A stretch of DNA of 64,000 nucleotides from Bacteroidota bacterium. Its GTDB lineage: Bacteria; Bacteroidota; Ignavibacteria; SZUA-365. Shown in pieces: positions 1 to 64,000 of the stretch. Positions within the stretch are counted from its first letter, which is position 1. Each line of letters opens with the position of its first letter. The stretch is taken from NCBI GenBank assembly GCA_003246455.1, contig QKAF01000130.1, forward strand, positions 56,641 to 120,640. Direction: 5' to 3'. Position numbers and translations under genes: made by a program. Under the pieces are notes generated by a model. That model did not search any database. It was not told where the DNA came from and saw nothing but the letters and a program-made list of their open reading frames with translations.

Positions 1-22
1 ATAGGGGCTAAGCGGACAGATA

Positions 23-814
23 TTACCGGTTATCGGGAATCTGTTCATGCGGCTGATCTTCCGGGAGGGGACCTTCCGGGGCGGGGGGATCGAGGAGATA
101 CAGGGATGCGAGGGTGAGCGAACCCGTAATCAGGAGTTCAGGAGCTTCGGTTCCCTCGGGAGGATTGCCCAGGGCGCGTTGATCGCGCACCGTCCGGCCC
201 GGACCCGAGAGTTCCGTCACGACCCGCCATTCATCGGGAACGTGCAGCCGTACCCGGCTCAGCCGGGCTTGCAGATCGAGCCGCATCTGCTGCGTGCCCA
301 CGCCGGCCTGCGAAAGATCGCATTCCATCACCGATACCGCCGCGCGGAGTTTCCCGCCGAAAAACCGCGACGTGTCGACGAACAGGGAGACGCTTCGGAG
401 CAGGGCCGATTCATCGATTTCCATCGCATCGACGGTTTTCTCGATCACGGTGTCCTTCCCCGGTACGAGAATCAGCCAGAGACCGACGCAGATCAGAATG
501 TAGGGCCAGTACTGCGTCGGATCTCCCGGCAGCCAGCCGAGCATGATCACCTGCATCACTGCGCCGAACGCGATGTCACGGAGTCCCTTGCCGAAACTGC
601 TGCCTCCCTGGGAAAAACGGGAGACGCCGCGAACGACAAAGATCAGCGGCCAGTACATCGCCAGCAGCTCGAACAGGGAATCGAGTCCGAACCAGCCGAC
701 ATTCCCGAACAGGAGGAGAATCCCGATCAGGATAAGGGCGATGGAAAAGGGGAATGAGAAGCGTTTTTCGGCCTTGCCGTTCATCATGCTGCACAGTGGG
801 GAATGGATCTTCAA
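23..814 (-). CDS. LiaF/LiaI-like membrane protein (cell-wall-active antibiotic response-like)
   Basis: 263 aa ORF with N-terminal hydrophobic helices (FPFSIALILIGILLLFGNVGWFG) and a C-terminal soluble beta-rich region resembling LiaF-like proteins. Confidence 0.65.
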   Translation of the reverse strand: MKIHSPLCSMMNGKAEKRFSFPFSIALILIGILLLFGNVGWFGLDSLFELLAMYWPLIFVVRGVSRFSQGGSSFGKGLRDIAFGAVMQVIMLGWLPGDPTQYWPYILICVGLWLILVPGKDTVIEKTVDAMEIDESALLRSVSLFVDTSRFFGGKLRAAVSVMECDLSQAGVGTQQMRLDLQARLSRVRLHVPDEWRVVTELSGPGRTVRDQRALGNPPEGTEAPELLITGSLTLASLYLLDPPAPEGPLPEDQPHEQIPDNR

Positions 815-938
815 ATATCGACTGCCATCTCTCCACTCGCAAGCCTCACATGAGATTTTGTGAATTTATTTTTCAGAATTATTTGAAAGTTCCGAAACAT
901 TTGTATTTTCATCACGTACCCCCGAGTCGGAGTTTTGA

Positions 939-1406
939 ATGAAGACACTCACATCCGCAAAGCGGCAGTTTGTCGAAGAGACTGCCAAGACCTGCGAACA
1001 GATGTTCGGTTTCTCGCGTATGGCCGGACGGATGTGGGCGGTGCTTCTGATCACGGATCAGGATTACCTCTCTTCCGATGAACTGATGGACTGCGTGGGC
1101 GCAAGCCGCGGATCGGTAAGCACGATTGCGCGGACACTCGAAAGCATCGGGCTGGTCAAGCGGGTGAGCATCAGGGGGGATCGCAAGCATTATTACCGGG
1201 CGGCGGATCCGGAATCTCTGATCCGTGCCGAACTCTCGAGCATCAAGCTGTTCGTTCAGCTGATGAATCTCGGCATCAGGGCGGTGAGCGAAGAAGATGC
1301 CGCGGCGTTCAGGCGTCTGGAGGAGATCCGCAGTCTGATGCAGTTCCTCGCCGATGAATATTCGTCGATTGTCGAACGTTGGATTAATCTCAAGGAAAAG
1401 AAATGA
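939..1406 (+). CDS. GbsR/MarR-family transcriptional regulator
   Basis: 155 aa; winged-helix-like sequence (ASRGSVSTIARTLESIGLVKRVSIRGDRKHYYRA) ; stop overlaps next start (ATGA). Confidence 0.8.
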   Translation: MKTLTSAKRQFVEETAKTCEQMFGFSRMAGRMWAVLLITDQDYLSSDELMDCVGASRGSVSTIARTLESIGLVKRVSIRGDRKHYYRAADPESLIRAELSSIKLFVQLMNLGIRAVSEEDAAAFRRLEEIRSLMQFLADEYSSIVERWINLKEKK

Positions 1407-2146
1407 AACGGTGCTTCATTCTATCGCTGCTTTTTCTCGCCGGCGCAGTACAGGCGCAGACGGCGGATGAAATCATCGAAAGATCGGAGAATCTCCTGCA
1501 GGGGAAAACCAGCAGGGGGACCTATGAAATGACGATCGTGACCCCGGATTACACCCGCAGCATGAAAATGGAATACTGGTGGGACGATGCGCAGGACCGA
1601 TCGCTGATCCGAACCATCGCGCCGAAGAAGGAAGCGGGCAACAAGTGGCTGAAGATCGGGAACGAAATGTGGAACTACCTCCGCGCGACGGAGACGACGA
1701 TAAAGATCCCGCCCTCGATGATGCTGCAGTCCTGGAACGGATCGGATTTCACCAATGACGATCTCGCGCGCGAATCGGACGTCACGGATGACTACACCCA
1801 CAGCATTATCGCCGAAGAAGTCATCAACGGAGAGGAGTGCTGGAAACTCGCCTCGACGCCGCGTCCCGAAGCGGCGGTGGTATGGGGCCGTCTCTACACC
1901 TGGGTTCGAAAAAAAGACTTCCTCCCGTCCATCACGCAGTACTTCGACGAGAAGGGGAAGCTCGTGCGGTACATGGTGTACTCGGATTTCAAGAAGATGG
2001 GCGGAAGAATGATACCGGGAAAGTGGTCTATGTACAACAAGGTAAAAGAAGGGCATCACACGGAATTCATCATCGATGATGTGGACTTCGATCTCGCGAT
2101 TCCCGAACGCGTCTTTTCATTCCGCGAACTCGAACGAGGAAACTGA
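1403..2146 (+). CDS. outer membrane lipoprotein-sorting protein (LolA-like fold)
   Basis: Signal peptide (MKRCFILSLLFLAGAVQAQ) followed by TADEIIERSENLLQGKTSRGTYEMTIVTPDYTRSMKMEYW, typical of this family. Confidence 0.85.
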   Translation: MKRCFILSLLFLAGAVQAQTADEIIERSENLLQGKTSRGTYEMTIVTPDYTRSMKMEYWWDDAQDRSLIRTIAPKKEAGNKWLKIGNEMWNYLRATETTIKIPPSMMLQSWNGSDFTNDDLARESDVTDDYTHSIIAEEVINGEECWKLASTPRPEAAVVWGRLYTWVRKKDFLPSITQYFDEKGKLVRYMVYSDFKKMGGRMIPGKWSMYNKVKEGHHTEFIIDDVDFDLAIPERVFSFRELERGN

Positions 2147-2148
2147 CG

Positions 2149-3378
2149 GTGAAACTTCTGCTCACCCTCGCATGGCGCAACCTGTGGAGGAACAAGCGCC
2201 GCACGCTCATCACCATCACCGCGGTCGTGTTCGCCACGTGGTTTTCCATTGCGATGCGCGGCATCCAGCTCGGGACATACAACGACAATATCACGTATTC
2301 CCTGAACCTGTTCTCCGGCTACGTGCAGCTGCAGCAGCCTGAATACATGGACAATCCTTCGCTGCAGAAAAGCTTTCGTTTCACCGATGACATTCGGGGG
2401 ATCCTCGATCGAGATCCGCGGGTCAGAGGGTATGCGCCGCGCGTGTACGCCGACGGCCTGATCAGCTTCGGAGATAATTCCCAGGGCGCCGCCATCTTCG
2501 GCATCTCACCCGACGTGGAGCGTCGCGTGACGCATCTCGGGCAGAAGATTCGTGAGGGACGCATGGTCGCCTCGGATACCGCCATGGAAATCGTGCTCGG
2601 CCAGACCATGCTGGAAAATCTGCGCGCGGAAATCGGTGACGAAATCGTCGTCCTTTCCCAGGGCTTCGACGGCGCGCTGGGGAACATGAAATACCGCATT
2701 GTCGGAACGATACGCACGGGCATGCAGGATTTCGATCGCAGCGGCGTGTTCATGGGTATCGATGCGCTTCAGGACCTGGTATCGATGCAGGGAAAGGTGA
2801 ATGTCGTTGCCGTGGCACTGAACGAGCTGCGAGACGTAGACGATTTCGTCGATGACATGGATGCCGTGCTCGATACGTCGAAAGTGCGGGCGCTCGGCTG
2901 GGAGGAGGTTCTGCCCGATCTCAAGCAGGGGATCGAACTGGACAACTACAGCGGGATGCTTTTCCTGGGCATTCTCCTCGTCGTCGTGGCATTCGGAATT
3001 CTCAACACCGTGCTCATGTCCGTGACAGAGCGCTTCAAGGAGTTCGGGATTCTGCTTTCCGTCGGCATGCCGCAGGGAAGGCTGGTCACGCTGGTGCTGT
3101 TCGAAACACTGTTCATCACCATGCTCGGCATCATCGTCGGGAATCTGCTCGGACTTGCGGTCAACTGGTATCTCTCGGTCAACCCGATCGTGTTTTCCGG
3201 CGACTATGCATCGATGATGGAGGAATACGGCTGGCTGCCGCAGATGAAGAGCATCGTCCGCGCGTCGAGCTTCCTCAACACCTCCTTCTCCGTACTTGTC
3301 ATCTCCATTCTCTCGTCTCTTTATCCGCTGTATCGCGTCAATTCACTCGAACCGCTCAAAGGAATCAGGTACACCTAA
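2149..3378 (+). CDS. ABC transporter permease, FtsX/LolE-like
   Basis: 409 aa; N-terminal TM, MacB-like periplasmic domain, three C-terminal TMs (GILNTVLMSVTERFKEFGILLSVGM). Confidence 0.88.
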   Translation: MKLLLTLAWRNLWRNKRRTLITITAVVFATWFSIAMRGIQLGTYNDNITYSLNLFSGYVQLQQPEYMDNPSLQKSFRFTDDIRGILDRDPRVRGYAPRVYADGLISFGDNSQGAAIFGISPDVERRVTHLGQKIREGRMVASDTAMEIVLGQTMLENLRAEIGDEIVVLSQGFDGALGNMKYRIVGTIRTGMQDFDRSGVFMGIDALQDLVSMQGKVNVVAVALNELRDVDDFVDDMDAVLDTSKVRALGWEEVLPDLKQGIELDNYSGMLFLGILLVVVAFGILNTVLMSVTERFKEFGILLSVGMPQGRLVTLVLFETLFITMLGIIVGNLLGLAVNWYLSVNPIVFSGDYASMMEEYGWLPQMKSIVRASSFLNTSFSVLVISILSSLYPLYRVNSLEPLKGIRYT

Positions 3379-3379
3379 G

Positions 3380-4594
3380 ATGCTATTCACGATCGCCTGG
3401 AGAAACGTCTGGAGAAATCGCCGCCGGTCGCAGATCGTCATGATTTCGATCATCGTCGGTGTGGTGGCGGTAATGTTCAACGACGGACTGTCGGTGGGAA
3501 TGGTCCGCCAGATGCTGGACAATCAGATCGGTTCGCATGTGTCGCACATTCAGATCCATGCGAAGGGATTCAACGACAATCGGGTCATCCAGAACTACGT
3601 TCACAAGCCCGAACTCGTCGAACGCACGCTCGAAGGCACCCCGGGGGTGAAGGACTGGAGCAAGCGGGTGATCACGTTCGGTCTGCTCAGCAGCGCCATG
3701 AATTCATCCGGCGGCCTCATCGTGGGAGTCGACGAACGGCGGGAGCCGGAGGTAACCTCGATAAAGGCGTCGCTGACCAAGGGGAGCTATCTCAGCGGCA
3801 AGCCGCACGAAGTCGTGATCGGGCAGCGGCTCGCCAACAGGCTGAAAGTCGGCATCGGCGACAAAGTCGTCGGTATGGCGTCGGCACTGAACGGCGATGT
3901 CGGTTCGGATCTGTTCCGCGTCGTCGGCATATTTGAAACCGTCAGTTCGGAATTCGATAAGACATACATGTTCACCTCGCTCGCGAGCGCGCAGAACATG
4001 CTGGAGCTCGAGGGGAATGTCGTCGAATATGCGATCGTCATCGACGACATCGCGCAGGTCGAAGCCGTGACGGCGGAACTGCGGCGCAAGCTCGGCGCGG
4101 ATTATGAAGTGCTCAGCTACATCGACCTGCTTCCCCTGCTGGTCGCGCAGGTGGAAATGTACGGTGAGATGATGTACATCATCTACATGATCATCGGGCT
4201 GGCGATGGTGTTCGGCATCATCAATACCATGCTCATGTCCGTCTTTGAGCGGATACAGGAATTCGGTGTGCTCATGGCAATCGGAATGAAAAACAGTTAC
4301 GTTTTCCGCATGGTCATGCTCGAGGCGCTGGTGCTCGCGCTGCTCGGAACCGGGATCGGGCTTGCGATGGGCTCCGTGCTCCTGCTGATCCTGAATGCCG
4401 TGGGCATCAACCTGAGCATGTTCACGGAAGGACTCACGTCCTTCGGCGTCGGTGCGATCATCTATCCGCGGCTCACGATAGACAGTGTCATGAGCGTTGT
4501 CATCATCATTCCCGCCACGGCGCTGCTCGGTTCCATCTACCCGGCACTGAAAGCAACGCGGCTGCAGCCCGTCAGCGCGATCCGGTATGTTTAA
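3380..4594 (+). CDS. ABC transporter permease, FtsX/LolE-like (second subunit)
   Basis: ATG at 3380 directly after previous stop; GIINTMLMSVFERIQEFGVLMAIGM motif; paralogous to upstream gene. ORF-track start at 3296 overlaps the upstream gene and is probably too early. Confidence 0.88.
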   Translation: MLFTIAWRNVWRNRRRSQIVMISIIVGVVAVMFNDGLSVGMVRQMLDNQIGSHVSHIQIHAKGFNDNRVIQNYVHKPELVERTLEGTPGVKDWSKRVITFGLLSSAMNSSGGLIVGVDERREPEVTSIKASLTKGSYLSGKPHEVVIGQRLANRLKVGIGDKVVGMASALNGDVGSDLFRVVGIFETVSSEFDKTYMFTSLASAQNMLELEGNVVEYAIVIDDIAQVEAVTAELRRKLGADYEVLSYIDLLPLLVAQVEMYGEMMYIIYMIIGLAMVFGIINTMLMSVFERIQEFGVLMAIGMKNSYVFRMVMLEALVLALLGTGIGLAMGSVLLLILNAVGINLSMFTEGLTSFGVGAIIYPRLTIDSVMSVVIIIPATALLGSIYPALKATRLQPVSAIRYV

Positions 4595-4630
4595 ACGCCT
4601 CCGTCAACGAAGCACAGGACAGAAAGAATA

Positions 4631-5314
4631 ATGGAAGTCATCCGTCTCGAACGCGTCCACAAAACCTATTCCGACAACGGTGTTCCCGTCCAGGCACTGC
4701 GCGGAATCTCCCTGCAGATCCAGCAGGGAGAATTCGTGGTCATCGCGGGTCCCTCGGGGAGCGGCAAGACCACGCTGCTCAACATCATGGGGGCACTCGA
4801 CAAGCCGACGAAAGGTGCGGTATTCCTGGAGCAGGAAGACGTCAGTCAGCTGTCGCGCGATACCATTTCCGCGATTCGACTCGAGAAGCTCGGATTCGTG
4901 TTCCAGGCCTACAATCTCATCCCGGTTCTCACTGCCATGGAGAACATCGAGTTCACGATGATGCTGCTGGGCATCGACGAGAAATCCCGGCGTTCCCGCG
5001 CCCTCGAAGTCATGCGTGAACTCGACATCGAGGAGCTCGCCGACAAGCGTCCCAACGAGATGAGCGGCGGACAGCAGCAGCGAGTGGCGGTCGCGCGCGC
5101 AATCGTCAACAATCCGTCCATCATTCTTGCCGACGAGCCGACAGCGAACCTCGACTCGGAGACGGGCGGAAATCTGCTCGACCTGATGGAGCGGATGAAC
5201 CGCGACCATAATCTGACATTCATTTTTTCTTCGCATGATCAGAAGGTCATCGATCGCGCCCGACGTCTGATCATTCTGCGAGACGGACTGATTGAAAACG
5301 ACACGGTGTTGTAA
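4631..5314 (+). CDS. ABC transporter ATP-binding protein, LolD/MacB-like
   Basis: Walker A GPSGSGKTTLL, signature MSGGQQQRVAVARA, Walker B IILADEPTANLD. Confidence 0.95.
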   Translation: MEVIRLERVHKTYSDNGVPVQALRGISLQIQQGEFVVIAGPSGSGKTTLLNIMGALDKPTKGAVFLEQEDVSQLSRDTISAIRLEKLGFVFQAYNLIPVLTAMENIEFTMMLLGIDEKSRRSRALEVMRELDIEELADKRPNEMSGGQQQRVAVARAIVNNPSIILADEPTANLDSETGGNLLDLMERMNRDHNLTFIFSSHDQKVIDRARRLIILRDGLIENDTVL

Positions 5315-5344
5315 ACACGATATACATAGAGAGGAGAAAGCGCC

Positions 5345-6535
5345 ATGCGACAGAACCGCATCCTTGGTCTGGGGATCATCCTATTCGCCGTAATGGCCGT
5401 GCCTGCGATCGCGCAGGTGAATTTCGAGTTTTCGGGATACATCGTCGAGCTTCCGATGTATCAGCGTCTCCCTTCCGAGATCACGTCCCTCGGAGATCTG
5501 AAAGAAGAGATGGGAGTCAATCTGACGCGTCTGCGCCTGCGGCCCACCCTGCGTCTGTGGGACGGAGCGAGCCTGTCTCTCGAACACGAGGCGGATCTGC
5601 TCTACAGTTCGCAGAGGACGCTGTTCTCCTCGACCTTCGACATGACCAATAGGCAGGCGGTCGATCTGCGCTGGCACCTCGCCGACGAGGAGCATCTCAG
5701 TCTCCAGCACTATGTCGACCGGCTGTATTTCCGGCAGAACCTGTCGTGGGGCAGCATCATCGCGGGTCGTCAGCGCATCCAGTGGGGTACCGGCCGAGTC
5801 TGGAATCCGACCGACCTATTCAACCCGATCAATCCCGCGAGCTTCGACAAGATCGAAAAAGACGGGGCGGACGCGGTATCGGTGAAAGCCTATCTCGGAT
5901 CGTTTACCGACGTGCAGGCCGTGGTGAATTTCCGGAAAGCGCGGGGACAGGCCGACGGTGCGAGCCCGGAAGACAGTACCAATTTCGGCGTACGTTTCCG
6001 AACGAACTATTTCGAGTTCGATCTCTCCGCCATGGCGGGCTGGTTCGATCGGCGTGTGATTATCGGCGGCGATTTCGCGGGAAACCTCTTTGAAGCCGGC
6101 GTGCGCGGGGAAGCGGCGATCGTGACGGAGGGAGAAGATCAGCCGAACTCCGATTACCTCCGCATGATTCTCGGCGCTGACTATCAATTCACTCCCGAGT
6201 TCTATGCGCTCATCGAGTATCTCTACAACGGCGAAGGGAATACCGATACCCGCCTGTACGAACTTTCGAGGCTCTACCAGGGGGATATTCTCAACCTCAA
6301 CACGAAGTACGTCTACCTCGGCGGCACCTATCTCGTTCATCCCCTCGTGACCGCGACGGCGGGACTGATGCAGAACCTCGGCGACGGAAGCGGGTATTTC
6401 TCGCTTATCGGCGCGTGGTCGAGTTCGGATAATTCGACGGTCAGCGCAGGATTTCTGCTCCCATACGGAGATACCGGAGACGAATACTTTTTTTATCCGA
6501 CATCCCTGTACCTGAAAGGCGAATTCTATTTCTAA
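5345..6535 (+). CDS. outer-membrane beta-barrel protein (DUF1302-like character)
   Basis: Signal peptide, alternating beta pattern, GRQRIQWGTGRVWNPTDLFNPINP motif, C-terminal YLKGEFYF. Confidence 0.7.
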   Translation: MRQNRILGLGIILFAVMAVPAIAQVNFEFSGYIVELPMYQRLPSEITSLGDLKEEMGVNLTRLRLRPTLRLWDGASLSLEHEADLLYSSQRTLFSSTFDMTNRQAVDLRWHLADEEHLSLQHYVDRLYFRQNLSWGSIIAGRQRIQWGTGRVWNPTDLFNPINPASFDKIEKDGADAVSVKAYLGSFTDVQAVVNFRKARGQADGASPEDSTNFGVRFRTNYFEFDLSAMAGWFDRRVIIGGDFAGNLFEAGVRGEAAIVTEGEDQPNSDYLRMILGADYQFTPEFYALIEYLYNGEGNTDTRLYELSRLYQGDILNLNTKYVYLGGTYLVHPLVTATAGLMQNLGDGSGYFSLIGAWSSSDNSTVSAGFLLPYGDTGDEYFFYPTSLYLKGEFYF

Positions 6536-6713
6536 TGAAAACGGGTTGATTTCACAGGGTATGACGGCATTTCCCCGTTCAGCGGACAATTATTCTCCGT
6601 ATTGGGGATAACCGGATGCATTGCTTCTGAAAGAGATGCCCCCTATTTTTGGAAAGCACGATGTGCACCGTGCGTTACACGAATCACTTATTACTTTCAG
6701 AAAGGTACCTGAA

Positions 6714-6944
6714 ATGATCGTAATCACTGATGATTGCATCAACTGCGCAGCATGCATCGACGAATGTCCGAGCAACGCAATTTTCGACGCTGGAACTTCG
6801 TACGAAGTCAACGGCGAAACCCGCGAGCCGATGAGCAATGACTATACGTTCAGCGTTCCCGAGCTCTGCACCATGTGCGAAGGTTACTCCGACGAGCCGA
6901 CCTGCATCGATGTGTGTCCGTCCGATGCCATCATCAACGAGTAA
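6714..6944 (+). CDS. 2x[4Fe-4S] ferredoxin
   Basis: MIVITDDCINCAACIDECPSNAI...CTMCEGYSDEPTCIDVCPSDAI; two Cys clusters; ATG at 6714. Confidence 0.93.
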   Translation: MIVITDDCINCAACIDECPSNAIFDAGTSYEVNGETREPMSNDYTFSVPELCTMCEGYSDEPTCIDVCPSDAIINE

Positions 6945-6982
6945 TCCGCTTTTTCACTCGTTGATATAGAATCGAGTGTACA

Positions 6983-7013
6983 GCCGGAGAGCAATGCTCT
7001 CCGGCTTTTTTTT
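6983..7013 (+). terminator. intrinsic terminator
   Basis: gccggagagc-aat-gctctccggc followed by tttttttt. Confidence 0.85.
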
Positions 7014-9231
7014 ATTCCGCGATGCGGAATTCCACCCGGCGATTCTGTGCGCGGTGCTCGTCGGAATCATTCGGAACCTCGGGACGGGACTCGCCGTACC
7101 CGATCGATTCGAGTCGAATCTGGTTGATGCCGTTCTGTACAAGATGATTCACCACGGACAGCGCGCGCTTGCGTGAGAGGTCGAGGTTGTACTCGTCCGT
7201 ACCCACGTCGTCGGTGTGCGCCGCGATAACGATGCTGATGGACGGATTTGTCCGAAGGAATCGTGTCAGACGATCGAGCTCGAAGAACGATTCCGGTTTG
7301 AGATCCCATTTGTTGAAGTCGAAAAATATCGTGTTCACGCGCTGAGCAAGAAGGTCTCCCCACTTGTCGCGCTTGCTCGTCATGGCGTCGACGGATTTCA
7401 GACGGAAGTCATGAGTGAACTCACGCATCCCGTCATCGTCGCCATTCCCGTTGCGGTTGCCGCCATTGCCGTCGCCGTTCCCGTTGCGGTTGCCGCCATT
7501 GCCGTCGCCGTTCCCGTTGCGGTTGCCGCCATTGCCGTCGCCGTTCCCGTTGCGGTTGCCGCCGGTGCCGTCGCCGTTCCCGTTGCGGTTGCCGCCATTG
7601 CCGTCGCCGTTCCCGTTGCGGTTGCCGCCATTGCCGTCGCCGTTCCCGTCGCGGTTGCCGCCGGTGCCGTCGCCGTTCCCGTTGCGGTTGCCGCCGGTGC
7701 CGTCGCCGTTTCCATTGCGGTTGCCGCCGGTACCGTCGCCGTTTCCATTGCGGTTGCCGCCATTGCCGTCGCCGTTCCCGTTGCGGTTGCCGCCATTGCC
7801 GTCGCCGTTGCTTCCGTCACCGTTACCTCCCAGACTCGCATCGGCAAGGTCGAACGCTTTCGCATCCGGATAGTAGCCTTCCTTCTCGGCGAATACGCCG
7901 TACTTTTTTCCTTCCGGAACGGTCCCCATGTATTCGCCGGTTTCGGGATCTGGCTGAAGCGTTGCGACGACATCACCGGTTTCCAGGTCCTGTACCTGCA
8001 CAACGACACCCGGGATGGGATTGTCGTCGTCGTCGAGAACCTTGCCTTCGAGGGTCGCGACCTCTGCTTCAGGCCGGACTCCGCGCGGAAGCGTGACCAT
8101 ATAGATGTCGTTTTCGCCGCGCCCGTCGGGCTGATTCGAGGTCGAGAAGAAAGCGTATTTGCCATCGGGTGTGATGCGGTATCCCCAGTCGTCGTCCGAG
8201 CCGTTGATATCCTTGCCGAGGTTGATCGGTTCGCTCCATTCCGTCCACGAATTCGTATTTGAACGCACGGATTTGAACACGTCCATCTTGCCGAGACCCG
8301 GATGGCCGTCGGACGCGAAGTACAGCGTTTTCCCATCGGGATGAAGGAAGGGGGAACGCTCGGCAAACGGGGTATTGATGACCTTTCCGAGATTGACGGG
8401 CGGCTGCCAGTAGGTACCGCGGCGCACGGATACAAAGATATCGGTGTTGCCGGCGATGCTCCCGTGGTAGCGCGTGTTCTTCGGGACGCGGTCTCCGACG
8501 ACGCCGTCACGATCCGACGTGAACAGCACGGCGTAGCCGTCGGCGGTCATGAACGCGTCGGAGTCGTAAAACTTGCTGTTGACCATCGGCGGGAAGTGCA
8601 TGATGTTGGACCAGCCGCGGTCGGTTTTCTCGAAATAGTAGTTGTCGCCGTTGCCCATGTGTCCCGGGAATCCGCCGTAGATCAGGATCTTGGTCCCGTC
8701 AAAGGATATCCCGTTGATCGTCTCATGATCCGGCGTGTTGATGCGATCGCCGAGATTCACTGCGGGCTGCCATGCGCCGTCCTTGAAGTCAGAGACGTAA
8801 ATGTCGAGCTTGCCCTTTCCGCCTTCCTTGTCGCTGGCGAAGTACATGCGCTTGCCGTCGACGGTAACCGACGGCTTGATCTCATCGAACGGCGTATTGA
8901 TGTTGTCGCCCAGATTCTTCAGCTCGACATCGTACGACGGCGCGCGGAGCACCGCGACGATCTGGTCGAAGCGCGTCTCCATTCCAGGGAAGCGGCTTTT
9001 GTACTTTTCGAACACTGCCACGGCCCCTTCCCAGTCCTTCGCATCGATGGCCGGTTTTGCGAGCCGCTGGACGGCCACGAACGCCTCCTCGGTCGGCGCC
9101 CATTTGTCGACGTAGGCCTCGTAGTCTTCGGAATCTTCCATCTTGAAGAGATCCTTCGACAGCGAACAGGCCGAGAACGAGATGGCGGTCAGCAGGAGAA
9201 GCAGAGAAAGGAAAAGGCGATGGTTTTTCAT
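7012..9231 (-). CDS. PorE-like OmpA-family lipoprotein (TPR-like + PD40 beta-propeller + carboxypeptidase-regulatory-like + OmpA C-terminal)
   Basis: Lipobox-like LLTAISFSACS; repeated PD40 motifs (DGKRMYFASDKEGGKGKLDIYVS, DGKTLYFASDGHPGLGKMDVF); VLDDDDNPIPGVVVQVQD regulatory-like domain; OmpA motif IVIAAHTDDVGTDEYNLDLSRKRALSVVNHL. Confidence 0.85.
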   Translation of the reverse strand: MKNHRLFLSLLLLLTAISFSACSLSKDLFKMEDSEDYEAYVDKWAPTEEAFVAVQRLAKPAIDAKDWEGAVAVFEKYKSRFPGMETRFDQIVAVLRAPSYDVELKNLGDNINTPFDEIKPSVTVDGKRMYFASDKEGGKGKLDIYVSDFKDGAWQPAVNLGDRINTPDHETINGISFDGTKILIYGGFPGHMGNGDNYYFEKTDRGWSNIMHFPPMVNSKFYDSDAFMTADGYAVLFTSDRDGVVGDRVPKNTRYHGSIAGNTDIFVSVRRGTYWQPPVNLGKVINTPFAERSPFLHPDGKTLYFASDGHPGLGKMDVFKSVRSNTNSWTEWSEPINLGKDINGSDDDWGYRITPDGKYAFFSTSNQPDGRGENDIYMVTLPRGVRPEAEVATLEGKVLDDDDNPIPGVVVQVQDLETGDVVATLQPDPETGEYMGTVPEGKKYGVFAEKEGYYPDAKAFDLADASLGGNGDGSNGDGNGGNRNGNGDGNGGNRNGNGDGTGGNRNGNGDGTGGNRNGNGDGTGGNRDGNGDGNGGNRNGNGDGNGGNRNGNGDGTGGNRNGNGDGNGGNRNGNGDGNGGNRNGNGDGNGGNRNGNGDDDGMREFTHDFRLKSVDAMTSKRDKWGDLLAQRVNTIFFDFNKWDLKPESFFELDRLTRFLRTNPSISIVIAAHTDDVGTDEYNLDLSRKRALSVVNHLVQNGINQIRLESIGYGESRPEVPNDSDEHRAQNRRVEFRIAE
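7437..7815. repeat. 33-bp in-frame tandem repeat, about 11 copies, encoding (NGNGDG[N/T]GGNR)n
   Basis: Reiterated ccgttgcggttgccgccattgccgtcgccgttc unit with small variants. Confidence 0.95.
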
Positions 9232-9458
9232 CGGGCGGCACTATTGGGAAACATGATTGCAGAGAATCAAAGTTACGCGCAGACAGCAACCCGATGCAAG
9301 GTGGAGAAAAATCCTGCCTCTTTTCATCCCCATGCGAAGGACGTGCAGACAGGCCGGAATGGCATTGCGGAACAGCCTGTATTTTTTTAGCTTTCACCGT
9401 ATGGTCCGATCGCAGCATGAACAGGACCGATCCCCCCATGGACATCCCCGAGATTATC

Positions 9459-12023
9459 ATGAAGTCATTTTTTACGTCGATTATTCTCCTCCTCATAGGC
9501 GCCGTCTCACTCTATGCGCAGGGGAGCGGAACCGAAACCGTCATCTTCAGGCCGATCGATCCGGAGTCCTGCTGTTATGACGTGTTCGTCGAAAACAACA
9601 TCGATCCCGCGGTGGAGGTGAATTCCTTCCGCCTGCGGATAAAGACGCCGGGAGTGACCTTCCAGCATGGCGCCGGCGGTCCCTGGCCGACCATGATCGA
9701 GATGGACACCCTGGTCGAATACGGCGAACAGGGGATCATTCTCCATTCGGGCGAAACGATCGAAGGGTTCGTCGTGTGCCTGGCCTTTCAGCCGGGACAG
9801 CCGCGGCAATGCGAACTCGAATGGACGCTGAGCCTGGACGGGACTCCACAGGGGCAGGGGACGGTCCAGGTCGAATGCCTGATCGTGCAGCGAGTGCCCG
9901 ATTCCCTGAGCATCAAATCGAGTTCCATTCCGAACCAGCCCGACGGCTCCTGCTGCTACGAGGTGACGCTCAGCAACACCCATCTGCCGGCCGGAGGAAC
10001 GAACGGCCTGCGCCTGGTACTCCAGACCCCGGGCGCGTTTTTCGCCGGGGCGCCCACCGGTCCCTGGACCGTTTCGGAATCGACGCCGACCTCCATCGGC
10101 TATTCGACAGCGTCGCCCGTGAATTCGGGAGGGTCGGTCAGCGGATTCCGTTTCTGTGTCGTCACCCCGCCTGTCAGTCAGATCCAGCTGGATTTTCTCT
10201 GCTATACTTCCTTCAACGGGAATCAGATCGGCGAATCGAGTCTTACCGCGACCTGCAAACCCGTGTACATTCCCCGCGACGATACGGCAATGGTGACGAA
10301 ACTGCAGGACTGCAGTTATGACATCGGTTTCATCAACAAGCATGTCCCCCGTTCTACAGTGAACGGCTTCCGCCTGAGCGTTTTCACCCCGGGTGCGAGT
10401 TTTGAGTCCATCACGCCCCCGGCAGGATGGACCATCACCAGCGAAACCGGACTGAATGTGCAGTTCACCAAGACCGGTGCGCCTCTGGCGAACGGAGATT
10501 CGGCGAAGGGCTTTCTCGTCACCTTCAAGCCGGCGAAAACCGGAACGGTTCGCTTCCTGTGGACGACGTTCAACGGAACGACCATTACCACGAAGGACAC
10601 CCTGCAGGTCCAGTGCCAGCCGCCTCCTCCTTCGCTGTGCGACTCGCTGCTGGTGACGCCGCAGGCGACTTCATGCACCTATGATCTCGGATTCTTCAAC
10701 AAGCACGTGCCGCAGTCCGATGTCAACGATTTCCATATCCGACTGCAGAATCCGGGTTCGACCATAAAGGACGTCACGGCGCCCGCGGGCTGGATCATCG
10801 AAAGTCAGACCGCGACCGACATCGTCTTCAAGGACACCGTCGGGGTCATCGCGCCCGGCGAGCAGCAGACCGGCTTCATCATGACGGTTACACGCGGGGA
10901 GTTCGGCGATGCCGTCGTTTTCGAGTGGTGCACCTCCCTCGACGGCGCGATAAACTGCTGCGAGTTCGATTACGTTTCTTGCGTTGCCGAGAAAGAGCGC
11001 TGCGATTCGCTGGCGGTCACCCCGTCGCAGGATTACTGCAGCTATGATTTCAGCCTGACGAATCTCCAGGTCCCCAACAGCGAACTGGATGCCTGGACGC
11101 TGCACCTGGACAATCCCGACGCGGTGCTGCTTTCCGCCGCGGCGCCGGCCGGCTGGAGCGTCGACTCGGCGGACGAGCAGTACATCCGTTTCGTGAAGAA
11201 CAGCGGAACCGTCGCGACAGGGGAAACGGTGGACGGTTTCGTTCTCCATTTCGTGCCGTCAGCGATTTCCACCCAGATACCCTACACCTGGTGCACGGAA
11301 CTTTCCGGGCAGGTGCGCTGCTGCGATACCGCGAGTGTCGCCTGTGAAATCAAGATCGTCCAGTGCGACGTGATCGATGTGGTGACAAGCGTCGAGCGTC
11401 CCTGCTGCTTCGAATTCAACGTCGAGAACGTCCATCTGCCGCGAGGCATGATCAATGGATTCAACGTGGTGATCCTTACCCCGGGAGTCACCGTCTTCAC
11501 CTCCATCATAGACGATCCGGACAGCTGGACCCACAACAGCAACGGTACGCGTGTCAGCTGGCGCCGCACCGACGGTGCGATCGTTCCGGGAGAAGCGCTC
11601 GGTGGGTTCATCGCGTGTTTCGACAATTCGAGCATCGGCAACGCGGATTTCGAGATCGTCACCCAGACGGTCTATAACGGGTTGATTCTCTGTGAGGACA
11701 CGCTGACGATCAAGTGCGACCGCACCCTTTCGGTCGAGCTGCTCTCCGGTGTGCGTCCCGACCGGTACGCCCTGCATCAGAACTACCCGAATCCCTTCAA
11801 TCCTGTCACGACCATCACGTTCGATATTCCCGAACGCAGCGATCTGACGCTGAGTCTGTACGACGCGAACGGGCGGCTGGTGATGGATCTCGGTTCGGGT
11901 ACATATGACGCGGGAAGCTGGCAGATCACACTCGACGCCTCGGGTCTGGCGAGCGGCACCTACCATTATCAGCTTCGCAGCGGCGCGTTCACCGCGACGC
12001 GATCCCTGATTCTGCTGAAGTAG
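9459..12023 (+). CDS. secreted protein with six tandem Cys-rich modules and T9SS C-terminal sorting domain
   Basis: ATG at 9459 starts signal peptide MKSFFTSIILLLIGAVSLYAQ; repeated SCCYDV..N..P...VN.FRL...TPG modules; C-terminus NYPNPFNPVTTITFDIPERSDLTLSLYDANGRLV...SLILLK. Confidence 0.85.
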   Translation: MKSFFTSIILLLIGAVSLYAQGSGTETVIFRPIDPESCCYDVFVENNIDPAVEVNSFRLRIKTPGVTFQHGAGGPWPTMIEMDTLVEYGEQGIILHSGETIEGFVVCLAFQPGQPRQCELEWTLSLDGTPQGQGTVQVECLIVQRVPDSLSIKSSSIPNQPDGSCCYEVTLSNTHLPAGGTNGLRLVLQTPGAFFAGAPTGPWTVSESTPTSIGYSTASPVNSGGSVSGFRFCVVTPPVSQIQLDFLCYTSFNGNQIGESSLTATCKPVYIPRDDTAMVTKLQDCSYDIGFINKHVPRSTVNGFRLSVFTPGASFESITPPAGWTITSETGLNVQFTKTGAPLANGDSAKGFLVTFKPAKTGTVRFLWTTFNGTTITTKDTLQVQCQPPPPSLCDSLLVTPQATSCTYDLGFFNKHVPQSDVNDFHIRLQNPGSTIKDVTAPAGWIIESQTATDIVFKDTVGVIAPGEQQTGFIMTVTRGEFGDAVVFEWCTSLDGAINCCEFDYVSCVAEKERCDSLAVTPSQDYCSYDFSLTNLQVPNSELDAWTLHLDNPDAVLLSAAAPAGWSVDSADEQYIRFVKNSGTVATGETVDGFVLHFVPSAISTQIPYTWCTELSGQVRCCDTASVACEIKIVQCDVIDVVTSVERPCCFEFNVENVHLPRGMINGFNVVILTPGVTVFTSIIDDPDSWTHNSNGTRVSWRRTDGAIVPGEALGGFIACFDNSSIGNADFEIVTQTVYNGLILCEDTLTIKCDRTLSVELLSGVRPDRYALHQNYPNPFNPVTTITFDIPERSDLTLSLYDANGRLVMDLGSGTYDAGSWQITLDASGLASGTYHYQLRSGAFTATRSLILLK

Positions 12024-12046
12024 CACCGTTGTTCCTCGATTGATAC

Positions 12047-12088
12047 GACGACGCCCCGCCTGCTGAAGACGGGGCGTCGTCATTTTTT
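12047..12088 (+). terminator. intrinsic terminator
   Basis: gacgacgccccg ... cggggcgtcgtc followed by attttttcc. Confidence 0.8.
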
Positions 12089-12183
12089 CCCGGAGCGCGG
12101 AATTATTCTCTCCGGTTGAGGGGTTTCTTTTTCATTGGTATGTTTGTGTAACTCGAATCATCCCGCAATACAGGAGAAAATCA

Positions 12184-12672
12184 ATGGCAGTCGAAAACCC
12201 CAAGGTCATCGTTCTGATGGGAAGCAAGTCTGATTGGGACGTCATGCAGCACACGTCCGATACGCTCGCACGCTTCGGCGTCGTGCATGAATGCCGCGCT
12301 CTGTCGGCCCATCGCACGCCCGCAGCGGTGATGGAGCTGGTTTCCGCGGCGGAATCGAACGGTGTCGAGGTCATCATCGCCGCCGCCGGAGGGGCCGCAC
12401 ATCTGGCAGGCGTCGTCGCGGCGCATACACTTCTGCCGGTGCTGGGCGTTCCCATGGCCAGTGCGCTGAACGGACTCGATTCGCTGCTTTCCACCGTCCA
12501 GATGCCCGCGGGCATTCCTGTGGGTACCCTCGCGATCGGCAAGGCCGGCGCGACGAACGCCGCGCTGCTCGCGGTCGCGATTCTCGCGCGCCAGGAGCCG
12601 GAGCTGCGTGAAAAACTCCAGGCGTTTCGTGACGAACAGACAGAGAAAGTGCTCAGCGTCACGCTCCCCTGA
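12184..12672 (+). CDS. purE: N5-carboxyaminoimidazole ribonucleotide mutase
   Basis: VIVLMGSKSDWDVM, ECRALSAHRTP, IIAAAGGAAHLAGVVAAHT, MPAGIPVGTLAIG. Confidence 0.95.
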   Translation: MAVENPKVIVLMGSKSDWDVMQHTSDTLARFGVVHECRALSAHRTPAAVMELVSAAESNGVEVIIAAAGGAAHLAGVVAAHTLLPVLGVPMASALNGLDSLLSTVQMPAGIPVGTLAIGKAGATNAALLAVAILARQEPELREKLQAFRDEQTEKVLSVTLP

Positions 12673-12702
12673 CGTTCGCCTGCGCGGGAGATTCCCCTGC
12701 CG

Positions 12703-12894
12703 CTAACGACCGAGTTCCCGCGCCGTCTTCCCGCCGATTCCGTATTCATCCTTCCCCATTTCGGATACTATCACCCTGACCGATTCCGCCGGGACTTCAA
12801 GAGTCCTGGCGACGGTCTCGGTGATGTTCCGTATCAGTTCCGTTTTCAGCCGGGCCGGCCGCCCTTCCAGAATGTGCGCAACGATGATAGGCAT
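12703..12894 (-). CDS. 4-oxalocrotonate tautomerase family protein
   Basis: 63 aa beginning MPIIVAHILEGRPARLKTELIRNITETVARTL with N-terminal Pro. Confidence 0.85.
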   Translation of the reverse strand: MPIIVAHILEGRPARLKTELIRNITETVARTLEVPAESVRVIVSEMGKDEYGIGGKTARELGR

Positions 12895-12990
12895 ATGTTC
12901 TCCTGCAAATTGCTGTTGAATATACGCAATTTGTGTTGTACAATTGAAGTAGAACTTGAAATCCGTTTGCTCACCTTCCGCAAGAATGCC

Positions 12991-15900
12991 ATGAAATTCA
13001 GGTCAATCCTTGCCGCCGTGCTCATCATCTGCTGTGCCGGCGGTGCATTCGCGCAGCCCAAGCTCAGTGTTTCCATCGAGATTCCGCCCGTGACGGTCGA
13101 CAAGGCGACGGAATCGTACGTTCCGATGCCGATCCCGATCCGGGTGACGATATATAATACAGGGACGGCGGTTTCACTGCCGCTGAACGCAAGGATTACC
13201 TTTCCGCCCGATCTCGCGCTGGATCCGTCGGAAATGGATGCAATGATAAAAACCCCCCTCCCCGGGGTGGTGCAGCCGAACGATTCCGCGAAAGTGGAGT
13301 GGCAACTGACGCATCCCGCGTCCTTTTCGATGGTGAATTACCGGATCCGGGTGTGGCTGACGTATACGCCGGTCGATTCCTTCGAAACGCAGAAACTGTT
13401 CCTTCTGCCGGCGATGGATCCCCCGGATTTCAAAATGACCTTCGGACCCGTACCGCATCTGCAGGTACGCAACGATTCTCTGGGCTACGAACAGAATCCA
13501 TTCCCTATCCTGCTGCGGCTGAGCAATCAGGGCGGGACAACGGTCGACAGCGTTTCCGTGCTCGCGACACTTCCCCCCGAATACGTGCTCGATCCTTCCG
13601 CGCAGTCGAATCCGCAGATCTACGGACTGCCGATTCCCCCGCCTCTGGTCGGGAATCCGCGCATCGAAATGACGTGGAACATCCGTTATGTCGGTGCGAC
13701 GCGGAATGCCCGTACCGACACGCTGCGATTCCGGGTGACGGGCAGGGACAGGGCAGGCGGGCTGGTGCAGAAAGACACGCTGCTTCTGATCGACGTGGAC
13801 GGTCTTTCTCCCCGCTACAGCATAAGCTTTCTCGATCCCGGCGCCATGCAGTACGACACGGCGACCATATACAGTCCGCGGCCGTATCCGCTGCAGGCGC
13901 GCATTACGAATCTGAGCGAGCAGTGGATCGACCTGGCCGGGCTCTCTCTATCGATACAGGGAGACGGGGTGAATACCCCGGACGCACTCACGCGCGTGAT
14001 TCCGATGCTGCTCCAGGGCGGGCATCTCGATTTTCAATGGAATTTCACCGCCGAGCGGAGAAGCATCACGCGGCAGATGATCGCGACGATCGAAGTCGCC
14101 GATGCTGACGGTCGGCGGGAATCGGGCGTTCATGCAGTCACGATACCCGGCCAGCCGTACGGCCTGACCGTGGAGGAACTGCAGACCGTCGACACCCTTG
14201 CGGTGAACGCGGAACGAACGGCCTTTCTCAGCAACGCCATTCCGCTGTCCTTCCGTGTCCGCAACGACGCGTGGTACAATACGACAGTGATTTCATCGCG
14301 GGTGCAGTCGCAGGGAGAGGGAATTCTGCCTCCTCCTTTCAAGGACAGACAGCATGCGCTGTTTCTCAAGCCGGCGGATGTGACGCCGGCGATTCCCGAC
14401 ACCTTTTACGTTGAAGGCCGCATCGGGTCGCGTCTCGTTACGTTCCACGTCAACGCGGTCAGCGACCACGGGGATACCGCGCGCGCGTCCCGCCCCGTGT
14501 TCGTTCCGGGCCTGCTTCCCGTGATGCGTCTCACGCACCGCGGGCCCGATCATATCGGCCCCGATCGGCTGGGCGGCTACACGCCGAACCCGCTGTTTCA
14601 TGAGTACGTCCTGCACAACGACGGAAACATCGATTTCCGAATCGATTCGGTGGTGCTTCACTACGAGATGGACGGTATGACCACTCCCGAACCACTGCGC
14701 CGGGACTACGGATGGACACTGCGTCCCGGGGACACGCTGCTGACGCGGTGGAATTTTTCGCTGTTCGTCCGAGATACCGCACGCATCATTTCCATGCGGG
14801 TCACGGCCTATATCTCCGGACAGTTCGAGACCGAGACCGGCAACAGCATGACAGTCGACGCGCTCGTGCCGGTGCTCGACGCCGCGGTGCTCGGACCGGA
14901 TACCCTGGCCTTCGATCCCGGGGCGCTGTACACGCCGAATCCCTTCACAAAAGTATTACGGATCCGCAATACCGGAACCGCGGAACTGCTGCTCGACAGC
15001 GTCGCCCTCGTCAGCAGCGATCCGCTGCTGACGGTACTGGATCCGCTGCGGTGGACCGCGGGACGCATACTCAAGCCTGACAGTGCGCTCGACCTGCAGT
15101 GGAGAATTGAAGCGGCGAAGCATGAAGACGCCACTTTCGCGCCACTGATGTTCGCGGTGCACCACGGAGGCGGAACGCGGACGGACATTACTTCCGGCGT
15201 GTTCATTCCTGCGCTGGTACCGGGTCTCGATGTTCAGATCACCGGCGATTCACGGCTGGTATTCGATCCCGTGACAGTGTACAGCCCGACGCCATTCCTG
15301 AAGACCGTGCGCGTGCGGAACAGCGGAACCGCCGATCTCGAGCTCGATTCCATCGTGGTCTCGTGGTCCGATCCCCTGCTCGCGTCCGTGGAAACTGCGC
15401 GACGCGACTTCGGCCAGCCGATCATCCCCGGCGCAAGCATCGAGGAAGAATGGCATTTCCGGGCGGAGCCCCATGCTTCGGAGGGATATGTCCCCCTGCA
15501 CTTCACCCTGTATCACAGTGGCGGGAAATCCTTCCCGGTGAACACCGATGTGCATATCGCCGGCGAACCCTTCGCATTCCGCATCGCGGACGCGTCGGTG
15601 CCCGATCGTATCGAGCCCCGCAGCGACGGTCAGGGATATGAGAACAATCCCGTCGTGACGCTGCTGACGATTGAAAACGATGCGTGGTTCAATGCAGCGG
15701 CGGGAAATGTCCGCGTGGAACTCAGCGGCGACGGCGTCACGATGCTTTCACCGCAGCCGCGCATCGATAACCTGTCGTTCGGTCCGCACGATCGCAGTGC
15801 GGCGCTTCGCGACTCGTTCTTCGTGCTCCCCGCGAGCTATGACCGAACCGTTCACGTGACCTTCCGTATCGAGAGCGACCGCGGACTGCGGGACAGCAGA

Positions 15901-16230
15901 GAGTTCGACATGTTCGTTCCGCGCATAACGACGAACGCGGCCGAGGGCGTCCCGGCTCTTGCGGACTTCCGACTCCACGGTCTGTATCCGAATCCTCTGC
16001 GTCAGGCCGCGGGACAGTTTCTGCATATCGACGTGGAAGGGCACGGGGTATACCGCGCGGAAGTGTTTGATCGTCTCGGGCGCCGGGTATGGACGGAAGC
16101 CGAGATCAACCTGCAGGGCCGTCGCACGAGCGTCGCGCTGCAGCTGCCCAGGCTGACCGAAGGATTGTATATGGTGAGAATCGCCGGCGGCGGGAAACAG
16201 AAGACGATGCCGTTCGTCATTCTCCGGTGA
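12991..16230 (+). CDS. secreted multi-module beta-sandwich-like repeat protein with T9SS C-terminal domain
   Basis: Signal peptide MKFRSILAAVLIICCAGGAFAQ at 12991; repeated Y[TS]P[NT]PF.K..R[IV]RN[TS]GTA.L.LDS modules; C-terminal LHGLYPNPLRQAAG...EVFDRLGRRVW...MPFVILR. Confidence 0.8.
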   Translation: MKFRSILAAVLIICCAGGAFAQPKLSVSIEIPPVTVDKATESYVPMPIPIRVTIYNTGTAVSLPLNARITFPPDLALDPSEMDAMIKTPLPGVVQPNDSAKVEWQLTHPASFSMVNYRIRVWLTYTPVDSFETQKLFLLPAMDPPDFKMTFGPVPHLQVRNDSLGYEQNPFPILLRLSNQGGTTVDSVSVLATLPPEYVLDPSAQSNPQIYGLPIPPPLVGNPRIEMTWNIRYVGATRNARTDTLRFRVTGRDRAGGLVQKDTLLLIDVDGLSPRYSISFLDPGAMQYDTATIYSPRPYPLQARITNLSEQWIDLAGLSLSIQGDGVNTPDALTRVIPMLLQGGHLDFQWNFTAERRSITRQMIATIEVADADGRRESGVHAVTIPGQPYGLTVEELQTVDTLAVNAERTAFLSNAIPLSFRVRNDAWYNTTVISSRVQSQGEGILPPPFKDRQHALFLKPADVTPAIPDTFYVEGRIGSRLVTFHVNAVSDHGDTARASRPVFVPGLLPVMRLTHRGPDHIGPDRLGGYTPNPLFHEYVLHNDGNIDFRIDSVVLHYEMDGMTTPEPLRRDYGWTLRPGDTLLTRWNFSLFVRDTARIISMRVTAYISGQFETETGNSMTVDALVPVLDAAVLGPDTLAFDPGALYTPNPFTKVLRIRNTGTAELLLDSVALVSSDPLLTVLDPLRWTAGRILKPDSALDLQWRIEAAKHEDATFAPLMFAVHHGGGTRTDITSGVFIPALVPGLDVQITGDSRLVFDPVTVYSPTPFLKTVRVRNSGTADLELDSIVVSWSDPLLASVETARRDFGQPIIPGASIEEEWHFRAEPHASEGYVPLHFTLYHSGGKSFPVNTDVHIAGEPFAFRIADASVPDRIEPRSDGQGYENNPVVTLLTIENDAWFNAAAGNVRVELSGDGVTMLSPQPRIDNLSFGPHDRSAALRDSFFVLPASYDRTVHVTFRIESDRGLRDSREFDMFVPRITTNAAEGVPALADFRLHGLYPNPLRQAAGQFLHIDVEGHGVYRAEVFDRLGRRVWTEAEINLQGRRTSVALQLPRLTEGLYMVRIAGGGKQKTMPFVILR

Positions 16231-16262
16231 TGTGAACACCGCCTTGAATCGAGACCGCGGTA

Positions 16263-16502
16263 TCAGGTCCCGGGCATATACCGTCCGAGGAGCTGCCGGA
16301 GAGCGGTCATGAAATCGTCTTCGGAGACGTCAAGGTGTTCGACGACACGTCCGTACAGCAGGGGGGTGGGAACGGTGCGTCCCTGAAGCCAGGGCTCTTT
16401 CTGTGCCTTGTTGAGTTCGTACAGGATGACGCGCTGCAGGCGGGTGAGACCGTCGCGTACGTCGGGCAGCGCCCGATCCCATTCATTGTCGTAGCTGTTC
16501 AT
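16263..16502 (-). CDS. small hypothetical protein (79 aa)
   Basis: MNSYDNEWDRALPDVRDGLTRLQRVILYELNKAQKEPWLQGRTVPTPLLYGRVVEHLDVSEDDFMTALRQLLGRYMPGT; natural-looking composition, occupies non-overlapping DNA at the end of an over-long antisense ORF (16263..18161). Confidence 0.7.
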   Translation of the reverse strand: MNSYDNEWDRALPDVRDGLTRLQRVILYELNKAQKEPWLQGRTVPTPLLYGRVVEHLDVSEDDFMTALRQLLGRYMPGT

Positions 16503-16578
16503 TCCGCAACATACGATTTGCCGCGGATGCATCCCAGCGGAACCCATACATCGCGGCGGACGTCTCCTGAACACGGCC

Positions 16579-19500
16579 ATGCGACGCGGGGATTTCCTGA
16601 TCGCTTCGCCGCTTCGTAGATTGTCACATCGCAGCAGCGACCAGGAAGTATCACCAGCACCCATTCCATTGACGCACACCGAATCACCGTTGAACGCTCG
16701 CATCCACACGATACTCACCGCGCTGTGTGCAGGGGTGCTGCTGCTCGGTGCGACGTCATGCTCCCTGCTTCGGTCGGATGTACCCGCTCCGCCGACGGTT
16801 CTTCCGCCGAAGGCGCCCGAAGCCCCGAGCATCACGCCGCCGCCCGACATTCCGCTTGCGGATGCGACGTATGACACCCACCTGTTCCCCCGGAGCGCCT
16901 GGGCCGACAGCGTGCTGGCAACGCTGGACTGGCGGCAAGCCATCGCGCAGCTGCTCGTTCCCTTCACGTTCAGTGATCTGACGGCGAAGACGCAGGGACG
17001 CATGCGCATCGCGGTGGGCGAACACGGCGTCGGCGGAATCATCATATCGCGGGGAAGCGGGTCGGATGCGCGGGCGCTGATCGATTCCATGCAGCGCTGG
17101 TCGAATGTCCCGCTGCTGGTTTCCGCCGATTTCGAAACCGGACCGGGTATGCGGCTCGAGCGCACCGTCCGATTCCCTTCAATGATGGCGATGGCGGCGA
17201 CGCGGAACGCCGACCTGGTGTACCGCGCAGGCCGGGCCGTCGCTTCGGCGAGCCGCGATCTCGGGGTGGGACAGAACTTCGCGCCGGTGGTCGACGTGAA
17301 CAGCAATCCGGAAAATCCCATCATCAATACACGGTCGTTCGGCGAACGGCCCGAACTCGTCGCGGACATGGCCGAGGCGTACATGCGCGGGATGCAGGAC
17401 GGCGGACTGATCGCCACGGCCAAGCACTTCCCCGGGCACGGAGACTCGCATACCGATTCGCACACCGGCCTTCCCCTCATCGAGGCGGACCGCGCGCGGC
17501 TCGACAGCATCGAACTGCAGCCGTTCCGCCGCCTGGTCGACGCCGGCGTGTTTGCCGTCATGAGCGCCCATCTTGCCGTACCGGCACTCACCGGCGACAG
17601 CTCGCGTCCGGCGACATTGTCGTCAACGGTGATGGATTCGCTGCTTCGCGGAAAGATGGGCTTTCGCGGACTGGTCGTCACCGACGCCATGAACATGAAA
17701 GCGCTCACGCGCACGGGTGTCGCGAACCTTCCGGCCTCCGCACTTGCCGCCGGTGCCGATATTCTGCTCATACCGGGGGATATCGGTGAAACAATCGATT
17801 CCGTGCAGGCGGCGGTCGCTCGTGGTGAACTTGACAGCGCGCGCGTGATTCGGTCGGTGCACCGGGTGCTCGACGCGAAGCGCTGGTCGATCGACCACGG
17901 ACTGCCCGTGGACTCCACCGCAACGCGGCTGAACCGGCAGGAGAGGCACCGAAGGCTCGCGGAACTGATTGCGGAGCGGGCCCTGACGCTGGTGCGGAAC
18001 GCGCGCAGCGTGCTCCCCCTTGCCGACAGCAGCCGCATCGCCCTCGTCAGCCTGGTCCGGAAGGGGGAACCCGAAGAGGCGCGGGAATTCGTCACGCGCA
18101 TGCAGGCGCGGTTCCCCAATCTTCGGACGTTCATGCTCGACGCGCGCGCGCGTGCGGACACGCGTGCATGGATCCGGGATTCGCTCGACGGTGTCGACGC
18201 AGTGGTATTCGCCGTTCATATTTCCGCGGTCAACGGCTCCGGGACCATCGGACTCTCGGATGCACAGCGCGCTTTCGTCGACCGCGTCGAAGAAACGAAA
18301 ATTCCGCGTGTGCTGCTTTCGCTCGGGACGCCCTATGTCCTCGCCGCGATGCCGACCGCGGAAGCCATGCTCTGCTGCTACGGGGACGAGTCCGCTTCAC
18401 TTCACGCGGCGGTGCGCGGACTCGCCGGAGAGATTTCCCCGCAGGGCAAGCTGCCCGTCACGATCCCGGGCATCGCCGTTTTCGGTAGCGGCCTCAGTTA
18501 TCAGCCTACCGCCGACACTTCGATTCCCGGAGCGGGGATTTCCTTCGAAAAAGCGGACAGCCTGATCAACGACCAGATTGCCCGGAAATCCACACCCGGG
18601 GCGCAGCTGGCGGTTTTCCGTGCGGATACGCTGCTGTATCTGCGGAGCTACGGCAGCCTGAGTTACGACAGCGCCTCGCCGCGGGTGAACGACCGTACGA
18701 TGTACGATCTCGCCTCACTCACGAAGGTGGTCGCGACAACCACCGCGGCGATGCAGCTCGTGGACCAGGGACGCCTGCATCTCGACAGCACAGTCGCATC
18801 GTACATCCCGGAATTCGGCGTACGTGGCAAGGAACACGTCACAATACGCAACCTGCTGCTGCACAACAGCGGACTGGAGGCCTTCCGCCTTTTCCATCAG
18901 ACCGCCGCAGACGGCCAGGAAGTGCTCGACAGCATATACGCCATGGGACTGATATACCCGACGGGAAGCAAGACCGTGTATTCCGACCTCGGCATGATCA
19001 CGCTGGCGAAGGTTATCGAACGGATCACCGGGTTCGGTCTCGATGCCTATATGAACACGCAGTTCTTCGCACTGCTGGGCATGACGCATACCATGTTCAC
19101 GCCGCCTGATTCGCTCGCCGGGCAATGTGCTCCGACGGAGATGGATCACGTCTGGCGAAAACGTCTCGTCCAGGGCAGCGTGCACGACGAAACGGCGGCG
19201 ATGCTGGGCGGGGTCGCCGGGCATGCAGGTCTTTTTTCCACAGCGGCAGATCTGACGCGCTTCGTGCAGATGCTCATGCGAGGCGGGATCAGCGACGGCC
19301 ACCGCTACCTGCACGCGGCCACGATCCGGTCATTCACCACGCGGCAGTCCGTGCATGGAAGCCGCGCTCTCGGATGGGATACGCGGTCGGCCACAGGTTC
19401 GTCGGCCGGAGAGTATTTCTCCATGAAAAGCTACGGGCACACCGGCTTCACCGGAACGTCCATATGGGTGGATCCCGTGTCGGACGTCGCGGTGATATTC

Positions 19501-19620
19501 TTGACGAACAGGGTGCATCCGACCCGTGAGAACAAAACGCTCCCCCGCTTCCGGGGGACGCTTCATGACGCGGTACGCGAAGCGCTGTCGAACAGCGCGC
19601 TCCGTACGTCCGGACCCTGA
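16579..19620 (+). CDS. GH3 beta-N-acetylhexosaminidase (NagZ-like) fused to serine beta-lactamase/transpeptidase-like domain, lipoprotein
   Basis: KHFPGHGDSHTDSHTGLP and VVTDAMNMKAL (GH3/NagZ); ASLTKVVATTTAAMQL (SxxK) in C-terminal half; lipobox LLLGATSCS. True start may be TTG 16690. Confidence 0.88.
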   Translation: MRRGDFLIASPLRRLSHRSSDQEVSPAPIPLTHTESPLNARIHTILTALCAGVLLLGATSCSLLRSDVPAPPTVLPPKAPEAPSITPPPDIPLADATYDTHLFPRSAWADSVLATLDWRQAIAQLLVPFTFSDLTAKTQGRMRIAVGEHGVGGIIISRGSGSDARALIDSMQRWSNVPLLVSADFETGPGMRLERTVRFPSMMAMAATRNADLVYRAGRAVASASRDLGVGQNFAPVVDVNSNPENPIINTRSFGERPELVADMAEAYMRGMQDGGLIATAKHFPGHGDSHTDSHTGLPLIEADRARLDSIELQPFRRLVDAGVFAVMSAHLAVPALTGDSSRPATLSSTVMDSLLRGKMGFRGLVVTDAMNMKALTRTGVANLPASALAAGADILLIPGDIGETIDSVQAAVARGELDSARVIRSVHRVLDAKRWSIDHGLPVDSTATRLNRQERHRRLAELIAERALTLVRNARSVLPLADSSRIALVSLVRKGEPEEAREFVTRMQARFPNLRTFMLDARARADTRAWIRDSLDGVDAVVFAVHISAVNGSGTIGLSDAQRAFVDRVEETKIPRVLLSLGTPYVLAAMPTAEAMLCCYGDESASLHAAVRGLAGEISPQGKLPVTIPGIAVFGSGLSYQPTADTSIPGAGISFEKADSLINDQIARKSTPGAQLAVFRADTLLYLRSYGSLSYDSASPRVNDRTMYDLASLTKVVATTTAAMQLVDQGRLHLDSTVASYIPEFGVRGKEHVTIRNLLLHNSGLEAFRLFHQTAADGQEVLDSIYAMGLIYPTGSKTVYSDLGMITLAKVIERITGFGLDAYMNTQFFALLGMTHTMFTPPDSLAGQCAPTEMDHVWRKRLVQGSVHDETAAMLGGVAGHAGLFSTAADLTRFVQMLMRGGISDGHRYLHAATIRSFTTRQSVHGSRALGWDTRSATGSSAGEYFSMKSYGHTGFTGTSIWVDPVSDVAVIFLTNRVHPTRENKTLPRFRGTLHDAVREALSNSALRTSGP

Positions 19621-19772
19621 GAAGCCCGGCGACGCGCCGGTGCGGGACGGGATTTCGTCGCACCGTTCGTGACAGCGGCGCGCATGTTGACTTCCAGCGG
19701 GGCACTTCGTATGCTGGTGGCACACACATCAACGGGTAACGTCCAGCGCAGAATATATTCGGAGGCGTTCGC

Positions 19773-21143
19773 ATGAGGATTCGAAACGCATCAGCACTCG
19801 GTGTTCTGTTTCTGCTTCTGTCGGCAGGGGCCGCCGCGCAGGCGGATTTTTCCAGCAGCATGCATGCGACGCGCGCGGGGATGGCGCGCTGGTACGATAC
19901 GGGTTTCAAGCAGCTCACCGGCATCAGTATCGCCGATCTGGGATGCACCTCCTGCCATGCCGCCGTTGACGCGGACGGGAAGCCGTACAGCGGAAGCTAT
20001 CAGCCCGGCTGCATCGACTGTCACCCGAGCGGGGATTTTTCCCGAGCGGCACTGCGGCAGGAGCGCTGCCTCGGATGTCATACCCGACAGGCGCGGGAGA
20101 TCGACGCGGGACTGCCCGATGTGCATCGGAGCGCCGGACTGCAGTGCTGGGACTGTCACAGGGCAACGGAGATTCACGGCGACGGCGTCGTCCGTACTTC
20201 CGTTCTTGAACGCGGGAGCCTGACCACCGACTGTGTCGACTGTCATGTCCATCTTCCGTCGGAGCACGCATCCAACGATCCCCATGATGGAAAACTGCAC
20301 TGCACGTCGTGTCATACGTCGACGGTGATCAGCTGCTACAACTGTCACTTCGAGAGCAAGGTCGAACACCAGGTCGAGCGTCCCTTCGATGTGATACGCG
20401 GGTTCGTCCTCCTCGTCAATCGGGAGAGGGACGGCAAAGTCGGCACCGGTACCGTGCAGTCGATGACGTACCAGGGGAAGGCATTCGCCGCGTTCGCTCC
20501 GTACCACAGTCATTCGATCATCGAACACGGACGCAGCTGTTCTGCATGCCATTTCAACATGGGCGGACAGAACCAGGCGATCGCATCGTACAACGGCACG
20601 GGAAGCATTCCTTTCGCCACCTGGAACAGCGGCGACAGCACGCTGTCATGGATGAAAGGAGTGATCCCCCTGCCGTACGATTACACGCGGACACTCAGAC
20701 TGGACTTCCTGACCTACGACGGGAATACGGACGATCCGGTCGGTGCGGACAAGAACTGGTCGCTGATCGCGAATGCCTGGGACGCCGAGCACATGCTCTA
20801 CGGCACGCCACTGACTCCGGTTCAGATGGAAAAGCTCGGCTTTATCCTCTCTTCCGTCCGGCAGCTGGGGGGACGTGCCTCCGCATTCTCCCTGGCGGAA
20901 AATCATCCGAACCCGTTTGCCGGAACGACACGCATCCGCTATACGATCCCGCGCGCGACCGCCGTCCGTCTGACCGTGCACGACGCGCTGGGACGCTGCG
21001 TGAAAACGGTGGTCTCGGAGCTGCAGCACGCAGGAAATTATGAAGCGGAGTTCGACGGCCGGGGACTGGACGCGGGCATCTACTTCTGCAGGCTGGACGC
21101 GGACGGAACGGTCAGCACGCGGAAGATGCTCATGATGAAATAG
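19773..21143 (+). CDS. octaheme c-type cytochrome with T9SS C-terminal sorting domain
   Basis: Eight CxxCH motifs (CTSCH, CIDCH, CLGCH, CWDCH, CVDCH, CTSCH, CYNCH, CSACH); C-terminal NHPNPFAGTTRIRYTIPRATAVRLTVHDALGRCV...GIYFCRLDADGTVSTRKMLMMK. Confidence 0.88.
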   Translation: MRIRNASALGVLFLLLSAGAAAQADFSSSMHATRAGMARWYDTGFKQLTGISIADLGCTSCHAAVDADGKPYSGSYQPGCIDCHPSGDFSRAALRQERCLGCHTRQAREIDAGLPDVHRSAGLQCWDCHRATEIHGDGVVRTSVLERGSLTTDCVDCHVHLPSEHASNDPHDGKLHCTSCHTSTVISCYNCHFESKVEHQVERPFDVIRGFVLLVNRERDGKVGTGTVQSMTYQGKAFAAFAPYHSHSIIEHGRSCSACHFNMGGQNQAIASYNGTGSIPFATWNSGDSTLSWMKGVIPLPYDYTRTLRLDFLTYDGNTDDPVGADKNWSLIANAWDAEHMLYGTPLTPVQMEKLGFILSSVRQLGGRASAFSLAENHPNPFAGTTRIRYTIPRATAVRLTVHDALGRCVKTVVSELQHAGNYEAEFDGRGLDAGIYFCRLDADGTVSTRKMLMMK

Positions 21144-21273
21144 CGGTGCGAGCAGGAGGCTTCGCGGCGTGCAGCCTGGTACCGCTGCCGACACGTCGGG
21201 GAAACAGGAAACCAATTCGGATAAAATTTCGTATAAATAGAATATCCTTTTCATCATTATCAGCAGAACGGTC

Positions 21274-22086
21274 ATGGAATCCATCAGAACGAGAATTCTC
21301 CCTCTATTGATTGCCGTCGGCGCGCTGTTCGCCGCATCATGCAGCACGGTGCCGGTCACGGGACGCAGTCAGCTCAATATTATTCCCTCTTCGACGATGC
21401 TGTCGATGAGTTACCAGCAGTACGGCGAATTCATGCAGTCGCACGCGGTCAGCCGCGACCAGTCGAAAGTGCAGATGGTGCAGCGTGTCGGCGTCAAAAT
21501 CAAGAACGCCGTGGAATCCTATTTCAAGCAGAAGGGACTTTCCGATCAGCTCCAGGGCTACAAGTGGGAGTTCAATCTCGTCGAGAGTCCGGAAGTGAAC
21601 GCCTGGTGCATGCCCGGCGGAAAAGTTGTCGTGTACTCCGGGATCCTTCCGATCACGCGGGATGAAACGGGCCTCGCCGTCGTGATGGGTCACGAGATCG
21701 CGCATGCCATCGCAGAACACGGCAGCGAGCGCATGAGCCAGGGTCTGCTGACGCAGCTCGGGGGCATGGCGCTCAACGAGGCGCTGGCCAGCAAACCCGA
21801 GCAGACGCGCGCGCTGTGGATGACGGCATTCGGCGTCGGCGCGCAGGTCGGCGTGCTGCTGCCTTACAGCCGTCTGCACGAGAGCGAAGCCGATAAGCTC
21901 GGTCTCATCTTCATGGCCATGGCGGGCTACAACCCCAACGACGCGGTCAGCTTCTGGCAGCGCATGGCGGCAAACAAGGGCGGCTCCGCTCCCCCGGAAT
22001 TCCTCAGCACGCATCCCTCCGATCAGACGCGCATCAAGGACCTCCAGGCGGCAATGCCGGAGGCGATGAAATACTACAAGAAGTAG
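21274..22086 (+). CDS. M48-family metallopeptidase, lipoprotein
   Basis: HExxH in VVMGHEIAHAIAEHGSERMSQ; lipobox LFAASCS; ESEADKLGL motif. Confidence 0.92.
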   Translation: MESIRTRILPLLIAVGALFAASCSTVPVTGRSQLNIIPSSTMLSMSYQQYGEFMQSHAVSRDQSKVQMVQRVGVKIKNAVESYFKQKGLSDQLQGYKWEFNLVESPEVNAWCMPGGKVVVYSGILPITRDETGLAVVMGHEIAHAIAEHGSERMSQGLLTQLGGMALNEALASKPEQTRALWMTAFGVGAQVGVLLPYSRLHESEADKLGLIFMAMAGYNPNDAVSFWQRMAANKGGSAPPEFLSTHPSDQTRIKDLQAAMPEAMKYYKK

Positions 22087-22213
22087 ACTGAACGTCGGCG
22101 CGAAGTTAAGGAAGGCGGGAATTTCAATCATGAGATTCCCGCCCTCTTCCTTTTCGGACGCGCATGCGTATCTTTAGGAACGAGACTCACTCTGAACAAT
22201 ACCGGGATCCGCC

Positions 22214-24346
22214 ATGGCACACCGCCGCTTCTCCATTTTCATTGTCCTGTGTTTCACTGCGATCACCATGCACGCATTCGCCCAGCAGGACGACCCGCGT
22301 TCGGTCAACGGACGGATGTGGACTTTCGATTATCCCCCGATGGAACACTTCAAGGCGGCATACGATTTCGCGCCCGATGCCGCGTGGCTTGCGGACGTGC
22401 GCATGTCGGCCCTTCGCTTCGGCGGTGGGTGCTCCGCGTCCTTCGTCAGTGCGGAAGGACTGGTCATGACCAATTTCCATTGCGGTCTCGAATCGGTGCA
22501 GCAGGTCACCCGCGAAAACGAAGATCTCCGGCGAAACGGTTTCTATGCCGCGACCCTCGACGACGAGCGCAAAGTCGCGGATCTTTACGTGGATCAGCTG
22601 GTGAACATCCAGGATGTCACGGACGAAGTGATCGGCGCGATGCGCGGTGCGGAGAATGCCCAGCAGGCGTTTGACGCACGCGACGCGGCCATCGGCGAGA
22701 TCACGAAACGGCTGACCACCGGCGGCCTCCGCTGCGAAGTCGTGACCTTTTTCAACGGCGCCCGCTATTCCGCGTATCAGTACAAGCGCTACGACGATGT
22801 GCGGCTGGTGTTTTCCTCGGAACTGAATTTTGCCTTCTTCGGCGGGATCTATGATTTCTGGGCGTACCCGCGGTACTCCTTCGATTGCGACATGTTTCGC
22901 GTCTATGACAACGGAAAACCGCTGAAGACCGAGCATTATTTCCGCTGGAGCAGCAAGGGCGCGGCAGAGGATGAGCCCGTTTTCGTCGTGGGAAATCCCG
23001 GCCGTACCAGCCGGCTCGTTACCGCCGATATGCTCGCGTATGAGCGCGATGCGAACATGCCGAATCTTGTCCAGATGGTGACGGACCGCAAAGAGGTGCT
23101 CGAAACCTGGATCCGTCAGCATCCAGAGGAAGGCGACAGCTGGTTCGACGAACTCTTCGGAATCGTCAATGCGCAGGAGGCCTATGCCGGCCGGCTCCTG
23201 GGTCTGCGTGACGACGAACTGATGGCGAAGAGAAAGGCATTCGATGACGCGTTTCGCGCCGGCCTGAAAAAGAACACGGCCGCATGGGCGAAGTATGGAG
23301 ATCTCTGGGAGAAGATCCGCGAAGTGACCCGGGAGCAGCAGAAGATCGCCGGGGATCTCTACGGATTGCGCAGCGGAGGATTCGGTATCAGCGGGTACAT
23401 GACGCGCGCGGCGATGCTGGTCACATGGATTGACCAGATGAACAAGCCGGAGGATGAACGGGAGAAGCGCTACCAGGGCGCGGGCGCGGACCTGATCGCA
23501 CGAGTGATCGCAAAGCCGGTCGAGGTTGCGATGGAAATGGATAAGATGACCCTGGCCCGGCAGCTCCGCCGGATGCAGCATCTTCTCGGGAGCGACGACC
23601 CCGTGATGCAGATTGCCCTCGACGGACAGTCGCCCGAGCAGGCAGCGGAGCGGCTTCTGAAGGAGACGGTGCTGAACGACACCACGGCGCTCGGGGGAGT
23701 CATCGAACGCCGCTCACTGGACGGGGTGAACGATCCGCTGCTGGCGATGGTGCAGCGCATGATGCCGCGCAGCCAGGCCGCGCAGGAGCGCTCGCACCTT
23801 CTCGTCGAGGAATTGAAAGTGCTGACGCGGGAACTGGGTGAGGCGCAGTACGAGGTCTACGGCGCAAGCATTCCCCCTGACGCGACCTTCACCCTTCGGA
23901 TCTCGGATGGAATCGTCACGGGATATCCGTATAACGGGACCGTTGCTCCGCCATGGACGACGTTCTACGGCATGTACGATCACTACTACTCGTTCAAGGA
24001 CAGCAAGGAGGCCTGGGATGCGATGATGGGCGGCAACGCCTGGGCGCTTCCCGATCGTTGGAAGAATCCTCCGGCGGTCTTCGATCTCGCTACGCCCATG
24101 AATTTCATCTCGACCACGGATATCATCGGCGGAAATTCGGGAAGCGCCATCATCAATCGAAACGGGGAAGTGGTCGGACTCGCCTTTGACGGGAATATCG
24201 AAAGCCTCGCCGGCGCGTACATCTTCGCTCCGGAAAAAGGAAATCGCACGATCGGGGTTCATTCCGCGGGAATCCTCGAGGCGCTGCGCCATGTGTACAA
24301 GGCGGACCGGATCGTGGAAGAAATCGAGGGCGGACGCCGCCGCTGA
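22214..24346 (+). CDS. S46 family dipeptidyl-peptidase, DPP7-like
   Basis: GGGCSASFVSAEGLVMTNFHCG and GGNSGSAIINRNGEVVGLAFDGN. Confidence 0.92.
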   Translation: MAHRRFSIFIVLCFTAITMHAFAQQDDPRSVNGRMWTFDYPPMEHFKAAYDFAPDAAWLADVRMSALRFGGGCSASFVSAEGLVMTNFHCGLESVQQVTRENEDLRRNGFYAATLDDERKVADLYVDQLVNIQDVTDEVIGAMRGAENAQQAFDARDAAIGEITKRLTTGGLRCEVVTFFNGARYSAYQYKRYDDVRLVFSSELNFAFFGGIYDFWAYPRYSFDCDMFRVYDNGKPLKTEHYFRWSSKGAAEDEPVFVVGNPGRTSRLVTADMLAYERDANMPNLVQMVTDRKEVLETWIRQHPEEGDSWFDELFGIVNAQEAYAGRLLGLRDDELMAKRKAFDDAFRAGLKKNTAAWAKYGDLWEKIREVTREQQKIAGDLYGLRSGGFGISGYMTRAAMLVTWIDQMNKPEDEREKRYQGAGADLIARVIAKPVEVAMEMDKMTLARQLRRMQHLLGSDDPVMQIALDGQSPEQAAERLLKETVLNDTTALGGVIERRSLDGVNDPLLAMVQRMMPRSQAAQERSHLLVEELKVLTRELGEAQYEVYGASIPPDATFTLRISDGIVTGYPYNGTVAPPWTTFYGMYDHYYSFKDSKEAWDAMMGGNAWALPDRWKNPPAVFDLATPMNFISTTDIIGGNSGSAIINRNGEVVGLAFDGNIESLAGAYIFAPEKGNRTIGVHSAGILEALRHVYKADRIVEEIEGGRRR

Positions 24347-24379
24347 CAGAATACCGGATCACCGCATACAGGAGGAGCC

Positions 24380-24919
24380 ATGAAACGTATCGCAATTCAC
24401 CCCCTCGTTTTTCTGCTCGTTCTCGTAATGGCAGTACCGCTCGCAGCACAGTCGGAACTCGATGAAAAACTCGCGCCGTTCAGGAGTCTCATCGGGCATA
24501 CGTTCAAGGGCAGACTCAGCGAGCCCGGCGCGAAAAAGGAGATGTGGGATGTGATGCATTTCGAACGGATTCTCAACGGCAAGGCACTCCGTGTCATGCA
24601 TTCGATGAATGACGGTGAATATGGCGGGGAGTCCGTCATCTTCTGGGACGAGGCGAAGAAGAGTCTCGTGTACTACTATTTCACCACGGCGGGCTTCTAC
24701 ACTGACGGAACGATGAAGGTGGAAAGCGACGGGAAATGGACCTCGCATGAAATGGTGACCGGAAACACGAACGGCATCACCGAGGTTCGTGCGTCCGGGG
24801 ATTTCACGGACGAGGGAGTTCTCCAGACGACCAGCGAATACCTGAAGAACGGCGAATGGGTGCCCGGTCATCGGGCGACGTACCATTCGGCGGACGATGC
24901 GGAGGTTATCTTTCGCTGA
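24380..24919 (+). CDS. secreted hypothetical protein (DUF1579-like)
   Basis: Signal peptide [59 protein letters not shown]. Confidence 0.6.
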
Positions 24920-27032
24920 GCAGCGCGAGCATTTCTTCAACGGACTGCACCGGCAGTTCGCAGGCAAAGCCATGGCAGACATATGCCGTGGCTTTGCTGT
25001 CGATGGGGAGCGTTGACGCGGTATACGGTGCAAGCTGCGTAATGTCTTCCGCGGAGGCCGCGGGACGGAACACGAGGACGCTGTCGGGGAGCCAACGGGT
25101 TCGCAGCGCGCGCGCCATCTCGGATACGGCCAGGGGATTCTCGCCCGCAAGCACGATCTCCTCTCCAGCCGCGCGCGCGAAATGCAGCGCGGTGAGCATG
25201 ACCGTGCTCCCGGCGGGGTATTGGGCAAGCTGCGTGCCGAACGCGGCTGCAATTTCCTCCGCGCGTTTCTCGTACGTCGTTCTGCCGGTCATCCGCGCAA
25301 GCCTCATGAGGACATACGCCGCGGCGGCATTTCCGGAGGGCAGCGCGCCGTCATGAGATTCCTTGCTCCGTATGATCAATTCCTCTGCGTCGTGTGAGGA
25401 GAAAAACAGTCCGCCGTTGGAGTCATCGTGGAACAGGACCAGCATTTTCTCCGCGAGAGCAGCCGCGTCGCGGAGGAAGCGTGTTTCGAACGATCCTTCG
25501 TAGACATCGAGGAGCCCCCATATGACGAAGGCATAGTCGTCCAGAAATCCGGGGATGCCGGCGTCGTCGCCGCGCAGCCGGTGCAGCAGCGATCCTTCGT
25601 CATCGCGCAGGTGCGCGATAAGCGCGGAGGCGGCCCTTGATGCGAACGCGATGAGTTCGGCGTCGTCGAACGCCTGTCCCGCTTGCGCGAGCGCCGACAC
25701 CATCAGGCCATTCCACGAGGCGAGGATCTTGTCGTCCAGCGACGGATGAATGCGCTTCGCGCGGTACGCGAAAAGCGCCGCCCGCGTTCGCGCCACGAGA
25801 TCGAGCGCGTCGTCCAGCGCCATCGCGTGACGCTGTGCCCACTCCTGCGCATCGACGGCGATATGGAGGATGTTCGTTCCGTGTTCGAAATTTCCCGCTG
25901 CTTCCACGCCGAAATATTCGGAGAGCATCCCGGCGTGTTCGCCGGCGACTTCATCGAACTCGGCCTTCGTGAACACGTAGAATTTTCCCTCTTCTCCTTC
26001 GCTGTCCGCATTTTCCGCCGACCAGAACAATCCGCGGTGGTCCGTCATGTCGCGGCGGACATAGGTGATGAGTTCTTCCGCGATGGCGCGGTACACGGGT
26101 TTGCCCGTGACCTGGAACGCGTCGGTATAGGCCATGAGAAGGAGGGCGTTGTCGTAGAGCATCTTCTCAAAATGCGGCACCAGCCACTTCCGATCGACGG
26201 AGTAACGACAGAAGCCCCCGCCGAGATGATCCCACATGCCGCCGCGGTACATCCGCAGCAGCGTATGTTCAACCATGCGCAGGAGCTCGCCGTCTCCGGT
26301 CGCGGATGCGCGGCGGAGGAGGAAGGAGAGGGTGTGACCCATCGGGAATTTCGGTGCGGCGCCGAAACCCCCGAAGACCTCGTCGTAACCGCGCTTGATC
26401 GATTCCACCGCGCGCTCAAGCACATCCCCGGGAATTGCGCCGGGCTGTCCTGTCATCGCCCCGGAGAGCTGCGTCCGCACTTCCTCGCTGATGGAGAGAA
26501 TCCTGTTTCGTTCATTCTGCCAGACGTCCCGCAGGGAGGCGAGCACGCGAAGAAAACCCGGACGCCCGTGACGGTCGTCTTTCGGAAAATACGTCCCGGA
26601 GTAAAATGGCTTTTTATCCGGTGTAAGGAAAACGCTCAGCGGCCATCCTCCCGATCCGGTCATCGCCTGGCACACCGTCATGTAGATGTGATCGATGTCG
26701 GGACGCTCCTCGCGGTCGACCTTGATCGAGACGAAATGCGCGTTGAGGTACTCCGCCACATCCGCAGCCTCGAACGATTCATGCTCCATGACATGACACC
26801 AGTGACAGGTCGAGTAGCCGACGGAAAGAAAGACCGGCTTGTCCTCGCGGCGTGCTTTCTCGAAGGCTTCATCCCCCCAGGGATACCAGTCGACGGGATT
26901 CCGCGCGTGCTGCAGCAGGTACGGGCTGGATGTGAATACGAGACGGTTGAAATCGGGACCGCCATCGGCGGGGAGGGTCGACGGGTCGGGATAATCGAAT
27001 GCGCCATCGCGGATTTTCTTGACGCTGTCCAT
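24906..27032 (-). CDS. DUF255 thioredoxin-domain protein (YyaL/SSP411 family)
   Basis: [59 protein letters not shown]. Confidence 0.95.
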
Positions 27033-27149
27033 ACGCTCGCGTTTCTTTCAGTGGGAATGACCCCGTACGTTCCGATACGGGTATCGGATCCGGGCTGTTC
27101 TTCTGTCAACGCGCGCGGGATGCGGAAAATTCCGTGGAGCGGGAAAGAC

Positions 27150-27920
27150 TCAGCCGGGAGATCCGTCGCGACGCGGCGCCGAACAGTCCACCAGCACCAT
27201 CCAGGCATAGCGGCGCGTGAAAGGGAGAAGGCGGAAGACGAGACGGTCGACGCCGGTGAGAAGGGAATGAAGAGGCCTGAAGAGGAAGCTGCCGCGAAAC
27301 GGGATTGCCGCGATCGTGAACAGGTTGAAAAACTGCGTGCCGACGTTCGAAAAATATCGCTCGGCGAGCTTCAGATCCTGGCTGCGCAGCGGATGCTCAT
27401 CCTCGGAACGCATGTTGGGGGTGAGCCTGCGGTACAGATTGATGAAGGGATTGTGTCCCATCGGCTCGATGAAAATGGCATGCCCGTCTTCGTGGAGCAC
27501 GCGGTTGATTTCGGCGTACGCCTGCGGCAGGTCGAGATGATGAAGGATTCCCGTGCCCGCGACCGTGTCGAAGCTGCGGTCATCGAACGTCATCTGCTCC
27601 GCGTTCATCACCGCGTAGCGGATGTCGAGTCCGGCCTCGGCGGCGCGATCCTTTGCCACCTGGATCGCCGCAGGAGAAATGTCGATCCCCGTCGTCTGCG
27701 CGCCACACGCGGCCCAGTGCCGTGAAGACTCCCCGTCGCTGCATCCGTATTCAAGCAGCCGGCGGCCACGGCCGCGTTCCTCGACCTTGTGCGTGTACAG
27801 CGCGCGCGGGCCCTCCATGAGGACGTAGTACTTGTCGGTCGGACGGCGCGCCGCATCATCCTCGAGAATGCGGGTATCCTGAAATTTCTGTTCCTTGATA
27901 AGTCGAGAATCGTCTGACAT
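27150..27920 (-). CDS. class I SAM-dependent methyltransferase
   Basis: LLEYGCSDGESSRHWAACGAQTTGIDISPAAIQVAKDRA ... FDTVAGTGILHHLDLPQAYAEINRVLHEDG. Confidence 0.9.
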   Translation of the reverse strand: MSDDSRLIKEQKFQDTRILEDDAARRPTDKYYVLMEGPRALYTHKVEERGRGRRLLEYGCSDGESSRHWAACGAQTTGIDISPAAIQVAKDRAAEAGLDIRYAVMNAEQMTFDDRSFDTVAGTGILHHLDLPQAYAEINRVLHEDGHAIFIEPMGHNPFINLYRRLTPNMRSEDEHPLRSQDLKLAERYFSNVGTQFFNLFTIAAIPFRGSFLFRPLHSLLTGVDRLVFRLLPFTRRYAWMVLVDCSAPRRDGSPG

Positions 27921-28209
27921 GGAAGAGCGTTCCGAAGTAAGGCAGTCAATCTGTGTCCTTCAAGTATAACATGCCGGACACTCTTTCCGCAACAAGAGTC
28001 CATACGCAGAGCGGAACCGTGCGGGTACAAGCCTGCCGCATGCGCACACGTACCGCATGCCCGGTCGTTCGGCATACACGGTCGTTCCGAATACACGGAG
28101 GCGCCGCAAGCACGCCAGCGGCGGCTGATTCGGGTGCAGCGGGGGCTCTCTTGTCCGACAAACCTGGCGGACGTACCTTTTCACATTACGTCATGCCGGC
28201 AATATTCCG

Positions 28210-29460
28210 ATGAAGCAATCCCGCATACTCGCTCCTGTTTCGCTGATCGCGGCGACGGTGCCGCTGCCTTTTACCGCGTATTTCGCGGGGGGACTGCTGC
28301 ACGCGTTCGCCGAAGCGGCGATGATCGGAGGACTCGCCGACTGGTTCGCCGTGGTGGCCCTGTTTCGTCATCCGATGGGACTTCCCATTCCCCACACCGC
28401 CATACTGCCGCGGCATCGCGCCAAGCTCACGAACGGCATCATCGACATGGTACAGAACCGGTGGCTGACCAAGGAGACAATCCTGGAGCGAATCGCAGGC
28501 TGGAATGTAAGCGCTCTGCTGATTTCCGCGCTTGATGATGCGGACAATCGGACCCGTCTGCTTCGCCTGCTGCACGGGGCCCTCTCCGAGACGCTTCGCG
28601 GCGTCGATGAGCGGCGGTTTGCCGAGCAGCTGACCGAACTGCTGGCGCGGAACGTGCATACGCAGGATATCCTGCGCTGGAGCAGCGCGGCAGGCGGTCG
28701 TGCGGTGCAGCAGGGATTGCACGGCACGCTCTTCGCGTACGGCATCGGACGCGGAGGAGAGTGGCTCAATACGCCGGAAATCCGGCGTGTCATCGTAAAG
28801 CACCTGCATGAAATCGCGGAGCAGTACGCCAGCAATCCCGTGCGCAGGATCGGCAAGTGGATGGCGGAAAGCGTGAACGCGCTCAATTACGACGAACTCG
28901 CGGAGGCGATCGTACGCACGATGGGCGAGGAACTGCTTCGTATGCGCGACGATCCGGCACATCCCGCGCGAAGCGATTTCGATCGATGGATGCGGACATC
29001 GATCGAGGGATTGGAGAATAATTCCGAAGTCGCCTCCGTGGTCGAACAATGGCGAAGCGAAATGCTTGACAGCGGTCACGCGGCAGATCTGCTCGCGCAG
29101 CCCGTGCAGCGGCTCCGTTCCTGGATCCTCGATGATCTCGGGAAAGAGGACTCGATCATCATGCATCAGCTGCAGGGGGCCATCGAAAAGGCGCTCCGGC
29201 GATTTGCGGAAAACGAGAACGCGCAGCAGCAGCTCGACCGCTGGCTGAAGGAGAAGATCGCCACGATCGTCGAAGTGCATCACGGGGAAATCGGCGACAT
29301 GGTCAAGAGCAATCTCGAGAAACTCGATGACACGCAGCTCGTCCGACAGATCGAGGAAAAGGTCGGAGACGACCTGCAGTTCATTCGACTCAACGGCGCC
29401 ATCGTCGGAGGACTCGTCGGAATGACGATATTTCTGTTCAAGTATTTCATTCTTTCCTGA
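28210..29460 (+). CDS. DUF445 family membrane protein
   Basis: GGLLHAFAEAAMIGGLADWFAVVALFRHPMGLPIPHTAILPRHRAKL. Confidence 0.9.
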   Translation: MKQSRILAPVSLIAATVPLPFTAYFAGGLLHAFAEAAMIGGLADWFAVVALFRHPMGLPIPHTAILPRHRAKLTNGIIDMVQNRWLTKETILERIAGWNVSALLISALDDADNRTRLLRLLHGALSETLRGVDERRFAEQLTELLARNVHTQDILRWSSAAGGRAVQQGLHGTLFAYGIGRGGEWLNTPEIRRVIVKHLHEIAEQYASNPVRRIGKWMAESVNALNYDELAEAIVRTMGEELLRMRDDPAHPARSDFDRWMRTSIEGLENNSEVASVVEQWRSEMLDSGHAADLLAQPVQRLRSWILDDLGKEDSIIMHQLQGAIEKALRRFAENENAQQQLDRWLKEKIATIVEVHHGEIGDMVKSNLEKLDDTQLVRQIEEKVGDDLQFIRLNGAIVGGLVGMTIFLFKYFILS

Positions 29461-29468
29461 GCGCGACG

Positions 29469-30287
29469 ATGCAGATTATCCCCGTAAGCTCGCTCGATCA
29501 TCACGAACTCGAACCCTATCGCACGCTGCGTGCACGGACGCATCACTGGCAGGAAGGATTCTGCGTCACCGAGGGCGAAAAGGCGGTCCGTGCGCTTCTC
29601 GCGTCGTCGCTGCGCGTGCATTCCCTTCTGCTGACGGAGTCATGGCTGTCGATGCTCCGACCGGAACTCGACGCGGCACGATTCGATGAAACCATGGTTT
29701 TCGTCGCAACCGACGCACTCATGGAAGGCATCGTCGGATTTTCCCTGCACAAGAGCCTGCTCGCCATCGGCGTGGTCCCTCCCAATCCCGCGCTCGAAAC
29801 GCTGCATCGAACGGCGCCGCCGGCCGGACTGCACGTCGCGCTGGAAGGAATTGCGGACGCGGAGAACATGGGAATGATTCTGCGCAACTGCGCGGCCTTC
29901 GGCGTACACAGCCTCATCGTGGGTCCCGACTCGAGCAGTCCTTGGATGCGGCGCAGCGTGCGGGTTTCCCTCGGCAATGTTTTCGCACTGACCATTCATC
30001 GTTCCGGAAACCTGCTGGAGACCCTGGACAGATGCCGCGGGGAATTCGGCTGGCACGTTGTCGGGACGACGCCACGGGGAGGAGCGGAGCGCATCCTGCG
30101 TCCTGCGGACGCGCAGCCGCGGCAGCTCTGCCTGCTGTTCGGAAGCGAGGCCTACGGGCTGACCGATGATGCGCTGGCGCAATGCGATGATCGCTTCAGC
30201 ATACCGATGCGCAACGATGTCGATTCCATCAATGTCGCGAACGCGGTGGCAGTGACGCTGTTCGAAGCGACGCGTTCGCCTCGATGA
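29469..30287 (+). CDS. TrmH/SpoU family RNA methyltransferase
   Basis: LEGIADAENMGMILRNCAAFGVHSLIVG ... LCLLFGSEAYGLTDD ... IPMRNDVDSINVANAVAVTLFE. Confidence 0.93.
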   Translation: MQIIPVSSLDHHELEPYRTLRARTHHWQEGFCVTEGEKAVRALLASSLRVHSLLLTESWLSMLRPELDAARFDETMVFVATDALMEGIVGFSLHKSLLAIGVVPPNPALETLHRTAPPAGLHVALEGIADAENMGMILRNCAAFGVHSLIVGPDSSSPWMRRSVRVSLGNVFALTIHRSGNLLETLDRCRGEFGWHVVGTTPRGGAERILRPADAQPRQLCLLFGSEAYGLTDDALAQCDDRFSIPMRNDVDSINVANAVAVTLFEATRSPR

Positions 30288-30302
30288 AACGGGGAAAATG
30301 AA

Positions 30303-30328
30303 AACGGTCCCGAAAGCTCGGGACCGTT
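30303..30328 (-). terminator. hairpin between convergent genes, probable (bi)directional terminator
   Basis: aacggtcccg-aaagct-cgggaccgtt, followed on minus strand by T-rich ttcatttt. Confidence 0.7.
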
Positions 30329-30360
30329 CCTGCAATGCGCCAACCCGTCCGGGCTGGAGA

Positions 30361-31455
30361 TCAGAATCGTTTTTTCGCGGCCTGAAGAATTTCACCGCTG
30401 CCGTTGCTCTGGAGGAAGACGACCACGCCGAGGTTGTCCGCGTTCCAGGCTTCATTGATATCGATGCTGCGCTGGAAGACAGCGGTCTGCCCGTTTCCGA
30501 TGGTGACTGCCTCGCCGGCCGCGGAAGGATACATCCGCCGCATGACGTCGAAGTGCACGAGCTCCGAATTCCCGTCATTGTATTCGATGTTGGATTCGGT
30601 TACCGCGGTATGGAGGCGGAGATCATTGAAGCTCGCCGTGGCAATTCCCTTGATTGTGATGGTCAGGTTGATGGTGCTGCCGGTGCGGGTGCTTTCCAGA
30701 TCGATCTTCGCACCGGCCGGGGTATCCATGCCGGATTTCGCGGAGGAAATCCAGTCGGCGGCGCGATTGTTGATTTTCGCCCCGTTGACAAAGCCCATCG
30801 GTGCGCCTTCGTTCGGATCGAAGAGGTATTCAACGCGCGGACGCGACCATTCGGAAGAATGCTGCCAGAGCTTGTCGGTCGGACGCGGCCACCAGACGTG
30901 ATATTTGATGGTCGCCACGCGCTGCTGGAACAGCGGGGTCGCCTCCTCTTCGTGGAAGAGTTCGTTGGCGGGTCCGCAGGGAGCGCAGTTCGCGCTGGTG
31001 ACGATTTCCACGAGCACCATGCGCTCGACTTCATCCTGCTGAGCGGTACCCTTGCGCAGCTGGACGGTTGCCACGCTTTCGTTGCCTGCCGGATCCTTCG
31101 CGATGGCGCGCAGCTGATGCAGTCCTTCACTGATGTCCGCGGCCTCGAGCGTGGATTCCCACGGGGCCTCCGTCAGCGTCGCAAAAGGCGCGCCGCCGTC
31201 GAGGGACAGCTCGATGGAGAGGATTTTATCGTTATCGCTCGCGTCGATCGAAATCGCGATGTCCGCGGCCGAGATGGAGTCGCCGCTGAGAGGAGTAAGA
31301 AAACTCACTTTTGGTGCCTGAATGTCCTCGCCGGGTTCATTGACGGCCTTGGTGCCGCAGCCCTGCACCAGGGCGAGCAGCAGGAGGATGGAAAGGAGCT
31401 GTGTCGTCGTCTTCATAATACGAATCCTTTGAACCATGATACGGGTATCGTTCAT
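30361..31455 (-). CDS. lipoprotein with Ig-like and Omp28-like thioredoxin-fold domains
   Basis: Lipobox LLLALVQGC; EIVTSANCAPCGPANELFHEE thioredoxin-like CxxC region. Confidence 0.7.
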   Translation of the reverse strand: MNDTRIMVQRIRIMKTTTQLLSILLLLALVQGCGTKAVNEPGEDIQAPKVSFLTPLSGDSISAADIAISIDASDNDKILSIELSLDGGAPFATLTEAPWESTLEAADISEGLHQLRAIAKDPAGNESVATVQLRKGTAQQDEVERMVLVEIVTSANCAPCGPANELFHEEEATPLFQQRVATIKYHVWWPRPTDKLWQHSSEWSRPRVEYLFDPNEGAPMGFVNGAKINNRAADWISSAKSGMDTPAGAKIDLESTRTGSTINLTITIKGIATASFNDLRLHTAVTESNIEYNDGNSELVHFDVMRRMYPSAAGEAVTIGNGQTAVFQRSIDINEAWNADNLGVVVFLQSNGSGEILQAAKKRF

Positions 31456-32357
31456 CCCCCGATCTTTCTTCTTTTATTGAGATATTCGAACAGTGCGACG
31501 TCGAAGGGGACCGACGTGTCGAGCAGGACGTAGTCGATGCGCTGCTCGCGGCATTCCCTTTTATAGCGTGCGATGAAATCGCGCATCGCTTCCCTGTATG
31601 CACGTTGAATCTGATGCGGCTGTGTCATCATTTCCTCGTTGTTTTCCATATCGCGGAAAATCGCATCGCGGCCGAAGTCGAAATTTCTTTCCCGCGGATC
31701 GAGGATATGAAAGAGAATCACTTCATGCTGGTTGTAGCGGAAATGCTTCAGCGCGGAGAGCACGTCATCGGGATTGTCGAAGAGGTCGCTGAAGATCATG
31801 ACGAGGCCGCGGCGGTGCAGCCGTTCGGCAGCCATGTTCAGCGCTCGTCCGGTTCCGGTCGCACGGGCGGCCTGCAGCTGCTCGAGCTCCTGCAGGATGG
31901 TCTGCAGGTACACCTTCGTGGAATGCGGAGGCATGAATTTCTGCAGCGCTTCGTCGTACGTGAGGAGTCCGACCGCGTCCTGCTGCCGCATCATCAGGTA
32001 CGCCAGTGCCGCGGCGAGATAGGATGCGTACTGCAGCTTCGTGACGCTGGCGCCGGATTTGAAATCCATCGACCGGCTGGTATCGAGCACGAGGTAGGAT
32101 TTGAGGTTGGTCTCCTCCTCGAACTGCTTGATATAATAGCGGTCGGTACGGCCGAGCACTTTCCAGTCGATGCGGCGGATTTCGTCGCCCGGCATGTACT
32201 GGCGGTGTTCCGCGAACTCGACGCTGAAACCGTGATAGGGACTTTTGTGCAGGCCTGTGATGAAGCCTTCCACCACGAGACGCGCGCGCATTTCCATGGT
32301 GGATAGGCGCGATACGACGTCCGGCTGAAGATATGTGCTTCTGTTTTCCTGCCGCAT
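31452..32357 (-). CDS. DUF58 domain-containing protein
   Basis: FAEHRQYMPGDEIRRIDWKVLGRTDRYYIKQFEEETNLKSYLVLDTSRSMDF. Confidence 0.95.
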   Translation of the reverse strand: MRQENRSTYLQPDVVSRLSTMEMRARLVVEGFITGLHKSPYHGFSVEFAEHRQYMPGDEIRRIDWKVLGRTDRYYIKQFEEETNLKSYLVLDTSRSMDFKSGASVTKLQYASYLAAALAYLMMRQQDAVGLLTYDEALQKFMPPHSTKVYLQTILQELEQLQAARATGTGRALNMAAERLHRRGLVMIFSDLFDNPDDVLSALKHFRYNQHEVILFHILDPRERNFDFGRDAIFRDMENNEEMMTQPHQIQRAYREAMRDFIARYKRECREQRIDYVLLDTSVPFDVALFEYLNKRRKIGG

Positions 32358-32363
32358 GATTTC

Positions 32364-32879
32364 CTATTCGTTTCCGATGTCAGCCGCCGGCGGCTGGGAT
32401 TCCTGCAGGGACTGCAGAAGTTCCTCGGGACTTCTTCCCAGATTCTCGAGCTCGAACCGTGCGGTCTCCGCCATCGAACTGTCGGGGTATTCCTTGAGGT
32501 ACTTCTGATATGCCTCGCGGGCACGCTCAAGATTGTTGATCTCGTTCGCATAGGTATACGCCGCTGCGAACAAACCTTTATGACCCCACTCACTCTCGGG
32601 ATACTTCGTCGCGATGAGTTCATAGGTCGTGGCCGCTTTCACCGGATCCTGCTGCTCGTTCACATAGATGAGCGCGCAGCGGAACATCGCCTGCGGCGCT
32701 TCCGGGGAGTCGGCAAAGTCCTTGGCGACCTGCTCGTAGAGCGCAAGCGCCTCGGTGTTCTTCCCGTCCTGCTGGAGGTCGGCGGCCTGATTCATGAGAT
32801 CGGACGCATCCTGACCCGAACAACCGATAAGGAGCACCATGGCGGTAACGATGAGGGCAAACTGTTTGATCATGTTCAC
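32364..32879 (-). CDS. TPR lipoprotein (BamD/YbgF-like)
   Basis: Lipobox MVLLIGCSG; TPR-like repeats (ALALYEQVAKDFADSPEAPQAMFRCALIYVNEQQDPVKAATTYELIATKYPESEWGHKGLFAAAYTY). Confidence 0.8.
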   Translation of the reverse strand: MNMIKQFALIVTAMVLLIGCSGQDASDLMNQAADLQQDGKNTEALALYEQVAKDFADSPEAPQAMFRCALIYVNEQQDPVKAATTYELIATKYPESEWGHKGLFAAAYTYANEINNLERAREAYQKYLKEYPDSSMAETARFELENLGRSPEELLQSLQESQPPAADIGNE

Positions 32880-32966
32880 TTCACGAATTGTTTAGCAAAA
32901 CAAATTATCACTTGCCCCATCGCCAAACAAGGCACGGTGGGGGTTGCAGGAGGCAGGAGGCGGTAC

Positions 32967-32992
32967 TGACGCAGGGACGAGCCAACGGCTCG
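32967..32992. repeat. dispersed 26-bp element, copy A (hairpin)
   Basis: tgacgcagggacgagccaacggctcg, identical to 51390..51415; 9-bp perfect stem ggacgagcc-aac-ggctcgtcc at 32975..32995. Confidence 0.9.
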
Positions 32993-33004
32993 TCCAGGCA
33001 GGCA

Positions 33005-33757
33005 TCAGAAGAAAGTGATTTTCACGAGGAGGGCGAGGAGCACGAGACCGAAGACGGGTTTGATCACGCGCGTGCCGCCCTTGATGGCAAGACCGGAACC
33101 GGTCCAGGCGCCCGTGATATTTGCGAGTCCCATCGGAAGCGCGACGATCCAGGCGATTTCGCCACCGAGGAGGAAGGCCATGATCGCGGCGTAATTCGAC
33201 GCCAGATTCAGGAGTTTTGCATGCGCGGTAGCGCGAAGGAAGCCGAAATGGAAGAAGAGGACGAAGCCGAAGGCGAGAAACGACCCCGTGCCGGGACCGA
33301 AAAAACCGTCATAGAATCCGAGCACGAGCGCGAATCCGGCGGCCATGACGAAGTGCCGACGTTCGACCCTGTCTCGCTGATCCGTGACGCCGAAATCCTT
33401 CCGGAGGAACGTGATCGCTGCCACGATGACGATCAGACCGGGAATGAGCGCTTCGAGCGAGGAGCCCGGAACGTGCAGAACCGTCCATGCGCCGGTGTAA
33501 GAACCGATGAAGGAAAAGATGAAACCGGTAATTCCCAGTGGCAGGATCACGTATCCGCTCCGCAGATAGCGGAAGGTACTGACGCTCGTGCCGATGGCGC
33601 TCTGTACTTTGTTGGTCGCGAGGGCGACGTGCGGCGGCAGTCCCGCGGCGATGAGCGCGGGCAGCGTGATCAGTCCGCCGCCGCCGGCCATCGAATCGAT
33701 CAGACCGCCGAGGAATCCGGCGGCAAGAAGCAGCGCATATGTCAGTATATCGGGAAT
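33005..33757 (-). CDS. TSUP family transporter (TauE/SafE-like)
   Basis: PDILTYALLLAAGFLGGLIDSMAGGGGLITLPALIAAGLPPHVALATNKVQSAIGTSVSTFRY; first TM lies upstream of the first ATG (33691), suggesting initiation at ATT 33757. Confidence 0.8.
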   Translation of the reverse strand: MPDILTYALLLAAGFLGGLIDSMAGGGGLITLPALIAAGLPPHVALATNKVQSAIGTSVSTFRYLRSGYVILPLGITGFIFSFIGSYTGAWTVLHVPGSSLEALIPGLIVIVAAITFLRKDFGVTDQRDRVERRHFVMAAGFALVLGFYDGFFGPGTGSFLAFGFVLFFHFGFLRATAHAKLLNLASNYAAIMAFLLGGEIAWIVALPMGLANITGAWTGSGLAIKGGTRVIKPVFGLVLLALLVKITFF

Positions 33758-33791
33758 GTCGGCTCCGGACTGTGCAGATACGCGGACTGGG

Positions 33792-34682
33792 TTATCTCAG
33801 GAAGAGCAGGGCGACGCCCGCGACCGCGATGACCGCGCCGCCGATGGCGCGCATCGAAAGGCGTTCGCGATACACGAGCCAGACCAGCGGGAGCATGATG
33901 ATCGGGGGCATGGCCATGATGGTCGTGGCGATGGCAACCTTCGTATGCGCGATGGCAACGAGGCTGAACGTGATGCCGAGATACGGACCGAGAACGGCGC
34001 CGGCCGTGGTGAATCCCAGGGCCTTTGGATCGCGGCGGTAAACACGGAAGGGATTTCTGTACCACTTCAGCAGGATGGCAGCGGGAAGAAACAGGACCAC
34101 CGCGGCGGCGACACGCACGGCGGTCGCGACCATCCCGTGGAGCGGCGCTTCGTTGAACGCGAACTTCGCGAAAATGAGACCGGTCGCCTGGCCAAGCGCT
34201 CCGAGCAGGGCGAACAGCACACCCTTCGGGGTCACCGTGTACTTTGACGCAGCGGCAGGCTGCCGCTCGAGGACGACCACGGCGATTCCCGCGATCGTAA
34301 TGATCATGCCCGCAATCGCGAGCGGTTTGAGTGATTCGTCGAGAAACACATATCCCATGGCGGCGGTCAGCGCGGGTACCAGCGACATGATGAGCATCGA
34401 GATGCGTGCTCCGATATCCTTGAAGGCGCGGAACAGGAAGCTGTCCCCGATGACCAGACCGATGATGCCGCTCAATGCCAGGTTGTACAGCTGGCCGGCA
34501 GACATCGCGTAGCTTTCTCCGAGCAGCCAGATCGTGACACCCAGGAAGACGAGCGCGAGAACCATGCGCGTGATATTGACCTGGATGGAGCCGACGCGCG
34601 TCGTCGCTTCGGTGAACACCATGGATGTCCCCGACCACAGGAACGCGGTCAGCAATGCGCTGAGTTCACCGACAAAAGGCAT
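33792..34682 (-). CDS. EamA/DMT family transporter
   Basis: MPFVGELSALLTAFLWSGTSMVFTEATTRVGSIQVNITRMVLALVFLGV with 10-TM duplicated pattern; ORF-track start is too far upstream. Confidence 0.88.
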   Translation of the reverse strand: MPFVGELSALLTAFLWSGTSMVFTEATTRVGSIQVNITRMVLALVFLGVTIWLLGESYAMSAGQLYNLALSGIIGLVIGDSFLFRAFKDIGARISMLIMSLVPALTAAMGYVFLDESLKPLAIAGMIITIAGIAVVVLERQPAAASKYTVTPKGVLFALLGALGQATGLIFAKFAFNEAPLHGMVATAVRVAAAVVLFLPAAILLKWYRNPFRVYRRDPKALGFTTAGAVLGPYLGITFSLVAIAHTKVAIATTIMAMPPIIMLPLVWLVYRERLSMRAIGGAVIAVAGVALLFLR

Positions 34683-34690
34683 GGGCTGCG

Positions 34691-35059
34691 TCAGTTTTTC
34701 GAATGCAGGGCGATACGGTTTCCTTCGGGATCGCGGAAGACGGCCATGTAGCCGATATCCTCGGAAATCTGCGTCTTCGGGATGACGACCTGTGCGCCGG
34801 CGGCTTCCGCGCGCGCAAGCATGTAATTGAGGTCGTCTCCGGCGTCGAAATACAGCAGGACACCGTGCTCGGACGGCACATACCATTCGTGCACGACGAT
34901 CGCGCCGTTGATCCCGTCCTCATGCGTTCCGATGAACCCGTACAGCGCCTGTCCAAGCTCCTGCTCCCGGATTTCCACGCCGAACACAGTCTCATAGAAT
35001 TTTTTCGCACGCGAGAATCCCACGACGGGGATTTCGAACCAGGTGATGCCATGTGCCAT
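34691..35059 (-). CDS. VOC family (glyoxalase-like) protein
   Basis: ITWFEIPVVGFSRAKKFYETVFGVEIREQELGQALYGF ... MAVFRDPEGNRIALHSK. Confidence 0.92.
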   Translation of the reverse strand: MAHGITWFEIPVVGFSRAKKFYETVFGVEIREQELGQALYGFIGTHEDGINGAIVVHEWYVPSEHGVLLYFDAGDDLNYMLARAEAAGAQVVIPKTQISEDIGYMAVFRDPEGNRIALHSKN

Positions 35060-35090
35060 GCGTATCCTCCGTTGACTGATGTATATGCCG

Positions 35091-37952
35091 TTATTTTTTT
35101 GTCTTTGGCTGGAGTATGTCTTTCAGGAAGCGGCCGGTATGACTTTCCGCGGCCGCGGCGATCTGCTCGGGTGTGCCTTCCGCGACGATGCGTCCGCCGT
35201 CATCGCCGCCTTCGGGTCCGAGATCGATGATCCAGTCCGCGCTTTTGATGACGTCGAGATTGTGTTCGATGATGATCACGCTGTGGCCGGCTTCGATGAG
35301 CGCTTCGAAGCAGCTGAGCAGCTTGTGGACGTCATGATAATGCAGACCGGTGGTGGGTTCGTCGAAGATGAAGAGCGTGTGCCCGTCGTCGCGGGAGGAG
35401 AGATGCAGGGCCAGTTTGAGGCGCTGCGCCTCGCCGCCAGACAACGTCGTCGCGGGCTGGCCGAGATGCATGTAGCCGAGCCCCACGTCGTCGAGCACCT
35501 GCAGCTTGTTCGCCACACGCGGCACGTGCTCGAAAAACTGCAGGGCTTCGGTGACCGTCATGTCGAGGACTTCGACGATGTTCTTTCCGTTGTAGCGGAC
35601 CTCGAGAATCTCCCGTTTGTAGCGGGATCCCTTGCACGCCTCGCATTCGAGGTAGAGGTCGGCCATGAACTGCATTTCCACCTTGATGAAGCCGTCCCCT
35701 TCGCAGACGTCGCAGCGACCGCCCGGAACGTTGAAGGAAAACGCGCCCGGCGCGTAGCCGCGCAGCTTGGAGGCGGGAGCCGCGGCAAACAGATCGCGGA
35801 TGCCGTCGAACGCCTTCAGGTACGTGACGGGATTCGACCGCGGTGTGCGGCCGATCGGCGACTGGTCCACCATCTCGACATGCTTGATGCGCTTGACCCC
35901 GGTGAACGCCGTGAAGCTGCCGATTTCCTCCTCGAACGCACCGTCGAGTTCTTTCTTCAGTCCGCCGTAGAGAATGTCGGTAATGAGCGTGCTCTTCCCC
36001 GAACCGCTTACCCCGGTCACGCACGTGAGCACGCCGAGCGGAATCGACACGTCGATGTTCTTCAGATTGTTCTGTCGCGCCTGCTGAATGACGAGGGCAG
36101 TTTTGCTCTTACGCCGTTTCTTCGGAACGGGGATGCTGCGTTTCCCGCTGAGATACTGTCCGGTGAGCGACTGCTTGTTTTTCTTCAGCGCCGCGAGCGG
36201 GGCAATCGCGACGATTTCTCCCCCATTCTCTCCGGCCTGGGGTCCGATATCCACGATCAGATCGGCGACCTGCATCATCTCGGCGTCATGTTCAACGACG
36301 ATGACCGTATTCCCGCTGTCGCGCAGCGAACGGAGAATGGAAATGAGCCGGCTGTTGTCGCGCGGATGAAGACCGATGGTCGGTTCGTCGAGGACGTACA
36401 GCGAGCCGACGAGCGCCGACCCGAGCGATGTCGCGATATTGATGCGCTGCGACTCTCCGCCCGAGAGCGTATGGGACAGGCGGTCAAGTGTCAGATAACC
36501 GAGTCCGATTTCCGTGAGAATGCGCAGGCGCTTGCGTATCTCGGTGAGAATGCGGCCGGCGACATCCGTCTCGAACGGCGAGAACTCGGCCTGATCGAAA
36601 AAGCGGTGCAGACGATCCAGCGGCATGCGGACGAGTTCGTCGAGCTGCCTTCCCGCAACGCGTACCGCGAGTGCATCGGGCTGCAGGCGGGATCCTCCGC
36701 AGGCGGCGCAGGTGGTGTAGCCGCGGTACCGCGCCATGAGGATGCGGTAGTGCATCTTGTAGTTCTTGGATTCCACCATCGCGAAGAATCCGGTGATGCC
36801 TTTGAAACCTTTGCTGCCCTTCCAGACAAAAGCGCGTTCCGCGTCGGTGAGGGAGCGCCAGGGCACGTCCAGCCGGATGTCTGCCGCATGCGCCGCGCGC
36901 TCGAGATCGCGCTGATGCTTGCTGTGCTTCGGAGTGGTCCATGGCTGAATCGCGCCTTCCGCAAGCGTCTTGTTCTCGTTCGGTATCACCAGGTTCGGAT
37001 CGATGCCCGTCGTGCGGCCGAATCCCTGGCAGGTGGGGCATGCACCGGCCGGGCTGTTGAAGGAGAAAAGCTGGGGTTCCGGCTCCGCATAGGCGGTGCC
37101 GCAGATGCCGCAGTCGTAACGCGCGCTGAATTTCCATTCCTCTCCGGACTGGAGCACGCGGATGCGCACGTTTCCATCACCCTCGACAAACGCAGTCTGC
37201 AGGGAATCGGAAAACCGCGAGCTGTCCGCTCCGCGTTTCCAGACGAGCCGGTCGACAAGCACCGAGATGTCTTCCTTTTCCGCATCGACGCTCTCGACCT
37301 CCTCGAGGTTGATCAGCTCGTCCCCGACGACGATGCGAATGAAGCCCTGCTTGCGGAGATTGTCAATTTCCTCGTCGACGCTGTGTCCCTCATGCGCATG
37401 CATGGGAAACATGATGTAGAGCCGGCTTCCGTCTTCCAGGGCCTCGATGCGTTCCATCGCGGTGCGCACGGAGTCGCGCTGGACGAGCGTGTCGTCGTTG
37501 CGGCACCAGGTTTTCCCGATACGCGCGAAGAGCAGACGCAGGTAATCGTACACTTCCGTCGTGGTGCCGACCGTCGAACGCGGATTGCGGCTCGTCGTTT
37601 TCTGTTCGATGGCGATGGCCGGCGCGATGCCCTGGATGAAATCGACGTCCGGTTTGTTCATGCGCTCGAGAAACTGCCGGGCATACGCCGAAAGACTCTC
37701 GACGTAGCGGCGCTGTCCCTCGGCATAAATCGTGTCGAAGGCGAGACTCGATTTTCCCGAACCGCTCACCCCGGTGATGACGATCAGCTGATTGTGCGGA
37801 AGCTCGAGGGAGATATTCTTGAGATTGTGCACGCGCGCACCGCGGATGACGAGCGACGAAGCTGCCGACGCGGCATCCGTCGCTGCTTTGCGCGATCCCC
37901 TGTTCGCTGTGCTCTTCTTTACCGGCATCTTGTCGTGAGGTTCTTCAACCAT
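35091..37952 (-). CDS. uvrA: excinuclease ABC subunit A
   Basis: LVIRGARVHNLKNISLELPHNQLIVITGVSGSGKSSLAFDTIYAEGQRRYVESLSAYARQF; two ATPase cassettes; CxxC zinc motifs. Confidence 0.97.
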   Translation of the reverse strand: MVEEPHDKMPVKKSTANRGSRKAATDAASAASSLVIRGARVHNLKNISLELPHNQLIVITGVSGSGKSSLAFDTIYAEGQRRYVESLSAYARQFLERMNKPDVDFIQGIAPAIAIEQKTTSRNPRSTVGTTTEVYDYLRLLFARIGKTWCRNDDTLVQRDSVRTAMERIEALEDGSRLYIMFPMHAHEGHSVDEEIDNLRKQGFIRIVVGDELINLEEVESVDAEKEDISVLVDRLVWKRGADSSRFSDSLQTAFVEGDGNVRIRVLQSGEEWKFSARYDCGICGTAYAEPEPQLFSFNSPAGACPTCQGFGRTTGIDPNLVIPNENKTLAEGAIQPWTTPKHSKHQRDLERAAHAADIRLDVPWRSLTDAERAFVWKGSKGFKGITGFFAMVESKNYKMHYRILMARYRGYTTCAACGGSRLQPDALAVRVAGRQLDELVRMPLDRLHRFFDQAEFSPFETDVAGRILTEIRKRLRILTEIGLGYLTLDRLSHTLSGGESQRINIATSLGSALVGSLYVLDEPTIGLHPRDNSRLISILRSLRDSGNTVIVVEHDAEMMQVADLIVDIGPQAGENGGEIVAIAPLAALKKNKQSLTGQYLSGKRSIPVPKKRRKSKTALVIQQARQNNLKNIDVSIPLGVLTCVTGVSGSGKSTLITDILYGGLKKELDGAFEEEIGSFTAFTGVKRIKHVEMVDQSPIGRTPRSNPVTYLKAFDGIRDLFAAAPASKLRGYAPGAFSFNVPGGRCDVCEGDGFIKVEMQFMADLYLECEACKGSRYKREILEVRYNGKNIVEVLDMTVTEALQFFEHVPRVANKLQVLDDVGLGYMHLGQPATTLSGGEAQRLKLALHLSSRDDGHTLFIFDEPTTGLHYHDVHKLLSCFEALIEAGHSVIIIEHNLDVIKSADWIIDLGPEGGDDGGRIVAEGTPEQIAAAAESHTGRFLKDILQPKTKK

Positions 37953-38055
37953 GTTAAACAAATGGACAACCTTAAAAATTACGCGGGGGTGGGGCCAAAT
38001 GCAAAGGCAGAATGGCATCCGTGCGCGGAGCGCCCATAAACGCTATATTTCCGTC

Positions 38056-39312
38056 ATGAGAAACCCCGTGCACATGGCGCTTCTTCTCCCGCTGCTCGGT
38101 GCGACGCTTTTCGCTCAGTCCGGTCTGCCGTCGACGCGCAATGACGATGCGGCCGCCGCCGGGCATGTTCAGCGGGACAGCACGCGAAATACCTGGCATG
38201 CGACGCTGACGGGAAACGGGGCGGGACTGTGGTTCAGCGCCTGGCAGGTGCGAACGAGCGGGGGTGCCGCCATCGAGGGCGCGTTCCTTTCGGGCGGCCA
38301 GCGTTCCGGTCTGCAGACCGTCCGCATCAGCGATCCACAGCAAGGCGTCGAGGATGCGCGTCCGGCGACCGTCTTTCTTGACGACAGCACGGTGTTCGTC
38401 GTATGGCAGAGAGACAGTGTCGGACGGAATGCCATCATCGGACGCGTCCTGCGCCGGGATGGAACGCTGGGGACGGTTTTCCCCGTATCCGACGGCAGCG
38501 CACCGGGAATGATGCCTGCCGCGGGCCGCGGCTCGGCGGGCGACATCGTGGTTGCATGGCAGGATTATCGAAACGGGGACGTCGATATCTACGCACAGCG
38601 TTTCGACAGTCGCGTAGCTGCACTCGGAGAGAACGTCCGGATAAACGATGACGCTTCGCACGCGCTGCAGGGTGCGCCGCATATTGCCGCGGACAACGGA
38701 AAGCGCATTCTCCTGATGTGGCCCGACAACCGCACGGATGGCGCCTGGAAATTCTACTGTCAGGCGTTCGGCACCGCGGCGGAAAACGTGCTGATCGATT
38801 CCGCCCAGCGCAAGGCCATGACGACTTTGATCAGCGGCGTCTGGCTCAACGAGGACTCCGCGCTTTTCACCTGGAAGGATTACCGCGAAGATCACAGCAA
38901 CATCTATTACCGCCGGGCCGATCTCCGTGACGCTTCGTTCGCTCCCGCGGTACGCATCAACGACGACACCGGAGACCGCTGGCAGCGCCTGGCGGTGACG
39001 GACGGCGACGGCAGGGGGCATACTGTCGTCTGCTGGGAGGATTACCGAAACACCGAGATAAATCAGCGGGGCGATATTTATCTCCAGGTGTTCGCACGCG
39101 ACGGATCGCCGTCGGGGAGGAACATCAAGGTCAACGACCGCGATGACCGGATCGCCAGAAAAATGCCGGCGATCTCCATGGACGGCGCCGGCGGGTACCT
39201 CGTAATCTGGCATCAGGGAGAGGAAGGTTTTTATAACATCATGGGACAGTGGTTCCGGTATCCCGATCATCGGGACGGCGCGAATTTCTGTCTTACCTGT
39301 GGAGAGGAATAG
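38056..39312 (+). CDS. secreted beta-propeller-like hypothetical protein
   Basis: Signal-like MRNPVHMALLLPLLGATLFAQ at 38056; repeated VVWQDYRNGDVDIYAQRFD / TWKDYREDHSNIYYRRAD / VCWEDYRNTEINQRGDIYLQVF motifs. Confidence 0.7.
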   Translation: MRNPVHMALLLPLLGATLFAQSGLPSTRNDDAAAAGHVQRDSTRNTWHATLTGNGAGLWFSAWQVRTSGGAAIEGAFLSGGQRSGLQTVRISDPQQGVEDARPATVFLDDSTVFVVWQRDSVGRNAIIGRVLRRDGTLGTVFPVSDGSAPGMMPAAGRGSAGDIVVAWQDYRNGDVDIYAQRFDSRVAALGENVRINDDASHALQGAPHIAADNGKRILLMWPDNRTDGAWKFYCQAFGTAAENVLIDSAQRKAMTTLISGVWLNEDSALFTWKDYREDHSNIYYRRADLRDASFAPAVRINDDTGDRWQRLAVTDGDGRGHTVVCWEDYRNTEINQRGDIYLQVFARDGSPSGRNIKVNDRDDRIARKMPAISMDGAGGYLVIWHQGEEGFYNIMGQWFRYPDHRDGANFCLTCGEE

Positions 39313-39323
39313 AAAGCGCACGC

Positions 39324-39959
39324 ATGGACAGGAGAGAATTTTTCAAACTCGGCTTTCTGCAGGTCAAGGACCACGCACGGAAATCGGTGCCAGAAGCGAT
39401 ACGGAAGGAGATCACGCCGGTCGTCCTCGACGTCAGCATTCTGACCGATCGTGTTGCCCGCGCCGAGGAGCTTGCGGACGAGCTTCTTCCGGAACATTTC
39501 GGCGAGCGATTCCTCCGTCTGAAGCAGAGCCGGTTCACAGGCATGTATCCCGGGGGCGTCCTTCTCTTCGAGCAGAATCGTCTGCGCGATTATCACGACG
39601 GGGCTTCCCTGTTCTATGCCGCGCTGCGTGAACTCGAAGAAGGACTCGCCCTGCGCGAGCTGCAGACGGATCCGGTCCTGCTGCGCTTCATCAATATCGT
39701 TCCGGCGTTCTCCCGGAGCGCGGATGTATTTCACCGCAACAGGCTGGTGAAAGCGCTGTCTCTGCATGAGGACGGCAGGTATGAGATCGACGGCAGCCTC
39801 GGGACAATGGTGGTCGTCGTGGCGGGACAGAGACTGAAGGTGATTTCGTCCCCCTGCAGGCATCAGACCTGCGTGGCGCATCCCGCAATCATCACGCCCG
39901 GGCAGCGCATCACCTGCGTCCCCAATGAAATCAGTATCGCGATCGGTATGCCCGTGTAG
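39324..39959 (+). CDS. NusG domain II-like protein with Tat-like RR N-terminus
   Basis: MDRREFFKLGFL...; C-terminal GRYEIDGSLGTMVVVVAGQRLKVISSPCRHQTCVAHPAIITPGQRITCVPNEISIAIG matches NusG-II character. Confidence 0.7.
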   Translation: MDRREFFKLGFLQVKDHARKSVPEAIRKEITPVVLDVSILTDRVARAEELADELLPEHFGERFLRLKQSRFTGMYPGGVLLFEQNRLRDYHDGASLFYAALRELEEGLALRELQTDPVLLRFINIVPAFSRSADVFHRNRLVKALSLHEDGRYEIDGSLGTMVVVVAGQRLKVISSPCRHQTCVAHPAIITPGQRITCVPNEISIAIGMPV

Positions 39960-39975
39960 CGACGAACGAAAAAAA

Positions 39976-40004
39976 AGACCGGAGCGAAAGGCTCCGGTCT
40001 TTGT
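39976..40004. terminator. bidirectional intrinsic terminator between convergent genes
   Basis: agaccggagc-gaaag-gctccggtct flanked by A-run and ttt. Confidence 0.85.
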
Positions 40005-40021
40005 CTGTTCTATTCGGGATA

Positions 40022-40450
40022 TTACTTCTTCTTCGGTGCGGCTTTCTTCGCCGGTGCTTTCTTCACGGCGGCTTTCTTCGCCGGTGCTTTCTTCACGGCG
40101 GCTTTCTTGGCCGGCGCTTTCTTCACGGCGGCTTTCTTCACCGGCGCTTTCTTCACGGCGGCTTTCTTCGCGGGTGCCTTCTTCACAGCGGCTTTCTTCG
40201 CCGGTGCTTTCTTCACGGCGGCCTTCTTTGCCGGTGCTGCTTTCACAGCGGCTTTCTTCGCCGGTGCTTTCTTCACGGCGGCCTTCTTTGCCGGTGCTTT
40301 CTTCACAGCGGCCTTCTTTGCCGGTGCTTTCTTTGCAGCGGCTTTCTTTGCCGGTGCAGCTTTCTTCGCAGGCGCCGCCTTCTTTGCAGGTGCCGCCTTC
40401 TTGACAGGCGCCGCCTTCTTAGCGGGAGCCGCTGCCTTTTTCTTTGCCAT
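40022..40450 (-). CDS. histone H1-like Lys/Ala/Pro-rich basic repeat protein
   Basis: [24 protein letters not shown]...; ([10 protein letters not shown])n, 30-bp-period repeats. Confidence 0.8.
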
Positions 40451-40519
40451 GGTTATTCCTCCTTGAAGTGAGATGATAGTGAGTGTGACTATATGTCACG
40501 GAGATAGAGTGCTTCGCAA

Positions 40520-41326
40520 TCAGGCTGACGAATGTTCCGGCACGATTCCGTCGATCATCTGGCGGATGATGTTCTTCGTCGATTCCGGAAAGCTGCCGTC
40601 AAGAATCCACTGAATGTAATCGCGGTCTCGTTGAATAACGTTCTGCAAAGGTGTGCCACGGTGCTTGCCAAACGTTAGTATAACATTATTTCCTTGCCAC
40701 ACAAGCCGTCCGTCATCGTCAACCCATGAAGGGTCCTTCGGATGCACGACGGATTCCAGCGCGTCGATCGTTCGCGGCAGATCCTCGTACCGCTGAAGCT
40801 GCGCGGAGAATATTTCCGCGGTGGCACGCACGTCGGCCAGCGCGCCGTGCGCACCGACGTGATCGCGATGACAATAGAATTGCAGCGCCGCACTGAGATC
40901 GCGCGGTTCTTTCATATGGTAGATCGTCTGCACGTCCACAACCTTCCGCGCACTCGTGTCGAAGGAGATGCCGCACCGATGGAATTCCTGCAGCAGCAGA
41001 GGAAGATCGAAACGGCGGACATTGAATCCCGAGAGATCACAGTCCTCGAGAAAGTCGAGAAGACGCTGGGCTATCTGTGCGAAGGTGGGGGCGAGTGCGA
41101 CGTCTGCGTCGTTGATGCCGTGGACCGCGGTGGCCGCAGGGGGGATGGGGATTTCAGGATTGATGCGATGTTCGAATTCACGGACTGTTCCGCGCGGGAG
41201 GTACTTCACCACTGCGATTTCGATGATGCGATCGCTTTGCGTATTGATGCCGGTGGTTTCGAGGTCGAAGAACGCAAGTGGCCTCGATAACTTCAGGTCA
41301 TGTTGCGATGTCGCAGACATCACCAA
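40520..41326 (-). CDS. DnaQ-like 3'-5' exonuclease
   Basis: LAFFDLETTGINTQSDRIIEIAVV; SGFNVRRFDLPLLLQEF; HGALADVRAT (DEDD exonuclease motifs). Confidence 0.92.
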   Translation of the reverse strand: MVMSATSQHDLKLSRPLAFFDLETTGINTQSDRIIEIAVVKYLPRGTVREFEHRINPEIPIPPAATAVHGINDADVALAPTFAQIAQRLLDFLEDCDLSGFNVRRFDLPLLLQEFHRCGISFDTSARKVVDVQTIYHMKEPRDLSAALQFYCHRDHVGAHGALADVRATAEIFSAQLQRYEDLPRTIDALESVVHPKDPSWVDDDGRLVWQGNNVILTFGKHRGTPLQNVIQRDRDYIQWILDGSFPESTKNIIRQMIDGIVPEHSSA

Positions 41327-41480
41327 TTCGCCGCTTCCTCCATGTGTGCATTCGCGTTGCTGTGGCGTGAACTGAATTCATCAAAGTACGTACGGCTGTT
41401 TTTTTTCGAACGCAATTTACGTAATAATACCTACAACGTAAACAATCTTTCAATCAAGATTTCTTTTTCTTGTTACCGCC

Positions 41481-42539
41481 ATGGCAAGACATCTGAAAAA
41501 GTCGCAGCGCAAAAAGATCGGCCTGCCTCCCGGTACGCTCGTGTACGTCGGTGATGAAGCTGAGGGACCGGCGCGCGTCCGCAGCGTCACGTACGATCAT
41601 GACAACGTCGAGATGCGCGTCGTAAGCGTGGACGCGCTGGCAGCGCCGAACGACGCCGTCGTCACCTGGCTGAAGATCGAAGGCGTGCACGACATCGATA
41701 CCGTACAGCGCATCGGTGAACTCTACGGACTCCACGTGCTTGTGCTCGAAGACATCGTCAACACGGAGCATCGCACCAAATGCGAGGAGTACGACGACAC
41801 CGCGTTTCTCATCCTCAAGCATCTGCGCATGGAGAACGGCGGTGCATTGAGAGAAGAGAACGTTTCCCTCGTACTCATGCCGCATGCGGTGCTTTCCTTC
41901 AGCGAGAACGCGCAGGACCTGTTCGAGCCCAACCGCGAGCGCATCGAATCGGCCAACGGGCGATTCAGGACACGCGGTGCGGACTACCTGTTCTACACGC
42001 TCATCGATTCCGTCGTCGATCACTACGTCGCGACCGTCGAACGTTTCGACGACATGATCGAACAGCTTGAGGATGAAGTACTGCTGCGGCCGTCGCGGGA
42101 AAGCGTACGGCGCATACACGGTCTGCGGCGGCTGCTGCTGCAGGTGCGCAAGGCGGTGCTTCCCCTGCGGGAAGCGGTCATCCAGCTGCAGCGGGATGAG
42201 GGCGGTCTTATCACGGGTGACGTCGGAGTGTTTCTGCGTGATGTGCAGGATCATCTCGCACAGGTTCTCGACAGTCTCGAACACGATCGCGAAGTGCTGG
42301 GCGGGCTGCTCGAACTGTACATGTCGCATGAAAGCAACCGGATGAACGAAGTGATGAAGGTGCTCACCATCATCGCGACGGTGTTCATTCCCCTGACCTT
42401 TATCGCCGGTGTGTACGGAATGAACTTCCGGTATATGCCCGAGCTCATGCAGCCATGGGGATATCCCGCCGTGCTGCTCGTAATGCTCGCAATGGCGATC
42501 GGCATGTTCGCGTTTTTCCGAAGGAAGAAGTGGCTGTGA
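41481..42539 (+). CDS. corA: CorA-family magnesium/cobalt transporter
   Basis: C-terminal FIPLTFIAGVYGMNFRYMPE and two TMs. Confidence 0.95.
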   Translation: MARHLKKSQRKKIGLPPGTLVYVGDEAEGPARVRSVTYDHDNVEMRVVSVDALAAPNDAVVTWLKIEGVHDIDTVQRIGELYGLHVLVLEDIVNTEHRTKCEEYDDTAFLILKHLRMENGGALREENVSLVLMPHAVLSFSENAQDLFEPNRERIESANGRFRTRGADYLFYTLIDSVVDHYVATVERFDDMIEQLEDEVLLRPSRESVRRIHGLRRLLLQVRKAVLPLREAVIQLQRDEGGLITGDVGVFLRDVQDHLAQVLDSLEHDREVLGGLLELYMSHESNRMNEVMKVLTIIATVFIPLTFIAGVYGMNFRYMPELMQPWGYPAVLLVMLAMAIGMFAFFRRKKWL

Positions 42540-42636
42540 TCGAAGGCGGGGCATTCCGCGCGTGATTCTGAAAGCAGGAACTCGTATCTTTCCTTCAGTC
42601 GCCACACGTTTCACCATCGCAGCAGATACCTTCATC

Positions 42637-42933
42637 ATGCCGAAGAAAAACTACACGAAAACCGGACGCTCGTGCCGCGTCACATTTTATCTGCCTGCCG
42701 CCGTGGGCGCGGAGGCAGTTTCCCTCTGCGGGGAATTCAACAACTGGGATCCGTCGGTGCATCCGATGGGCCGGAAGAAAGACGGGACATTCTATACCTC
42801 CCTGTATCTGGACGCAGGACAGTCGTACCGCTACCGGTTTCTGCTCGACGGCGAGCGCTGGGAGAACGACTGGGACGCGGAAGCCTATGCCATGAACCAG
42901 CATGGGTCGGACGACTCTGTCGTCGTGGTCTGA
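42637..42933 (+). CDS. stand-alone CBM48/AMPK glycogen-binding-like protein
   Basis: VTFYLPAAVGAEAVSLCGEFNNWDPSVHPMGRKKDGTFYTSLYLDAGQSYRYRFLLDGERWENDWDAEAY. Confidence 0.88.
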   Translation: MPKKNYTKTGRSCRVTFYLPAAVGAEAVSLCGEFNNWDPSVHPMGRKKDGTFYTSLYLDAGQSYRYRFLLDGERWENDWDAEAYAMNQHGSDDSVVVV

Positions 42934-42952
42934 TACATCGCACGCATAACGA

Positions 42953-42973
42953 AAAGGCGCCTCGGGCGCCTTT
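42953..42973 (+). terminator. probable intrinsic terminator
   Basis: aaaggcgc-ctcgg-gcgccttt. Confidence 0.6.
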
Positions 42974-43071
42974 GCTTTAGGGGATCGGCGTCTGTGCAGA
43001 AGTTCCCGGCCGTAAGGCGGACGCCCCGACGGACAACACGTGACAGCACTGTTACAGTACCGAGGATACAC

Positions 43072-44451
43072 ATGAAAATAGTATTATCAGCTCTTGTACT
43101 CTTGTTGTCTGCGTCGCTGCGGGCGCAGGACCATGTCGATTACGTGACCGGGCCTTTCGCTTCTCCCCGGGAGGTGACCGAAACGTGCCTGGGATGTCAC
43201 GAGGAGATCGGGACCGATATTCTGCAGACACGTCACTGGAACTGGATGGGCAGTGAAACCGAGGCAGGCGAGGGTGACTCCCCGGTCTTCGGAAAACGGA
43301 ATCTCATCAACAATTTCTGTATCGCCGTCTCGTCGAACTGGCCGCGGTGCACGAGCTGTCATATCGGATACGGGTGGAAGGACGCGAGCTTCGACAGGAC
43401 CGACCCGGCGAACATCGACTGCCTGGTCTGCCACGCCAGTGCCGGTGAATACACGAAGTCTCCCGCAGGTGCGGGCATGCCCGCCGAGGGAGTCGATCTG
43501 CTCGCGGCGGCACAGAGCGTCGGCAAACCGACGAGGAAAAACTGCGGGGTGTGTCATTTCGACGGCGGCGGCGGCAGCGGCGTGAAACACGGCGACCTGG
43601 ATGACAGCATGTATGCGCCATCACGCGAACTGGACGTCCACATGGGCGGCATGGACATGCAGTGCATCGATTGCCATACCTCGGAAAAACACGTCATCGC
43701 GGGGGCGAGCCACGGTTCGATGGCGATGAACGAGAATCACATCACCTGCCTCAACTGTCACGACACGGAAGTGCACAGCAAAGCGCTGCTCAACAGGCAT
43801 ACCGCCACGGTGGCCTGCGAAACCTGCCACATCCCTGCGTTCGCGCGCGAGCAGCCCACGAAGACGTGGTGGGACTGGTCGGCTGCCGGGCAGGACCGGA
43901 AGGAGGAAAAGAACGCGCTCGGCAAGGAAGCCTACAGCAAGATGAAGGGAGCATTTCGATGGGAGAAGAATGTCGTGCCGGCGTACCGCTGGCATAACGG
44001 GGGTGCCGAGTATTACCGGCAGGGAGAGGAAATCGATCCGTCAAAACCGGTTCTGTTGAATGTCCTCCGCGGCAGCATCAAGGATCCGGATTCGCGGATC
44101 GCGCCGTTCAAGATCATGCGCGGCATGCAGCCGTACGATGAAGGCAACCGCTATCTCGTCGTGCCGCATCTGTTCGGGCCGGACGGATACTGGAAAACAT
44201 TCGACTGGGTTTCCGCGGCACGTATCGGCATGGAATCGGCGGGGCTTCAGTTCTCGGGAAAAGTCGGCTTCGTCGAAACGCACATGTCCTGGCCGATCAA
44301 TCACATGGTCGCACCGAAGGAGCAGGCGCTGAGCTGCACCAGCTGCCACGGGAAAAAGGGCGAACGGCGGCTGGACTGGAAGCTCCTCGGATACGGCAAG
44401 GATCCCATCACGCGCGGAACGCGATTCAAGCAGAAGCTGACAAAGAAATGA
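43072..44451 (+). CDS. octaheme c-type cytochrome, tetrathionate-reductase-like family
   Basis: Eight CxxCH motifs (CLGCH, CTSCH, CLVCH, CGVCH, CIDCH, CLNCH, CETCH, CTSCH); signal peptide MKIVLSALVLLLSASLRAQ; NWPRCTSCHIGYGW and ETHMSWPINHMVAPKEQALSCTSCH. Confidence 0.88.
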   Translation: MKIVLSALVLLLSASLRAQDHVDYVTGPFASPREVTETCLGCHEEIGTDILQTRHWNWMGSETEAGEGDSPVFGKRNLINNFCIAVSSNWPRCTSCHIGYGWKDASFDRTDPANIDCLVCHASAGEYTKSPAGAGMPAEGVDLLAAAQSVGKPTRKNCGVCHFDGGGGSGVKHGDLDDSMYAPSRELDVHMGGMDMQCIDCHTSEKHVIAGASHGSMAMNENHITCLNCHDTEVHSKALLNRHTATVACETCHIPAFAREQPTKTWWDWSAAGQDRKEEKNALGKEAYSKMKGAFRWEKNVVPAYRWHNGGAEYYRQGEEIDPSKPVLLNVLRGSIKDPDSRIAPFKIMRGMQPYDEGNRYLVVPHLFGPDGYWKTFDWVSAARIGMESAGLQFSGKVGFVETHMSWPINHMVAPKEQALSCTSCHGKKGERRLDWKLLGYGKDPITRGTRFKQKLTKK

Positions 44452-44467
44452 GCATGCAGCGTTCACG

Positions 44468-44498
44468 AAAAAGGCCCGCCGATCGGCGGGCCTTTTTT
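44468..44498. terminator. bidirectional intrinsic terminator
   Basis: aaaaaggcccgcc-gatc-ggcgggcctttttt. Confidence 0.9.
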
Positions 44499-44553
44499 CG
44501 CTCTCTCATTCATTCATTACCTGCGTCGAAACAGATATCTCCTGGACTTTTTT

Positions 44554-45096
44554 TTATGCCGCCTTCTCGAGGGTGGGCTGACCCGGTTCCCAGTTGCACG
44601 GCGTCTTCACGCCCGTCTGCAGCGCTTCGAGGACGCGAAGCGTCTCAGGGATGCTGCGGCCGGTTTCGAGATCGTTCACGCTCACCCATTTGATGATACC
44701 TTCAGGATCAACGATAAACGTTGCCCGGAGTGCCACGCCGTCAGTCTTGTCGAGAATGCCGAGCGAGGAGGTGAGCTCATGCTTTACATCCGCAAGCATC
44801 GGGAACGGAAGGTCCTTCAGGTCGGGATGCGTATTGCGCCATGCGAGATGCACCCAGCGCGAATCCGTGCTTGCGCCGATCAGCTGTGCGTTGTTCGCGG
44901 CGAAATCCGCGTTGCGCTTACCGAATTCCGCGATCTCCGTAGGACAGATGAACGTGAAATCTTCCGGCCAGAAGAAAATGACCTGCCATTTGTCTGCATA
45001 CGTGTTATTGGAAATTTCGCCGAACTCTTTTCCCGGTTCACGACTGACACAGGCGAGAAGATTGAATTCAGGAAACTTGTCTCCGACTGTAAGCAT
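44554..45096 (-). CDS. peroxiredoxin (AhpC-like)
   Basis: VIFFWPEDFTFICPTEIAEFGKRNADF; resolving Cys region GVKTPCNWEPGQP. Confidence 0.93.
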   Translation of the reverse strand: MLTVGDKFPEFNLLACVSREPGKEFGEISNNTYADKWQVIFFWPEDFTFICPTEIAEFGKRNADFAANNAQLIGASTDSRWVHLAWRNTHPDLKDLPFPMLADVKHELTSSLGILDKTDGVALRATFIVDPEGIIKWVSVNDLETGRSIPETLRVLEALQTGVKTPCNWEPGQPTLEKAA

Positions 45097-45390
45097 GGGA
45101 GTAATCCTCCGAAAAACTGTTGAGTATGTTGAATAGACGATCTGTATGGAAAAGGCTCAATATGGATAGAGAACCTCAGGATTGTCGATTTATCCATATT
45201 TCAATGAAACGCCTGGAGGAGGGCGAAAAATTCCTGCTTTGAAAGAAAAATTTCGGTGGAGATGGAAACGGCGGATTTTCAGCGAAAATTGGTGTCTGGG
45301 AAAGGGCACGGATTCGGTTCTTGTCCGGACTCCCGCTTTCTTCTTAAATTATGTGCTGTCTGAAATGTTCAAGCATACAAGGATCACGTC

Positions 45391-47262
45391 ATGAGTGAAG
45401 AAACGCGCGCCTCCGTACAGGAATTCGAGTACAAGGCGGAGATGAAGCAGCTGCTCCACCTGATTATTCATTCCCTCTATACGCACCCCGAGGTGTTTCT
45501 GCGCGAATTGATTTCCAATGCATCGGACGCTCTCAACAAGGTGCGATTCATGCAGGTGCGGAACCTTCCGGTGCTGCAGCCGGAGGAGGAGCTTCGCATT
45601 ACCATCGACATCGATGACAAGAACCAGAATCTTTCGATCGAGGATACGGGCGTCGGTATGACGCGTGAGGATCTGATCGAGCGTATCGGCACCGTCGCCA
45701 GCTCCGGCACGCTGGAGTTTCTCACGAAATCGAAATCGGGCGAGGAAAAATTCGACGGGGGTGAACTCATCGGAAAGTTCGGAGTCGGATTCTATTCCGT
45801 CTTCATGGTTACCGAGGAGGTCACCATCGAGACGCGTTCGGCGGATCCGGACGAAAAGGCCTGGCGATGGACCTCCCGCGGCGAAGGAAAATTCACCATC
45901 GAGGAAATCGATCGCAGCGAGCGCGGAACGCGGATTTCCTTCAAGCTGAAGGAAGAGTCGAAGGACCTCGCGGGCGAATACCGCATCAAGGACCTGATCA
46001 AGAAATACTCGAACTTCGTCGACTTCCCGATCTATATCGGGAAAGAGAAGATCAACAGCGTCAGCGCTCTGTGGCAGCGCAAGAAAGAAGACCTGCAGAA
46101 GGAGGAGCTCGACGAGTTCTACAAATTCGTCGCCGGGGATTTCCGCGAACCCATGGATTCGCTTTCGCTGCACATCGAAGGCCGCGTGAATTTCAAGGCC
46201 CTGCTCTTCGTTCCGGCGGAAGCGCCGATGGGATATTTCGATCCCCGGGAGGAGAAAAGCCTGCACCTGTATGTGAACCGGGTGTTCATCCAGGATGACT
46301 GCAAGGATATCGTGCCGGAGTACCTTCGCTTCCTGAAGGGAGTCGTCGACACTGAGGATCTGCCGCTGAACGTGTCACGCGAAGTGACGCAGTCGAGTCC
46401 TGTCACCGCCAAGATCAAGGAAATCGTCACCAATCGCGTTCTCGGCATGTTCGAGGAGTGGGCGTCGTCGGATCCGGAAAAGTACGCCGGCTTCTTCCGC
46501 CATTTCGGCAACTACCTGAAACTCGGTCTCGGCAGCGATTTCACGAACAAGGACAGAATCGTCGAACTCATGCGCTTCGAAACGAGCAAGACCGAGCCCG
46601 GGAAGATGACGTCGTTCAAGGAATACGTCGCGGCGATGGGTGAAGAGCAGAAGGAGATCTATTACATCACGGGAGAGAGCCGTGCCGTGGTGGAGAAGAA
46701 TCCCAACCTCGAGTACTTCCGCAAGAATAACATCGAAGTCATTTTTCTCACCGGGCCTGTCGACCTGTTCACGATTACGACGCTGCCGGAATATGACGGG
46801 AAAGCAATCGTTTCGACGGAGAAGGCCGATATCGACATCGCGAAAGACACCGTCACCGATGAGGAGGATACGCTCAAGGGACGCGAAGCGAAGGATATTC
46901 TGACCCGCTGCAAGGAGATTCTCGGTGATCGGGTCGAAGATGTCATCGAGTCGAAGCGCCTGGTCGACAGCGTTGCGACGCTGGTCGTCGGCAAGAGCGG
47001 CATGGATGCGCAGATGGAGCGCATGATGAAAATGATGGACAGCAATTTCACATCGAGCAAGAAAATTCTCGAGGTGAACATGCGCCATCCGCTGATGAAG
47101 AATCTCGCGCGCATCAACAGCGAGAATCATGACGACCCGACGCTGCTGCAGGCCGTCGAGCAGATGTACCAGGGTGCACTGCTCGTGGAAGACAACCTGC
47201 AGGATCCCGTCGACTTTGTGCGCCGCGCCATGGAGTTCATGGAGAAGGCAACCCGTTCCTGA
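45391..47262 (+). CDS. htpG: molecular chaperone HtpG (Hsp90)
   Basis: LLHLIIHSLYTHPEVFLRELISNASDALNKVRF; IGKFGVGFYSVFMV. Confidence 0.97.
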   Translation: MSEETRASVQEFEYKAEMKQLLHLIIHSLYTHPEVFLRELISNASDALNKVRFMQVRNLPVLQPEEELRITIDIDDKNQNLSIEDTGVGMTREDLIERIGTVASSGTLEFLTKSKSGEEKFDGGELIGKFGVGFYSVFMVTEEVTIETRSADPDEKAWRWTSRGEGKFTIEEIDRSERGTRISFKLKEESKDLAGEYRIKDLIKKYSNFVDFPIYIGKEKINSVSALWQRKKEDLQKEELDEFYKFVAGDFREPMDSLSLHIEGRVNFKALLFVPAEAPMGYFDPREEKSLHLYVNRVFIQDDCKDIVPEYLRFLKGVVDTEDLPLNVSREVTQSSPVTAKIKEIVTNRVLGMFEEWASSDPEKYAGFFRHFGNYLKLGLGSDFTNKDRIVELMRFETSKTEPGKMTSFKEYVAAMGEEQKEIYYITGESRAVVEKNPNLEYFRKNNIEVIFLTGPVDLFTITTLPEYDGKAIVSTEKADIDIAKDTVTDEEDTLKGREAKDILTRCKEILGDRVEDVIESKRLVDSVATLVVGKSGMDAQMERMMKMMDSNFTSSKKILEVNMRHPLMKNLARINSENHDDPTLLQAVEQMYQGALLVEDNLQDPVDFVRRAMEFMEKATRS

Positions 47263-47286
47263 TTTCCCGTCACGCGGGTAAAACGC

Positions 47287-47320
47287 AAAGAGGCTGTCCC
47301 TTCGGACAGCCTCTTTTTTT
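47287..47320. terminator. bidirectional intrinsic terminator (htpG / VWA operon)
   Basis: aaagaggctgtcc-cttc-ggacagcctctttttttt. Confidence 0.9.
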
Positions 47321-47342
47321 GTTCGCTGTGCATGCGGAAAAC

Positions 47343-48557
47343 TTAGCGAACGATCATTGTTCTTGTTGCCGTCACGCTCCCGCTGCTAAGACGATAGATA
47401 TACATGCCGGGTGCGAATCCCCGGGCGTTGAATCGAACGACATGGCTGCCGGGCAGAATGTCTGCATCGACCAGCTTCGCCATGCGTCGGCCGAGGAGGT
47501 CGAAAACCTCCAGACGGACCGGCTGCGGACTGTCGATTCCGCTGAGCGAGTAGGAAATGACCGTTTCGCCGGAAGGCGAAAAGGGATTCGGAACATTCTG
47601 CGCAAGTTCCAGTGCGAACGGCGCGGCCTGATCCGGGCGGGCGATGCCCGTGGTCGTCACGGCTGCTTCATGCCAGTTTGCAGCCGCGGTTTCGCCGCAC
47701 GCCACGACCGAGATCTGAAGCTCATGCATCGCGGCATCCGGATCCGGAGATTTGAATGCCACCGTGTGTTCCTCGAAGCCATGTCCCATGAAGGTCGCGA
47801 TCTGCGTGAAGACGGTTTGCAGATCGTTTGCGTTCGGAGTCTGGAAGTAGCTTCCACCGGTCAGCAGTGCGATGAGTTGGAGATCCGCCGCATTGACAGC
47901 GCTGCCGAGACCGATGGTGAACACGCGGAGATTGTAGAGCTGCGCGAGCGCAATGATCTGCGTGGGCGTATGGACACTGCTGTTGTCTCCGCCGTCCGTG
48001 AGCACCACCACTGCCTTCTTCTGGTTCGATCCGTTGGTCTGCAGTTCCGTGAGTCCTTCCCAGATGCCGTCCCAGACAGCCGTGGCTCCGGAGGCGGGAA
48101 GCTGCTGCACGGCGGCGTCCAGCGCTGTCAGACTCGATGTCATGCTCTGCTGCAATGTTACGGACTGTGTGAACCAGAAGATTGCCCCTTCGTCCGTCAC
48201 GCTGTCCATCAGCTGAATGAACGCGCTTCCTGCGATCTTGGCGGCTGCATTGGCGGATCCACTCATACTGCCGCTGGCGTCAAACACGAGCACAGCGGAA
48301 ATCGGATTGTGCACCATCGGAGAGGAGCTCTCGATGATACTGAAGTCATTGACCGGCTGGCCGTTGTCCGTGACCGCCAGCTGACTGCGCGTCAGGTTGA
48401 ACTGCGTTTCACCGTCGCAGCGAATCGAAACGGTAAACAGTCCGTTCGGATTCCCTTTCACGACGTGCATCGTGGTGATGCGCGCCGCGGTCTGTGCGAA
48501 CAGGGAAGTTGAGATCAGCACGAAAAGCAATGCTGCGATGGTCGAAAAGTGTTTCAT
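47343..48557 (-). CDS. secreted von Willebrand A-domain protein with T9SS C-terminal domain
   Basis: MIDAS VFDASGSMSGS; VVVLTDGGDNSS; C-terminal AQNVPNPFSPSGETVISYSLSG...LEVFDLLGRRMAKLVD...GMYIYRLSSGSVTATRTMIVR; start MKHFST at 48557. Confidence 0.88.
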   Translation of the reverse strand: MKHFSTIAALLFVLISTSLFAQTAARITTMHVVKGNPNGLFTVSIRCDGETQFNLTRSQLAVTDNGQPVNDFSIIESSSPMVHNPISAVLVFDASGSMSGSANAAAKIAGSAFIQLMDSVTDEGAIFWFTQSVTLQQSMTSSLTALDAAVQQLPASGATAVWDGIWEGLTELQTNGSNQKKAVVVLTDGGDNSSVHTPTQIIALAQLYNLRVFTIGLGSAVNAADLQLIALLTGGSYFQTPNANDLQTVFTQIATFMGHGFEEHTVAFKSPDPDAAMHELQISVVACGETAAANWHEAAVTTTGIARPDQAAPFALELAQNVPNPFSPSGETVISYSLSGIDSPQPVRLEVFDLLGRRMAKLVDADILPGSHVVRFNARGFAPGMYIYRLSSGSVTATRTMIVR

Positions 48558-48601
48558 ACCTACCTCCGAATGGGTTCCAATGGGCATGTCGACCTGCCTG
48601 G

Positions 48602-49345
48602 CTATGGTGTTTTCAGTTTGTGCACGATATCCCGGCAGATGTCGTCGATCTGCGAAAGGAACGGCTGTGAATAATGCTGCCCCCCTGTGGACTGCGCGAT
48701 ATTGCGCAGCACCACTTCCTGGCTGGTGAGTCTGAGTGCTATGGAATATACAGGAATGTTTTCGCCTTGTCCAAGCGTGGTGATCTTGCTCGGGGTTCCG
48801 AGCGTGCTCGAATTATCGTCGCTGTCGGTGATGATGATGACCGCCCGGCGGGCGTGTGTCGCCTTCGACTGCAGTTCGAGCATCCCCTTGTAGATGCCGT
48901 CCCACATCGCGGTCGCGCCATCGATCGGAATGGCGTCGACGGCGGCGCGCAGCAGCGAGACCTGCGAAGTGATGTGCTGCGCGATCGTGGCTGTCTGCGT
49001 GAAGAAGACGACGACGCCTTCGTCCTTCGCGCCATCGAGGGAATCAAGCGCCGCGTTGCATCCGTCGCGGAACGCCTGCGCAGTCTGCGGGGTGATGCTG
49101 CCGCTCGCATCCACGACGAGCGCGACGGAGAAATGGACCTGCTGAGCGGTGGAATCTCCACCGGAGGTATCGGGCGGGAGGATGATGGAAATCGGAGTTC
49201 CGATGTTGTCCGCGAGGGGGATGGAAATCCTGTCGACAAAGCGATTGCGCGGCGTCTGCACGTCGAGCGGGGAGTCGCAGGCACTGTAGAATAGTGTGAA
49301 CAGCGCCGCGGCGGCAAGAAGGACCGGAATACGTAGAACGCGCAT
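48602..49345 (-). CDS. von Willebrand A-domain lipoprotein (paralogue of downstream gene)
   Basis: Lipobox ALFTLFYSACDS; MIDAS VVDASGSITPQ; AVIIITDSDDNSS. Confidence 0.88.
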   Translation of the reverse strand: MRVLRIPVLLAAAALFTLFYSACDSPLDVQTPRNRFVDRISIPLADNIGTPISIILPPDTSGGDSTAQQVHFSVALVVDASGSITPQTAQAFRDGCNAALDSLDGAKDEGVVVFFTQTATIAQHITSQVSLLRAAVDAIPIDGATAMWDGIYKGMLELQSKATHARRAVIIITDSDDNSSTLGTPSKITTLGQGENIPVYSIALRLTSQEVVLRNIAQSTGGQHYSQPFLSQIDDICRDIVHKLKTP

Positions 49346-49348
49346 GTA

Positions 49349-50509
49349 TCAGAACTCGTACGAGACGCCGTAGGTCATACCCACCTTGTTTGTGCTGAAC
49401 CAGTTATTCTGGAAGCGATACATCAGCACGCTGCCTTCGGCGCCAACGACCACCGCGATGCGGTCGAACGGCCGGAACTTGAGGCCCAGCGTGGCGCGGG
49501 CGAGCGGACCGAGATCGAAGGCGCCGCCGGCCTGGAGCTGGGCAAATGGGTGGACGTGCGGGAGCAGGGCATCACCTGTAAACTGGTATACCGCCGTCGC
49601 CCAGTATGCCAGGGGATTCTGCTCATACCGCACGCGCATCCCAAGTTCTGTTCCGAAGAAGTGCTGAGAAAAGGCTTCCCTCCCCCCCTCGATGCCGATG
49701 GCGTGGTTGTCGCCCAGGGCGTACAGCACGCCGACATTCATATTGGAAAACCAGGGATCAGACTGCGAGACCACCGTCGGCGACGGGTCTGATCTCATGG
49801 ATACGTTCCGAGCATAAAACGTCACACCGTCCGGACGCGGAATCAGGTCGTAGAAGCGGACCTGTTCGTTCCGCACCCGACCGGGCTGCTCCGGCGCGGC
49901 GACCGCGGCGGCGAGGAGTTCAAGGTCGCGCGGGGTGACGTCGCGGACTTCGACGGCCGGCGGAAGGAGGGCGGAAGGATTTTCCCTCATGGCCGGTGTG
50001 ACGGCGGACCTTGCAGGTGACGCCGGAGGAATCGCAAGATCGGAGATCGGGGCGGGCTCTTCGATCACGACCGTTTCGCCCGGGGTGCTCACCACGCGTT
50101 CGACGATCGACCCGACTGCATCGAAGGGCAGCGGGAACTGGAAGTAGAGCAGCACCGCCGCGACAGTTGCCAGGATGGCCGATGTCGTGCTGAACCACAT
50201 GTGACGAAGCGCCGAAGCACCGGCCGCATGCGCGGTCGCATTATTCGCCGACGCGGCGTTTACCGTGGCAGAGGGGATCGTGAAGCCGAGAGATGCAAAA
50301 ATGGCCGCGGTGGCGGACGCCGGGGGCGTGAACGCCTCGATGTCATGCTGCACCGCCTTCCGAATGGCGATGTGATCCTGCATTTCGGCACGAAGCTCCG
50401 CGTTCGAAGACAGCTTCTGGAAGAGCACTTCTTCATGGGTGCCGCCCAGTTCGCCGTCCATGAACGCATGCAGCATTCGTGAATCCATATATTCGTTGGG
50501 ATTGCTCAT
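49349..50509 (-). CDS. anti-sigma-factor-like protein with TM helix and C-terminal beta-barrel-like domain
   Basis: N-term DSRMLHAFMDGELGGTHEEVLFQKLSSNAELRAEMQDHIAIRKAV (anti-sigma-like, no Cys); TM HMWFSTTSAILATVAAVLLYFQF; C-terminal amphipathic strands ending VGMTYGVSYEF. Confidence 0.75.
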   Translation of the reverse strand: MSNPNEYMDSRMLHAFMDGELGGTHEEVLFQKLSSNAELRAEMQDHIAIRKAVQHDIEAFTPPASATAAIFASLGFTIPSATVNAASANNATAHAAGASALRHMWFSTTSAILATVAAVLLYFQFPLPFDAVGSIVERVVSTPGETVVIEEPAPISDLAIPPASPARSAVTPAMRENPSALLPPAVEVRDVTPRDLELLAAAVAAPEQPGRVRNEQVRFYDLIPRPDGVTFYARNVSMRSDPSPTVVSQSDPWFSNMNVGVLYALGDNHAIGIEGGREAFSQHFFGTELGMRVRYEQNPLAYWATAVYQFTGDALLPHVHPFAQLQAGGAFDLGPLARATLGLKFRPFDRIAVVVGAEGSVLMYRFQNNWFSTNKVGMTYGVSYEF

Positions 50510-50539
50510 CGTCGTCTATCCTGACTTGTCTCTTTCCTT

Positions 50540-51103
50540 CTATCCACTGAATTCTGTCATATACGGGGCCAAAATGTCGCGAATCTTCTGTTTCGCCCTG
50601 AAAATGCGCACTTTCACATTCGAGAGGGACGCACCGACAATTTCAGCGATTTCCGCATAACTGAGTCCTTCATATTCCCGCAGAACAAAAACCTCGCGAT
50701 AGTCATCCGGCAGCATGTCGAGCGCCGTCGTGATAAGCTGCAGGAATTCCGTCTTTTCTGTCGTGGAAGGCTGCACGAGGGACTGATAATCCTCGAATTC
50801 CACGGTCTGCTTTCTGTTCCTTCTCTGGTTGAGGCAGAGATTCCGGGCGATTTTCAGCAGATAGCCCGGCACATTGGTCATCTCACGATCTTTCTGGGCG
50901 CTTTCGTAAAAACGAATGAACGTCTCCTGATACACATCCTGCGCTTCGTCGCGCTGACCGAGAAATCGAAGGCAGTACGCAAACACGCGACCTCCGTATC
51001 GAGCATAGAGCTCGGTGAAGGCTGCTTCCGCTTTCTCCTTTTCACCTGACAGGCGGTAAAACAGTTCAGCGTCCGGGGTGTTGTCTGTCTTGTTTCCGGA
51101 CAT
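50540..51103 (-). CDS. ECF RNA polymerase sigma-70 factor
   Basis: GRVFAYCLRFLGQRDEAQDVYQETFIRFYES (sigma2); LPDDYREVFVLREYEGLSYAEIAEIVGASLSNVKVRIFRAKQKIR (sigma4). Confidence 0.95.
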   Translation of the reverse strand: MSGNKTDNTPDAELFYRLSGEKEKAEAAFTELYARYGGRVFAYCLRFLGQRDEAQDVYQETFIRFYESAQKDREMTNVPGYLLKIARNLCLNQRRNRKQTVEFEDYQSLVQPSTTEKTEFLQLITTALDMLPDDYREVFVLREYEGLSYAEIAEIVGASLSNVKVRIFRAKQKIRDILAPYMTEFSG

Positions 51104-51223
51104 TGCGACGGCGTAGAAAGGTTCGGGGTATCAGTTATTCATTCGTTACATATACGTGATACAGCGTACAATGTTAGTAACACCCCAATATAGGGAAGGT
51201 TACAGGAAAGTGACAGATCAGGC

Positions 51224-51384
51224 AGGAAGCAGGAGGCAGGAAGCAGGAAGCAGGAGGCAGGAAGCAGGAAGCAGGAGGCAGGAGGCAGGAAGCAGGAGGC
51301 AGGAAGCAGGAGGCAGGAAGCAGGAGGCAGGAGGCAGGAAGCAGGAGGCAGGAGGCAGGAAGCAGGAGGCAGGAAGCAGGAAGC
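51224..51384. repeat. heptanucleotide tandem array (aggaRgc)x23
   Basis: 161 bp of uninterrupted 7-bp units alternating aggaagc and aggaggc. Confidence 0.97.
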
Positions 51385-51389
51385 AGGAA

Positions 51390-51415
51390 TGACGCAGGGA
51401 CGAGCCAACGGCTCG
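51390..51415. repeat. dispersed 26-bp element, copy B
   Basis: tgacgcagggacgagccaacggctcg, identical to 32967..32992. Confidence 0.9.
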
Positions 51416-51509
51416 ACCACGAGCGGGAGGCGGATTTCGGAATTCCCATATGTCTGTCGTAATTTAAGAGTTGTTCGCAGCAGACGATGAATTATAACCG
51501 GAGGTATCA

Positions 51510-53198
51510 ATGTCTCGATTGCGTGTCGTTTTACCGGCCCTCGTGCTCGCGGGTCTGCTCATTTCCTGCGGAACATCGGAGAAAGATCGCATGACCGAAG
51601 AATTCAAAGCTTTTCTGACCAAGTATGAGAGCACGGTTATTCCCCAAAACAGGGAAGCCGCACTGGCATATTTCAATGCAACGATCTCGGGTGACGAAGC
51701 GGACTATACCCGCGCGGCTGATCTCGAAGTGGAACTGACGAAGGTGTTCGCCAATAAGGAAGATTTCCAGACGCTCAAGCGCATCAGGGATGCGAAGGCC
51801 ATCAGCGACCCGCAGCTGCGCCGGCAGCTGGACGTCATTTACCTCTCCTACCTCGAGCGGCAGATCGACGAGAGCAGACTCGAGGAAATGATCCGTCTGC
51901 AGAACGAAAACGAAAAGAAGTTTTCGACGTTCCGCGCGGAGGTGAACGGGAAGAAGCTCACGGACAACGAAATCGAGGAAATTCTGCGCAATTCCACGAA
52001 CAGCGCGGAACTCGAAGCCGCGTGGACTGCGAGCAAGGAAATCGGGAAGGTGGCGGCGCCGGACGTTCTGCGCCTGGTGCGCATGCGCAATACGGCAGCC
52101 CGCGAACTCGGTTTCAAGAATTATCACGCGATGCAGCTCGAACTCAGCGAACAGGATCCGGAAGAGATCGCGACGCTGTTCGACGAGCTCGACGAACTCA
52201 CCGCCGGCGCATTCGCTCAGCTCAAGGCGGACATGGATGTCAAGCTTGCGAAGCGCTGCAACGTGACGGTGGAAGAACTGATGCCGTGGCATTATCAGAA
52301 CCGCTTTTTCCAGGAAGCGCCGAAAATCTACGACGTCGATCTCGATGTCTTCTACAAGGACAAGGATATCGTCGAGCTGGCAAAGCAGTATTACGCGGGA
52401 CTCAACCTTCCGATCGAGGACCTGGTCGAAAAGAGCGATCTCTACGAGAAGGAAGGCAAGTATCAGCATGCCTACTGCACGGACATCGACCGCGAAGGCG
52501 ACGTGCGTGTGATCTGCAACATCAAGCCCTCGTACAACTGGATGAATACGACGCTGCACGAATACGGGCATGCGGTGTATGACAAGTTCAACGACCGCAG
52601 TGTGCCGTGGTCGCTGCGCGAACCGGCCCATACGTTCACGACCGAGGCCATCGCGATGTTGTTCGGTCGCCTGGCCAGCAATCCCACATGGCTTGAGCAG
52701 GTTGCCGGGGTTCCCGCCGACCAGGTCGAAAAAGTGGCGGACGTGATGTTCCAGTCTCTGCGTCTCGAACAGCTGGTGTTCAGCCGCTGGGCACAGGTCA
52801 TGTACCGCTTCGAAAAGGCGATGTACGAGAATCCCGATCAGGATCTCAACGCCCTCTGGTGGCAGCTGGTGGAAAAATACCAGATGATCAAGAAGCCGGA
52901 TGGACGCGACAATCCCGACTGGGCATCGAAGATCCACGTGGCACTGTACCCGGCCTATTATCACAATTACCTGATGGGCGAACTTCTTGCATCCCAGCTG
53001 CATGCGCACATCTGCGGCAAGATCCTCAACAGCGAGAATCCCCGCAGGGAAGCGTATGTCGGACGTACGGAAGTCGGGACATTCCTGATCGACAACGTGT
53101 TCAAGCCCGGCCGCACGCTTCTGTGGAACGACATGATCGAAAACGCCACCGGCGAGAAACTCACCGCGAAATACTATGCGGCGCAGTTCGTGAACTGA
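51510..53198 (+). CDS. M2 (ACE-like) family metallopeptidase, lipoprotein
   Basis: HExxH in NWMNTTLHEYGHAVYDKF; FTTEAIAMLFGRLA; lipobox LAGLLISCGT. Confidence 0.85.
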   Translation: MSRLRVVLPALVLAGLLISCGTSEKDRMTEEFKAFLTKYESTVIPQNREAALAYFNATISGDEADYTRAADLEVELTKVFANKEDFQTLKRIRDAKAISDPQLRRQLDVIYLSYLERQIDESRLEEMIRLQNENEKKFSTFRAEVNGKKLTDNEIEEILRNSTNSAELEAAWTASKEIGKVAAPDVLRLVRMRNTAARELGFKNYHAMQLELSEQDPEEIATLFDELDELTAGAFAQLKADMDVKLAKRCNVTVEELMPWHYQNRFFQEAPKIYDVDLDVFYKDKDIVELAKQYYAGLNLPIEDLVEKSDLYEKEGKYQHAYCTDIDREGDVRVICNIKPSYNWMNTTLHEYGHAVYDKFNDRSVPWSLREPAHTFTTEAIAMLFGRLASNPTWLEQVAGVPADQVEKVADVMFQSLRLEQLVFSRWAQVMYRFEKAMYENPDQDLNALWWQLVEKYQMIKKPDGRDNPDWASKIHVALYPAYYHNYLMGELLASQLHAHICGKILNSENPRREAYVGRTEVGTFLIDNVFKPGRTLLWNDMIENATGEKLTAKYYAAQFVN

Positions 53199-53286
53199 CA
53201 GCGAAATTTTCAGGTCCTATTCTCCGGAGAACACGTTTCTTCCGGAAACAGCTGCAGGGCGGATTCTCGAATCCGCCCTGCGTGCG

Positions 53287-55104
53287 TCAAGGGGTGACAA
53301 CCAGCTTTCCGTGAAGTACTGCGCGGGAGGTGGAGAGGCGGTAGACATACACGCCTGCCGGCAAGGGGGAATCGAGGATGGCCGCATGCCGTCCTTTTTC
53401 CATGAAGCCCGAGACCGGAACGGCGACTTCGCGTCCCATCATGTCGTGGATCGACAGACGGACGTCCATCGCTCCCTGCAGCGCATATGAAAACGTGGTC
53501 CGGTCGCGGGAGGGATTCGGCCAGGCCGGGAAGAGACGCACAGCATCATCCGCCACCGGCGGAATCTCCGCGGAGGTACTTCCGGTCTGCACGTACAGGG
53601 AAATACGGGAGGGATCGCTTCCGCCGGAAATGAAGGTGTCCAGTGAAGGGACGGGCGGACCGATCACGACATTGCCGAAGTTGTTCGCCTGGTCGGGAAC
53701 GAGCGCGGCTCCGCCGTTCAGCAGCGCCTCGATCACATGCCCCGCTTTCACTGTGTGCAGCACGGATGTCAGGGTAAATTCCACGGTGACGTCGCTGTTC
53801 GTCTCCGATGCCTGGCGATGGCCGCGGCAGATGGGGATGCGCGTTCCTGATACCGGATCCCGGTCGTAAAGAAGGAGATTCATCTGGTACGGGGTTCCCG
53901 TTGCGCGCACGAGCAGCCGGGCGCTGCCCGGAGGAGGCAGAATGCGGACGTCGGACAGCAGGGGTGCGGTACGGAAAGACAACGGTGTCGAACCCAGAAT
54001 ATTGATGTACGTGATCAGGTGTTCGGCCCGTGCGGGAGGCGGCTGGAAGCCGAGTCCGCCGGCACCGAAATAGAGGTCGAGCTGCGACATGCCGTCCGGA
54101 AGGGGAGAGGAAGGCAGCAGCCATCGGGATGTCGCGTCCGCGGCGTAGGACTGCGCCGCCCGGGTGCCTCCGTCGAAGAAAATCACGGCGCTGTCGGGCG
54201 AGGCCACCGGCGCAGCGGAGGCGTCTTCCTTCAGCCAGTAGGCCAGCCAGCGGTCGATGACGTCGAGGACGTACCCGTTCTGATCCGGCGAGGGGGGCAT
54301 GGAATGCCCACCCGGATACAGGACGATGCGTTTCGCCGCCGGTATCGCCTCGAATTGCCGCAGCGCTGCATTCTGATTGAAAAATCCGTCGTGATAACTG
54401 ATGAAAATTGCGGTCGGGGTGGTCACCGAAGATTCGCGCGCATTCGTCGCATTGTCCCGCAGGAACGGTCGAAGGGCGGAGTAATCGCCGCTCTCGCGCG
54501 CGTACTTGAGGAGCGAGGCGACCGCCGGATCGAAACGAACATCCGTCGTCGTGGTAGCGGCGGCAAACGTCCAGTTCATCGCGTCGTTCTCGAGCCAGTT
54601 CTCCTCCGCGCGTCCGTTCGCGATGATGGAAACCACGCAGCGCACCCCCATGTCGTAAGCGGCGGCATTCCATGCATGGAGTCCGCCCTGCGATCCGCCC
54701 TGCACCGCGATGCGTGCCGGGTTTACTCCGGGGAGCTGTTTCGTGAACGCGATGTTTTCGCGAAGGTCATCCAGAATCCGGGGTGCGGCGAAGAACGTAA
54801 ACAGTCCTTCCGAGCTGCCCTGTCCCCGAACGCTGTATGCCGCCGCGGCAAATCCCCTGCGGGCATAGTTGACGGCCAGCGCCCGGTTGTTGTTTTTTGA
54901 TCCACCGAAACCATGAACCAGCAGAATGGCGGGATATCCCTCCGGGGGTCGAGGGGTCGTCGGGAGGACATAGAGTGCGTCGAGCCTGACGCCGTCACTC
55001 ATCACGAGTGTCGTGTCGACCGCGACCTGAGCCCGTCCCGGCATCGCCATGAGCAGCACGGCGGCGAGGATTGCGGGTGCGGTTCGAAGAGATTGCATTT
55101 TCAT
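53287..55104 (-). CDS. CocE/NonD or S15-like alpha/beta hydrolase with T9SS C-terminal domain
   Basis: LLVHGFGGSKNNNRALAVNYARRGFAAAAYSVRGQGSSEG; GGSQGGLHAWNAAAYD; C-terminal FPAWPNPSRDRTTFSYALQ...SIHDMMGREVA...KLVVTP; start MKMQS at 55104. Confidence 0.85.
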   Translation of the reverse strand: MKMQSLRTAPAILAAVLLMAMPGRAQVAVDTTLVMSDGVRLDALYVLPTTPRPPEGYPAILLVHGFGGSKNNNRALAVNYARRGFAAAAYSVRGQGSSEGLFTFFAAPRILDDLRENIAFTKQLPGVNPARIAVQGGSQGGLHAWNAAAYDMGVRCVVSIIANGRAEENWLENDAMNWTFAAATTTTDVRFDPAVASLLKYARESGDYSALRPFLRDNATNARESSVTTPTAIFISYHDGFFNQNAALRQFEAIPAAKRIVLYPGGHSMPPSPDQNGYVLDVIDRWLAYWLKEDASAAPVASPDSAVIFFDGGTRAAQSYAADATSRWLLPSSPLPDGMSQLDLYFGAGGLGFQPPPARAEHLITYINILGSTPLSFRTAPLLSDVRILPPPGSARLLVRATGTPYQMNLLLYDRDPVSGTRIPICRGHRQASETNSDVTVEFTLTSVLHTVKAGHVIEALLNGGAALVPDQANNFGNVVIGPPVPSLDTFISGGSDPSRISLYVQTGSTSAEIPPVADDAVRLFPAWPNPSRDRTTFSYALQGAMDVRLSIHDMMGREVAVPVSGFMEKGRHAAILDSPLPAGVYVYRLSTSRAVLHGKLVVTP

Positions 55105-55344
55105 CGGCAAATGAATTTGATCACGGGAATCGTCAGCGAAAAAATACATCACCGGGGCGTATTCCAGAAATGGCGTTCTTGCGGTGCTGCCGATCCCGAA
55201 TCCATTCCTTCCTCGCGCACGCGTCGCATCGGCATTCGTGACGTTTTCCAGTCTACGGCGATACCCTGTTTTTCCGTATCTTGAACGATGCACGCCTGCC
55301 GCGGCTGCATTGTCATTCTTGCGCACCAATGGAGGCCAGAAATC

Positions 55345-57474
55345 ATGTCACGCATTTTCCGCCTGACGATCCTGTTCCTGTTTTCCCTGTTTCTCGTCGT
55401 CGGGGTCACCGCCGACGAGGGAATGTATCCCCTCAGTGAAATCTCGCGTCTCGACCTGAAGGCGAAGGGATTGAAGATTGATGTATCCGAAATATACAAT
55501 CCTGACGGGGTCAGCCTCGTCGACGCCATCTGCCAGGTTGGCGGCGGCACGGGGGAATTCGTTTCGGCGGACGGACTGATTCTCACCAATCACCATATCG
55601 CGTTTCGCGGGGTCACGGACGCAAGCACGCCCGAGCACGACTACCTGCGCGACGGGTTTACCGCGTCGACACGCGAGGCCGAATATCCTGCGCAGGGCTA
55701 TGTCTGCCGCATCACCGAGGCGTATCGCGACGTCTCTAAGGAAGTGCTCGGAGTCGTGACCGACGCGATGTCGGCCGCGGAACGCAGCGACGCCATCCAG
55801 GAGCAGATGAAGAAGCTGGCGACGGAAGCCGAGGATGGACGTGAAAACATCTCCTGCGAGGTATCGGAAATGTTTCCCGGGAAAAGCTATGTCCTTTTCA
55901 CATACCGGATCATCCGCGACGTACGGCTCGTCTACGTGCCGCCCCTCGCGGTCGGCAATTACGGCGGAGAAACCGACAACTGGGTCTGGCCGCGTCATAC
56001 GGGAGACTTCTCGTTTCTTCGCGCGTACGTTGCGCCTGACGGGAAGACCGCTCCGTACGCCAAGGAGAATGTTCCGTACCGGCCGAAGCGTTTCATCAAA
56101 GTGTCGCCCAAAGGCGTGAGCGACGGGGACTTCGTCTTCATTCTCGGATACCCCGGCCGCACGTACCGGCATAAGAGCGCCGACTACATCGCCCTGTATC
56201 AGAACACCATTCTGCCCTACCTTTCCTCCCGTTACGACTACATGATCGAAACGATGGAAACGGCATCGCAGGGAAACCGCAACCTGCAGCTCGATTTCGC
56301 GAACCTGACGAAGGGACTCGCCAACGCCACGAAAAACTACAAGGGCAAACTGCAGGGGCTCCGTCGTCTTGGCCTCGTCGACAAGCGCCGTGCCGAGGAG
56401 GCGCAGCTGCAGAAATTCATCGACGCCGATCCCGCCCTGCACGCGAAGTACAGCAGGACGCTGGATGAACTCCGCGGAGTGTACAAGGAATATGAACGCA
56501 CGGCCCTGCAGGAGGTGATCGCTTCGATGATCGGGCGCAACCAGTTCATCGCCCTGCTCAGTTCGGTCATGATGGCGGTGGAAAAGGGAGACGTGACCGG
56601 AGAGAAGGCGACGCGCATGCAGCAGTTCGTCGAGAAACAGTACGGCCTGATCCACCGCGATACCGAGCTGGAATTCCTCGCGACCCTCCTGCTCGATTTC
56701 CGGAAACTTCCCGCCGATCAGGTGCCTGCCTCGGTGATCGCCTTCACCGGCGAGGAGACTGACCGTGCGAAAGTGCTCGCCCGGGTGCGCGAGGCGTTTC
56801 TCAAAAGCGCCATCGCGACGCACGACGGCATGATCGTGATCATGAACTGGGAAACGGAGAAGCTGGCGGCGAGCACCGATCCGTTCATCGAACTCGTTCG
56901 CGGGATCAACGTGCTCAACGAGGAGATCATCGAACGCCGCCGCACGCGCGACGGTGAACTCAAACGCCTCGAAGCGGATTTCCTCGACGCGAAAATGGCA
57001 TGGCAGAAAAAGGATTTCATCCCCGATGCCAACAGCACGCTGCGCCTCACCTACGGCTACATCCGCGGTTACGCTCCCGCGGATGCAACGATCTACAAGT
57101 CGCAGACAACCCTGCGCGGACTCGTCGAAAAGAACACCGGCGAGGAGCCGTTCAACGCACCTGCGCAGCTCGTGGAACTGTACAACACGAAGAACTATGA
57201 CAAGTCGTACGAAGACGCTCTACTCGAGGACGTGCCGATCGGCATGCTCTACAACATGGATACGACGGGCGGGAACTCCGGAAGCCCGGTGCTCAACGCG
57301 AACGGCGAACTCGTCGGCGTGAATTTCGATCGCGCTTTCGAGGCCACAGTCAACGATTACCAGTGGAGCGAGGATTACAGCCGCAGTATCGGTGCGGATA
57401 TCCGATACGTCCTCTTCGTCGCCAAGTATCTCGGCAAGGCGGATTTCCTTCTCCAGGAACTCGGTGTCCATTAA
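55345..57474 (+). CDS. S46 family dipeptidyl-peptidase, DPP11-like
   Basis: GGGTGEFVSADGLILTNHHIAF; TGGNSGSPVLNANGELVGVNFDRAFE; SRSIGADIRYVLFVAKYLGKADFLLQEL; signal peptide from 55345. Confidence 0.92.
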   Translation: MSRIFRLTILFLFSLFLVVGVTADEGMYPLSEISRLDLKAKGLKIDVSEIYNPDGVSLVDAICQVGGGTGEFVSADGLILTNHHIAFRGVTDASTPEHDYLRDGFTASTREAEYPAQGYVCRITEAYRDVSKEVLGVVTDAMSAAERSDAIQEQMKKLATEAEDGRENISCEVSEMFPGKSYVLFTYRIIRDVRLVYVPPLAVGNYGGETDNWVWPRHTGDFSFLRAYVAPDGKTAPYAKENVPYRPKRFIKVSPKGVSDGDFVFILGYPGRTYRHKSADYIALYQNTILPYLSSRYDYMIETMETASQGNRNLQLDFANLTKGLANATKNYKGKLQGLRRLGLVDKRRAEEAQLQKFIDADPALHAKYSRTLDELRGVYKEYERTALQEVIASMIGRNQFIALLSSVMMAVEKGDVTGEKATRMQQFVEKQYGLIHRDTELEFLATLLLDFRKLPADQVPASVIAFTGEETDRAKVLARVREAFLKSAIATHDGMIVIMNWETEKLAASTDPFIELVRGINVLNEEIIERRRTRDGELKRLEADFLDAKMAWQKKDFIPDANSTLRLTYGYIRGYAPADATIYKSQTTLRGLVEKNTGEEPFNAPAQLVELYNTKNYDKSYEDALLEDVPIGMLYNMDTTGGNSGSPVLNANGELVGVNFDRAFEATVNDYQWSEDYSRSIGADIRYVLFVAKYLGKADFLLQELGVH

Positions 57475-57540
57475 TTCCGCGGCAGAACGAAAGGCGGCGC
57501 AGGAGGCAATGTCGTCCTGCGCGCCGCCGAGGAGCAGCAC

Positions 57541-58323
57541 GTGAATATCATCGTCCTCAATTCCGGAAGCAACGGCAATGCGGTGTTCGTCGAATCGCCC
57601 CGCAGCGGTGCGGCCGTTCTGCTCGACTGCGGGATTTCGCGCAGACAGATCGAAGTTCGGCTGAAGGTCCATGGCCGTTATCTTCAGAACGTGAAGGGTC
57701 TCTTCATTACCCATGAACATGCCGACCACGTGCGCGGTGTTCCCGTCACGGCGAAGATGTACCGCATGCCGACGTATCTTACCGAGGCGACGTATCGCGG
57801 AATGCGGGTGAACCGGCCGCACAAGGGACATCGATTCATCCGCATCGGCGAAGCGGTGAAGGTTGAGGACATCACGGTCGAGGCGTTCTCAAAATCCCAT
57901 GACGCGCACGACCCGGTGTTCTTTCTCGTCACGATCGGCGAACTGCGATTTCTGTATGTCACCGATCTCGGCGAACATAACCAGGAGGTCGCGCGCCTTC
58001 TCGGAGAAGTGGATGCCGCCCTGATCGAGAGCAACTACGATGAACACATGCTCGAAACCGGCCCCTATCCCGAGCACCTGAAGGAGCGCATCCGTGCGGC
58101 GCACGGTCATCTGTCGAATCTCCAGGCGATGGAACTGGTGGAGAAGCACTGCAACGGCCGTCTGCAGACCCTTATCCTGGGCCACCTGAGCGAGAACAAC
58201 AATACGCCCGAAATCGTCCAGCGCGAAGTGGAAGGAGTGCTCGCCCGCCGGCCGGATTTTCGTCCGCGTATCGTCATCGCATCCCGTTACGAAGTCGGAG
58301 ACGTGGTAAGCATCACCGGGTAG
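57541..58323 (+). CDS. MBL-fold metallo-hydrolase (YycJ/WalJ-like)
   Basis: GTG start; NIIVLNSGSNGNAVFVES; FITHEHADHVRG; ESNYDEHML. Confidence 0.92.
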   Translation: MNIIVLNSGSNGNAVFVESPRSGAAVLLDCGISRRQIEVRLKVHGRYLQNVKGLFITHEHADHVRGVPVTAKMYRMPTYLTEATYRGMRVNRPHKGHRFIRIGEAVKVEDITVEAFSKSHDAHDPVFFLVTIGELRFLYVTDLGEHNQEVARLLGEVDAALIESNYDEHMLETGPYPEHLKERIRAAHGHLSNLQAMELVEKHCNGRLQTLILGHLSENNNTPEIVQREVEGVLARRPDFRPRIVIASRYEVGDVVSITG

Positions 58324-58349
58324 GCCGGAACTCCGGTCGCATCGAAAAG

Positions 58350-58380
58350 AAAAATCCGTCCCATGAGGGACGGATTTTTT
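58350..58380. terminator. bidirectional intrinsic terminator
   Basis: aaaatccgtccc-atga-gggacggatttt(tt). Confidence 0.88.
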
Positions 58381-58449
58381 ACAGCATTCGGTTGGGAGTG
58401 TTATGGGCGAGGCCGCGGCTGGTTCAAGGCCGGTGCCTCACGGAGAATA

Positions 58450-59268
58450 TCAGAGATAGGCCTTTTTCATTTCGAGTTCCTGCGTCAGACGATCAACGCC
58501 CTCGACACCGACGGTGCGCGAGTTGACGACACCGGTACCCGGGAGTGCGACCTGGACATTGGCCCGTGCCTTTTCCTGCATTTCGCGACGGAACGTGGCG
58601 TCTGCCGCGTCGCTTATCGGCGCCTGTCCGCGGTGCTCATCGATCTGGTCGTGAAGGCGAAGAATGGCAGTCTCCTTTTTCTCGGCCAGGATGCGGTGAA
58701 TGTTTTTCGCTGCAGAAACCTTGTCCTCCATCTGCCGCTGAATCTCCTTCACCCGCGGCGGCGACGTTTTGCTGCGCTCCATGACGAAATCCTGGAATTT
58801 CTTCATCACGACTTCGTATTCCTGCTGCACGCGGGCGAGCTCGAGGCGTGACTGCCAGTACTGCTCGGGATCGGGGGAAAGCAGGAAATAGAACGGGATG
58901 CTGATGCGGAAATCGTGCGGGAGCCCTTTCACCGTCGCGTAGCCGACCGGGAAACGCGCGCGCATTGCGCTCGCGAGGGCAGACTGGTCAAACTCCGTTA
59001 CTCCCGACCCAACCGTGATTTCGCTGAATACCACCTCACCCTCGGAGGTGACGTACATCTGTACCTCGACGACGCCTTCCACACCCGCGCTCTGCTGTGC
59101 AGCGGGATAATCCGGCAGCTGAAACATCGGCTGCGCCGAGGACGTGAAGCGCACTTCATCGCCTTCGGACGGAAGCGTAAACAGAGGAGGAATGAAGCCG
59201 CGCGACTGCGAGATCACCGCGGTGGTAAGGGCCAGGAAGAGCACCAGAAAGGAGAACAAACGCTGCAT
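58450..59268 (-). CDS. TonB C-terminal domain-containing protein (TonB family)
   Basis: Signal peptide; PMFQLPDYPAAQQSAGVEGVVEVQMYVTSEGEVVFSEITVGSGVTEFDQSALASAMRARFPVGY. Confidence 0.8.
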   Translation of the reverse strand: MQRLFSFLVLFLALTTAVISQSRGFIPPLFTLPSEGDEVRFTSSAQPMFQLPDYPAAQQSAGVEGVVEVQMYVTSEGEVVFSEITVGSGVTEFDQSALASAMRARFPVGYATVKGLPHDFRISIPFYFLLSPDPEQYWQSRLELARVQQEYEVVMKKFQDFVMERSKTSPPRVKEIQRQMEDKVSAAKNIHRILAEKKETAILRLHDQIDEHRGQAPISDAADATFRREMQEKARANVQVALPGTGVVNSRTVGVEGVDRLTQELEMKKAYL

Positions 59269-59523
59269 CGGTTTCTCCGGAATGAGACAAATCTATATTT
59301 ACTCAGGTGGGCTCTGCTTCAGCAGGTCCGTTAGATTACGGTGATTTCACGATAAATGCAATATGCTGTTAGAAAAATGTGAGAAATTCTGTAACCTTTC
59401 CGGCATGAATACTGTCAAGCATGATCCCATACATTCGAATATTCGATGTCACGCCGTACCCCGCGCGCCGATTCAACTGCAATATTTTCAAGAACATGGC
59501 GTTATGATCCTGGAATCGGCCGC

Positions 59524-60657
59524 ATGAATGCCGTGTCATCGCACCAGCGATACCCCGTTCGAGCAGATTCAGTGACTGGAAGGCGCCGGAGAAATCCTGT
59601 TTTCTCCGCGGTCACGGTCATCGTCATCTTTTTCGCGATTATCACCGCGGCGGACGCGCAGCCGCTGTTTTATCGTGGACAGCAGTGGGGGAGCGAAGCG
59701 CAGTACTCCCCGTGGACGCTTCTGCTCAACGGCGGTTTCGATATTCTTCAGCTCGATCGGTATCGACGGGATGTTTTCCGCTATCCATTCGCCCGCGCGG
59801 GCCGGACGGTCTTCAGCAACCTGGGGAGGCCGCTGCCGCTCATCAGCCATTATGGCTGGGGAAAATTTCTTCGCAACGAGATCCTTCCGCTGGAGTTCAG
59901 TGAAGGGGCATCATGGTGGCCGAATTACCAGCTCCATCTTCTCGGCGGAGGGATGACCTTTGTAAAAATGGGCGAGTGGTACGAACAGCATGGAGCAGCG
60001 GCGCCGCGCCTGTGGTCGGCGGCGACGGTCATGGCCTATCACGTGCTCAACGAAATCATGGAGAACAACGGCAACGAGGGAGAACTCGTCGATCCCATCG
60101 CCGACATCTATCTGTTCGATATCGGCGGGATTCTCCTTTTCAGTATTGACGAGGTCGCGCACTTTTTTTCGCGCACGCTTCACATGAACGAGTGGTCGCT
60201 GCAGCCGACGCTCGCGCTGAACGATATGACGCTGCGAAACACCGGGCAGTACTTCGTGGTGAAGTACGACCTGCCATTCTGGGAAAACTATTCCGTGCTG
60301 TATGTATTCGGGGTGAATGGACTGGCGGGACTCACCCGCCGTTTCGACGACGGGAGGGCGCTGTCGGTGGCTGCCGGATTGCGGAACGCCGATATACTGC
60401 CGGAGACGGATAATCCGCTGCACCTGACCGGCAGTCTGGTGTGGAGTGCGGGGGTTTTCTACGATCGCGAGAATTCGCTGATGGCTTCACTGGTGTTCAG
60501 CGGAATCTCGTCGAACCTGGCGACGCTGAACGTGTATCCCGGATTCGTGGAGATCGCGGGAATCCGGCCCGGATGCTGGTGCACGATCACCACGAAAGGG
60601 CACGTGCTCTTCGGGCTGACGACACAGTGGGGCGCGGGTCTGGGTATCGGGGAATAG
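59524..60657 (+). CDS. exported hypothetical protein with membrane/barrel-like C-terminus
   Basis: Hydrophobic segment FSAVTVIVIFFAIITAADAQ; no recognised family; start uncertain. Confidence 0.5.
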   Translation: MNAVSSHQRYPVRADSVTGRRRRNPVFSAVTVIVIFFAIITAADAQPLFYRGQQWGSEAQYSPWTLLLNGGFDILQLDRYRRDVFRYPFARAGRTVFSNLGRPLPLISHYGWGKFLRNEILPLEFSEGASWWPNYQLHLLGGGMTFVKMGEWYEQHGAAAPRLWSAATVMAYHVLNEIMENNGNEGELVDPIADIYLFDIGGILLFSIDEVAHFFSRTLHMNEWSLQPTLALNDMTLRNTGQYFVVKYDLPFWENYSVLYVFGVNGLAGLTRRFDDGRALSVAAGLRNADILPETDNPLHLTGSLVWSAGVFYDRENSLMASLVFSGISSNLATLNVYPGFVEIAGIRPGCWCTITTKGHVLFGLTTQWGAGLGIGE

Positions 60658-60660
60658 AAC

Positions 60661-61440
60661 TCAGCCCTGGGGACTCTCCGCAGGCTTGCGCATCAGAAGC
60701 CAGAGGCCGAAGGCAACCAGCGGTATGCTCAGCAGCTGGCCCATGGTGATCGGCATCGAGGGATCCAGCGTCGATTGTCCGGTCTTGAAAAACTCCAGGA
60801 TGAAGCGCATGCTGAAGAGCATGGCGACCATGCTGCCGGTGAGGCGTCCGGTGCGGACGGCCGTGCCGCGGCGATAGAGCAGGATCATGACGAGGAAAAT
60901 GATGACGTAGGTGAAGGCTTCATACAGCTGCACCGGATGCCGCGGCACGTTGTCTATCCGGGAAAACACCACGGCCCAGGGGACATTCGCCGGGAGACCG
61001 AGGATTTCCGAATTCACGAAATTGCCGAGACGGACAAAGATCGCCGCGAGCGGGATCACGACAGACACCCGGTCGGCGACCCAGAGGAAGGAAATGCCCG
61101 GGGTCCTGCGAGCGAACAGCGCCAGTGCGATGATGATGCCTGCCGCCGCGCCATGGCTTGCCAGACCGCCTTCCCATATCTTCAGGATCTCGATCGGGTG
61201 CGTGAGATAAAACTCGGGACTGTAAAAGAGGCAGTGGCCGAGACGCGCGCCAACCACGACCCCGACGAACACATAGAGGAAAAGCTTGTTGAGCAGATCG
61301 TCGCCCTTGTGTTCCTTTCGGAAGATCCACACCATGACGGAGAAGCTGCTGAGGAAGGCGAGAGAAAACAGCAGGCCGTACCAGCGAATATGGATGGGAC
61401 CAAGTGCGAATAATTCGGGATCGGGACTCCAGGTGAACAT
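60661..61440 (-). CDS. lgt: prolipoprotein diacylglyceryl transferase
   Basis: LGPIHIRWYGLLFSLAFLSSF; GARLGHCLFYSPEFYLTHPIEILKIWEGGLASHGAAAGIIIAL; RLGNFVNSEILG; HPVQLYEAFTYV. Confidence 0.95.
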   Translation of the reverse strand: MFTWSPDPELFALGPIHIRWYGLLFSLAFLSSFSVMVWIFRKEHKGDDLLNKLFLYVFVGVVVGARLGHCLFYSPEFYLTHPIEILKIWEGGLASHGAAAGIIIALALFARRTPGISFLWVADRVSVVIPLAAIFVRLGNFVNSEILGLPANVPWAVVFSRIDNVPRHPVQLYEAFTYVIIFLVMILLYRRGTAVRTGRLTGSMVAMLFSMRFILEFFKTGQSTLDPSMPITMGQLLSIPLVAFGLWLLMRKPAESPQG

Positions 61441-61596
61441 GGGTTCTTCCGGTGTGGCAAAAAAAATGAAGGATACCATAATCGGTATCCTTCAAGTATA
61501 AGAAAAAATCCTGTATCGGGGAGGGTCTATGTCACGTCACCGTATCGGCCAATGACATGTGCCGCTCCGCGAGATACCGCCTCATCGCGTTTCAGC

Positions 61597-64000
61597 TCAG
61601 TGAATCACGAGGAGATTCGACGTCGCGATGCGTTCTCCGGCCTGGACGCGGACGCGGTAACTGCCGACCGGCAGGGCGGAGGTGTCGAGGCGGAAGCTGT
61701 GCGAACCGGCGGCCAGACGGCTGTCGATTCCTTCAAGCACCATGCGCCCGAGGTTGTCGTAGACCGCGACACGTGTGCTCGCGGATTCTTCGAGCGTGAA
61801 TCCGACGGTCACGCCGTTGGACGACACCACGGACACCGGATTCGGATACATGTAGTCGAGACGGAAACCACCGGCCGCGGGCATGTCGCCGACGGCGGAG
61901 GTGTTGAACGGATCAAACGTCGAGGAGAATTTGAAGATGTCGATCCCCGCCGCGTAGATGTCGGATTTCGCTCCGCCGGTAAAGGCCGACGAGCAGGAGA
62001 TGAGACTGAAGCCGCCCGGCGTGGCCTGGACGGTCCAGGTGGCGCCCAGATCGTTCGTCACCCAGGCGTTCGTTCCCTGCATGAACCAGAAACGCTTGCC
62101 GTCGGGCTCGGCTTCGATGGTGCCGCCACTGGTCACGTTGATCGTGTTGATCTGCGTCCAGTTCTGACCGCCGTCGTCCGTGACCGCGATGGCATTGGTG
62201 CCGCCCTGGCTCGTCTGCGTGGTGAAGCGGATCATGCCGCGATCGGCGTCGGCGAATACGAGGTCGACCGAATGTTTGCTCGGCGTCGTGAAGCTTTCCC
62301 AGTTCGCGCCCCGATCGGTAGAACGATAGATCTTGCTGTTATTCGTACCGAACCAGATCATATCGCCGATCGCACCGTAGCTGTTGTTCCATCCGGCTTC
62401 TCCGGTCGGCGCGCTCGGGGCGTTTGCGACCTTGGTCCAGGTCACGCCGCCGTCGGATGTCGTGGCGATACCCCACGATCCGCCCAGCGGATCACCCTGA
62501 AGGATGCCGTTCTGATCGTCGAACATGTGGATCCAGTTGACGAAGCCCGTGATGCTGCTGACGGATGAGCCGGTCCAGGAAGTTCCGCCGTTGGTCGTGC
62601 GATAGACTTCCGCCGCGCCATTGCTCGGGCCGGTACCGACGAGCGCCACGTTATTGCTGATACCGAAGACACAGTAGACGCCCTTGCCGCTGGGGTAGCC
62701 GGAACCGGAGACATTGGTCCAGGCCGATCCGCCGTTGACGGTGCGGACGCCGAGATCCTGGTTCGAGACGTTCGCCGTCGCCCAGACAGTCAGGGCGCTT
62801 ACGGCATCGATACTCGTGAAATAGGGAGCGCCGAAATTCAGCGACGTGTGCCACGCATCGTCGAGGAAGATGGGAATGCGTCCCATCATGAAATCAACGT
62901 ACTCGCCGTCTTCGACACGGATGCGCACAGGGAGATATCCTTCGGAGGTCTGCGGATTATCCGCGAGCGTCACATCGAATTCAATCGTCTTCCGTTCGAA
63001 CGTTCCGAGCGTACCGATGGAAAAGTCGGTCGTCGTCGCGGTGAGCGAAGGATCGTCGAGATCGACATACGCCATGGTGCCGGCGGAGGTCGGTGCGAGG
63101 ACATTTTCGAATTCGACGGTGACGCGTGCGGTCTGCTTCGGTTCGGTGAAGCTGGAACCGCCGCCCTGGAACAGGTAGCTGAAGCTGGTGATGTGCAGTC
63201 CCGGAATTTCATCGAGATCCTTGTTCAGCGAGACGGCCTTGAAGGCGTTCAGCCGTGCGAAACGCTTGCTGGTGGACGGGTTGTCGAAGGGGTCGGAGGT
63301 CACGCGCATCTGTGCGGCGACCTGGTCGGGCGTCCAGTCGGGATGCACGGCGAACACCAGTGCCGCAACCCCGGCCGCGAGCGGGGAAGAGAACGAGGTT
63401 CCCGTGGGATTCGTGTAGCCGCCGCCGTTGCGGGTCGTAAGGATGCCGCTGCCCGGCGAATACGTATGGACCGACGTACCGAACGTGCACCATGTGGACG
63501 CCGCGCCGCTGGATTCCACCGAGCCGACGTTCAGGACGCGGTTGAAGGAAGACGGCCAGTGCGGTGTGTAATCGTTATCGATCGGATCGTTGCCGGACGA
63601 GGCGACGACGAGAGCGCCCATGTCCGTCACATCGTCGATGAGATCCTGCAGGGCCTGCGAGCGCGCGCCCGTCCCGCCCCAGCTGCAGTTGATGACCCGG
63701 CAGCCCATCTGGCCGGCATAGAGGATACCGTCATAGCCGCCTACACCTGTTGTCGCATCGGTCGACGCCTTGATCGCGAGAATCTTTGCCCGATAGCTGC
63801 TGCCCGCGACGCCGATGCCGTTGTTCGCCAGCGCGGCGGCGCAGCCGGAGGTGTTTGTGCCGTGGCCGAGTGTGCCGTCCATCGGATTGTTGTCGGGATT
63901 GGGCGACTGGAAACTGCCGTTGCCGAAATAATCCCATCCATGCCAGTCGTCAATCTTTCCGTTGTTGTCGTCGTCAATACCGTTGTCTTTCAGTTCGCCG
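61597..64000 (-). CDS. S8 subtilisin-like serine peptidase with T9SS C-terminal domain (5' end beyond window)
   Basis: GHGTNTSGCAAA (His), GTSFSSPLAAGVAAL (Ser), ASSGNDP; sialidase-like VYRTTNGGTSW repeats; C-terminal YMYPNPVSVVSSNG...VAVYDNLGRMVLE...SNLLVIH; frame stays open from ATG 63882 to window edge (GELKDNGIDDDNNGKIDDWHGWDYFGNGSFQSPNPDNNP). Confidence 0.9.
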   Translation of the reverse strand, partial: GELKDNGIDDDNNGKIDDWHGWDYFGNGSFQSPNPDNNPMDGTLGHGTNTSGCAAALANNGIGVAGSSYRAKILAIKASTDATTGVGGYDGILYAGQMGCRVINCSWGGTGARSQALQDLIDDVTDMGALVVASSGNDPIDNDYTPHWPSSFNRVLNVGSVESSGAASTWCTFGTSVHTYSPGSGILTTRNGGGYTNPTGTSFSSPLAAGVAALVFAVHPDWTPDQVAAQMRVTSDPFDNPSTSKRFARLNAFKAVSLNKDLDEIPGLHITSFSYLFQGGGSSFTEPKQTARVTVEFENVLAPTSAGTMAYVDLDDPSLTATTTDFSIGTLGTFERKTIEFDVTLADNPQTSEGYLPVRIRVEDGEYVDFMMGRIPIFLDDAWHTSLNFGAPYFTSIDAVSALTVWATANVSNQDLGVRTVNGGSAWTNVSGSGYPSGKGVYCVFGISNNVALVGTGPSNGAAEVYRTTNGGTSWTGSSVSSITGFVNWIHMFDDQNGILQGDPLGGSWGIATTSDGGVTWTKVANAPSAPTGEAGWNNSYGAIGDMIWFGTNNSKIYRSTDRGANWESFTTPSKHSVDLVFADADRGMIRFTTQTSQGGTNAIAVTDDGGQNWTQINTINVTSGGTIEAEPDGKRFWFMQGTNAWVTNDLGATWTVQATPGGFSLISCSSAFTGGAKSDIYAAGIDIFKFSSTFDPFNTSAVGDMPAAGGFRLDYMYPNPVSVVSSNGVTVGFTLEESASTRVAVYDNLGRMVLEGIDSRLAAGSHSFRLDTSALPVGSYRVRVQAGERIATSNLLVIH

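Follow-up and report, generated by a model that had tools for sequence, protein, structure and literature searches.

A predicted trans-envelope ECF sigma operon linked to VWA-domain surface proteins in Bacteroidota

In Bacteroidota, the routes from the state of the outer membrane and cell surface to transcription are poorly understood, as is the regulation of genes for T9SS cargo. In the window, the whole 64,000-nucleotide stretch of Bacteroidota DNA analysed here, an ECF sigma gene is followed on the minus strand by genes for an anti-sigma-like protein, a VWA lipoprotein and a VWA protein with a T9SS sorting tail, raising the question of whether these four genes act as one envelope signalling unit and what such a unit might control. 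Taken together, the in silico evidence (gene order, a barrel fold prediction, a lipoprotein motif, and a promoter together with its recurrence before VWA/T9SS genes) makes it fairly probable, in our judgement, that the operon works as a trans-envelope switch that regulates itself and governs a surface proteome of VWA proteins exported by T9SS. Besides the operon itself, the analysis supplies a consensus for its promoter and a predicted regulon, all immediately testable.

Gene content, conservation and boundaries of the operon

All four open reading frames were found where the first-pass annotation had placed them (51103-50540, 50509-49349, 49345-48602 and 48557-47343), separated by the reported gaps of 30, 3 and 44 nt. 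The first codes for an ECF sigma-70 factor of 187 aa that possesses regions 2 and 4 (Pfam Sigma70_r2, 5e-15; r4_2, 1e-20) and no region 3, adjoins an anti-sigma gene, and lies behind a promoter whose conservation suggests autoregulation. It is 59-96% identical among orthologues, and its nearest NCBIfam model is sigma_PG0214, with a score below that model's cut-off.

The last gene (47343-48557) encodes a secreted VWA protein of 404 aa. Its start is most likely at 48557, which is preceded by GGAGG (the longest open reading frame would begin at 48587), and its signal-peptide-like N-terminus ends in SLFAQ. This N-terminus and the sorting tail at 47349-47591 (TIGR04183, 32.5 bits; cut-off 23) identify the protein as T9SS type-A cargo. 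Its VWA domain (47802-48293; Pfam VWA, 7e-14) retains an intact DxSxS...T...D metal site, with D93, S95, S97, T159 and D188 invariant in orthologues. Cargo of this kind often occupies the fourth position in homologous loci, and tails were found on 15 of 17 selected fourth or fifth genes.

Nine of the 12 family genomes retain the four-gene order, and the remaining three lack all four genes. Since synteny frequently extends to the neighbouring genes (htpG, peroxiredoxin and M2 peptidase), the four genes might be adjacent by chance or synteny only, with the VWA genes outside sigma control. However, the order persists where the flanking neighbours differ (G005, G007 and G008), the same module is present with diverged sequences in G004 and as a paralogous copy in G000 (C101), and the promoter is shared with other VWA genes (see below). 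These observations largely refute the chance explanation, to which we assign very little credence. Because the order is conserved despite changing flanks, a single conserved promoter precedes the sigma gene and the genes overlap or nearly do so, co-transcription as one envelope signalling unit, as originally suggested, is probable. Homologues of the anti-sigma are present in 67 of 197 genomes of the class. The tie between VWA genes and the sigma/anti-sigma pair holds within the family but not farther out in the class, where pairs occur without VWA genes, usually accompanied by a lipoprotein of another fold; at that distance, the pattern that the first-pass annotation had named as refuting its proposal is indeed present.

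The start of the operon is marked by a conserved ECF-type promoter at 51178-51204, missed in the first-pass annotation. At its other end, the strong terminator claimed at 47287-47320 did not bear scrutiny. A hairpin does lie at 47287-47316 (no strand assigned), between the operon and the convergent htpG gene, but its strong T run is on the plus strand, making it chiefly the htpG terminator; towards the operon the U tract is only TTT, and we rejected the hairpin as a terminator dedicated to the operon. TonB-type cell-surface signalling was also rejected, as the operon and its close neighbourhood hold no TonB-dependent receptor gene.

Predicted architecture of the anti-sigma-like protein

The second gene (49349-50509) encodes a protein of 386 aa, 47-79% identical in seven orthologues, whose position after sigma and whose homologues mark it as a putative anti-sigma spanning both membranes. 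Its sole Pfam/NCBIfam match is a weak one to RseA_N (E 0.0083, below cut-off; 0.00019 in one homologue), and a profile search against the PDB gave no match. The N-terminal anti-sigma-like domain (about residues 8-75; 50285-50488) is helical in a low-confidence model and carries an MLHxFxDGEL motif conserved in orthologues. A single inner-membrane helix (residues 96-124; 50138-50224) is predicted from the full-length model and from hydrophobicity across homologues, 68 of 76 of which have a hydrophobic segment above threshold, with exactly one such segment in 62. Residues 125-228 (49826-50137) form a predicted disordered, Pro/Ala-rich periplasmic tether of about 100 residues, which is variable in alignments, has pLDDT below 50 and, apart from one short helix, is modelled without secondary structure; its estimated length in homologues ranges from 82 to 238 aa. 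The full-length AF2 model, built from six sequences, was poor (pLDDT 37).

The remainder of the protein (49352-49825) is predicted to be an 8-stranded outer-membrane beta-barrel, closing on a beta-signal, ...YEF. When residues 216-386 were modelled alone, AF2 returned eight membrane strands with moderate confidence (pLDDT 63.7, pTM 0.57), and Foldseek matched the model to the 8-stranded outer-membrane proteins OmpA, Ail, OprF, OmpX, NspA and OmpW, in agreement with the earlier proposal of a barrel-bearing anti-sigma. A C-terminal F is found in 53 of 76 homologues. On the basis of these models, the anti-sigma appears to traverse both membranes, from the cytoplasm to the outer surface, a topology that we infer for the protein in vivo, together with binding to sigma.

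The lipoprotein and its N-terminal motif

The third gene (48602-49345) encodes a lipoprotein of 247 aa, whose orthologues keep the lipobox, ...YSA|CDSPLD, and a C-terminal VWA domain (Pfam VWA, 4e-10, above cut-off) in which the MIDAS (metal-site) residues are mostly retained. Across homologous loci, the third gene codes for a lipoprotein in 68 of 77 cases by an automatic test, and in four more by eye, and its folded domain differs from locus to locus, being VWA, serpin or Ig-like. What these lipoproteins of unrelated fold have in common is the N-terminal motif of the mature protein, here C-DSPLDVQTPR (49247-49279). The form CxSPLDxxxxR, directly after the lipidated cysteine, occurs in 36 of the 68 third genes versus none of 35 other lipoproteins from the same contigs and genomes (Fisher p 6e-9; kinship among loci and genomes makes the counts non-independent and the p-values optimistic), and Pro at +4 in 54 of 68 versus 1 of 35.

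Signals for lipoprotein export in Bacteroidota directly follow the lipidated cysteine. Given its position there, the motif could be a lineage-specific signal for surface export or sorting, bearing no relation to the barrel. Its absence from the 35 other lipoproteins argues against a general export function and led us to reject a generic export tag; we consider the export reading improbable. In the reading favoured here, the motif would bring the lipoprotein into contact with the barrel, and its modularity suggests a general plug-in sensor design.

Promoter, predicted regulon and related systems

The promoter, TGTAACCTTCCCTATATTGGGGTGTTA, has the form TGTAAC-N15-GTGTTA and is proposed to be the autoregulatory site of sigma; TGTAACCTTC...GTGTTA is invariant upstream of sigma in all eight close orthologous loci. 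A search of five genomes returned 32 sites, compared with one for a reversed-pattern control, and the motif is found again in front of other genes of the VWA family and of genes for T9SS-secreted proteins. Eight of the 27 sites outside the operon lie directly upstream of VWA genes, where about 0.2 would be expected by chance (p ~6e-11, optimistic given kinship), and coordinate comparison added five further sites that precede VWA genes in G002, G010 and G011. In G002, such sites precede VWA genes, yet the operon was not found in its fragmented assembly. Of 16 predicted regulon proteins, 10 carry a T9SS tail, and for about one third of the sites no obviously secreted product is encoded downstream. 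Sites are at or near control level in sampled genomes of other families and in G006, a family member without the operon. When VWA genes from distant families (L019-L032) were scored with a PWM, no promoter stood out convincingly, which is what a family-specific promoter-VWA link would predict. Because the promoter recurs before other VWA genes, the VWA link within the family is real and stronger than first proposed: sigma seems, from these sequence patterns, to switch on a secreted surface-protein family that includes the operon's own two members.

The wiring of such a switch, including the signal and its direction, may be pictured as follows. The N-terminal domain of the anti-sigma would keep sigma in the cytoplasm, while the rest of the protein would cross the inner membrane once and span the periplasm as a disordered tether, with an outer-membrane barrel of eight strands at its end. 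The lipoprotein would dock near the barrel, probably via its conserved N-terminal peptide, displaying its VWA domain, and T9SS would export the fourth protein, another VWA domain. The VWA domains may, as the first-pass annotation suggested, bind ligands or gate the barrel. Sigma would be released when the outer membrane or surface changes, whether in barrel occupancy or in lipoprotein or cargo status, and would then transcribe the operon itself as well as further TGTAAC-N15-GTGTTA promoters. Many of these precede genes for predicted large T9SS-exported proteins, several other VWA paralogues among them. In driving its own and these promoters, sigma would therefore adjust a VWA-rich surface coat.

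Alternatively, the barrel alone may sense outer-membrane stress, the lipoprotein and T9SS/VWA proteins being outputs only (a protective coat or adhesins). This has precedent in EcfO-Reo of P. vulgatus, which induces NigD surface lipoproteins and for which outer-membrane stress sensing has been proposed (PMC13114119), and in B. thetaiotaomicron, where the neighbours of dma2 are induced on dma2 deletion and have no known sensing role (PMC13088901); the predicted regulon here likewise consists mostly of surface proteins. Set against this, at almost every locus the lipoprotein comes directly after the anti-sigma, and its N-terminal motif is kept while the folded domain is swapped, a constraint not required of an output alone. 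We therefore regard barrel-only sensing as a serious but rather unlikely alternative to the switch described above.

The first-pass annotation took the whole system to be a candidate undescribed one. For the sigma and barrel anti-sigma this does not hold, since Dma and EcfO-Reo share their architecture. In Dma of Bacteroides, too, an ECF sigma gene precedes an anti-sigma composed of an N-terminal domain, one transmembrane helix, a disordered tether and a C-terminal barrel, with one or more further genes downstream; the Dma operon is the most induced on anti-sigma deletion, to which the conserved promoter before sigma corresponds here. The EcfO-Reo anti-sigma (Bacteroides fragilis and Phocaeicola vulgatus) is similarly predicted to extend from the cytoplasm to the outer membrane with a terminal barrel, and its regulon comprises NigD surface lipoproteins (PMC13114119, PMC9308784). 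It belongs, however, to a different sequence family. A DUF4943-based search for the Dma2 operon found only one gene, outside any Dma operon, and Reo-type comparators were obtained via NigD instead; when eight anti-sigma orthologues were compared by hhalign with two proteins encoded next to ECF sigma and NigD, a two-sequence template that is Reo-type by inference, the probability was 2% and only the transmembrane helix aligned. Of 297 sampled genomes, just 2 gave a NigD_N hit, and G000 gave none. NigD is divergently oriented in the Reo-type copies (L208 and L209), whereas here a lipoprotein follows within the operon. This third gene, motif-bearing and often succeeded by T9SS cargo, also distinguishes the locus from Dma, as does a predicted regulon of VWA/T9SS proteins rather than the polysaccharide utilisation loci and NigD of the Dma/Reo side.

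The trans-envelope anti-sigma architecture thus extends beyond the Dma/Reo sequence family. It is conceivable, if somewhat short of an even chance, that these loci represent a second such class, unrelated in sequence, possibly convergent and widespread in one Bacteroidota class. Its three-part sensor (sigma, barrel anti-sigma and lipoprotein) would have a swappable surface domain (VWA, serpin, Ig-like or other) plugged into the barrel by a lipopeptide tag, each paralogue would read its own promoter and control its own T9SS-exported set, and the present version would serve a VWA coat.

Our search of open-licence literature turned up neither a description of an ECF sigma/VWA/T9SS system nor a match to the TGTAAC-N15-GTGTTA promoter. 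FecA-FecR-FecI-type signalling likewise passes a surface signal from an outer-membrane barrel via an anti-sigma to an ECF sigma, but the operon here has no TonB-dependent receptor and a small barrel domain is fused to the anti-sigma itself. In Porphyromonas gingivalis, PorXY-SigP also ties an ECF sigma to T9SS, with the T9SS CTD protein PorA feeding the signalling (PMC7712824); SigP has a two-component partner and controls T9SS machinery genes, whereas the locus described here has a barrel anti-sigma and its predicted targets are T9SS cargo.

Conservation of the four-gene unit

Within the metagenome-type assembly that holds the window (G000; 4.1 Mb in 165 contigs), the four open reading frames proposed in the first-pass annotation were confirmed on the minus strand, in the order ECF sigma factor (51103-50540; Sigma70_r2/r4_2), anti-sigma (50509-49349; weak RseA_N match), VWA lipoprotein (49345-48602; VWA domain) and VWA protein with a T9SS tail (48557-47343; VWA domain, and a match above cut-off to TIGR04183, the T9SS type-A tail model). 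The strong terminator that was thought to close the operon was not upheld: the T run of the 3' hairpin lies on the plus strand, and the hairpin therefore mainly serves the convergent htpG gene. Divergent neighbours at 51510-55227 encode a lipoprotein of M2/M3 peptidase type and a T9SS-tailed hydrolase of S15 type, and are syntenic in several genomes of the family.

When the four proteins were compared with fetched loci using tblastn, the same gene order, whose conservation in relatives had been proposed as a check, was found in the family members G001, G003, G005, G007, G008, G010 and G011, together with a strongly diverged copy (25-48% identity) in G004. Close copies of the lipoprotein, anti-sigma and sigma genes were not found in G002, G006 and G009; the G002 and G009 assemblies are fragmented, and absence there may reflect an assembly gap. 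The flanks shift while the four genes remain together, with 4 kb inserted ahead of htpG in G005 and an M2 peptidase gene that lies 6 kb off in G008 and is absent from G007. Outside the family, sigma, anti-sigma and VWA lipoprotein are followed by a peroxiredoxin in G012, and the sigma/anti-sigma pair continues into a long secreted protein in G014. Overall, the earlier reading of the operon as an envelope-signalling system is partly supported.

In roughly 30 loci, as judged by eye, the fourth gene codes for a protein that is secreted and has a T9SS-like tail, and TIGR04183 matched 15 of 17 such proteins in a hand-picked set. A second, paralogous operon on contig C101 of G000 (positions 1-12000; L079) encodes a sigma factor, a barrel anti-sigma, a lipoprotein (CSPPEE...), a VWA protein with a T9SS tail and a further VWA protein; related operons occur in G003, G005, G007, G008 and others. 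G000 carries about 30 VWA-domain genes in its 4.1 Mb, many for proteins of about 1000 aa, apparently a lineage-specific expansion.

The predicted barrel anti-sigma and its lipoprotein

Eight anti-sigma orthologues share 47-79% identity with the protein encoded in the window, most ending in Y-x-F; among 76 homologues, 68 have a hydrophobic segment and 53 a C-terminal Phe. A poor full-length model comprises helices, a single membrane helix at residues 96-124, a region with essentially no structure at 125-228, and strands. Modelled in isolation, the C-terminal part forms 8 membrane strands (pLDDT 63.7, pTM 0.57), and Foldseek matched it to outer-membrane barrels; the top matches include OmpA, Ail, OprF, OmpX, NspA and OmpW, at a TM of about 0.4-0.5.

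This overall architecture is that of Dma, described in B. thetaiotaomicron (PMC13088901), and of Reo (PMC13114119, PMC9308784), from which trans-envelope anti-sigmas are already known. Two Reo-like proteins served as comparators (L208, L209); their genes lie next to those for an ECF sigma and NigD in other genomes of the Bacteroidota. The barrels of these comparators match Pfam OMP_b-brl models, whereas those of the window family do not, and profile comparison of the family with these two proteins revealed no similarity beyond the membrane helix. The anti-sigma is therefore probably Dma-like in its working and is not classed as a Dma member; judging from sequence, the architecture apparently sits here in an unrelated family. 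At L208:5922-8695 and L209:5990-8700, the EcfO-Reo-like ECF sigma/barrel anti-sigma pair has a divergent NigD lipoprotein gene.

Across 77 loci with anti-sigma homologues, from families of the same class, an automatic test classed the third-gene product as a lipoprotein in 68, and inspection by eye added 4, the exceptions being L076, L078, L105, L126 and, at a contig end, L080. These lipoproteins fall into 14 groups by BLAST linkage, with C-terminal domains that vary between VWA, serpin (Pfam E 8.5e-115), ASH/HYDIN-like Ig, DUF4397, TIG and unknown folds; at the paralogous loci L081, L084, L129, L132, L135 and L143 the lipoprotein is a serpin or resembles one. The residues that follow the lipidated Cys are nevertheless similar: CxSP[L/T/I/V][D/E/S/G/A] is present in 36/68 third genes against 0/35 other lipoproteins from the same sequences (Fisher p 6e-9), and Pro at +4 in 54/68 against 1/35 (Fisher p 7e-15), p values that are optimistic because the loci are related. 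We infer that this motif may serve in docking, most simply with the barrel, whose likely partner would be the lipoprotein.

Promoter and predicted regulon

An alignment of 170 nt upstream of sigma from 8 loci revealed an invariant TGTAACCTTC and GTGTTA at fixed spacing, placing the sigma promoter at 51178-51204. The pattern TGTAAC-N14/15-GTGTTA yielded 32 sites in G000, G003, G005, G007 and G008 combined, against 1 for the reversed pattern, and five of these belong to the sigma operons themselves. Eight of the 27 others immediately precede further genes of the VWA family, against about 0.2 expected from 30 VWA genes and an assumed ~3500 genes: on contigs C2 and C11 of G000, C182 and C188 of G003 and C1 of G005, and in G007 at 514231, 4358212 and 5182050 (the last assigned by VWA coordinates). 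Coordinate comparison added sites before VWA genes in G002 (C144, C318), G010 (C209, C233) and G011 (C104). Long secreted proteins account for many of the remaining targets, and TIGR04183 matched 10/16 predicted regulon proteins, including a BNR-repeat protein whose site is positioned identically in G008 and G011 and also, but for an additional base, in G005. Among genomes sampled from other families of the class, and in the operon-less G006, sites were at or near control level.

This operon anatomy favours an autoregulated switch that would link the outer membrane to RNA polymerase and whose predicted main output is VWA proteins exported by T9SS. The main rival is a barrel-only stress sensor, for which the VWA proteins would be mere outputs. 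The interchangeable, tagged lipoprotein and the VWA/T9SS regulon appear to be new, the literature searched holding no earlier description.

Paralogous sigma operons have other promoters, TGTAACC...GTGTCT at several of the serpin loci and GGGAA...GTGTC in the C101 type, and their differing -10 elements argue for separate regulons. Homologous lipoproteins at L266 (G008) and L267 (G005), each directly behind a TGTAAC-N15-GTGTTA site, are a likely conserved regulon member. A 7-bp repeat (GCAGGAA/GCAGGAG), present in 24 copies at 51222-51389, lies upstream of the sigma promoter and stops about 18 bp from its -35 element; no such array is present in the stretch compared from the same-genus G003, and a change in copy number could alter expression.

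Follow-up and report, generated by a model that had tools for sequence, protein, structure and literature searches.

A probable dual-membrane-spanning anti-sigma factor with an RseA-like domain in the Ignavibacteria

Does a single protein at this locus join a cytoplasmic anti-sigma domain to an outer-membrane β-barrel? The question is raised by one ORF in the window, the whole 64,000-nucleotide stretch of DNA analysed here. The initial annotation, made from the sequence alone, placed a 386-aa ORF at 49349-50509 and read it as an anti-sigma-like domain, a transmembrane (TM) helix, a linker, and a barrel-like C-terminus. This ORF is present on the minus strand and ends in YGVSYEF. We consider it likely that its product is a dual-membrane-spanning (Dma-type) anti-sigma factor that releases its sigma factor upon proteolysis of the tether and the TM helix. 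As an architecture, the proposed union of anti-sigma factor and outer-membrane barrel in one protein holds, but the novelty that the annotation implied does not, as such a layout has already been published (PMC13088901, PMC9308784).

Domain architecture of the protein and its family

Relatives of the window protein were found in 23 of 41 related genomes, and the family counts given below refer to 119 distinct relatives, 113 of which are full-length. The relatives repeat the single-ORF architecture, and internal stops are absent from the full-length matches; thus, 49349-50509 is not a chance ORF. An artefact of gene fusion or frameshift is likewise ruled out by a single ORF common to more than 100 proteins. 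The nearest named record is a Bacteroidetes metagenome-assembled genome. When the phylum was surveyed with a profile of 51 sequences, a match was obtained in 81 of 300 genomes. The full-length matches listed all fall within the class of the window, and elsewhere the N-terminal part alone matched. The window's genome (G000) apparently carries four copies, one of them split over two contig ends, and at least seven are present in a related genome (G020). Two partial frames at contig ends, on C110 and C13 (L024:2-745 and L025:2667-3674), paired by comparison with an intact relative from the same genus (L028), are apparently the halves of one further family member.

We modeled the whole protein with AlphaFold2 using 51 family sequences. 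The anti-sigma-like region, which the initial annotation had described as free of cysteine and of the HxxxCxxC zinc motif, is predicted to be a Cys-free domain of four helices (residues 4-17, 23-35, 37-60, and 64-73), with a pLDDT of about 92-96 over residues 11-60 and about 96 over residues 11-50. The one TM helix expected is predicted as a single helix whose boundaries could be refined to approximately 99-124, and the most hydrophobic 19-residue stretch starts at residue 111. The linker, originally put at roughly 100 aa, now extends over approximately residues 125-228; residues 131-220 have almost no predicted structure (pLDDT about 46-58). Across the family the linker is rich in Ser, Ala, Thr, and Pro (11%, 11%, 9%, and 8%, respectively). 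Its sequence is unconserved, yet a minimum length is kept: linkers of intact family members range from 97 to 257 aa (median 142), and the single shorter one (78 aa) belongs to a copy truncated by a contig end. At ~0.34 nm per residue, 97 residues would extend to ~33 nm, which suffices to cross the periplasm. The combination of a length floor and free sequence is consistent with a tether that has to span the periplasm.

A C-terminus of about 160 aa had been proposed to resemble a barrel with an aromatic end, and structure prediction had been suggested as the check, with a soluble, non-barrel fold as the outcome that would speak against it. The prediction instead gave a high-confidence eight-strand barrel (pLDDT about 96), with strands running from residue 229 to 385, mostly at a pLDDT of 93-98. 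Modeling the barrel alone with 102 sequences yielded a mean pLDDT of 93.2 and a pTM of 0.85. In structure searches of the PDB, the best 50 matches of either model were all outer-membrane or designed transmembrane barrels, including Ail, NspA, OmpA, OprF, and OmpW. A soluble barrel such as a lipocalin was ruled out, with none among these 50 matches. TM-scores to small barrels, taken by target length, were moderate at about 0.4-0.7; in these models, the predicted fold class is clear and a close structural relative is absent among the matches.

Two family-wide features are in line with an eight-strand outer-membrane barrel of the OmpA/OmpX/OmpW/NspA type, as predicted from amphipathic strands, fold, and assembly signal. 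When hydropathy is averaged across the family, each of the eight strands shows alternation, and a strict C-terminal assembly signal is present in 59 of the 113 full-length members, compared with 0.5 in shuffled sequences, 3 of 586 other ORFs, and none of 129 sigma factors. The window protein and its close orthologs share a Y-x-F C-terminus. Approximately 40% of members lack an aromatic C-terminal residue, and some carry short tails. Overall, the architecture of the family is real and well supported. The features of the locus are listed in Table 1.

Table 1. Coordinates of the predicted features of the anti-sigma locus in the window
Feature	Position	Strand	Basis or detail
Likely Dma-type anti-sigma factor, whole ORF	49349..50509	-	386 aa, C-terminal end YGVSYEF
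Predicted RseA-like four-helix anti-sigma domain, residues 4-73, without zinc motif	50291..50500	-	AlphaFold2, profiles
Predicted TM helix, residues 99-124	50138..50215	-	AlphaFold2 helix and hydrophobicity
Predicted disordered linker, residues 125-228	49826..50137	-	Low pLDDT
Predicted 8-strand outer-membrane-type β-barrel, residues 229-386 (158 aa)	49352..49825	-	AlphaFold2, PDB structure matches, hydropathy
Predicted barrel-assembly (β) signal TYGVSYEF, residues 379-386	49352..49375	-	Family-wide strict-signal counts
ECF sigma factor of 187 aa, upstream of the anti-sigma ORF with a gap of 30 bp	50540..51103	-	Sigma70_r2 5e-15, Sigma70_r4_2 1e-20
Predicted autoregulatory ECF promoter TGTAACCTT-N12-GTGTTA	51178..51204	-	74 bp ahead of the sigma start codon
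Putative VWA-domain lipoprotein, 3 bp downstream of the anti-sigma ORF	48602..49345	-	VWA 4e-10
Exported protein with a VWA domain and a type IX secretion sorting domain	47343..48587	-	VWA 8e-14, Por_Secre_tail 7e-8

Proposed sigma factor partnership and predicted regulon

The N-terminal domain is difficult to capture with existing profiles. The window protein matches Pfam RseA_N at E=0.0083, with 17.1 bits against a curated cut-off of 24, and the best PDB profile match of the domain is the RseA chain of the sigma-E complex (1or7_C, E=0.075). Among the 51 family members, counted at E up to 0.01, 6 match RseA_N, 5 match zf-HC2, and 11 match the anti-sigma model NF052375; most members match no anti-sigma profile. 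No FecR family appeared among the Pfam and NCBIfam matches of the window protein up to E=1. The HxxxCxxC motif occurs in none of the 113 full-length members, which rules out a zinc-finger anti-sigma identity. Class I anti-sigma domains without zinc exist, so the missing motif does not exclude class I (PMC7406223), and the predicted layout, in which a helical anti-sigma domain precedes one TM helix, is that of class I (RseA-like) factors. According to a survey, just 6% of the ECF sigma factors of Bacteroidetes have a class I anti-sigma domain nearby (PMC7406223). Hard-to-profile proteins like the one studied here may partly explain this low figure.

Gene order and covariation lend further support to the anti-sigma role proposed in the initial annotation. 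An ECF sigma gene on the same strand immediately precedes 116 of the 119 distinct relatives, at a median distance of 16 bp; the three without a visible sigma gene lie at contig ends with no more than 115 bp of contig left. The sigma gene of the window, whose best NCBIfam model is NF058625 with a score under the model's cut-off, occupies an equivalent position next to orthologs of the anti-sigma ORF. Pairwise distances of the sigma factors correlate with those of the N-terminal domain at 0.75 and with those of the barrel at 0.62, and the partial correlations, with shared ancestry still in the signal, are 0.60 and 0.30, respectively. Among the top 100 column pairs covarying with sigma, 51 fall in the N-terminal domain, where 32 are expected. 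The contrast between the two domains, in a test that still includes shared ancestry, favors the N-terminal domain as the part that contacts sigma.

The class of the window also contains a 153-aa RseA-like protein (L089:1414-1875) that has a TM helix and no barrel and is encoded behind an ECF sigma gene, and open frames of 156-170 aa resembling it recur (family f11). Such a barrel-less protein could plausibly represent the ancestral form of the window family.

Upstream of the sigma gene, TGTAACCTT-N12-GTGTTA occurs exactly in 8 of 8 ortholog loci, in DNA that apart from this motif is hardly alignable among the orthologs; the copy in Table 1 is the sole exact one in the window's genome. Relaxing the motif to TGTAACNT-N13-GTGTTA gave 28 sites in 12 related genomes, compared with none for the reversed control. 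Eight of these sites precede the sigma gene, 11 precede exported VWA proteins, and 9 precede other genes, several of which, judged by eye, have exported- or lipoprotein-like starts. The target on G000:C2 is 42% identical to the VWA protein of the window operon over the VWA region. Both VWA genes downstream of the anti-sigma ORF, which probably belong to the same operon, are kept beside its orthologs. The simplest reading of these sites is that the sigma factor is autoregulated and probably controls exported VWA (von Willebrand-type) proteins.

When the VWA protein of the window was searched against its own genome, about 20 matches to the VWA region were obtained at E<1e-20, along with roughly a hundred matches to the C-terminal sorting domain alone. 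These matches suggest that the genome encodes a large exported repertoire. The intergenic region between the sigma gene and a divergent plus-strand gene (51510-53198; a probable lipoprotein metallopeptidase with an HEYGH motif) holds a 7-bp tandem repeat, GCAGGAA, at 51222-51389 (24 copies, 90% matches), with 17 bp separating it from the predicted sigma promoter downstream. The repeat was not seen in the upstream DNA examined for an ortholog from the same genus (L001), and it could modulate the strength of the promoter or undergo phase variation.

Proposed mechanism and its alternatives

The sequence shows how the genes and domains are arranged, the predicted fold, the assembly signal, the promoter motif with its targets, and the presence of proteases; what we infer is sigma binding, location, signal, and proteolysis of the window protein. 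In the mechanism that we propose, the RseA-like N-terminal domain would bind and silence the sigma factor encoded just upstream. The single helix would cross the inner membrane, the long disordered tether would cross the periplasm, and the eight-strand barrel, guided by its C-terminal assembly signal, would sit in the outer membrane. The trigger would be a change at the outer membrane, such as a ligand, damage, or failed barrel assembly. The tether would then be cut first and the TM helix next, probably by an HtrA-type protease followed by RseP, and the freed sigma factor would switch on its own operon via TGTAACCTT-N12-GTGTTA and raise the exported VWA-domain proteins. The window's genome encodes an RseP homolog with an HELGH motif as well as HtrA-type proteases, so stepwise proteolysis is possible; this is weak evidence because such proteases are common in bacteria.

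In a specific form of the dual-membrane explanation, the barrel would serve solely as a client of the barrel-assembly machinery. The anti-sigma factor would stay protected for as long as the barrel folds into the outer membrane. Failed assembly would expose the protein's own C-terminal YEF, and an HtrA- or DegS-type protease would respond by cutting the tether. Such self-reporting is in keeping with the Y-x-F end, the strong assembly signal, and the HtrA proteases and RseP encoded in the genome. In E. coli, unfolded outer-membrane proteins activate DegS through their exposed C-terminal peptides (PMC8103513). In P. vulgatus, induction of a system with this layout accompanies envelope stress and overlaps with what a BamA inhibitor elicits (PMC9308784). 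However, about half of the family lacks the strict C-terminal ending, and the divergent paralogs, which are numerous within a genome (G000 has four, G020 several), would duplicate one another if every one of them reported on a single assembly machine. By analogy, self-reporting via the C-terminal Y-x-F may be considered an attractive special case, and it is one that we regard as possible and, on balance, rather doubtful.

Two further explanations compete with a dual-membrane-spanning inhibitor. If the protein were a precursor cut after its TM helix, the free barrel would go to the outer membrane, the helical domain would stay behind, and no protein would span both membranes at steady state. 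The TM helix could serve as an internal export signal, and cleavage of an anti-sigma factor by signal peptidase is known for Bacillus RsiP (PMC8844934). Nevertheless, a simple precursor would not need the ~97-aa linker floor that intact members keep despite free sequence, and the described Dma proteins have been modeled as spanning both membranes (PMC13088901). Nor was a conserved cleavage site noticed by eye in the family alignment, and we judge a precursor to be quite improbable. The N-terminal domain could instead activate its sigma factor. FecR-type regulators of cell-surface signaling offer a precedent, as some are cut and their N-terminal fragment can be required for sigma activity. The profile likeness of the window protein, however, is to RseA, which is an inhibitor, and not to FecR, and loss of the anti-sigma factor activates the sigma factor in the characterized Dma-like systems (PMC13088901, PMC9308784). 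An activating role is thus highly improbable, and a dual-membrane-spanning inhibitor is the reading that we retain. Signaling from the outer membrane to the cytoplasm through one protein, together with a promoter motif and a short list of targets, makes both the signal and the cleavage route testable.

Comparison with known systems

The window protein shares with E. coli RseA a single TM helix and an N-terminal domain that weakly matches RseA_N and the RseA of the sigma-E co-crystal. RseA differs in having no outer-membrane barrel, and its signal consists of the C-termini of other proteins, sensed via DegS. In FecR/FecA systems, information from an outer-membrane barrel is likewise passed to an inner-membrane anti-sigma factor. 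In contrast to the window protein, which has no FecR match, these systems use two unfused proteins and a large TonB-dependent receptor.

The Dma family in Bacteroides, with reports from 2024-2026, was reportedly described by Pardue et al. in PNAS in 2024 (doi 10.1073/pnas.2321910121, as cited in PMC12596196). In Bacteroides thetaiotaomicron, Dma proteins consist of an anti-sigma domain, a TM helix, a disordered tether, and a C-terminal barrel, and the Dma1/Das1 and Dma2/Das2 pairs provide a precedent with experiments (PMC13088901). The window protein resembles both pairs in its N-terminal anti-sigma domain, one TM helix, tether, barrel, and adjacent ECF sigma factor, all within the Bacteroidota. 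The regulons differ: known Dma proteins regulate vesiculation and polysaccharide loci, with Dma2 and its sigma factor Das2 acting on vesicle production and glycan loci (PMC13088901), whereas the predicted regulon of the window family consists of VWA proteins. A second counterpart is the anti-sigma factor M0N98_03760 of Phocaeicola vulgatus, a gut member of the Bacteroidales, which is also predicted to span the periplasm, has a C-terminal outer-membrane barrel, and is encoded downstream of its sigma factor, M0N98_03761 (PMC9308784, 2022). Disrupting this anti-sigma factor switches on the sigma regulon, with longer O-antigen and protection from a toxin; the window family is likened to it by description (PMC9308784). 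Our literature search returned no report joining anti-sigma factors, Flavobacteria, and an N-terminal TM helix.

For a comparison at the sequence level, we gathered 23 long PF13568 proteins that share this layout, taken from members of the phylum lying outside the class of the window; we refer to them as Bacteroidia-type, a label that is itself inferred. Their N-terminal domain is short, and no similarity to that of the window family was detected (hhalign probability, 0.8%). The barrels of the two groups showed weak similarity (hhalign probability, 56%). When 200 genomes of the phylum were searched with the Bacteroidia-type profile, it matched in 40, none of them from the class of the window, and its distribution does not overlap that of the full-length window type. 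Outside this class, we also observed four proteins that combine a TM helix, a tether, and a barrel but differ in their N-terminal domain (L175:2140-3498, L176:2595-4121, L177:2457-3644, and L180:2455-3792). An ECF sigma gene lies upstream of each and overlaps it; these four are probably uncatalogued Dma-like proteins.

The layout itself is therefore already known, as the published Dma-type proteins attest. The window family differs in its predicted sigma-binding domain, which is RseA-like and dissimilar to its counterpart in the Bacteroidia-type proteins compared, in its confinement to another class of Bacteroidota, and in a predicted VWA regulon. A separate origin of the window family and Dma is one reading of this comparison, in which Dma1 and Dma2 are known by description and the sequences compared are the 23 Bacteroidia-type proteins. 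On that reading, non-overlapping distributions and dissimilar sigma-binding domains would mean that this layout was invented repeatedly.
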